From contig JALEII010000063.1 of NCBI GenBank assembly GCA_022770345.1, positions 1-37,360 on the forward strand: a DNA stretch of 37,360 bases. Direction: 5' to 3'. The notes beneath the pieces were generated by a model. The model was not told where the DNA came from. It worked only from the letters and a program-made list of their open reading frames with translations, and searched no databases. Both the position numbers and the translations under genes were made by a program. This document shows positions 1-37,360 of the stretch, piece after piece; within the stretch, counting starts at the first letter, position 1; every line of letters begins with the position of its first letter. The DNA comes from Clostridiales bacterium. Its GTDB lineage: Bacteria > Bacillota > Clostridia > Oscillospirales > Oscillospiraceae.

Positions 1-1185
<1,185 letters not shown>

Positions 1186-1199
1186 CTCGCCCTACCTCC

Positions 1200-2420
1200 T
1201 TACAGCATCCGCAGGTCTTCCTTGCGGATGACCTTGATGTACATATCTTCCTCGTCCCGGTCCTCAATGACGCAGGACCACTCCGGGCTCACCAGCGTCT
1301 TGGCAGCGCCGTTCCACTGGGCCTCGTAGGCATCCACCAGCTCGTCCAGCGGGGCCATTTCATAACGGGCGGTGAAATCCTCGCTCTTGACCTTGATCCA
1401 GGTCTCATCCTTGGTCCAGCGGACCATTTCGTAAGGCACCTGCTGCACGTCCAGCATATAGCGGATGTAGCCGCCCAGGAGCCTGCCGTCGTTTTCGTCC
1501 ATTTCATGGGGTACACCCAGGAAGCTCCGCAGCCCCTCCTTTGCGAAGGGGTCGATGAACTGATTCTTGCCCGCCGTGGCAAAGACGATGCGGAACACCC
1601 GCAGGAATTCGTCCTCATCGGGGGCCATGTCCTGAATGGCCATCATGGGGAACTGAATGGACCAGACCCAGCCCATCTGGGCCACCCAATGATAGGCCTT
1701 TTCCAGAGACGTTTCTTCACCGAAATTCTGGGTGTACTGGCCGTTGCGCAGGCACTGGCCTTCCTTGACCATCCGCTCTCTGGGGGTGTCGTGGATGGGC
1801 TCCACGGGCTGCTGCATGTGGTCCAGCCAGCCCTGCTTCGGCAAATGATACACATCCCGCCGCTCGGCCACCACGCGGCAGTGCTTGTTGCCGCAGCCCC
1901 GGGCCTGGCACATATTCAGGGCCATTTCGTTCTCCGTGCCGTGGGCCGAAGCCAGGTCAAAGTTGGCGGTGAACATACTGGTGGTCATATTGCAAAGCTC
2001 GCTGCCCACGATGTCCCAGGGGCAGGTGTCCAGCTCTTTCTCCACCCGGTTCCGGGTAAACTGGACCACCCGGCCCGCCATGTTCTCCCATTCGTCGCCG
2101 GAATCGCCGGTGATGCCGCCCAGCCAGCTGGACTTCTCGCACAGCTCCGGGATGTTAAAGGCCTCATAGAGGGATGTGTTTACATAATCTTTCTGTTCCT
2201 CCGGGGTCCCGGCCACGGCCATATTCATCATATTGGCAATGTCGCAGATGGCCTCGGTGCGCTTTTCCCAGCTGGGTTCAAAAATTCGCATGACCTGGAA
2301 AAGGTTGGCGGTCATGGCAGCAATCTGACGGTTCAGCTGCCGGTAGGCCTCCTCCTCGGTGATGAGCTTGCCCCAGGCGGTTGCAAAGCATTTTCGGGAA
2401 TCCAATTTTTCTTTCAGCAT
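1200..2420 (-). CDS. Uncharacterised protein with C-x4-C-x4-C motif (possible distant V4R / ATC-hydrolase-like similarity)
   Basis: 406 aa from MLKEKLDSRK (ATG at 2420, GGAGG upstream); MCQARGCGNKHCRVVAERR cysteine cluster; the longer 500 aa ORF extends through the intergenic region and is unlikely. Confidence 0.6.
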   Translation of the reverse strand: MLKEKLDSRKCFATAWGKLITEEEAYRQLNRQIAAMTANLFQVMRIFEPSWEKRTEAICDIANMMNMAVAGTPEEQKDYVNTSLYEAFNIPELCEKSSWLGGITGDSGDEWENMAGRVVQFTRNRVEKELDTCPWDIVGSELCNMTTSMFTANFDLASAHGTENEMALNMCQARGCGNKHCRVVAERRDVYHLPKQGWLDHMQQPVEPIHDTPRERMVKEGQCLRNGQYTQNFGEETSLEKAYHWVAQMGWVWSIQFPMMAIQDMAPDEDEFLRVFRIVFATAGKNQFIDPFAKEGLRSFLGVPHEMDENDGRLLGGYIRYMLDVQQVPYEMVRWTKDETWIKVKSEDFTARYEMAPLDELVDAYEAQWNGAAKTLVSPEWSCVIEDRDEEDMYIKVIRKEDLRML

Positions 2421-2524
2421 GATATGCCTCCTATTCTCGTGTGCTGTAGTGCCTTCATTATAAACGAGATGGGCTGTTGGGGAAATTCTACAAAAGGCCG
2501 GTTTTTTCCTACTCCCGCCCCTGC

Positions 2525-2553
2525 AATTTGTATTCCGACAACCCATACAAATT
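2525..2553. promoter_or_regulatory. Inverted repeat AATTTGTAT-N11-ATACAAATT, candidate operator in divergent intergenic region
   Basis: Perfect 9-bp arms with centres 20 bp apart; right arm overlaps a minus-strand TATAAT (2556-2551). Confidence 0.6.
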
Positions 2554-2621
2554 ATAGGGTCTGATTTTGGGCATAATGCCGATAGCAAAGGATTTCCCCT
2601 ACAAAATGTACTGTTCCCGCC

Positions 2622-2650
2622 TTGACAGGCTGCGGGGAGGAACTTATAAT
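2622..2650 (+). promoter_or_regulatory. Consensus sigma-70-type promoter for the PucR gene: TTGACA - 17 nt - TATAAT
   Basis: TTGACA at 2622-2627, TATAAT at 2645-2650, exact 17-nt spacer. Confidence 0.85.
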
Positions 2651-2682
2651 AAATGTCAGAAAACGTTGGGAGGAGCGCACCC

Positions 2683-4197
2683 ATGAAGCTGTGCAGCGAC
2701 ATTCTCTATTGGCGGCTGAAAGAAGAACTGAATACCGTTTCCCGGAAGGGCTGTCCGGGCAGCGATTTAATTCTGAGCCGTCCGGAATTTTACCTGGACC
2801 GGACCCAATCCTTCGAGAAAAACCGGGTCTACGTCTGCTCGGCGGATCACCTGCCTCAGGACCCCCGGATCGGCGAGAATGTATGCCTCATTTGCCTGGG
2901 CCAGTGCTGGAATCTCAACGCCTATTATAGCCGGTGCAGCGTCATTCTGGTGGAGGGCAGCTGGGACATTTTCCGGGTGTTCAACCTGGTCCAGGAAATC
3001 TTCAACCGCTACGACAGCTGGGAGGAGCAACTCTGGTCCATCCTCCGCCACGGAGCAGGACTTTCCCAAATGCTGGATGTCAGCCGGGGCATTTTTGAAA
3101 ATCCCCTGCTGCTCACGGGAACGGATTTCCGCTATCTGGGGGTCACGGAGGAAGATTACCTGAAAAATCAGCTGGGCCTCCAGCTGGATACCCAGACCTT
3201 TGACGTGGAAAAAATGGCCACGTTCCTGTCTCTGCACGAAATGTCCATCCACGTCCGGGAGCCGCTGCTGCTGGAACTGCAGGGGCGGCGGTCCCTGTCC
3301 GTAAACATTTTCGACCAGGAGGAATATCTGGGCTGCCTCACGGTGCTGGAAGGCCAACGGGCTTTCCGGGATTCCGACAAGGCCCTGGCGGTCTTTTTCT
3401 GCAAGCTGCTGCGGCAGGCCATTTTGCAGAATCCCGTACTTTCCAGCACCCGGGCCGCCGTACGCCGGGCCTTGCGGAGCGTCATTTCCGGGCAAAGTGT
3501 GGACTTTGAGCATCGCCGGGCCTTGCGCCTGGAGAGTGAGAAAAACACCTGGGTCTGCGTGAAGCTCCTGCCCCGGTCCGGCAGCACCCACCTGCCGGGA
3601 GCCTATCTTTCCGCCGCTCTGGAGGAGCGGTACCCGGGAGCCATTGCTTTTGAATTTGAGGATGCCGTAGCCGCTTTTCTCCCTGCGGACCAGGCAAAAA
3701 AAGGCGCCGAACCCCCGCCCACGCCGGAGAAGCTGGGGCTGGTCTGCGGCATTTCTTCGGTATTTTCCAATCTGTACGACGCCAATCACGCCTGGTTTCA
3801 GGCCTCCGCCGCCCTGCAAAAGGGACTTTCCAAAGGGGACAGTGGGCCGGTATACCATTTTCAGGACTACCTGCTCCCCCAGATGCTCAGCGCCGCCCTT
3901 GCGGGCCGCCCCTCCTGGGTCTATTACACGGATGGCCTGAAGCGGCTGAAGGAACACGACGGCAATTCTCAGGTGTCCTACCTGCACACCCTGCGGACAT
4001 ACCTGGACTGCAATCTGTCCGTGACCCGGACCGCCTCGGCGCTGTTCCTGCACCGCTCCACCCTTCTGGATCGGCTCTCCCATATTACCGCCATGCTGGG
4101 CAGCGACCTCAAAGACCCGGACGAGTGCCTGACCCTGGGCCTGGTCCTCCGGGCTGAGGTAGAACAGCAGCGCACAGAACAAAGCGTTCTGAAATAA
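2683..4197 (+). CDS. PucR-family transcriptional regulator
   Basis: C-terminal PucR HTH-like region (LRTYLDCNLSVTRTASALFLHRSTLLDRLSHITAMLGSDL); start set at 2683 because GGGAGGAG precedes it and the predicted TSS lies downstream of the ATG at 2653. Confidence 0.85.
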   Translation: MKLCSDILYWRLKEELNTVSRKGCPGSDLILSRPEFYLDRTQSFEKNRVYVCSADHLPQDPRIGENVCLICLGQCWNLNAYYSRCSVILVEGSWDIFRVFNLVQEIFNRYDSWEEQLWSILRHGAGLSQMLDVSRGIFENPLLLTGTDFRYLGVTEEDYLKNQLGLQLDTQTFDVEKMATFLSLHEMSIHVREPLLLELQGRRSLSVNIFDQEEYLGCLTVLEGQRAFRDSDKALAVFFCKLLRQAILQNPVLSSTRAAVRRALRSVISGQSVDFEHRRALRLESEKNTWVCVKLLPRSGSTHLPGAYLSAALEERYPGAIAFEFEDAVAAFLPADQAKKGAEPPPTPEKLGLVCGISSVFSNLYDANHAWFQASAALQKGLSKGDSGPVYHFQDYLLPQMLSAALAGRPSWVYYTDGLKRLKEHDGNSQVSYLHTLRTYLDCNLSVTRTASALFLHRSTLLDRLSHITAMLGSDLKDPDECLTLGLVLRAEVEQQRTEQSVLK

Positions 4198-4203
4198 ACA
4201 TAC

Positions 4204-4241
4204 GCCCCCGGCGGGCCGGAATCATCCGGTCCGCCGGGGGC
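4204..4241. terminator. GC-rich hairpin between convergent genes, likely terminator
   Basis: gcccccggcgggccgga / tccggtccgccgggggc, 17-bp stem with one wobble, 4-nt loop; weak T tract. Confidence 0.6.
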
Positions 4242-4280
4242 ATCGTTTCAAGTGTCCGTTCTCGCCTGTCTGCGGAGGCA

Positions 4281-5786
4281 TCAAATGCGGGTCAGGTGTG
4301 TTACCTGGGCTTTGCCGGCAAAAACATGGTTGGAACAGGTCTCCACCTGGGCCTGATCGCCGGAGAAGGTAAAGGTGATGGAAGTCTCATTGCAGGTCTC
4401 TACCATGCGGAGACGAAGCTGAAATACATTGTCCGCTTCCCAGCAGCCGCTGCACAACGCTATGGACGGCATTCCCGGAAGCTCGTTGCGCAGACGGGTC
4501 CCATCCATGGCAGCCGTCAGGCTCTGGGGCTTCCCGTCAACCAGACAGGTAAGGGTGCAGGCATTCTCCGCAAAGGTAAGGGAAAGGGCCTTTGCACCGC
4601 CGGGCCGGTCTTCTCCGGACATAAAGCGGACCATTCCGGCATCCGCCAAAGCAAAGTAGCCGTCGGTAACGGCGTATGTACTTCCGTTGATCTTCTCTTG
4701 CAGCGGCGATTCCGGGCTGCGCCGAGGGGCAGGCAATGCCAGCATTTGCATCCGGCGGGCAAGGTGGGCAGAAGCCTCCGGGTCTTCCGGCAGGATCTCC
4801 GTTTCCGGCCCGGGCAAAGCATCCATCCACTTCCAGATGGTATCCAACGCCTTCTGGGGCATGGCACCGCCAGTGGAGCCGGAGGCATTTTCCGTAATGG
4901 CCAGCAGCATGTCCCGCTCCGGGAACACAATGGTGAACTGTCCCATTGCGCCGTCCGCCCGGTAAACGCCCTTGGGGCGGCACATCCAGATCTGGAAGCC
5001 GTAGCCCACAAAATTGTCCTCCGCCGGGGGGTTGACCGCCCGTTCTGTGGCAGAATCATTCTGCTTGGAGGTCGCCAACTTTACATAATCCTCAGCCAGA
5101 ATCCGCTCGCCCTCCCAGACGCCGCCGTCTGCGTAGAGTTTCATCAATCGCAGGTTGTCCTCCGTGGTAGCGAACAGGCCCCCGCCGCCGACCTCCATAC
5201 CGTCTGGCATCGTGATCCAGCGCAGATTCTCTGCATCAATACCGATTTTGTCAAACAGCCGGGGCTTCAGGTAATCGTGCAGACCCAGGCCGGTGAGCTT
5301 CCGGACGATGGCACCCAGAAATGTAGAGCCGGTGGAGTTATACATGAAGGTCGTACCCGGAACATGGTTGACCGGGGTAGCCAGGAATTCCCGTATCCAG
5401 TCCTTACTGGGCCGGGGCATGGTATCCATGCCGCAGCCCATGCACAGTACGTCCCGGACCGTGAGCTTTTTCAGATTTTCGGAAGGATTTTCCGGAATTT
5501 CATCAGGAAAAATATCCACGATTCGGTCCGTCAGCTTCAAAAGTCCTTCCGTGTAGGCGATGCCTACGGCGGTAGCGGCATAGGTCTTGGTGTGAGATTG
5601 CAGGCCATGGCGGATACCGGTGGCATAAGGGGCCCACCAGCCCTCAGCGCAGACCTTGCCATGGCGCATGATCATCAGGCCGTGAGGTTCGGTCCAGCCT
5701 TCCTCCAATCTATCCAGCAGCCATTCAATGGATGCTGAAGGAATGCCGACAGCTTCCGGTGTGGTGCGGGGAAATTCTTTACGCAT
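4281..5786 (-). CDS. Serine hydrolase, beta-lactamase (class C)/penicillin-binding-like family
   Basis: 501 aa; SHTK (SxxK) motif in HGLQSHTKTYAATAVGIAYTEG; typical 'GGGLFATTEDNLRLMKLYADGG' region; no obvious signal peptide. Confidence 0.85.
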   Translation of the reverse strand: MRKEFPRTTPEAVGIPSASIEWLLDRLEEGWTEPHGLMIMRHGKVCAEGWWAPYATGIRHGLQSHTKTYAATAVGIAYTEGLLKLTDRIVDIFPDEIPENPSENLKKLTVRDVLCMGCGMDTMPRPSKDWIREFLATPVNHVPGTTFMYNSTGSTFLGAIVRKLTGLGLHDYLKPRLFDKIGIDAENLRWITMPDGMEVGGGGLFATTEDNLRLMKLYADGGVWEGERILAEDYVKLATSKQNDSATERAVNPPAEDNFVGYGFQIWMCRPKGVYRADGAMGQFTIVFPERDMLLAITENASGSTGGAMPQKALDTIWKWMDALPGPETEILPEDPEASAHLARRMQMLALPAPRRSPESPLQEKINGSTYAVTDGYFALADAGMVRFMSGEDRPGGAKALSLTFAENACTLTCLVDGKPQSLTAAMDGTRLRNELPGMPSIALCSGCWEADNVFQLRLRMVETCNETSITFTFSGDQAQVETCSNHVFAGKAQVTHLTRI

Positions 5787-5818
5787 AGGGGATACCTCCT
5801 AAATCAAATATCAGAAAA

Positions 5819-6946
5819 TCAGAGTCCGGCTTCCTGAAGCCGGCGAATCTTTGCGGTCAGGTCCTCTGCCATCAGCTTGTGCCGGTAGATGCTGGGATGC
5901 AGGCAGCCTCCCACATCCGCTCCAACGTTCATCATCTTGTTGAACTTCAGGATGTCCACACGGTGATCGTTGGTCTGGGTGCGATATTGATCCACAATGT
6001 CCCGGATCTCGTCGAAAAGATAGTAATCCATGCAGCCAAGTGCGCAGAGAATGACTGGGTCGGGTCCGTTGAGGGAACGAATTTCTTCCAGGAAGGTCCG
6101 GTAATTTTTCCGAAAATCCGCAAGAGCCTGCGCCTTGTCCGTCCGGAAATAAATCTGGTTGGCATCGTTTGTGCCAAGATTCAACACAATATAGCGGGCG
6201 GGCTTCTCGGCAAAATTGTAAGGGTCTGCCAAGGGGACAGGCTGCGACCGCCGGATGGCCAGCTTTTCCTGAATGATTCGGTCCGCATAGGGATACAGAT
6301 CCCGCATACAGTAGAAGCCGGGCATGGGCACGGGATTTTCGATACTGATTCCGCTGACGCTGATGAACCGGGGCTCCAGGCCCAGGGTCCGGGCAGTAAT
6401 GGCCCCGTAGGTCATCCAGCCGTCCTCCTCGGCGGCCTCGAATTCGTGGGCGGGGTCCGTTGCAGCATTTCCAAAGCCGCAGGTAATGGAATCTCCGATA
6501 AACTCGATCACGTCCCGCTTCTCCGGCGCAAAGGGGAGCATTTCTCCGTCGGTCACAATCCCCGCAAGCCCCAGAGCCGTGCGGAAATTCTCCGTCAGCT
6601 TGATGATACGGACTTCATGGGTCTGCACCGTCTCGGAGAAAAAGACGGGAACGGTCTCCCCGTCCCGGACCGCCTGTTTCCGGCAGGGGGTCTGGTCATC
6701 GTCCAGAAATACCGCCACATAGGGCCAGTCCTCCCGGGGGGGTGCGCCGGCGGGGGGCGTAACATTCGGCGGCACAAACGTATCGGGAATTGCCCGGAAC
6801 TTCACGGCCAGAAAGCTGCCGGTAAACCGAAAGCGAAAGCCGCCGCAGGTATAGTTGGCGTACAATGTCTGTTCTTCCCGGTCATACCAGGTGCGGCCAT
6901 AGGTCTGAATTTTGTCGGATAGGCTTGTATAAGAAAGTGTGTTCAT
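5819..6946 (-). CDS. SGNH/GDSL hydrolase with N-terminal beta domain, carbohydrate-esterase family 2-like
   Basis: EFIGDSITCGFGN (block I), LNLGTNDAN (block III), HPSIYRH (block V); start MNTLSYTS at 6946; no signal peptide. Confidence 0.8.
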   Translation of the reverse strand: MNTLSYTSLSDKIQTYGRTWYDREEQTLYANYTCGGFRFRFTGSFLAVKFRAIPDTFVPPNVTPPAGAPPREDWPYVAVFLDDDQTPCRKQAVRDGETVPVFFSETVQTHEVRIIKLTENFRTALGLAGIVTDGEMLPFAPEKRDVIEFIGDSITCGFGNAATDPAHEFEAAEEDGWMTYGAITARTLGLEPRFISVSGISIENPVPMPGFYCMRDLYPYADRIIQEKLAIRRSQPVPLADPYNFAEKPARYIVLNLGTNDANQIYFRTDKAQALADFRKNYRTFLEEIRSLNGPDPVILCALGCMDYYLFDEIRDIVDQYRTQTNDHRVDILKFNKMMNVGADVGGCLHPSIYRHKLMAEDLTAKIRRLQEAGL

Positions 6947-6951
6947 GGGCT

Positions 6952-7746
6952 TCACTCCATTCCCAGCATCCAGCGGATCGCAGGCTCCAGATTGGCTTCC
7001 CAGAATTTCCAGTTGTGGACACCGGGCGCAGTGCGGTAAACGTGGGGAACGTGGCATTCCTCCAGGAAGCGGTGGAAGGCGCAGTTTGGCTCATAGAGGA
7101 AATCCTCCGTACCGCAGGCCATGAAAATGTCGGGAATGGGCTTCCCCGCCTCCTGAAGCTGCCGCAGCAGTACCTCCGGATTGCAGGAACGCTCCGGTGC
7201 CGTCTTCAGGTCACCGAACACATGATTATAATAGGCATAGTTGGCCATAGGATTCCCCTGCTTCGGGTCCATATTGGGCAATTCATGGATAATGAGTGCA
7301 CTGGACAGGGCCATGATCTTGCTGAACCGGTCAGCAAACTGAAGGCCTGTGTGCAATGCACCGAAGCCGCCCATGGACAATCCACCGATCCAGGTATTCT
7401 CTCTGGAAATATCCAGTCCAAAGGTTTTTTCTGCGAACTCGGGCAGCTCCTGTCCCACAAAGTCTGCATAGCGTTCGCCGGTAGCTTCCCGGTTCAGGTA
7501 AAAGCTGTTTCCCGCAGCAGGCATCAGCACCGCCAGGTTGTAAGTCAAGGCCAATTCCCGGATGGAGGAACCGGTGATCCAGTCCGACTCGCAGCCGCTG
7601 TATCCATGAAGCAGAATCAGGGTTTTCGGCGGACGCTGAAGGTTGGGATTTTCCGGAAAAGGCGGAGCATCGTTGGGCAGGACCGCATAAAAATGGCTCT
7701 GGCCGGCCAGTGTTTTGGAATAAAACTCGGTGTGGATGAGAGACAT
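6952..7746 (-). CDS. Alpha/beta hydrolase, esterase D / tributyrin-esterase-like
   Basis: GLSMGG nucleophile elbow, LILLHGYSG oxyanion region, GVHNWKFWE; ATG at 7746. Confidence 0.85.
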   Translation of the reverse strand: MSLIHTEFYSKTLAGQSHFYAVLPNDAPPFPENPNLQRPPKTLILLHGYSGCESDWITGSSIRELALTYNLAVLMPAAGNSFYLNREATGERYADFVGQELPEFAEKTFGLDISRENTWIGGLSMGGFGALHTGLQFADRFSKIMALSSALIIHELPNMDPKQGNPMANYAYYNHVFGDLKTAPERSCNPEVLLRQLQEAGKPIPDIFMACGTEDFLYEPNCAFHRFLEECHVPHVYRTAPGVHNWKFWEANLEPAIRWMLGME

Positions 7747-7812
7747 GGCATAGCACTCCTTTTTTCTTTCAGTATAGCAGACTTGACCGTACAGGGCTTT
7801 CGTTTGTGTTGC

Positions 7813-7850
7813 AACGGCTTTTGGATTTGTAACCAGTGAGCCGTTTTTTT
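7813..7850 (+). terminator. Intrinsic-terminator-like hairpin + T7 in the leader region of the NIF3-like gene
   Basis: aacggct (7813-7819) / agccgtt (7839-7845), inner tgg/cca pairing, followed by T tract to 7850. Confidence 0.5.
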
Positions 7851-7923
7851 GAAAGGATCGGATACCTTCCCAAATGCGTTCCGCAGCGTTATAAGGTAAG
7901 ATATATGTGAAGGAGGCCTTGCC

Positions 7924-8784
7924 ATGAAGAATAGAGAAATTGTTGAAAAAATTCTCAGCTACCACCCACATATTCCGAATTATCACGGCTGCGATAGCTG
8001 GAAAGCCGGAGACCCGGAGGCAGAATGCACAGGCATTGTAACGGCTCTGGTACCTACGGTGAACGTGATCCGGAAAGCCCGTGCGCTGGGAGCAAATCTG
8101 CTGATCGTCCATGAGCCTACATTTTACACCTCCCAGGACGGCCCAGGCTGGTTTGAAGATTTTCCCAACCGGGTCTATGCGGAGAAGCGGCAGCTTCTGG
8201 AGGAGTCCGGGATCGCTATATGGCGGGACCACGACCATATGCACTTTCATCAGCCGGACAGCATCTTCACCGGCGTTCTGAAGGGATTGGGCTGGGAGGA
8301 CCGGGCCCATGTGGATCACAGCACCGGCTGCTATGCCCACTACCTGGTGAACCTCCCGGAAATGACGTTGGAGGCGCTGTGTCATCACCTGATGCACGCC
8401 ATCGGCATGAACGGCTTACGCTATATCGGAAAGCCCGATATGCCTGTCCGGACCGTGGCACTGGTAGGCCATCTCTTTCCGGAGGATCACGGTCTGAAGC
8501 ACCGGGACGGCTCTCCGGCAGAATACAGCGTACAGGTCATCAAAGTCCTGGAGGAGCAGGCGGATGTCATCATTCCCGGAGAAGTCATTGACTGGACGGT
8601 TCTATCCTATGTTCGGGATGCCGTGCAGCAGGGCCGGAACAAAGCCGTAATCAACCTCGGGCACCTGAACTGGGAAGAGCTGGGAATGCAATACGCCGCC
8701 GAATGGATTGGCCATCTGGTAGGCAGGCAAGTAAATGTAACGTATGTTCCTTCGGAGGATATGTACCAATTTCTGCTGCCATAG
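7924..8784 (+). CDS. NIF3-like dinuclear metal centre hexameric protein (DUF34)
   Basis: ANLLIVHEPTFY, DHDHMHF and C-terminal NLGHLNWEELGMQYAAEW metal-ligand-type motifs; GGAGG upstream. Confidence 0.8.
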   Translation: MKNREIVEKILSYHPHIPNYHGCDSWKAGDPEAECTGIVTALVPTVNVIRKARALGANLLIVHEPTFYTSQDGPGWFEDFPNRVYAEKRQLLEESGIAIWRDHDHMHFHQPDSIFTGVLKGLGWEDRAHVDHSTGCYAHYLVNLPEMTLEALCHHLMHAIGMNGLRYIGKPDMPVRTVALVGHLFPEDHGLKHRDGSPAEYSVQVIKVLEEQADVIIPGEVIDWTVLSYVRDAVQQGRNKAVINLGHLNWEELGMQYAAEWIGHLVGRQVNVTYVPSEDMYQFLLP

Positions 8785-8800
8785 ATCCCCCGACCCGTTA

Positions 8801-8846
8801 AAGCGCATCTGCCGCTTCCAAAGGGAAGCGGCAGATGCGCTTTTTT
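8801..8846 (+). terminator. Strong rho-independent terminator between convergent genes
   Basis: Perfect 19-bp stem aagcgcatctgccgcttcc/ggaagcggcagatgcgctt, 4-nt loop, T6 on the plus strand. Confidence 0.9.
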
Positions 8847-10024
8847 CACTGCAACGTTTTCATCAGAACGTCAGCCATCCGTTCTCCGCCCAACCAGTTT
8901 GGGTGTACCCCATCCCCCAGATGGAAGCCCTCCTGCATCCGGTGTACGTCATCGGGGTCCCGAAGGGCCGCATCCATATCCGCAATGCCGTCAGCGATAT
9001 GGGAATTCCGGATAAGCCGATTGTAGTCCTGCCGCAGAGCCTCCGCCTGCTCCCGCCAGGGATCGCCAAAGGAACCGAAGGGAGCAATGGTGCCAAGGTA
9101 GACCCGGCTGCCCCGCCGCTTGGCCCGGTCGGTCACATCGCGCAACGCATCAAAAATATCCTCTGCCGTGGGGACAGTCGGCTCCCGAAAGCAAAGACTA
9201 TGAGAGCAGTCGTTGACCCCTTCCATGAGAAAGACAATGTCCGGCGTGGCTCCGTCATACACGTCTGCATCGAACCGGTCCTTTCCGGCAATGCCAAACT
9301 GGTGGCCCTCACCCGGAAAGCCCGGCATGACAGGATGAGACTTCTGCAGTCGGTTTCCGGAAATTCCTGCATTCATTATGGCATATTTTCCGGGAGAACA
9401 GGCACACAGCCGTTCCAGCAGAGGGTCCATGAAGAAGGACATATGCGTGATGGAATCCCCAAAGAGGGCAATCAGCTGAACATCGTCATCGGCCAGAACG
9501 GAAATATCGCAGACCCCAGCGGCAAAATGCAGCGGATACGGGTCGTGAGCCAGTCCCGGTACCAGCTGCTCCTTGACTGTGAAACCCAACGCATCCGTTT
9601 CGGCATAGTCTCCCGTCTGATGGAAGCTCTGCCAGCCAATGCCGGTATAGCTGGTACAAGCGCTGCGCAGGACGGTTTTCTCGCCGAAATAGAGATAGAG
9701 AAGAATGTCGTCCTCAGGAGTCACGGTCAGGCTGACCGGATCCGAATCGGGCCGGGAATTGGCCTCCAGGCAAATCCGGCTGCTGCCCCGGTAGGTAATG
9801 GGAACGCGGGGTGTGACCCGGCCGTTCACCCGGTTATGGACGGCCACAGCGGCATGGCTGATAACCATAGGGCGGTCTGAATAGAGGTTATTGAAGCGCA
9901 CCCGCAGCTGCGTGCCGCCGATATTATTCCGGAACACACTTTTCTGGGTAATATTTTCCAGGACGCCCAGTTCCTGATGAAAATCAATGGGAACGTAGCG
10001 CCATGCAGGAATCCATTTTGCCAT
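8846..10024 (-). CDS. SGNH/GDSL-type esterase with N-terminal accessory domain
   Basis: IALFGDSITHMS (block I), EGVNDCSH (block III), DGVHPN (block V); no signal peptide. Confidence 0.8.
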   Translation of the reverse strand: MAKWIPAWRYVPIDFHQELGVLENITQKSVFRNNIGGTQLRVRFNNLYSDRPMVISHAAVAVHNRVNGRVTPRVPITYRGSSRICLEANSRPDSDPVSLTVTPEDDILLYLYFGEKTVLRSACTSYTGIGWQSFHQTGDYAETDALGFTVKEQLVPGLAHDPYPLHFAAGVCDISVLADDDVQLIALFGDSITHMSFFMDPLLERLCACSPGKYAIMNAGISGNRLQKSHPVMPGFPGEGHQFGIAGKDRFDADVYDGATPDIVFLMEGVNDCSHSLCFREPTVPTAEDIFDALRDVTDRAKRRGSRVYLGTIAPFGSFGDPWREQAEALRQDYNRLIRNSHIADGIADMDAALRDPDDVHRMQEGFHLGDGVHPNWLGGERMADVLMKTLQ

Positions 10025-10042
10025 TGCATTTTCCTCCTTCGC

Positions 10043-11005
10043 TTACAGCCCCTGCTGCTCCAGCCACTGGGCGCACAGCGTCCCCCACTGAGCAACATGC
10101 GGCAGGTCCATAGCAAGATCGTTGCAGCCGTCGGCCATAGCCAGCCCATGGACACCCTCCGGAAACAGATGCATCTCGAAGGGAATGCCCACGGCAGTCA
10201 GGGCCTGTCCCAGCACGAAGGAATTCCGGGGGTCATCGCTGTTGGTCTGCCAGATGAAGAACGGCGGCGTCTGCCGGGTAATATTGACCTCCGGAGCAAA
10301 ATAGATCTGCTCATCCTTACTTGCCACAAAAGGGCTGGTAGCGCGATCGCTGAAGGGGTCCACAAACAGGCCCGCAGGCAGACCGCAGGTAGCGAAGGCA
10401 GCATAGCCCAGCACCGCAGCGTCGGGGCGGCAGCTCATCCGCTCCACGGGGTCAGCTGCATTTGCGTCACCGAAGTCAAAATGGGTGGCGCAGTTGCTGC
10501 CCAGCATTCCACCGGCGGAAAATCCCATAACCGCAATGCGATCGGTGATACCCAGCTCGTTTTTTCGGAAACGCAGCAGCCGGACAGCCCGCTGCATATC
10601 GGCCAGCGCGTCATAGCGGCTGTATGGCTTCAAGCGATAGGTAAGGATAGCGGTATTGAAGCCGGCCTTGGAAAAAAACCGGGCAGCATGGAAGCCCTCG
10701 CAGCCGGTCCGGGTGGAGAAGCCGCCGCCGTGGGCCACGATCACAGTACCCCGCGGGCACTCCTGCCCGGGTGCAGGTACAAAAATGAGAGAAGGCTGAG
10801 GCTGCAGCGGATCCCGGTCGTCATAGCCGGGAGCGCCGCCTTCCCACAAAAGCATCTGGTCAAAACGTGAGAGGGCGTCGTTCCAGATCTTCAGATTCCC
10901 GGCAATATCCATCGTCCCGTCCGGGTTGCGGTGCTTGGAAACATGGCGGATAACGCTGCGCTCGGCGCAAACGGCATCCAGCGTAACGGCATTTTGTTCG
11001 TACAT
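10043..11005 (-). CDS. Alpha/beta hydrolase (acetyl-esterase/BD-FAE-like)
   Basis: VIVAHGGGFSTRTG and GFSAGG motifs; ATG at 11005 with RBS GGAGG. Confidence 0.8.
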   Translation of the reverse strand: MYEQNAVTLDAVCAERSVIRHVSKHRNPDGTMDIAGNLKIWNDALSRFDQMLLWEGGAPGYDDRDPLQPQPSLIFVPAPGQECPRGTVIVAHGGGFSTRTGCEGFHAARFFSKAGFNTAILTYRLKPYSRYDALADMQRAVRLLRFRKNELGITDRIAVMGFSAGGMLGSNCATHFDFGDANAADPVERMSCRPDAAVLGYAAFATCGLPAGLFVDPFSDRATSPFVASKDEQIYFAPEVNITRQTPPFFIWQTNSDDPRNSFVLGQALTAVGIPFEMHLFPEGVHGLAMADGCNDLAMDLPHVAQWGTLCAQWLEQQGL

Positions 11006-11024
11006 AAGAACCCTCCTTCGGTGG

Positions 11025-11888
11025 TTACAGGGGCGTGGGCGCAATCACGGCGCATTTCCCTGCGGGAATCGTCTCAACGGCAAACATAGAGGTCCGGATG
11101 GTCACATCCACGGCGCTGGGATTATTCACATAAGTCCCGTCGGCAGAATACTCCAGGCGGCGGTAGGCGTTTACATAATCGATGATTTCTCCGTTGGTTG
11201 CAAACCAGACCCGGTCGGCGTGCCCGGCCATAAAGTCCGCCAGCTTTTCAATCGTCTGCCAGTTGTCGTTGGCATCAAATTCGTAGGCATGGCCCCAGAC
11301 GTAGAAAAGTGACGGCAAGAACGGCGGCTGCTCCAGGAATTTCCCTGCCAGCGTCATCAGCTCCGGGTCATCATGGTGGCAGGTCGGGTTCCAAGTCAGG
11401 AAATCCTCCGGCAATCGAAAGGCATGGGTAGAAACCACAGTCCGGGCGCCCTGATACCCGGCCAGACGGAGCAGTTCTCTGGTATCGGCATTGTGAGTCC
11501 CGAAGGGATAGGCAAACATTTTCAGCGGTTTCCGGGTCAATTCTTCCAGACGCCGCTTGTCCTCCACGACTTCATACATGGCCAGCGGCGTCCCCACGCC
11601 GGAGAGGTCGGAGTGAAAAAGACCGTGCCCGGCAATTTCATGTCCGGCATAAACGGTTTTTGCCTCCTGCAGGCTCAGCTTGGAAAGGTCCAGGGGCGGC
11701 TTGCCCGGAAGGGAACCGCCATCCTTGTGGCCAAACAGGCCGGAACCGATATTGAAGGTGCATTTCAGTCCCCGTTTCCGGAAAATCTCTGCCAGACGCC
11801 GGTCCTGCACCACACCATCGTCATAGCTCAGAGTAAAGGCCTGGCTTTTCCCGCCGGGGAATACCAGGGAATCAAATCGCTTGCCCAT
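11025..11888 (-). CDS. Polysaccharide deacetylase (NodB/CE4-like)
   Basis: AFTLSYDDGVVQDRRLAEIFRKRGLKCTFNIG, GHEIAGHGLFHSDLS motifs; overlaps MATE stop by 1 nt. Confidence 0.8.
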   Translation of the reverse strand: MGKRFDSLVFPGGKSQAFTLSYDDGVVQDRRLAEIFRKRGLKCTFNIGSGLFGHKDGGSLPGKPPLDLSKLSLQEAKTVYAGHEIAGHGLFHSDLSGVGTPLAMYEVVEDKRRLEELTRKPLKMFAYPFGTHNADTRELLRLAGYQGARTVVSTHAFRLPEDFLTWNPTCHHDDPELMTLAGKFLEQPPFLPSLFYVWGHAYEFDANDNWQTIEKLADFMAGHADRVWFATNGEIIDYVNAYRRLEYSADGTYVNNPSAVDVTIRTSMFAVETIPAGKCAVIAPTPL

Positions 11889-13297
11889 TAGCGTATTTCC
11901 TCCTCATCTTCTTCAATTTCGCCAAAATCAGCCGTTCCCTGCACATGCTTGATCCACTTCCCGCTGCGTAGCCGCAGGAAACACCAGAATGCCTTGAGAA
12001 TCTGGTCGGAATACAGAAAGAGATAGGTAAAAAACGGCGGCAGCTTCAGGGTTAGCCCCGCCAATGCGCCCAGCGGCACGGCCACCAGCCACATGGTGCT
12101 CATATCCGCCACCAGGAGAAAACGGGTATCTCCGCCGCCCCGCAGGACACCCTTGCTGAGAATGGAGTTCACCGTGCGGAATACAACCACGATGCACAGG
12201 GCATCCATCAGTTCCATAGCGATCTCCCGTGTCTCCGGGGTGATCTTGTAGAGGGAGATCACCGTACCGGAAATCAACCGGATGACGACCGATGCCAATG
12301 CGCCGAACACCAGGCCGATGAGCAGGTAGGTATTTCCCTGCCGTCTGGCCGCCTGCACCTCCCCCTTGCCCAATACCTGACCGGTCTGGAAGCAGCCCGA
12401 GAAGGCAAGGCCCATAATGACGATGGTACTGACCCGTTGAATGACCATGGTAATGGAGTTGGCGGTCACGAAGCCGGACCCAATCCGGCCCATGATGATC
12501 GCCAGTACATTGTCACCCAGGCCAAGCAGGCAGTCGCTGAGCAGCACCGGGATACTGGTATGCAGGAATTCCCCCACCAGATCCCGGAAGGGCGTGAACA
12601 GATCACGGATGCGAAAGCGAAGCTGCTTGTTTGAAAGAAAGCTGCCGACGATCACGGAGGACTCCACGATCCGGGCCACAACGGTCCCCAGTGCCGCACC
12701 GGCAACACCCATGGCCGGGCAGCCCAGTTTCCCGAAAATAAAGACGTAATTCGCCCCGATATTGATGCCGAAAGCACAGGCCGATGCAATGAGCGGAACA
12801 TGGGAGTGCCCGATACTGCGCAGCGTGTTCGTCAGCGTGAAGGACAAAGCCATCAGCACAAAGGTCGCCGTAGACCAGCGCAGATAACGAACTCCCTCCG
12901 CAATCAGTTCCCGTTCCTCCTGCCGGAAATAGAGGCGCATGATCTGTTCCGGCAGGAAAATGTCTGCCAGCGTAAAGGCCGCACTGAGTCCCAGGCTAAA
13001 CCAGATGGCAATGGAGACCACTTTTTTCAAAGCAGGGATATTCTGGGCTCCCCAGTACCGGGACGTAAGAACGGATGCCCCCATACTGATGCCCATAATG
13101 GCAAAAACATATAGATTGATAAACTGATTGGCCTGGGTGGAAGCGCTGAGCGCTGATTCCGTCAGCTGGCCCAGCATGATATTGTCCACTAGGTTGACAC
13201 CCGTCGTAATAACGCTCTGCAAGATCACCGGGATCGCAATGGTCAGAAGCGATCGGTAAAATCGAGGGTCTTTTTCAATGATTTGTCTGCGTTCCAT
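11888..13297 (-). CDS. MATE-family efflux transporter
   Basis: 469 aa multi-TM protein with MATE signature pattern (VDNIMLGQL, ALSASTQANQ, GGGDTRF); start MERRQ at 13297 after GGGAGG. Confidence 0.9.
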   Translation of the reverse strand: MERRQIIEKDPRFYRSLLTIAIPVILQSVITTGVNLVDNIMLGQLTESALSASTQANQFINLYVFAIMGISMGASVLTSRYWGAQNIPALKKVVSIAIWFSLGLSAAFTLADIFLPEQIMRLYFRQEERELIAEGVRYLRWSTATFVLMALSFTLTNTLRSIGHSHVPLIASACAFGINIGANYVFIFGKLGCPAMGVAGAALGTVVARIVESSVIVGSFLSNKQLRFRIRDLFTPFRDLVGEFLHTSIPVLLSDCLLGLGDNVLAIIMGRIGSGFVTANSITMVIQRVSTIVIMGLAFSGCFQTGQVLGKGEVQAARRQGNTYLLIGLVFGALASVVIRLISGTVISLYKITPETREIAMELMDALCIVVVFRTVNSILSKGVLRGGGDTRFLLVADMSTMWLVAVPLGALAGLTLKLPPFFTYLFLYSDQILKAFWCFLRLRSGKWIKHVQGTADFGEIEEDEEEIR

Positions 13298-13457
13298 GCG
13301 TTTTCCTCCCAACTCGTTTCTCTGTCAGTTTATCACGCCGGAATCGCAGAGGCTATTCAAAAAGTACTCTCCGATTGCAAAAACAGCGATTCTTCCGGAT
13401 AGAGCAATGTGCCCGTTCTCCGAAAAAAAGAACGGGCGCACGGAAGTACAGCAGGAT

Positions 13458-14594
13458 TCAACGAAAAAGGGCAGCACCGTCGCCGTCAAACAGGCAGACC
13501 CGAGCCGGGTCAAATGTCACCGGAAGCATGTCCCCCCGCAAAAGGGTCTTTTCCGGCTCGGTCGGGATGACCGCCAGAAATGTGCGGCCCTCCGCCGATA
13601 GATGCAGAACCCGTTCAGAGCCAAGCTCTTCCACGGTCTCTATCCGGACCGGAGTGCCGTCGGCCGCCGGTTGGATATGCACCGGCCGGATGCCCACAGT
13701 CACCGGTCTGTTCACGCCCTCCGGCAACGGCACACGGACACCGAGCAGCGTCACGAAGCCGTCCTCCGAGGGCAGGTCCGGGAAAAGATTCATGGGGGGT
13801 GTTCCCAAGGCAAGCGCTGCATCAACGCAGTTCGGCCCGGTATAGATTTGGGCCGGAGTACCGTCCTGAAGCACGCAGCCGTCCTTCATGACCAGGATAC
13901 GTTCTCCCAGGGCCAGTGCTTCGGTCTGATCGTGGGTCACATAGACAAAGGTAGTACCCAATTCCGTGTGGATCCTCTTGACCATGCGGCGCAGGGCTGC
14001 CCGCATGGGGGCATCCAGATTGCTGAAGGGTTCGTCCATCAGAAACAGTCTGGGCTTGCGCACCAGGGCCCGGGCAATGGCCACCCGTTGGACCTGACCG
14101 CCGGAAAGCTGGAAGGGCAGCCGGTTCAGGCAGTCGCTCAGGTCCAGCAGTGCCGCCATGCGCTCTACCGTCTCGGTCAGCTCCTGCCGTGGGATATGCA
14201 GATTCCGCAAAGGAAAGGCAATGTTGTCAAAAACCGTAAAATGCGGGTAAAGGCTGTAATTCTGAAAAACCATAGCCACATCCCGGTCCTCCGGCGGCAC
14301 TCCGGCCATGTCCTTTCCGTCAAAGAGAACACTGCCCACCGTCGGCGTCTCCAGCCCGCTCAGCAGCCGCAACAGCGTGGTCTTGCCGCAGCCGGAGGGC
14401 CCCAGCAAAACCAGAAATTCCCCGTCCCTGATCGTAAGGTCGATGTGCTGAAGCACGATCACGCCCTCGTTGGACACATGGGGCATGGCCTTCTGCCGGG
14501 CCAGCTGTTCTATGCGCTGTCTGCGGCCCAGCAGCCCCCCAGTCTCCACAAACGGATATATTTTTGCAACATCCCGAAGTTCAATGCTGCCCAT
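13458..14594 (-). CDS. Carbohydrate ABC transporter ATP-binding protein (MsmK/MalK/UgpC family)
   Basis: GPSGCGKTTLL Walker A, LSGGQVQRVAIARAL signature, LFLMDEPFSNLD Walker B, C-terminal regulatory TOBE region. Confidence 0.92.
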   Translation of the reverse strand: MGSIELRDVAKIYPFVETGGLLGRRQRIEQLARQKAMPHVSNEGVIVLQHIDLTIRDGEFLVLLGPSGCGKTTLLRLLSGLETPTVGSVLFDGKDMAGVPPEDRDVAMVFQNYSLYPHFTVFDNIAFPLRNLHIPRQELTETVERMAALLDLSDCLNRLPFQLSGGQVQRVAIARALVRKPRLFLMDEPFSNLDAPMRAALRRMVKRIHTELGTTFVYVTHDQTEALALGERILVMKDGCVLQDGTPAQIYTGPNCVDAALALGTPPMNLFPDLPSEDGFVTLLGVRVPLPEGVNRPVTVGIRPVHIQPAADGTPVRIETVEELGSERVLHLSAEGRTFLAVIPTEPEKTLLRGDMLPVTFDPARVCLFDGDGAALFR

Positions 14595-15303
14595 GTACTT
14601 CCTCCTCCGCTTTTCCGCTGAGGACCCGGTCCCATTCCAATGCTCCCAAGGCGCTTTCCTCCTGCTCCGGCTGTCGGGGCTGCGGCTCGACAGCTTCCTC
14701 CAGACCGTTTTCCCGGATATAGCGGGTCATGTCCCGCCCTATGGGTCCCCGGAACAGGTCCGCATACACGGCAGGCAGCACCAGAAGCAGCAGCGGGAAA
14801 AAGTCCACGGCCAGGAACATCAGTCCCAAAAGAACCGAAAAAAATACAGTCCGCAGGAGCTTTCTTCCGGAAAAGTACAGTGCCAGGCGCAAAATCGTCA
14901 CGGCTCCACCCTCAAACCGGGAAAGCACCGGCGGCAGGCAGATCACCGTCACAACAAACAGCGCCCCCAGCAAAACCCCCAGCGCCATATAGCAGGCGCC
15001 GAAAATGCCGGTAGACCAGATCTGCAGACCGGTACGGACGCCCAGATACAGCAGCACCCCCAGCACCTCGCAGCCGATACTCAGTGGAATGCCCGGTTTC
15101 ATGGCGCTCCGGTAGGCCTCCCAAAAGGTCCGGACTACGGGCTGTCCGGTAAACACAGCCCGGTCCACGGTGGTGTGCAGCGCAGCGCAGGCCGGCAAGA
15201 GGGTAACGATGGGGACGCAGCCCAAAAGCCAGCAAAAGCTGGCAATCAGCATATTGGCGATTTTTACGAGAAATGCGATCACGGGATTCTGATATTGAAA
15301 CAT
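14581..15303 (-). CDS. YesL-like DUF624 membrane protein
   Basis: MFQYQNPVIAFLVKIANMLIASFCWLLGCVPIVTLLPACAAL, typical DUF624 N-terminus and position in Yes/Lpl operons. Confidence 0.8.
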   Translation of the reverse strand: MFQYQNPVIAFLVKIANMLIASFCWLLGCVPIVTLLPACAALHTTVDRAVFTGQPVVRTFWEAYRSAMKPGIPLSIGCEVLGVLLYLGVRTGLQIWSTGIFGACYMALGVLLGALFVVTVICLPPVLSRFEGGAVTILRLALYFSGRKLLRTVFFSVLLGLMFLAVDFFPLLLLVLPAVYADLFRGPIGRDMTRYIRENGLEEAVEPQPRQPEQEESALGALEWDRVLSGKAEEEVHGQH

Positions 15304-15381
15304 GGAAATTCCTCTTTACAAAAAACGGGATAGGGCAAGACCGGGTTGGGGTCTTGCCCTGTGGGTTTTCAAATAAGCGGC

Positions 15382-16290
15382 TCAGCCCTTTACACCGCCC
15401 ACGACCATGCCCTTGATCAGCTCTCCCTGAATGGCGGGGTAGACCAGCAGGATGGGCAGCAAGGCGATCAGCGCAATGGCCATACGGGCACTCTCCGTGG
15501 GAAGGGACTGCATCGCCAGCATGGCGGATTCATTGGTCAGGTCCGAGGTCTTCAGGAACTGGATGCTGTCCATGAGTTTTTTCAGGTAGACCTGGATGGT
15601 GTACAGCTTGGAATCGGTGATGTAGTACAGGCCGTTGGTCCAGTTGTTCCAATAACCCAGCGCCGCAAAAAGACCGATGGTCGTCATAACCGGCTTGGAC
15701 AGGGGCAGCATGATGCCGGTATAGATACGGGCATCGTTGGCGCCGTCGATCCGGGCCGCCTCAATAATGGCATAGGGAATGTTGGCATTGTAATAGTTCC
15801 GGACCATCAGCACATTCATGGCACCCATCAGAGAGCCGGGGAGGAGGTAGGCCCATACCGTATTTTTGATGTGGAACAGCTGAGTCCAGACAATGTAACT
15901 TGCAGTCATGCCGCCGTTAAAGAGGCAGGTAAAGAACAGGATAAAGGCAAACAGGTTGCGGTGCTTAAAGTCCTTCCGGCTCAGAGGGTACGCAAACAGA
16001 GAGGTCAGCAGCAGATTGGCCGCCGTACCTACCACCGTGACCAGGATCGTCAGGCCATAGGCCCGGAGAATGGTCGCCCGTTTCAGCCACAGGAACTTAT
16101 AGGCGGACAGAGAAAACTCCATGGGGATGAACTTATAGCCCTTGACCAGAGCCGCCTCCGAGGAGAAAGATACGGAAATCATCAAAATAAACGGAACCAC
16201 ACAGAACAGTGCCAGCAGGGTCATAATGACCAGAGCGAAATTATGAAACGCCCGCTCGTCCCGAATGGACGGTGCTTTTGTTTTTGCCAT
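15382..16290 (-). CDS. Carbohydrate ABC transporter permease (LplC/YtcP-like)
   Basis: EAARIDGANDARIYTGIMLPLSKPVMTTIGLF, binding-protein-dependent permease EAA motif. Confidence 0.9.
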   Translation of the reverse strand: MAKTKAPSIRDERAFHNFALVIMTLLALFCVVPFILMISVSFSSEAALVKGYKFIPMEFSLSAYKFLWLKRATILRAYGLTILVTVVGTAANLLLTSLFAYPLSRKDFKHRNLFAFILFFTCLFNGGMTASYIVWTQLFHIKNTVWAYLLPGSLMGAMNVLMVRNYYNANIPYAIIEAARIDGANDARIYTGIMLPLSKPVMTTIGLFAALGYWNNWTNGLYYITDSKLYTIQVYLKKLMDSIQFLKTSDLTNESAMLAMQSLPTESARMAIALIALLPILLVYPAIQGELIKGMVVGGVKG

Positions 16291-16302
16291 GGAACTACCT
16301 CC

Positions 16303-17271
16303 TCAGAACAGTGCGTTGTCCGGCTCGACCACACGAACCAACAGATTGGAAAGCATCACCAGCACGAAGCCGATTATGGCCTGGAACACGCTGGCGGCAG
16401 AGGACATACTGATGTTGTTCAGCTGCAGCAGTGCCCGGTAGACGAAGGTGTCGATGGTCTGTGTGGTGCTGGTCAGCAGGCCGCTGCCCAGGGGGACCTG
16501 GTAGAAAAGGCCAAAGTCCGAATTGAAGATACGGCCGATAGACATGAGCAGCATCAGAATGATCATGGGCCGCAGCATGGGCAGGGTAATATGCCGGATC
16601 TGATTCCATTTACTTGCACCGTCCAGCCGGGCAGATTCGTAAAGGCTCTTGTCAATACCGCCGATGCTGGCCATGTAAATAATGGAGCTCTGGCCGGCAT
16701 TCTGCCAGAAGTGCACGATGGTCAGAATAATGGGCCAGTATTTCGCCGTGGCATACCAGTTCACGGGGTTATCCTTGAACACCGTAGTATTCAGGTAGCC
16801 ATAGGAAACGCTTAGAAAGGCATACACGATGAAGGACAGCAACACAGCCGACACCATGGAAGGGAAGCAGATGATCGGCTGGATGACCTTGGCGGCCCGG
16901 CGGCTGGATATTTCCGCCATACAGATGGCGATAAATACCGCTATGATGAGGTCCAGAACGATCCACACGGCGTTATAGGCCAGGGTATTGCGGATCATGA
17001 TAAAGGCGTCCTTGGTCACGAACAAAAACTTGAAGTTTTCCAGGCCACACCAGGGGCTTTGCAGAATGCCCAGAGAGAAATTGATCTTCTTGAACGCAAT
17101 CAGGATGCCAAACATGGGGATATAGTTATTTGCGATCAGATAGATAAGACCGGGCAGCATCATGAGATACAGCGGCAGACAGCGTTTTCTATCCTCCCGC
17201 TTCTTTTGCTTTTTCCGCTGGACCAGCAGATCATCGTATTCCGAGACCGCAGGCGTGACCATTTTTGACAT
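16303..17271 (-). CDS. ABC transporter permease (LplB-like)
   Basis: LYLMMLPGLIYLIANNYIPMFGILIAFKKINF; YESARLDGASKWNQIRHITLPMLRP EAA motif. Confidence 0.9.
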   Translation of the reverse strand: MSKMVTPAVSEYDDLLVQRKKQKKREDRKRCLPLYLMMLPGLIYLIANNYIPMFGILIAFKKINFSLGILQSPWCGLENFKFLFVTKDAFIMIRNTLAYNAVWIVLDLIIAVFIAICMAEISSRRAAKVIQPIICFPSMVSAVLLSFIVYAFLSVSYGYLNTTVFKDNPVNWYATAKYWPIILTIVHFWQNAGQSSIIYMASIGGIDKSLYESARLDGASKWNQIRHITLPMLRPMIILMLLMSIGRIFNSDFGLFYQVPLGSGLLTSTTQTIDTFVYRALLQLNNISMSSAASVFQAIIGFVLVMLSNLLVRVVEPDNALF

Positions 17272-17416
17272 AAACCTTCACTCCTCTTTCACAGGACGGC
17301 TCCGCGGACGCAAGAGGCCCTGTATCTATGCCTTATCTTAACGCAGGATCGCTCCGGTGACATTTGAAAAAGTGCATTGGGATTTTCAAATTGTCTGTTG
17401 TTTCCCGAACGCACCT

Positions 17417-18091
17417 TTACGGATCCGTTTGTACCAATATCTCCTTCAGCATCTGCAGGGCCGCTTCCATATTTTCTCCGTTTACCGCAATCCCTACCAC
17501 AATGTCCCGGCTGTAAAGCCCGGACCTGTGCAATGGGGAACCTCCGTGCAGCCGCACACCGGCCACCTGTCTATCTCCGCCCTCCGGCGTGGCATAGACC
17601 AGGTCCTCAGAAAAGGCCTCCAGAAGCGCCGGGTCCAGCAGCTTGGAAAGGTCCGCAAAGGCATTCTGTACCGCATAGCGGTCAAAAATTTCTTCGTCCG
17701 CAGCAAAAAAATCCAGCCCGCTGACCCCGAACAGAGCCGCCAGCACCTGCACCGTCTGTGCGTCCTCGCTTTCCTGATTTTCCCGGCCAAGAGACAGGCT
17801 CACATCGGCATCCACCCGCTTTCCCTTCAGGTCCATGCCGGAATCGGTCAGCAAGTCCTCCATGCAGGTCTGTGCCGCCTGGGTATCCGGATCTGCATTG
17901 ACCAGTACCGCATAAAGGGCAACGGAGCGGCTGTTCAACCCCTCCAGCAGGGCAATACTCCCCAACAGGACTGCACACACCAATGCAAGGATGGGAATTT
18001 TGTAATAATCCCACAGAAAGGTCCGCTTTTCCGAAGGGGAAAGAGCAGCATACCGCTGCCGGTCCCGCCGAATTCTCTCGGATAACTTCAT
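17417..18091 (-). CDS. Hypothetical membrane-anchored protein in ABC operon
   Basis: 224 aa, one N-terminal TM (IPILALVCAVLLGSIALLEGL), ATGA overlap with the upstream response regulator gene. Confidence 0.75.
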   Translation of the reverse strand: MKLSERIRRDRQRYAALSPSEKRTFLWDYYKIPILALVCAVLLGSIALLEGLNSRSVALYAVLVNADPDTQAAQTCMEDLLTDSGMDLKGKRVDADVSLSLGRENQESEDAQTVQVLAALFGVSGLDFFAADEEIFDRYAVQNAFADLSKLLDPALLEAFSEDLVYATPEGGDRQVAGVRLHGGSPLHRSGLYSRDIVVGIAVNGENMEAALQMLKEILVQTDP

Positions 18092-19686
18092 AGGCTTTCC
18101 TCCTTCCCCGGCTGGGCGGAGTTGCGCCAGTCAATGGGACTCATTCCGGCATATTTCCGGAAAACCGTGGAAAAATAAGAGATATTGTCGTAGCCAACCA
18201 TACCGGCCACGTCGCTGACCGAGTGATTGGTCGTCAGAAGCAGCCGTTTTGCTTCTTCAATGCGGATGGTATTGATGTACTCCCGAAGATTCATGCCTTT
18301 CTTGCTGTGGAACTGCTTGGAAAGGTAGTTCGGAGTGATACAGGCCACAGCCGCCACATCCTCCCGGGTGATATTGTCCATAAAATGGGCGCGGATATAA
18401 CGCTCTGCACGGGCCATAATGTCTTCATCACCGGAGGACATCAGATATTGGAGCGTCCGCTGAAAAAGCGCCGATGCAAAGCGGACCATGTGCTCCGCCG
18501 AGTAGGTACATTGTGCAGCAAGCACGGCAATGCTGCTGTCCTCAAAAAGCACCTTTCCCGTGACCCCGTTATCCCGCAGACAGGCGAGAAACACGTTGAT
18601 GACCTCCCGGCGCAGGCTGTCCAGAACCTCCCGGGTGTATTCCCCGGAGGAGGCGATGCGCCGGGTAACGGTACCCATATAGCTTGTGAAGCCTTCGCTG
18701 TCCTGCTGTTTCAGGTATTGAAGAACGGTAACGCTGTCCAGAAAATCCTTCCGCTCCCGCCGTTGGGCTTCCATTTCCGGAAGGGTACAGCAGCGGCCCG
18801 TATAGATCCGCAGTTCGTCCATGCAGCAGAGCATACGCGTCTTGATCTCCGCAGACTGATACAGCGGAAAAGGGCCGCCGACAAGGACGGACGGTTTGGT
18901 CCCGGTCTGTGTCCCGCAGATCTGTGCCAGCTGCTCACAGCGCTGCATCAGTGTTTCCCGGCTGCACTGCTCTTCGGGAATAAAGCAGGCACAGAGGATG
19001 AAGCGTTTCTCCCAGTTCGTCAGCGTGTAGGCAGAACCGATATAGCCAAGCAGCGTCTCATCATGGAGCCTTCCGATGGTGTACATCAGCAGCTCCCGGT
19101 CCCAGCCCAGCTTCAGGGCATCCGTAGAATCCGTGCAGGACATAGCCATCATCCAGCGGCTTTCCGCAGAAAATCCAATGCCGCTGCGCCGGAGCGCGGA
19201 GTCAACGGATGCGGCAGTGTTGCCGTAAATGCCGTCGCTGATCTGCCGCAGGGTGCTGTTGACCAGGCTGTCCCGGCGAAGCTGCGGCTCCGGTGTCCGG
19301 GCAGGCTGTGCCTTCTTCCGGTGGGCAGCAATCATTTCCCGGACCGTCTGCTCCACCTCTCCCAATTCAAAGGGCTTGGTCAGATAGGCCGAAACGCCGT
19401 AGCGGATGGCCTCCTTGGCGCAGGCAAAATCGTCGTAACAGGTCAGGAAGCAGAACTCACTGTCCAGTCCCTGCTGCCGGATGTATTTCAGTACATCCAG
19501 TCCATTCTTGCGGGGCATTCCGATGTCGCAGATAATCAGTTCCGGTTTTTCCGTAACGGCAATCTGAATGGCCGCTTCGCCGTTGTAGGCCTGCAATATC
19601 CGACTGATGCCCAGAGAGGGCCACGGTATCTGGTGCTCCAGGACGCCCACCGTGGAAATATCATCATCACAAATCAGAAGTTTCAT
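18088..19686 (-). CDS. YesN-type response regulator with AraC-family DNA-binding domain
   Basis: MKLLICDDDIS...ELIICDIGMPRKNGLDVL receiver; C-terminal AraC HTH (ITPNYLSKQFHSKKGMNLREYINTIRIEEAKRLLLTTNHSVSDVAGMVGYDNISYFSTVFRKYAG). Confidence 0.92.
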   Translation of the reverse strand: MKLLICDDDISTVGVLEHQIPWPSLGISRILQAYNGEAAIQIAVTEKPELIICDIGMPRKNGLDVLKYIRQQGLDSEFCFLTCYDDFACAKEAIRYGVSAYLTKPFELGEVEQTVREMIAAHRKKAQPARTPEPQLRRDSLVNSTLRQISDGIYGNTAASVDSALRRSGIGFSAESRWMMAMSCTDSTDALKLGWDRELLMYTIGRLHDETLLGYIGSAYTLTNWEKRFILCACFIPEEQCSRETLMQRCEQLAQICGTQTGTKPSVLVGGPFPLYQSAEIKTRMLCCMDELRIYTGRCCTLPEMEAQRRERKDFLDSVTVLQYLKQQDSEGFTSYMGTVTRRIASSGEYTREVLDSLRREVINVFLACLRDNGVTGKVLFEDSSIAVLAAQCTYSAEHMVRFASALFQRTLQYLMSSGDEDIMARAERYIRAHFMDNITREDVAAVACITPNYLSKQFHSKKGMNLREYINTIRIEEAKRLLLTTNHSVSDVAGMVGYDNISYFSTVFRKYAGMSPIDWRNSAQPGKEESL

Positions 19687-21337
19687 GGTTATCCTCCTTA
19701 TCCGGGATCCACAGTTCCACACGGGCGCCGCCCTGGGGGCGGTTGGAAAGCCGGAGAAGATCATCCCGATGGTAGGTCAGGTTCAGCGTATAGCGTACAT
19801 TGCTGAGGCCCAGATGCTCTTTCACAAAGGGTTCATCCCCGGAGCGCAGCTTTTCTGCCACATCCTCCGGGAAGCCCTGACCGCTGTCCTCCTCCGTCAG
19901 GCAGAAGCCGTGGAAATCGTCCCGGTCCTCCCGGACGCAGCGGACCGTGATGTCCAACGTTTCATAGAGGGACATCGCGTGCTTAATGGAATTCTCCACC
20001 AAAGTATAAAGCAGCAGGAAGGGAATTTTGCATTCTCCCGCCGCCGCATTATATTCGGCAGTGAAGCGGATCGCCCTCGGAAAGCGGGCATCCTGCATTT
20101 TCAGGTAATTGCGGATATGCCCCACCTCCGCCTCCACCGTGATCCAGGGATCGGAGACATTCAGCATATAGCGGATATACTTTGCAAACACCTGGATATA
20201 GGCGCGGATCTCCTCCGGACGGCAGGTATAGGTCATATTGCTGATGGTCGTCACAGCATTCAGAAAAGAGTGGGGCCGTATCTGCGCCCGGAGCATGGTC
20301 AGGCGGTTTGACTGCTCCCGCAGGCGCAGATCGTAGGCCTCGATCTTCAGATTCCCGATCTGCCGGGCCATGTTATTAAAGCTGTCGAAAAGTGCATCAA
20401 ACTCTTTGCTGCGGGCTTTGTCCTTGTCCAGGCGGTAGCGGATATTTCCGGCGGCGAGCATTTCATTGGCCTCTATCAGTGTGCGGGTCGGCGCTGCCAC
20501 CAAACGGCGCAGCAGGAGCAAAAGCAGCACGACCAGAGCCAGGCACAATGCAGTGATGAGAAACAGCAGCACCGGCTGGGCGATAGACTGTTCCGCCAAA
20601 GCCGGAACTGCGGAAAGAACGATCTCCCCGTCCAAATTGTAAATACGCTGCCGCACGGTGCAGCGGCCGGGATTTCCGGTCCAATCGGGTTCCCCCAGCC
20701 AGGTAAAGTTTTGATCGGGAAGTGCAAGGAAAAAGGTCGGGTCCTGCCCCAGGATTGCTACGGTCTTCTCCGGAGAAAAGCGGGACAGGCGGCAGGCAAC
20801 CCCCGCTATGTACTTTCCCAGTTGGATATTCTTATAAAAGTACGAAATATCGCCAACCTCCAGAACTTTCCAGCTTTGCTCCCGCAAGGAGAGCGGCGCA
20901 TCCAATGCGGCCGTCCAGCAGTGCGTCTTCAGGTGAAAAATATCCTGGTTGGAAAGGGTGCTGGATGCCGAAAAAAGATAAAAGTCATTCTCGGTATCCA
21001 GGACAAAAAAGGCATCCGCATCGGTACTGATCATCAGTTTGTCGTTCATCATTTCAATGATCTTCTGCTTGGTGCTCACGTCCATAATGGGCGTACCGGT
21101 GCGAAGCTCTGTACTGTTATACAGGGACACCAGCAGATCGTAAAGATGCTCATAAAGGGCGTCCAAACGGTTCTGTACGTTTCCGGCCCAGAGCTTCAGC
21201 GCATGGGCGTTGGTTTGTTCCACAGTCTGACGTACCTGGTTTCGGATGTTCCGCGTAGACCAGAGTAAGGACATTCCGATCAGCAGAATGAGGATGCTGA
21301 GAAGTGCCAGTGTTACTTTCCACCAGGAACGTTTCAT
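19667..21337 (-). CDS. YesM-type sensor histidine kinase
   Basis: Two TMs, HAMP-like region, RAQIRPHSFLNAVTTISNM His-kinase motif, EEDSGQGFPEDV N/G box; start MKRSWW at 21337. Confidence 0.9.
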   Translation of the reverse strand: MKRSWWKVTLALLSILILLIGMSLLWSTRNIRNQVRQTVEQTNAHALKLWAGNVQNRLDALYEHLYDLLVSLYNSTELRTGTPIMDVSTKQKIIEMMNDKLMISTDADAFFVLDTENDFYLFSASSTLSNQDIFHLKTHCWTAALDAPLSLREQSWKVLEVGDISYFYKNIQLGKYIAGVACRLSRFSPEKTVAILGQDPTFFLALPDQNFTWLGEPDWTGNPGRCTVRQRIYNLDGEIVLSAVPALAEQSIAQPVLLFLITALCLALVVLLLLLLRRLVAAPTRTLIEANEMLAAGNIRYRLDKDKARSKEFDALFDSFNNMARQIGNLKIEAYDLRLREQSNRLTMLRAQIRPHSFLNAVTTISNMTYTCRPEEIRAYIQVFAKYIRYMLNVSDPWITVEAEVGHIRNYLKMQDARFPRAIRFTAEYNAAAGECKIPFLLLYTLVENSIKHAMSLYETLDITVRCVREDRDDFHGFCLTEEDSGQGFPEDVAEKLRSGDEPFVKEHLGLSNVRYTLNLTYHRDDLLRLSNRPQGGARVELWIPDKEDNHETSDL

Positions 21338-21392
21338 GAGGATCTCCTTTCCGAGGGGTAATGGGGCATTTCCTGCCCCGCTTGGAAACGCC

Positions 21393-21423
21393 AAAAAGTA
21401 TGCGGGGATAATCCCCGCATACT
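21393..21423 (-). terminator. Intra-operon terminator directly downstream of the solute-binding protein gene
   Basis: 12-bp perfect stem agtatgcgggga/tccccgcatact with T run on the minus strand. Confidence 0.75.
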
Positions 21424-21444
21424 TCTGCGCTCAAGGGTACATGT

Positions 21445-23016
21445 TTATTTGGCTGCCAGCCAGTCATTCACCTGGGTCTGGTAATCGGCAATGATGGTAT
21501 CGATACCTGCGGTCTTCAGTGCTTCAATGAACTGGGGATAGTAGTCATCGGGATTCACGTCGCCGTAAATCAGCGGCTTCACATACTGGGAAACCACATT
21601 GGAAACGGCTGCAACCTCATTCATAACGTTGGTGTTGCTGGGAGTAAAGCCATAGAGAGGAGGTGCCCAGGCTTCCTGCATCAGCTGCATACCATACTCG
21701 CTGTTGCTGCCGGTGGTGGAATTCTCGAAGGGCAGGCTCTGGAAGCCGTTGCCGATAATGCCGCAGCTATACACGCAGTTGTAAGGAACGGAGTTGGCAT
21801 CCAGTCCGTCGGGGTAACGGCAAACGGTGTGATCCTCGTTCCAGACGTAGTCCTGACCCTCGGAGCCATAGATCAGGGTGTCCCAAACGAACTCGTCGGT
21901 GTAGAGCAGGTTAATGAAGTTTGCAGCGGACTTGGGGTCCTTGCAGCTGAAGGAAATGCCGATGCCCACGGTATCCGTATACAGGTCGCCGATGCCGATG
22001 CTGACAGCGCCGAACTCTGCACCGTAGGTATTCATTTTGTCGAACATGGTAGCAACGCCTTCGCAGTCGGCGGAGTGGCCCATGATCACGCCCTTGGAGC
22101 TGCCGGACATAACCACTGCGTCATGGGTCTGGGTGTTGGCGGAGCCTTCGGGGTCCAGATAGCCCTTCTGACGGAACTCATAAGCCTTCCGGACAGCGGT
22201 CTTGAAGGCGTCGGTCTCGTAGAAGTTCACCAGCGTGGGGTCGTCGCCTACCGTTGCCACGGCACTGGACACGGAGGAGCCAACGCCGCCAACGGCGCCG
22301 ACGCCGGAAACATTCATATCATAGCTGTAAATGGTGGGGAACTGATCAGCGTAGACCAGGAAGTGCTCATCGGGATAAGCAGTCTTCAAAGCGGCCAGGC
22401 AATCCTCCAGGGAGGCCATGTCGTGGACCTTGCTCATATCGTACTTGCCGTCCACCAGAGCCTTGTTGTAAATGAACTTCCAGTCCAGAACGGTGCCGAA
22501 GTACCGGGGAATCATGTAAACGTTTCCGCCGATCTTACCGTTTTCCAGGATGTTGCCAATCTTGTCCACGGTGGGCTTCAGCTCGTTATCCAGATAATCG
22601 TTCAGCGGGATCAGGTAACCGTTGTCTACGTAGTTGCCCATGGTGCCCAGCATCATAACCAGGTCAGGACCGCTGCCGCCGGCCAGCTCCATGGGGATGG
22701 TGGTCGCGAAGTCCGCTACGGAGATGATGGTCAGATCCAGCACATAGTTGGAAATGCCCAGAGTCTCCTTCAGATACTTGTTGATGTCATTTTCCACATT
22801 CTTGGTGGCTTCGGCGCTGGGGACCGTCATCAGGGTGATGAGCTCCAGCTTGATGTGGCTGACCTCACCGGAGGTCGTAGGATCGGCAGGGGGCGTGTCT
22901 TTGCCCGTGCTGCTTGCAGCCGGGGCCGTAGTGCCGGCGGGCGTATCGCTTCCGCTGCAGGCAGCCAACCCCAGGACCATGGTCAGGGCCAGGAACAGAG
23001 CCAATAACTTTTTCAT
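21445..23016 (-). CDS. Extracellular solute-binding lipoprotein (LplA-like)
   Basis: Lipobox signal MKKLLALFLALTMVLGLAACSG followed by low-complexity linker; 523 aa. Confidence 0.92.
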   Translation of the reverse strand: MKKLLALFLALTMVLGLAACSGSDTPAGTTAPAASSTGKDTPPADPTTSGEVSHIKLELITLMTVPSAEATKNVENDINKYLKETLGISNYVLDLTIISVADFATTIPMELAGGSGPDLVMMLGTMGNYVDNGYLIPLNDYLDNELKPTVDKIGNILENGKIGGNVYMIPRYFGTVLDWKFIYNKALVDGKYDMSKVHDMASLEDCLAALKTAYPDEHFLVYADQFPTIYSYDMNVSGVGAVGGVGSSVSSAVATVGDDPTLVNFYETDAFKTAVRKAYEFRQKGYLDPEGSANTQTHDAVVMSGSSKGVIMGHSADCEGVATMFDKMNTYGAEFGAVSIGIGDLYTDTVGIGISFSCKDPKSAANFINLLYTDEFVWDTLIYGSEGQDYVWNEDHTVCRYPDGLDANSVPYNCVYSCGIIGNGFQSLPFENSTTGSNSEYGMQLMQEAWAPPLYGFTPSNTNVMNEVAAVSNVVSQYVKPLIYGDVNPDDYYPQFIEALKTAGIDTIIADYQTQVNDWLAAK

Positions 23017-23170
23017 TTCTTCAGATCCTTCCGTCTTTCATTCCGAGGGGGCTTTGCCCCTCTTGCTGCCTATATTAAACCAGACCCAGCCGGAAAACTC
23101 TTTTGATAAAGTGTACTACCATTTAGAAAAAAAGTCCAGTTCTATTTTCCTCCCGGAGGCAAAAAGCCAT

Positions 23171-23205
23171 ATATTCAACAACGGGCGGCACATTTTTAAT
23201 AACGG
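23171..23205 (+). promoter_or_regulatory. Tandem direct repeat (21-bp period) upstream of the carboxylesterase gene, candidate activator sites
   Basis: ATATTCAACAACGG (23171-23184) and ATTTTTAATAACGG (23192-23205), 11/14 identical. Confidence 0.5.
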
Positions 23206-23222
23206 TCCCCTGGAAGATACCG

Positions 23223-23228
23223 TATAAT
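23223..23228 (+). promoter_or_regulatory. TATAAT -10 element of carboxylesterase promoter (poor -35: TAACGG at 17-nt spacing)
   Basis: Exact TATAAT, 48 nt upstream of the start codon region. Confidence 0.6.
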
Positions 23229-23276
23229 AGAAGTCATAAGAACGCGGCTTCAAGCCGTCAAAACGGAGGTATGAAA

Positions 23277-24863
23277 ATGAGTTTATTTGATACTGCCAGA
23301 GTAAAGGTCCGTCAGGGCTGGCTGCAGGGTTACACAGACGGAAGACTGAAGGTGTTCAAGGGCATCCCGTATGCGGCGCCCCCCATCGGTGAGAATCGCT
23401 TCCGCAAGCCTCAGGATCCCGGCTGCTGGCGGGGCATCCGGCAGGCGACGGCTTATTCCGCCGCTTCCGTACAGCATGTCATGGAGGTGGCCGAAGCCCC
23501 TGCCAATGTTCATGGCGTTCCCCAGTTCCTGGCTCCCTCCCAATATGAGGAGGACTGTCTGTATCTGAATGTGTGGACCCCCGCCCAAACCCCGGAGGAC
23601 AAGCTGCCGGTATTCGTCTGGATTCACGGCGGCGGCATGGTGGCCGGAAGCGGCTGCGAGGTGGTCTGCGACGGCACGGGCTTTGCCGGGCGGAAAGACG
23701 TGATTGTTGTGACCATCAACTACCGTCTGGGCTTCCTGGGCTTCTTCGCCCACCCGGATCTGACAAAAGAGGGCGGCGGCACTTCCGGCAACTATGCCCT
23801 GTACGATATGCGCAAAGCCTGCCAGTGGGTAAAAGAGAATATTGCCGCCTTTGGCGGCGACCCGGAGCGGATCACCGTCGCCGGTCAGTCCGGCGGTGCG
23901 GCCGGGACCGGTGCCCTGCACGCTTCCCCGTTGATGAAGGGGATCGTTCAGCGGGTGTCCATCGAGAGCGGTCCCATTTACTGGGGCTTCATGCAGCCCG
24001 AGGACCGCAGCGTACTGGAGCAGCGGGGTGTGGAATTCATGAAGCGCATCCACTGTGACTCCATCGAGGACCTGCGCCGCCGGGATGCCTGGGAACTGTT
24101 TGACGCTTACGAGCAGTACACGGCTGAGGTGGGCTTCCACGGAGGCTTCAGCTTCTGCGTGGACGGCGAGTTCCTGCCCAAGCGGTACTCCGAGATCATG
24201 GACGCCGGAGAGTTCAACGATTTTGACGTGATGATCGGCAGCTGTTCTCAGGAATTCCCCTGTGTGGATCCGGAACAGTTCAGCGTGGAGGCCTATGAGG
24301 CATACCTGAAAGACGCCTTCCCGGATAACTACGAAAATATGCACGCCTGGTATCCCGCCGAAACCGCTGTGCAGGCTGCCAAGCAGGTCAGCACCATCGC
24401 CTCGGATATTATGCTGATGGGTTCCGTAAAGCTGGCGGAGCTGTGCCGGAAGTACGGCCGGAACGCCTATGTTTGGCTCATGTCCAAGGAAAATGAGACC
24501 CAGCGGGGCCGGGATGCCGGAAGCCCTCACTGTGCCGAAATGCCCTATGTTTTCGGAACGGTGGATAAGGGCGAGCGCAACCCCTTCTTCCCCTACCATT
24601 GGGTCGGCGCAGACTATGACTTCATGGAGCTGATTCAGGGCTACTGGTATGCCTTTGTGGCCACCGGTGATCCCAACGGAGACGGCCGTCCGGAATGGAA
24701 GCTCTATAATAAGTCCTTTGATGTCTGCGAGCTCTGCAATCATACCCACATGATCCCCGACGAGCAGCTGGCCAAGTACGCCTATTACTACAAGAAACTG
24801 CAAACCAGCTCCTACATGGTCACTCTGGGACAGATGCCCCGGTTCAGCCCGAAGGAAAATTGA
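23277..24863 (+). CDS. Carboxylesterase type B family
   Basis: GIPYAAPPIGENRFRKPQ, EDCLYLNVWTP, VFVWIHGGGMVAGSG, GQSGGAAG; ATG at 23277 has better RBS spacing than 23271. Confidence 0.93.
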   Translation: MSLFDTARVKVRQGWLQGYTDGRLKVFKGIPYAAPPIGENRFRKPQDPGCWRGIRQATAYSAASVQHVMEVAEAPANVHGVPQFLAPSQYEEDCLYLNVWTPAQTPEDKLPVFVWIHGGGMVAGSGCEVVCDGTGFAGRKDVIVVTINYRLGFLGFFAHPDLTKEGGGTSGNYALYDMRKACQWVKENIAAFGGDPERITVAGQSGGAAGTGALHASPLMKGIVQRVSIESGPIYWGFMQPEDRSVLEQRGVEFMKRIHCDSIEDLRRRDAWELFDAYEQYTAEVGFHGGFSFCVDGEFLPKRYSEIMDAGEFNDFDVMIGSCSQEFPCVDPEQFSVEAYEAYLKDAFPDNYENMHAWYPAETAVQAAKQVSTIASDIMLMGSVKLAELCRKYGRNAYVWLMSKENETQRGRDAGSPHCAEMPYVFGTVDKGERNPFFPYHWVGADYDFMELIQGYWYAFVATGDPNGDGRPEWKLYNKSFDVCELCNHTHMIPDEQLAKYAYYYKKLQTSSYMVTLGQMPRFSPKEN

Positions 24864-24870
24864 GTACATA

Positions 24871-24916
24871 CTGTCTGTCCGGCGGGTAACTGCCGGGCAG
24901 ACAGCACTTTGCGTTT
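24871..24916 (+). terminator. Hairpin downstream of carboxylesterase gene
   Basis: ctgtctgtccggc / gccgggcagacag, 13-bp stem with one wobble, followed by cactttgcgttttt. Confidence 0.6.
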
Positions 24917-24993
24917 TTGCCCAAAAAGACCGCACATTTTCGGAAGGATGCATTGAAAACTATTTGCAAATCTTATGATACGAGGAAAAGAAT

Positions 24994-25935
24994 ATGAACA
25001 TTGACGCGATTCAAAAATTGGCGTCCGGCCTGAGCGGCTGGACCCCGCCCCGGACGGACGGGCCCATTCCCCAAGGGGATATGCCCGGAGACAAGGTCCA
25101 GATCGGGCCGGAACATATTGCCAAGGCCAACACGATTTTCCCCCTGTTGGTACCCCTGGCGGCAGAATGCGCCCACAATGGCCGGGTAGTCATCTCGGTC
25201 TGCGGTGGCTCCGGCGTCGGTAAATCCGAAATTGCCTCCCTGCTGAGTCATTACTTCCGCAGCGCAGGCATCGGAAGCTATACCCTGTCCGGCGACAACT
25301 ACCCCCTGCGTATCCCCATGTACAACGACGCCGAGCGGAACCGAATCTTCCGTGTCGCCGGTCTGCGGGGTCTGGTGGACGCCGGCGTGTACAGTGCTTC
25401 CGTCCGGGAAACGCTTTCCGGGCTGTGGCAGCAGGAGACGGATGCAGACCCGGCCCTGCGGACAGCCTATCCCTGGCTGGCCGTCTACCAGGACAGCGGA
25501 CGGGCGGCTCTGGCCGCCTATCTGGGCACCGACCTGGAGCAAGATTATAAAGAGCTGAATGGCATTCTCTCCGAATTCCATGCCGGTGCGGAATCAATCT
25601 GGCTCAAGCGGATGGGCCGGACAGAGGATGCACGGTGGTATGATGCCGTGGACCTTTCCGATACCAACGTGCTGATTCTCGAGTGGACACACGGAAACAG
25701 CGACTTCCTCCGGGGCGTGGACATCCCCATCCTGCTGAACAGCACCCCGGAGCAGACCCGTGCCCACCGGCGCAGCCGCAGCCGGGATGGAAAGACGGAC
25801 AGTGCCTTCACTACCATGGTCCTGGAGATCGAGCAGGCGGAACTGGACCGCTGCGCCCATAAGGCGAAGATCATTCTGGCAAAAACCGGAGAAAATCTGA
25901 CCTACGCCCAGTATCGGGCAGAAATGGAGGGGTAA
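24994..25935 (+). CDS. P-loop kinase (uridine kinase/phosphoribulokinase-like or glycerate-kinase-like)
   Basis: SVCGGSGVGKSEIASLL Walker A, SGDNYP, VLILEWTHGN; overlaps no neighbour, 2-nt gap to GH13 gene. Confidence 0.7.
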   Translation: MNIDAIQKLASGLSGWTPPRTDGPIPQGDMPGDKVQIGPEHIAKANTIFPLLVPLAAECAHNGRVVISVCGGSGVGKSEIASLLSHYFRSAGIGSYTLSGDNYPLRIPMYNDAERNRIFRVAGLRGLVDAGVYSASVRETLSGLWQQETDADPALRTAYPWLAVYQDSGRAALAAYLGTDLEQDYKELNGILSEFHAGAESIWLKRMGRTEDARWYDAVDLSDTNVLILEWTHGNSDFLRGVDIPILLNSTPEQTRAHRRSRSRDGKTDSAFTTMVLEIEQAELDRCAHKAKIILAKTGENLTYAQYRAEMEG

Positions 25936-25937
25936 CT

Positions 25938-27632
25938 ATGGCCAATCGGAATCCCATGGGCGTGATGCTCAACGCCTATCCGGACAGCATTGGCGGAACG
26001 TTGGGAGACATCGTAGCCGTTCTGAAACGGCCGGAGCTGAAAAATGCGTTTACCTCCTTCTATATCCTGCCCAGCATTTTCAACACGGACCTGGACCGGG
26101 GCTTTTCTTTGATCGACTACGGCCTGAACCGTCTGCTCTCCTCTCCGGAGGACCTGGACGATCTCCGGGCCATGGATATGGACCTGGCCCTGGATTTCAT
26201 CCTGAATCATGCCTCCGTACTGTCCAAGGAATTTCAGGACATTCTGAAAAACGGAGACCGTTCCCCTTACCGGGATTTCTTTATTGACTGGAACCGATTC
26301 TGGGAAGGCCACGGAACCATGACCGCCCAGGGCTATATCCGGCCGGACCCGGAGCTAACACAAAATATGTTCTTCCGGAAGCCCGGTCTGCCAATTCTGA
26401 TGGTACGTTTCCCGGACGGCCGGGATGTTCCCTACTGGAATACCTTCTACCAGAAGGTGGAATATGACCGGGTGGACCCGCAGGACCTGATGCAGGCAGC
26501 GCCTTTGCAATACGGAGAGGCCGCCCTGCTGTCCGGAATGGTCAATGAAGCGCTGGATGCCGGAAAAGCCCCCGCCGAAATGGATTTTGGAAAGCTGAAC
26601 GCTTATCGGGAAGCCGTATGCGCCTATCTGGAGAGCCGCCGGAAATATCTGGGGCAGATGGACCTGAACATCCGCTCTCCCCTGGTCTGGGACTACTATC
26701 AAAAAACGCTGGAGACCCTGGCCGGTTACGGAGCTGCCATCGTCCGGCTGGATGCCTTTGCCTATGCCCCCAAGGAAGTCGGTGCACGGAATTTTCTGAA
26801 TGACCCCGGCACCTGGGAGCTGCTGGACCGGATCGCAGCGCTTGCAAAGCCCCTGGGGCTGACACTGCTGCCGGAAATTCACGCCAGCTACGGTGAAAAG
26901 ACCTATGCACTGCTGGCCTCCAAGGGCTACATGGTCTATGATTTCTTCCTGCCGGGTCTGCTGATCGATGCCTTCGAGCAGCACAGCGGTGCCTATCTGA
27001 AGCGCTGGATTGACGAGATCACGCAAAATCACATCCGAACGGTCAATATGCTGGGCTGTCATGACGGCATTCCCCTTCTGGACCTGAAAGGGCTTCTGGA
27101 TGAGGCGCGCATCGGAAGCCTCATCGATACGGTGGTCGGCCGGGGCGGTTATGTGAAAAACCTCCACGGTCAGAAGAACGTATATTACCAGGTGAACGCC
27201 ACCTATTACAGTGCTCTGGGCGAAGACGACCGGCGGATGCTGCTGGCCCGGGCTGTTCAGATGTTCATGCCCGGAAAGCCCCAGGTCTGGTATCTGGATC
27301 TGTTCGCAGGCAAAAACGACTATGAAGCCATGCGCCGGGCGGGAAAAGACGGTCACAAGGAGATCAATCGGACCAATCTGTCGCCGGACGACGTTGCACA
27401 GGGACTAAAAAAAGAGGTCGTTCTGAGGCAGCTGGAGCTGATGCGGATGCGGAACACCTTCGCCGTGTTTGCCCAGGATGCCGAGATCGCAGCCAAGGCT
27501 TCGGGAAGCACCCTGGAGTTGACCTGGAGCCGTCAGGACGAAACCGCCGTTCTGCAGGCAGACTTTGCCTCTTGCGCTTTTACGGCATCGGTACGGGACG
27601 CAGGCGGGGAACGCTTCCGCCTGCAGCAATAA
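25938..27632 (+). CDS. GH13 subfamily 18-like glycoside phosphorylase (sucrose phosphorylase family)
   Basis: LDFILNHAS, IVRLDAFAYAPKEVG (nucleophile Asp region), LLPEIHASYG (acid/base Glu), MLGCHDGIP. Confidence 0.85.
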   Translation: MANRNPMGVMLNAYPDSIGGTLGDIVAVLKRPELKNAFTSFYILPSIFNTDLDRGFSLIDYGLNRLLSSPEDLDDLRAMDMDLALDFILNHASVLSKEFQDILKNGDRSPYRDFFIDWNRFWEGHGTMTAQGYIRPDPELTQNMFFRKPGLPILMVRFPDGRDVPYWNTFYQKVEYDRVDPQDLMQAAPLQYGEAALLSGMVNEALDAGKAPAEMDFGKLNAYREAVCAYLESRRKYLGQMDLNIRSPLVWDYYQKTLETLAGYGAAIVRLDAFAYAPKEVGARNFLNDPGTWELLDRIAALAKPLGLTLLPEIHASYGEKTYALLASKGYMVYDFFLPGLLIDAFEQHSGAYLKRWIDEITQNHIRTVNMLGCHDGIPLLDLKGLLDEARIGSLIDTVVGRGGYVKNLHGQKNVYYQVNATYYSALGEDDRRMLLARAVQMFMPGKPQVWYLDLFAGKNDYEAMRRAGKDGHKEINRTNLSPDDVAQGLKKEVVLRQLELMRMRNTFAVFAQDAEIAAKASGSTLELTWSRQDETAVLQADFASCAFTASVRDAGGERFRLQQ

Positions 27633-27640
27633 GCCGCAAT

Positions 27641-27674
27641 GCGCTCAGCCCCCTCTGAACAGGGGGCTGAGCGC
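27641..27674. terminator. Perfect 14-bp hairpin downstream of the GH13 gene (terminator or RNA stability element)
   Basis: gcgctcagccccct ctgaac agggggctgagcgc; no T tract. Confidence 0.45.
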
Positions 27675-27751
27675 CTGCAAGGACAGGCTGATTCCCCTAC
27701 GCAGGGGGACCCAACGCCTCGCCGGGGGATATCTCTGTTTTCAGGCATGAA

Positions 27752-27781
27752 AAAAGCACCTGCAAAATTGCAGGTGCTTTT
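27752..27781 (-). terminator. Rho-independent terminator of the tRNA cluster
   Basis: aaaagcacctgcaaaattgcaggtgctttt palindrome, T run on minus strand. Confidence 0.85.
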
Positions 27782-27782
27782 C

Positions 27783-27860
27783 TGGGGTGGATAATGGGAC
27801 TCGAACCCACGATCTTCAGAGCCACAATCTGACGCCTTAGCCAACTAGGCCATATCCACC
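27783..27860 (-). tRNA. tRNA-His (GTG), CCA encoded
   Basis: Reverse complement folds as cloverleaf with anticodon loop TTGTGGC; G-1:C73 pair characteristic of tRNA-His; GGTTCGAGTCC T-arm. Confidence 0.95.
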
Positions 27861-27873
27861 ATATTTTTTTAAC

Positions 27874-27950
27874 TGGTACGCCAGAAGGGACTCGAACCCC
27901 CTACCTACTGCTTAGAAGGCAGTTGCTCTATCCAGATGAGCTACTGGCGC
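27874..27950 (-). tRNA. tRNA-Arg (TCT), CCA encoded
   Basis: Cloverleaf with anticodon loop CTTCTAA; GGTTCGAGTCC T-arm. Confidence 0.95.
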
Positions 27951-27957
27951 ATATCCA

Positions 27958-28031
27958 TGGAGCGGGTGACGGGAATCGGACCCGCGTATCCAGCTTGGAA
28001 GGCTGGTGTTCTACCATTGAACTACACCCGC
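27958..28031 (-). tRNA. tRNA-Gly (TCC), CCA encoded
   Basis: Cloverleaf gcgggtgtagttcaatggtagaacaccagccttccaagctgg..., anticodon loop CTTCCAA. Confidence 0.95.
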
Positions 28032-28054
28032 GGACTGGCTGTATCAGCTTTTAG

Positions 28055-28083
28055 ATTCTAGCATAGAAAAGCCAGTTTGTCAA
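28055..28083 (-). promoter_or_regulatory. tRNA operon promoter TTGACA - 17 - TAGAAT
   Basis: Minus strand TTGACA (28083-28078) and TAGAAT (28060-28055), 17-nt spacer, just upstream of tRNA-Gly. Confidence 0.88.
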
Positions 28084-28925
28084 CTATTTTTCAAAATTTC
28101 CGGAATTTTTTTGTAGATCACGTCCGCCACGGCCCCATCATCGCAGCCGCAGACCCGGTCGAAGGCCCCGGCGATAACCCCGTCCGCCGGAACATAGGCA
28201 AAGTCTGCCCCTTCCAGCATGGGCCGGTCGTTCTCCGCATCCCCCACACAGACCAGGATTTTCCGGCCCATTTGGGCCTGTAAATTCCGGGCGGAGCGTA
28301 TTTTCGACACACCATTGGCTTGCACGTCCACGATTCTGGGTGCCGCCCGGAACACCGCTGCCTTTCCGGCGTAAGTATCCTTCAGCCACTGCTCCACGGC
28401 GTCCATTTCCGCCATTTCCTCCGCCGTGGCATGAAACAGGGAATCCACGCTGGCGTGTTCGTCCAGATAGCCGAACAGGGAGAATTTCAGAAACGGCTCC
28501 GCCGGGTCCCGCTGGGACAGGGGCGCATAGTCGCACTTCATAAAGTCATAAAAAGCCTTCACCCCCGGGGTAATGCGGTTGCAGAAGTGGGCCGCCACCC
28601 CCTGGACCTCCAGATTCAGATCCGGGTACTTGGCCGACACCTCCGAGACCACCTGCTCTAAGGGCACGGGAATTTCCCGGATGTTGTCCAGCCTCCCGTC
28701 CTGCCAGGTGGCCCCGCCGTTATACAGCAGGAACGGGGCGCTGTGGGGTAACGTATAGAGATACTGCCGGAAGGTGGGGATGCTCCGGCCGGTATTCACC
28801 GTGAAGGCCCCGCCGTTTTCCATAAAATAGGCGATGGCTTCCAGATTCCGCTCCGGGATGGTGGAATTCTGGGCGGTGAGGGTCCGGTCAAAATCCACGG
28901 TCAAAAGCACGTCGGAAAATAGCAT
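28080..28925 (-). CDS. HAD-family (Cof-type) hydrolase
   Basis: TVDFDRTLTAQN motif I, NGGATWQDG, VCVGDAENDRPML motif IV. Confidence 0.88.
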   Translation of the reverse strand: MLFSDVLLTVDFDRTLTAQNSTIPERNLEAIAYFMENGGAFTVNTGRSIPTFRQYLYTLPHSAPFLLYNGGATWQDGRLDNIREIPVPLEQVVSEVSAKYPDLNLEVQGVAAHFCNRITPGVKAFYDFMKCDYAPLSQRDPAEPFLKFSLFGYLDEHASVDSLFHATAEEMAEMDAVEQWLKDTYAGKAAVFRAAPRIVDVQANGVSKIRSARNLQAQMGRKILVCVGDAENDRPMLEGADFAYVPADGVIAGAFDRVCGCDDGAVADVIYKKIPEILKNS

Positions 28926-28926
28926 C

Positions 28927-29832
28927 TCATTGCATCCTTTCTAGTTTCTCCAGAACCTGCTGAAAATACGCCGGCAGCGGCGCATACACCAGTACAGGCC
29001 GGCCGGTCCTGGGATGGGTAAATTGCAGAAGCGTAGCGTGGAGGCACTGGCTGGATTGCCCCAGCTCCGGCTTTTTGTGGCCGTAGACCGCATCTCCAAG
29101 CAGCGGGTGGCCGATGTAGGCCATGTGGACCCGGATCTGATGGGTCCGGCCCGTCTCCAACCGGCAGCGGATGTGGGTATAGCCCTTGTAGCGCTTCACC
29201 ACTTCATAATGGGTCACGGCGGGCTTGGAATTCCGGGTGATGACGCACATTTTCTTCCGGTCCGAGGGGCTTCGCCCGATGGGCGCGTCCACCGTACCGG
29301 TATCGTCCTTCAGATTCCCACAGACGATCGCGTCGTAGGTCCGGCACATGGTATGGTCCTTCAGCTGGGAGGCCAGGACGCTGTGAGCCAGGTCGTTTTT
29401 GGCGATGGCCAGCAGGCCGGAGGTGTCCTTATCGATGCGGTGGACGATGCCGGGCCGCAGGACCCCGTTGATGCCGGAAAGGCTGTCCCCACGGGCATAC
29501 AAAAGGCCGTTGACCAGGGTATCGTCCTCATGTCCGGCAGCGGGGTGGACCACCAGCCCCTTGGGCTTGTTGATGACCAGCACATCCTCGTCCTCATAGG
29601 CAATCTCCAAGTCCATTTTCGTGGGCACCGCTTCCAGGGGCTTCGGCTCCGGGATGGTCACGTCGATGGCGTCCCCCGGTTCCAGGCGGTCATTTTTCTT
29701 TCCCGGCTTGCCGTTGCGCTTCACGCAGCCCTCTTCCAGCAGCTTCTGGGCAGCGCTACGGCTCAGGTCCTCCACGGACCGGCTCAAGAAGGCGTCCAGC
29801 CGCTCACCGGGAATGTCGGCGTACAAAATCAT
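28927..29832 (-). CDS. RluA-family pseudouridine synthase (S4 domain + catalytic domain)
   Basis: GIVHRIDKDTSGLLAIAK catalytic motif, ETGRTHQIRVHMAYIGHPLLGD. Confidence 0.95.
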   Translation of the reverse strand: MILYADIPGERLDAFLSRSVEDLSRSAAQKLLEEGCVKRNGKPGKKNDRLEPGDAIDVTIPEPKPLEAVPTKMDLEIAYEDEDVLVINKPKGLVVHPAAGHEDDTLVNGLLYARGDSLSGINGVLRPGIVHRIDKDTSGLLAIAKNDLAHSVLASQLKDHTMCRTYDAIVCGNLKDDTGTVDAPIGRSPSDRKKMCVITRNSKPAVTHYEVVKRYKGYTHIRCRLETGRTHQIRVHMAYIGHPLLGDAVYGHKKPELGQSSQCLHATLLQFTHPRTGRPVLVYAPLPAYFQQVLEKLERMQ

Positions 29833-30305
29833 GCTTTGCCGTCCTTCCAGAAGTCCCTGTTGAAGAAGATCAGGTGGAGGAGCAGGGCGGCGCAGCCGCA
29901 GGTGATGAAGCAGTCCGCCACGTTGAACACCGGGAAGGAAATGAATTCCGTCTCAATCATGTCCACCACATAGCCCAACCGCACCCGGTCAAGGATGTTG
30001 CCCAGACCACCGGCGTAGATGGCCGTAATGCACCAGCGCTCGAACATGGTCAGAGGCCAGCGCTTTTTGGAGAATTCCCAGATAATCAGGCCCGTAAAGA
30101 CGGCAAAAATCACCACGAACAGCCAGCGCATCCCCTCAAAAGAGGAAAAGGCGGCACCGGTGTTCTGGACGTAGGTCCAGTGAATAAGGCCCGGAATAGC
30201 GGGAACCCGGGCATAAAGGGGGATGTTCATTACCACCAGATATTTTGTCACCTGATCCGCCGCCACAATCAGCGCCGCAAACAGGGCCATAAAGCCATAA
30301 ACCAT
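29829..30305 (-). CDS. lspA: Lipoprotein signal peptidase (signal peptidase II)
   Basis: AADQVTKYLV, QNTGAAFSSF, GGLGNILDRVRLGYVVDMI, FPVFNVADCFI motifs; start MVYGF at 30305 with GGAGGG RBS. Confidence 0.95.
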   Translation of the reverse strand: MVYGFMALFAALIVAADQVTKYLVVMNIPLYARVPAIPGLIHWTYVQNTGAAFSSFEGMRWLFVVIFAVFTGLIIWEFSKKRWPLTMFERWCITAIYAGGLGNILDRVRLGYVVDMIETEFISFPVFNVADCFITCGCAALLLHLIFFNRDFWKDGKA

Positions 30306-30339
30306 AAAAATGTCCCTCCGGAACGATATTTCTTGGGTT

Positions 30340-30368
30340 ATGATAGCATTTCCCGGGAGAAAAGTCAA
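30340..30368 (-). promoter_or_regulatory. lspA promoter TTGACT - 17 - TATCAT
   Basis: Minus-strand TTGACT (30368-30363), TATCAT (30345-30340), 17-nt spacer. Confidence 0.7.
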
Positions 30369-30429
30369 TGGAGAAGGCAGAGGCTTCGCTTCGTGCCCCC
30401 TGCCGCACCCCGGCGGGGACCGGGGCTAC

Positions 30430-30456
30430 AAAAATATTCCCGCCGTGGGCGGGAAT
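30430..30456 (-). terminator. Rho-independent terminator downstream of GNAT gene
   Basis: attcccgcc gtg ggcgggaat stem followed by ATTTTT on minus strand. Confidence 0.7.
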
Positions 30457-30540
30457 TGGGATATTCTTTTTCATTCAAAAGCCGGCGATTTTTCCAAAAA
30501 GCGCTTTTCTCCAACAACGCTCCGCCTGCGGCTCTAACCG

Positions 30541-31263
30541 TCAATCAAACGCCAGGCCGAAATACGCCGGCTCCGGGCCGGGTTGGAGGGCGTGGTACAT
30601 GGCAAAGGGCGTTTCGTTTCCAACGGTACTGAAAATCCCCTCTTTTTCGCCCAATGCCCGCAAAATCCCGGGGGCGGCTTCGGAATTTCCCAGCAGCTCA
30701 ATGCCCCGGAAGGGCTTCGTCTCCGCCGCCAGCAGAAAATCTTCTCCCCGGAATAAGTTCGCCTGTCCCCTCAGAAACGTCAGATTCGTTCCCGTCTGGG
30801 AAACGGCGTTCTCCGGCAGATACTTCTCACGCAACGAACCGAATTCCCCCGCGGAAATTTCCGTCAGCGCCGCAGAGCTTTCTCCGGCCTGCGCCGTCCA
30901 GACCTTCCGGTAGCAGACATACCGGTAGCCCATTTTTTCGTACATTCCCGCCAGTCCCTCCGCCGGGACCAGCAAGCTTCCTGCATAGCCCTGTTCCCGC
31001 AGAACGGCATGATAACGCTCCATCAATCCCCGGAAAATTCCTTGGCCCCGATAGACCGGGTCCGTGGCTGCACCGTAAAGATAGGCCAGCTTCCGGTCCC
31101 GAAAATCACAGTCGAACCAGTAAAGGGCTGAGACGATTTTTCCGTCCCGGCTAGCCGTACAGCACCGGTTCAGGCACCCCGGCAGACCGAAAAACAGGTC
31201 CAGAAACTCCTCCGGATCGTCAAAAACCTGCCGCCACAGCTGGCGAAGCCGGGCCTCATTCAC
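30541..31263 (-). CDS. GNAT-family N-acetyltransferase
   Basis: YLYGAATDPVYRGQGIFRGLMERYHAVLREQGY acetyl-CoA binding motif; GTG start at 31263 overlaps upstream stop by 8 nt (ATG at 31293 also possible). Confidence 0.8.
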   Translation of the reverse strand: MNEARLRQLWRQVFDDPEEFLDLFFGLPGCLNRCCTASRDGKIVSALYWFDCDFRDRKLAYLYGAATDPVYRGQGIFRGLMERYHAVLREQGYAGSLLVPAEGLAGMYEKMGYRYVCYRKVWTAQAGESSAALTEISAGEFGSLREKYLPENAVSQTGTNLTFLRGQANLFRGEDFLLAAETKPFRGIELLGNSEAAPGILRALGEKEGIFSTVGNETPFAMYHALQPGPEPAYFGLAFD

Positions 31264-32173
31264 TGCCCTTGGGGACGGCACGGTATTTCTCATTGAAGAA
31301 AGCCGGGTAATAGGACAGTTTGGCCTGTCGCAATCCCGGAGCGCCCAGATCGTCCTCCCGGTTCAGGTAACGAAGGTCCGGATATTTTTCCCACAGGGTC
31401 TTGGCAAACATCTGGTTCACGGCGGTATAGGCCCCCTCCACGTCCGGCAGGGCCTTTTCAAACTGCACGTCAAAGGTATCCTTGCTCAGGAAGCTTCCCA
31501 GGGTCATCGCCAGAATTTCGCCGTTGTCCTCCAGAAAAATGCCCTCCATGTCCAGGGTCTTCCGGTGCTGCAAAGCCCGGCTCACGGCCGCCTGCTCCAG
31601 ATGCAGGTCCCGGTCTGCTTCTCCCTCCTGGAACTTCCGTGCGTACCACCGGTCCAGCATTTCCCGGACGTTCTGGGTGCTGCCGTCATTGAGGGGATAG
31701 ATCCGGCAGCGGGGATGGATCCGCTTGAAATTATTCAGATGGTTGCGCTTTTTTTGCAGCCGCTTGCCCCGCAGCTCCGCCAGGTCCTCAATGTTATACA
31801 CATAGTCGAAGGAATCCCGGTCGGAGCGGATGTCGAATTCGCCAGGATAGAGTCGCTCCAGCGTCTCGCAGTCTTCGGCGCTCATGCAGGTCAGGGCGCA
31901 GACGATGCCTCGGTCGGCAGCATCCTGCCGGATGGCATCCAGGGCGGCCTTGGGGTCTCCCTTGCCCACTGGGAAGGGGTACACGCTCTTCTCGCCGAAC
32001 TGGGAGAAGATGACCATGAAGCCGTCCACCATGGCGTAACGCTGCTGACCCCAAAGGTACAGGTTCGTAAAATTATATTCGCAGCCCCGGTGGACCGCAA
32101 GTGCCAATATTTCGTCATATACAGCCTTTTGGGAAATTGCCAACGGCCGGAATTGGATCATTGTGGATTGCAT
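31256..32173 (-). CDS. DUF2156 / phosphatidylglycerol lysyltransferase C-terminal-like protein
   Basis: YNFTNLYLWGQQRYAMVDGFMVIF, LRGKRLQKKRNHLNNFKRIHP, INEDD-like LNREDDLGAPGLRQAKLSYYP. Confidence 0.85.
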   Translation of the reverse strand: MQSTMIQFRPLAISQKAVYDEILALAVHRGCEYNFTNLYLWGQQRYAMVDGFMVIFSQFGEKSVYPFPVGKGDPKAALDAIRQDAADRGIVCALTCMSAEDCETLERLYPGEFDIRSDRDSFDYVYNIEDLAELRGKRLQKKRNHLNNFKRIHPRCRIYPLNDGSTQNVREMLDRWYARKFQEGEADRDLHLEQAAVSRALQHRKTLDMEGIFLEDNGEILAMTLGSFLSKDTFDVQFEKALPDVEGAYTAVNQMFAKTLWEKYPDLRYLNREDDLGAPGLRQAKLSYYPAFFNEKYRAVPKGSE

Positions 32174-32201
32174 CCTTTCTATGGATATAAAGCCAAGGAA
32201 A

Positions 32202-32230
32202 ATCGCCGCTGAGAAATCAGCGGCGATCTT
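32202..32230 (-). terminator. Hairpin with GAAA loop downstream of small P-loop gene
   Basis: atcgccgctga gaaa tcagcggcgat perfect 11-bp stem, short T run on minus strand. Confidence 0.6.
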
Positions 32231-32241
32231 GCAGTGCGGAA

Positions 32242-32649
32242 TTACAGATACTTCTTAACGGCCTCGGATGCCATTGTGGGATCGTCGGAAACCGTCATGG
32301 TGATTTCCATACTGTTCGCAGCAGCGAAATCGGCCGCCCAGAGAATGAACGCCTCACCGGCTGCCCGGTCGTTGCCGATGGTCTTATAGAGATTGTCAAT
32401 GTAGACCTGAGTAATATCAAAGTTACCGGCGTGCAGGCCGCTCAGGAAGCCCTTGAGCATATCCAGGTTGCGGATGCCGTACTCCTCGGCATCCACCAGG
32501 CGGACCCGGTAGTTCACGTCGTAGGTCAGCTTCTTGCCGTACTCGATGCAGACCACATCGCCGCTGGCGTGCTCCACAGCCTCGTGGATGGAATCGATGA
32601 GCTTCTTGGTCTTACCGGAGCCTTTCAGGCCCATAATAACATGAATCAT
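32242..32649 (-). CDS. Small P-loop ATP-binding protein of unknown function
   Basis: MIHVIMGLKGSGKTKKLIDSI Walker A at the N-terminus; start at 32649 with GGAGG. Confidence 0.75.
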   Translation of the reverse strand: MIHVIMGLKGSGKTKKLIDSIHEAVEHASGDVVCIEYGKKLTYDVNYRVRLVDAEEYGIRNLDMLKGFLSGLHAGNFDITQVYIDNLYKTIGNDRAAGEAFILWAADFAAANSMEITMTVSDDPTMASEAVKKYL

Positions 32650-32697
32650 GGGAATTATCCTCCTTTGCTCTACCATTGTGGGGGAATGGTTAACTAC

Positions 32698-32726
32698 ATT
32701 TTACCAGTTCTTGTCGGATTTTGCAA
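32698..32726 (-). promoter_or_regulatory. Promoter TTGCAA - 17 - TAAAAT for the small P-loop gene
   Basis: Minus strand TTGCAA (32726-32721), TAAAAT (32703-32698), 17-nt spacer. Confidence 0.65.
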
Positions 32727-32753
32727 TAGGTTTTTGGGAACTTTCCAAAAATT

Positions 32754-34058
32754 TCAATTTTCATATCCGGGTTTACCCAGCAGGTGGAACATGTTGCGCT
32801 TATAGAACTCCACGCCGGGCTGGTTGAAGGGGTTCACGCCCAGCATATAGGCGCTGACGCCGCAGCACAGCTCCAGGAAGTAGAACATCTCGCCCACTTT
32901 GGCGTCGTTCAGCTCGCCGCAGTCCATGACCATCACGGGTACGCCGCCGTCCACATGGGCCGCAACGGTACCGCGGAAGGCCTGCTCGTCCACGAAGTCC
33001 AGCGTCTTGCCCTCCAGATAGTTCAGTCCGTCCAGGTTCTTGTAATCGCCGCCGATGGTGTAGCGATGCTCAGGGGGTGCAAAGCGGACCATGGTCTCGA
33101 ACATATTCCGCTCGCCCTGCTGGATCATCTGGCCCAGGGAGTGCAGGTCGGCAGTGAACTCGGCGGAAACGGGGAAGATGCCCTTGCCGTCCTTGCCCTC
33201 GGACTCGCCGAAAAGCTGCTGCCACCAGCCGCCGAACATCTTGAAGCTGGGCTCATAGGACTCGAAGATCTCCATGACCTTACCGTTTCGGTACAGCAGG
33301 TTCCGGGTAGCGGCATAGAGCCACACGGGATTTTCGAAGGACCGCAGGTTATAGGTCTCCTTGGCCTCGGCCGCACCGGCCATCACCTGGCGGATATCGA
33401 TCCCGGCCACGGCCATGGGCAGCAGGCCCACGGGGGACAGCACGCTGAACCGGCCGCCCACATCGGGAGGAATGACGAAGGTCTCCCAGCCCTCTTCCTC
33501 GGCCATCTGCCGCAGAGCACCCTTGCAGGGGTCGGTGATTGCGTAGATGCGCTTCTTGGCGCCGTCGGTGCCGTACTTCCGCTCCAGCATCCAGCGCAGG
33601 GCACGGGTGGCGATGGCGGGCTCGGTGGTGGTGCCGGACTTGGAGATGATGGCGATGGAGAAGTCCTTGCCCTCCAGCAGACGGCACAGCTCGTTCCAGT
33701 ACCGGGTGGACAGGCCGTTGCCGGCAAAGAACACCTGCGGATTGCCCTTGCCCTTGCCCAGGTTGTGGTTGCAGCCCTGGAGCAGTTCAATGGCGGCACG
33801 GGGTCCCAGGTAGCTGCCGCCGATGCCGATGACGATGAACACGTCGCTGTTGGCACGAATACGGTCGGCCGCCTCCTGGATGCGGTGCATCTCCGGGGTC
33901 TCCTGGGTGGTAGGCAGGTCCAGCCAACCATGGAAATCGCTGCCTGCGCCGGTGTGGTCGGTCAGGGCTGCATGGGCAGCGGCGACCTCTTTCTCGGTAG
34001 CCAGCAGGTCCGGCAGGGACAACTGACCCCAGACATTGGAAATATCAACTTTGATCAT
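32754..34058 (-). CDS. pgi: Glucose-6-phosphate isomerase
   Basis: IGIGGSYLGPRAAIELLQ, SKSGTTTEPAIATRALRW, PVSAEFTADLHSLGQMIQQG, GVNPFNQPGVE. Confidence 0.96.
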   Translation of the reverse strand: MIKVDISNVWGQLSLPDLLATEKEVAAAHAALTDHTGAGSDFHGWLDLPTTQETPEMHRIQEAADRIRANSDVFIVIGIGGSYLGPRAAIELLQGCNHNLGKGKGNPQVFFAGNGLSTRYWNELCRLLEGKDFSIAIISKSGTTTEPAIATRALRWMLERKYGTDGAKKRIYAITDPCKGALRQMAEEEGWETFVIPPDVGGRFSVLSPVGLLPMAVAGIDIRQVMAGAAEAKETYNLRSFENPVWLYAATRNLLYRNGKVMEIFESYEPSFKMFGGWWQQLFGESEGKDGKGIFPVSAEFTADLHSLGQMIQQGERNMFETMVRFAPPEHRYTIGGDYKNLDGLNYLEGKTLDFVDEQAFRGTVAAHVDGGVPVMVMDCGELNDAKVGEMFYFLELCCGVSAYMLGVNPFNQPGVEFYKRNMFHLLGKPGYEN

Positions 34059-34407
34059 TGCAGTGGTTCATCCTTTCTGCTTGTATGAAGGAAGCTCTTT
34101 CAATCATCAAGCGCCGGCGGCACAAGATTCTGGCCTCAGACAAGGTTCGGAAAATGAGGGAATACTGTATGTATTTCCCATTTTTCAAACTGCAGGCTGG
34201 GGGCCAAAGATTCGCCGCCCGGCCGCAGACGATTTATTCAGAGTTTCCTGAAATGCTTACGCCTATATGTTACCGCAAAATCGTCACAAACGCAAGAGGA
34301 AGAAGCAAAGTTTCAAAATATTTCAAAATTTTGCTTCCCGGCCCTCTAGTATTTTGGTTCGTATTCCTGTATAATGGGATGCAGGATACTTGTGAGGAGG
34401 ACTTTCC

Positions 34408-35352
34408 ATGCAATATGGTTTTGGAATCGACTTAGGCGGCACCACCGTCAAAATGGCGCTCTTCGACCGGGAGGGTGATCCCCGCTACAAGTGGGAAATT
34501 CCCACGGACACCAGGGACGGCGGCAGCCGCATCCTGAATGACATCGCCGAATCCTGTCTCAAATGGCTGGACACCTACAGCATCGACAAAAAGGACGTGT
34601 TGGGCATCGGCATCGGTGTCCCCGGCCCCGTCACCGCCAAGGGCGTGGTCAACCGCTGCGTGAATCTGGGCTGGGGCCGGTTCAATATCCATGAAGAGCT
34701 GGGTAAGCGCACGGGTCTGCCGGTAAAGGCAGGCAACGACGCCAACGTGGCCGCTCTGGGTGAGGCCTGGAAGGGCGGCGGCAAAGGCTTTGAGAACATG
34801 GTCATGGTGACCCTGGGCACCGGCGTGGGCGGCGGCCTCATTGTGGACGGGCATATCCTCCACGGGGTCCACGGCGCCGGCGGCGAGATCGGCCACATGA
34901 CCCTGAACAGGCTGGAAACGGAGCAGTGTACCTGCGGAAAATACGGCTGCGTGGAGCAGTATTGCTCCGCCACCGGCGTGGTCCGGCTGGCCCGGCGGGC
35001 CATGGCCAGCTTCAACGGAGAGACCAGTCTGGACCCGGAGGACCTGAGCAGCAAGGCCATTTTCGACGCTGCCGCCAAGGGAGACGTGCTGGCGAAAAAG
35101 GTTCTGGACCAGTTCTTCGACCTGCTGGGCGAGGCTCTGGCCAATGTCTGCGCCACCGTGGATCCGGAGGCAATCGTGCTGGGCGGCGGCGTCAGCAAGG
35201 CCGGAGAGCCGCTGCTGGAGGGAGTCCGGAAGTCCTTCGCCAAGTACGCTTTCCATGCCAATTCCGGCACGGTCTTTACCCTGGCCACCCTGGGCAACGA
35301 CGCAGGCGTCTACGGCGCTTTCAAAATGATGCTGGACGAGTTCGGAAAGTAA
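34408..35352 (+). CDS. glk: ROK-family glucokinase
   Basis: GIDLGGTTVKMALFD, LGTGVGGGLIVDG, ROK zinc motif CTCGKYGCVEQYCSATG. Confidence 0.92.
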   Translation: MQYGFGIDLGGTTVKMALFDREGDPRYKWEIPTDTRDGGSRILNDIAESCLKWLDTYSIDKKDVLGIGIGVPGPVTAKGVVNRCVNLGWGRFNIHEELGKRTGLPVKAGNDANVAALGEAWKGGGKGFENMVMVTLGTGVGGGLIVDGHILHGVHGAGGEIGHMTLNRLETEQCTCGKYGCVEQYCSATGVVRLARRAMASFNGETSLDPEDLSSKAIFDAAAKGDVLAKKVLDQFFDLLGEALANVCATVDPEAIVLGGGVSKAGEPLLEGVRKSFAKYAFHANSGTVFTLATLGNDAGVYGAFKMMLDEFGK

Positions 35353-35457
35353 AATCCGCCCGCAGGGCATTGGCTCCCCCTACGCGCCGGGAGGCATACG
35401 CCCTATCGAAAGCGCATTCTGATCCCCACTTACTCTATTCACAGGAGGAATCTCAAT

Positions 35458-37296
35458 ATGTATTGTTACCGCAAAGTTCAAGACGATCTTTACTGGATCG
35501 GCGCCAATGACCGGCGGCTGGCCCTGTTTGAGGGTGTTTACAATGTGCCTCGGGGCGTCAGCTACAATTCCTATGTGCTGCTGGACGAGAAAAACGTCCT
35601 GTTCGACACCGTAGACAAGGCCGTCGGCAGCCGGTTCTTTGAAAATCTCGCCGCCGTGCTGGACGGGCGGCATCTGGACTACGTCATCGTCCACCACGTG
35701 GAGCCGGACCACTCCGCCACTCTGGCCGAGGTGGTCGAGAAGTACCCGGATGTGAAGATCGTCTGCAACACCGCTACCAAGGCCATGATGGAGCAGTTCT
35801 TCCCCTTTGACGTGGCAAGCCGCTGGGTAGAGGCTAAGGAAGGGGAAGTGTTCTCCACCGGACGGCACAATTTTGCCTTCGTGAAAGCCCCCATGGTCCA
35901 CTGGCCGGAGGTCATGGTGTCCTTTGACACCACCGACGGCATCCTTTTCTCCGCCGACGCCTTCGGCACCTTTGGCAACATGAACGGCGCCCTCTTTGCC
36001 GACGAGGTGGACTTCGACCGGGATTATCTGGACGAGGCCCGGCGCTACTACTGCAATATCGTGGGCAAGTACGGCACCCAGGTCACGACCCTTCTGGGCA
36101 AGGCCGCTGCTCTGCCCATCAAGATGGTCTGCCCCCTCCACGGCTTCGTCTGGCGGAAGAACATCGGCTATTTCATTGACAAATGCCTCCATTGGGCCAC
36201 CTACGACCCGGAAGAAAACGGTGTCCTCATCGCCTACGCCAGCGTGTACGGCAACACCGAGAACGCCGCCGAGCTGCTGGCCATGCATCTCCGGGAGTCC
36301 GGGGTCAAAACGGTGCTTTACGATGTGTCCGTGACCCCCGCCGATGAGATTCTGGCCCAGTGCTTCCGGTATTCTCATCTGGTGTTCGCCTCCACCACTT
36401 ATAATGCGGGCATTTTTGTGAAAATGGAAGCATTCCTCTCCGACCTGGTGGCCCACAACATCCAGAACCGGCAGGTGGCTCTGATTGAAAACGGCTCCTG
36501 GGCCCCCACCTCCGGCGGTCTCATGCGGAAAATGCTGGAAAAGTGCAAGAATATCACCTTCCTGGGGGACCAGATTACCATCTGTTCCAGCGTGAAAGAG
36601 GCCCAGCGGGAGGCCCTGAACGCCCTGGCGGACACCATCGCCGCCACCTTCCGAAAGCCCGAAACCGCCCCGACCCTGCCCGGCAGCGTGGACGCGAATG
36701 CCCTCTTTAAGCTCAGCTATGGCCTGTATGTGCTGACCGCCCGGGAGGGGAACAAGGACAACGGCTGCATCATCAACACCGCCGCCCTGCTCACCGACAA
36801 CCCCAAGCGCATCCAGATCGCCGTGAACAAGAAGAACTACACCCATGACATGATCCTCCGCACCGGCGTGTTCAACGTGTCCGTGCTGACCCAGGAGGTC
36901 CCCTTCAGCGTGTTCCAGCAGTTCGGCTTCTGCTCCGGCCGGGATACGGATAAGTTCGCCGCCGGCGGGGCTGAGGTCCGCAGCGAGAACGGCCTGCGCT
37001 ACGTCTGGGAGAACACCAACGCCGTCATCTCCGGCAAGGTCATCGCCACCCACGACTATGGCACCCACACCCTGTTCGTGGCCGAGGTCACGGAGGCAAA
37101 AATCCTCTCCGACGTGCCCAGCGTCACCTATCAGTATTACTTCGACCACATCAAGCCCAAGCCCGCTCCCACCGGTGAGAAAAAGACCGGCTGGGTCTGC
37201 AAGGTCTGCGGCTATGTGTACGAAGGCGAGGAGCTGCCCCCGGATTTCATCTGCCCCCTGTGCAAGCACGGCGCTGAGGACTTCGAGCGGCTGTAA
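35458..37296 (+). CDS. Flavodiiron protein fused to flavin-reductase-like and rubredoxin domains
   Basis: HHVEPDHS diiron ligand motif; flavodoxin-like IAYASVYGNTENAAELLA; flavin reductase-like domain from about ALFKLSYGLYVLTARE; C-terminal CKVCGYVYEG...CPLCKHG rubredoxin. Confidence 0.92.
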   Translation: MYCYRKVQDDLYWIGANDRRLALFEGVYNVPRGVSYNSYVLLDEKNVLFDTVDKAVGSRFFENLAAVLDGRHLDYVIVHHVEPDHSATLAEVVEKYPDVKIVCNTATKAMMEQFFPFDVASRWVEAKEGEVFSTGRHNFAFVKAPMVHWPEVMVSFDTTDGILFSADAFGTFGNMNGALFADEVDFDRDYLDEARRYYCNIVGKYGTQVTTLLGKAAALPIKMVCPLHGFVWRKNIGYFIDKCLHWATYDPEENGVLIAYASVYGNTENAAELLAMHLRESGVKTVLYDVSVTPADEILAQCFRYSHLVFASTTYNAGIFVKMEAFLSDLVAHNIQNRQVALIENGSWAPTSGGLMRKMLEKCKNITFLGDQITICSSVKEAQREALNALADTIAATFRKPETAPTLPGSVDANALFKLSYGLYVLTAREGNKDNGCIINTAALLTDNPKRIQIAVNKKNYTHDMILRTGVFNVSVLTQEVPFSVFQQFGFCSGRDTDKFAAGGAEVRSENGLRYVWENTNAVISGKVIATHDYGTHTLFVAEVTEAKILSDVPSVTYQYYFDHIKPKPAPTGEKKTGWVCKVCGYVYEGEELPPDFICPLCKHGAEDFERL

Positions 37297-37313
37297 AGAA
37301 TAGAAAAAACAGT

Positions 37314-37358
37314 AAAAACCATCGGTGCGCCGGGAAATCGGCACACCGATGGTTTTTT
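37314..37358 (+). terminator. Rho-independent terminator after the flavodiiron gene
   Basis: aaaaaccatcggtgcgccg / cggcacaccgatggttttt stem with one mismatch, T6 tail. Confidence 0.85.
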
Positions 37359-37360
37359 GT

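Follow-up and report, generated by a model that had tools for sequence, protein, structure and literature searches.

The window analysed here, i.e., the whole stretch of 37,360 nt of contig JALEII010000063.1 (assembly GCA_022770345.1, Clostridiales bacterium), contains an intergenic region from which a carboxylesterase gene and an importer operon, which also encodes a YesMN-type two-component system, are read in opposite directions. The genes and the predicted promoter elements involved are the following:

18088..19686, minus strand: YesN-like response regulator of the AraC type, the proposed binder (Pfam Response_reg and HTH_18)
19667..21394, minus strand: YesM-like histidine kinase (Pfam His_kinase and HATPase_c)
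21445..23016, minus strand: solute-binding lipoprotein (SBP) of the importer (Pfam SBP_bac_1 and DUF3502)
23074..23079, minus strand: -10 hexamer TTTAAT of the SBP operon, extended (TGG before it), 21 nt after the box
23097..23111, minus strand: proximal half-site of the SBP/importer promoter, CTTTATCAAAAGAGT, a conserved TTTTTTGAAAG box in relatives
23118..23132, minus strand: distal half-site of the same promoter, TTTTTTCTAAATGGT, lying 21 bp upstream of the proximal one
23170..23184, plus strand: distal half-site in front of the esterase, TATATTCAACAACGG, with the proximal one exactly 21 bp downstream, an equivalent in relatives and a peak at offset 21
23191..23205, plus strand: proximal half-site of the esterase promoter, CATTTTTAATAACGG, over the -35 position and aligning with the conserved CACTTTTTTRATATT of relatives
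23223..23228, plus strand: -10 hexamer TATAAT of the esterase promoter, 21 nt after the box in the window
23277..24863, plus strand: carboxylesterase (PF00135, Pfam 2.8e-98), the target gene

The esterase starts at the ATG at 23277, with a GGAGG (23265-23269) seven nt ahead. For its promoter, the original prediction had described two repeats, ATATTCAACAACGG (23171-23184) and ATTTTTAATAACGG (23192-23205), identical at 11 of 14 positions and offset by 21 bp, followed by a TATAAT (23223-23228) placed 17 nt after a poor -35 (TAACGG, 23200-23205), and both the letters and the positions proved to be exact; no TGn precedes this TATAAT. The AACGG shared by the two repeats is, however, particular to this locus, the conserved core being instead CACTTTTTTRATATT with a distal GAAANTCAAAAG. 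A second pair, at the importer promoter and facing the other way (about 23097-23132), had been overlooked. Regarding the repeat as such, in dinucleotide-shuffled intergenic stretches of the same length (260 bp) an 11/14 pair appears by chance with a frequency of 0.0045 at offset 21, of 0.03 at offsets 20-22, 31, 32 or 42, and of 0.23 at any offset between 14 and 59, and, because any-offset pairs are that common, the raw repeat alone is weak, suggestive evidence. The raw self-identity of the esterase-side half-sites (z 1.6) is likewise a poor test, since the distal half-site, which at 7 bits scores lowest among the four that the window has between the two genes, is closer to the common motif than to its partner. 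A position weight matrix (PWM) test was used in its place.

A DNA-level search of 60 genomes with this intergenic region returned the window's own copy as the sole match, so that the orthologous loci were reached through the solute-binding protein. The resulting set comprises 22 loci from Clostridia and Erysipelotrichaceae: the window and 21 relatives, of which L003 and L004 are from the same genus (about 72% identity) and the other 19 that proved usable (L032-L050) are from other bacteria. The SBP is present in all of them, and the esterase and YesMN are kept wherever the contig extends far enough, in the conserved order esterase / SBP - YesM - YesN - o17417 - LplB - YtcP as far as the contigs allow it to be followed. 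In most Erysipelotrichaceae the promoter precedes another alpha/beta-hydrolase gene and the carboxylesterase comes second, according to a reading of the 200 bp before the esterase as the end of the hydrolase gene. In L003, the promoter is separated from the esterase by an insertion (about 1020-1190) that contains inverted repeats (CAGTGTGCGCACTGG).

Footprinting in relatives had been named beforehand as the refuting test, and its outcome, obtained by alignment of the intergenic regions and anchored extraction, spoke for the prediction: in each of the 22 loci a TTTTTTRATA box is kept as the proximal site, together with a half-site at exactly 21 bp on its upstream side and a -10 hexamer 21-22 nt downstream, and little else is conserved in the intergenic region (the loosest matches to the motif are those of L033, L034 and L049). 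On the esterase side, the consensus layout consists of a distal half-site of about GAAANTCAAAAG, the proximal CACTTTTTTRATATT 21 bp downstream and then a TATAAT-like hexamer, at a distance from the box of 21 nt in 20 of the 22 loci and of 22 nt in the remaining two. The SBP side faces the other way, with a distal ATTTTGAAAT-like half-site, the proximal TTTTTTGAAAG and then a TGnTTWAAT that is kept in most loci, the box-to-minus-10 distance being 21 nt, or 22 nt in five loci. The mean information on the esterase side (15 loci) amounts to 0.77 bits in the distal half-site, 1.24 in the proximal one (a figure biased by the anchoring of the rows at this box) and 1.20 in the -10, versus 0.27 elsewhere, which gives a profile of three peaks and little outside them.

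The spacing was recovered independently of the second site. When a PWM made from the proximal boxes of the other loci was moved upstream of the esterase-side box, its sole peak fell at offset 21 (score of 2.5, with a mean of -10.4, an sd of 2.7 and a maximum of -3.4 at the other offsets), and on both the esterase and the SBP sides 21 was the best offset although no second site was assumed. Furthermore, a PWM trained on one of the two promoters in other loci recognises the other promoter, with peaks at offsets 0 and 21. The repeats are thus real, evolutionarily conserved sites, predicted to be bound by a protein, and they show what is expected of an AraC/YesN-type regulon, i.e., direct repeats about two helical turns apart, upstream of or overlapping the -35, together with what is expected of a class-II activator-dependent promoter, i.e., a good -10, a poor -35 and a near-fixed distance between the box and the -10.

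The motif is not restricted to these two promoters, and three further features of the window have to be considered:

16303..17271, minus strand: importer permease, LplB-like (Pfam BPD_transp_1)
17335..17393, minus strand: third promoter with the motif, before lplB, CAATTTGAAAATCCC-N6-CTTTTTCAAATGTCA, with -10 TAAGAT; the best match of profile R1 in the window
13327..13385, minus strand: fourth candidate promoter, before MatE and the esterase/deacetylase gene run, region TGTTTTTGCAATCGG-N6-ACTTTTTGAATAGCC, with -10 TAAACT; found with R1 and the PWM

In a scan of both strands of the window with the PWM from other loci, the best dual-box sites were 23101 (-), the SBP promoter, at the top, and also 17362 (-), before lplB, 28116 (+), and 23201 (+), at the originally predicted site, with 13354 (-), before MatE, scoring slightly lower. 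Profile R1, a sequence-only profile built from 32 promoters of relatives with the window left out, and whose E-values are rough, placed the lplB (E 1.7e-4), MatE (0.006) and esterase (0.012) sites as its top three in the window, and the SBP promoter sixth (0.27). At lplB, the proximal box recurs in relatives with a weaker distal half, the best offset for the distal box according to the proximal-box PWM being different from 21; at MatE, clear conservation was not found in the single relative inspected. The match at 28116 (+) was rejected, as it falls in convergent intergenic DNA resembling an inverted repeat; this DNA (28089-28116), which mimics the motif, is probably a terminator. In the genomes of relatives, R1 found non-training sites unlinked to the importer directly before a PF00756-type esterase (43-46% identity to the one at 6952-8397 of the window) in three genomes, and, in a fourth one, in the region separating a MalK-BD-FAE operon from a divergent hydrolase. 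In 98 other related genomes, E < 1e-3 was reached only in the two that have the close importer orthologue, both of them training genomes. Several weak genome-wide matches, e.g., before clpB, were treated as probably due to chance, as was the match at L094 5467-5522.

The predicted operator is thereby common to the importer operon and to catabolic genes, as in AraC/YesN-type regulons, and, because the SBP-YesM-YesN and lplB promoters carry the same motif, the divergent esterase is connected to the importer through this site, just as had been proposed. Altogether, a sugar importer and a set of enzymes that remove esters are probably switched on jointly through these sites.

The regulator to which the esterase promoter had been attributed is intact. 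In 17 orthologues, the receiver of YesN is complete, with an invariant acidic pair (D8/D9) and phospho-acceptor (D54), and the helix-turn-helix domain is the best conserved part of the protein, its two putative recognition helices (TPNYLSK-F and NISYFST-F) being nearly invariant, as would be expected if a single motif were read throughout. An intact receiver and an AraC-type double HTH are hence encoded in the locus itself, and in the block from the esterase to YtcP no protein other than YesN has a recognised DNA-binding domain, which makes the attribution to YesN strong, though by association. Another member of the block, o17417 (17417-18091, minus strand), is a 224-aa protein with an apparent N-terminal membrane segment and no Pfam match, kept between yesN and lplB in nearly all loci. 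The genome contains eight HTH_18 genes, i.e., YesN and seven others, at least one of which encodes another long protein (547-aa frame), and one of these seven could in principle be the binder. It is nevertheless unlikely that the tandem sites are operators of another AraC-family regulator, or of a regulator of any other type, encoded elsewhere, with YesN as a mere neighbour: across Clostridia and Erysipelotrichaceae the motif accompanies the yesMN-importer block, no other protein with a recognised DNA-binding domain is part of that block, and the recognition helices of YesN are almost unchanged. The sites almost certainly belong to the neighbouring two-component regulator, judging from these genomic associations.

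It is thus highly probable that the tandem half-sites are operators for phosphorylated YesN, which would from there activate the class-II promoters of the importer and the esterases. In such a mechanism, the importer substrate would be sensed outside the cell and YesM would phosphorylate YesN at D54; YesN would then occupy both half-sites, which lie 21 bp, or two helical turns, apart and hence on one face of the DNA, and would contact the RNA polymerase at the position of the absent -35, some 34 nt ahead of the start site, thereby allowing transcription from the TATAAT at 23223-23228. The geometry is consistent with it, since, with this TATAAT as the -10, about 34 nt lie between the start site and the end of the proximal half-site core, which overlaps the place of the absent -35, with the distal half-site two turns further up. 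The same operator would activate the opposite-facing SBP-YesM-YesN operon, and, as yesM and yesN are downstream of one promoter, positive autoregulation is to be expected; activation would extend to the lplB permease operon and, probably, to that of MatE and the esterases. In this way, uptake by the importer and intracellular de-esterification of an acylated oligosaccharide would rise together.

A different use of the same sites by YesN, as a repressor or in a loop between the divergent promoters instead of simple class-II activation, would suit a proximal box that covers the -35 region at both promoters, as well as the presence of four half-sites in one intergenic region, which could loop as in ara. 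However, a usable -35 is missing from the esterase promoter, which is what activator dependence would predict, and so there would be little basal activity to repress; moreover, in Caldicellulosiruptor bescii an activating role has been inferred for AraC-type two-component regulators whose tandem sites lie upstream (PMC8579813), and an E. coli reporter showed activation by XuaR (PMC11127375), all of which makes this alternative very improbable. That the repeats arose by chance in A/T-rich intergenic DNA beside an ordinary weak promoter, as any-offset 11/14 repeats do in 23% of shuffles, has a negligible probability and is already contradicted by the footprint, given the retention of both boxes and their spacing in 22 loci and the cross-promoter recognition. 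The activator-dependent architecture of the AraC type originally proposed is consequently supported, with half-sites, spacing and -10 distance all conserved.

On the minus strand, the MatE transporter gene is followed by a series of genes for ester-acting proteins (4281-13312), namely a polysaccharide deacetylase, a BD-FAE, a GDSL lipase, a PF00756 esterase, a CE2-type protein (CE2_N/GDSL) and a beta-lactamase-fold protein, which suggests a dedicated acyl-saccharide locus; MalK is encoded in the window as well. Downstream of the carboxylesterase, a gene at 25938-27632 (plus strand) encodes a sucrose-phosphorylase-like enzyme (best PDB match 6s9u, 593 bits), and such a gene is found near the esterase in several relatives. 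Acylated oligosaccharides are a reasonable putative substrate of the importer. More tentatively, and with a probability short of even, there might be a conserved YesMN regulon for acylated saccharides, made up of the importer, many esterases and deacetylases and the sucrose-phosphorylase-like enzyme under tandem YesN operators, by means of which gut and rumen bacteria would import acyl-sucrose or other ester-rich oligosaccharides whole and de-esterify them inside the cell.

YesMN-type systems adjoin many sugar importers of gut Bacillota and their operators have rarely been defined. Here, comparison alone has led to a precise predicted operator, with half-sites 21 bp apart located 21-22 nt before the -10, and to a predicted regulon that links the importer with unlinked esterases, which hints at what the importer takes up; both can be tested with one purified protein. 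The type of switch is already known, i.e., AraC-type two-component activators with tandem-repeat sites, but the motif and the gene set appear not to have been described previously; a paper defining a YesN operator was not found in the literature searched, which was mostly that outside subscription journals.

At araI1-araI2, the two half-sites are offset by 21 bp and overlap the -35. These AraC half-sites are upstream of the araBAD promoter of Escherichia coli, where the downstream one recruits the RNA polymerase (PMC4760080), and the likeness to the esterase promoter lies in this layout of two half-sites upstream of a promoter; AraC is, however, a sugar-binding protein and not a response regulator, and in the window the motif is A/T-rich and the arrangement is carried by several promoters. 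The AraC-type two-component regulators of C. bescii, inferred to be activators, have tandem repeats with large spacers upstream of the promoters of carbohydrate-utilisation operons (PMC8579813); the resemblance is in that tandem-repeat layout and concerns other organisms and another gene set. In the CuaDSR three-component system, a solute-binding protein gene adjoins a YesN/AraC-family pair that controls an importer (PMC10384115), as the SBP gene does here, although CuaD is a second, sensing binding protein, whereas the window has a single one. The authors who described XydR and XuaR reported the lack of a consensus or of a conserved site, and conserved binding sites could not be identified for the xua operon (PMC12175519). 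In functional terms, the closest parallel is nonetheless XuaSR, from Ruminiclostridium cellulolyticum, an AraC-family system with control over an importer as well as over feruloyl and acetyl esterases inside the cell (PMC11127375): both cases combine an AraC-family response regulator with an ABC importer and intracellular esterases, with the difference that the xua esterases are inside the importer operon, unlike that of the window.
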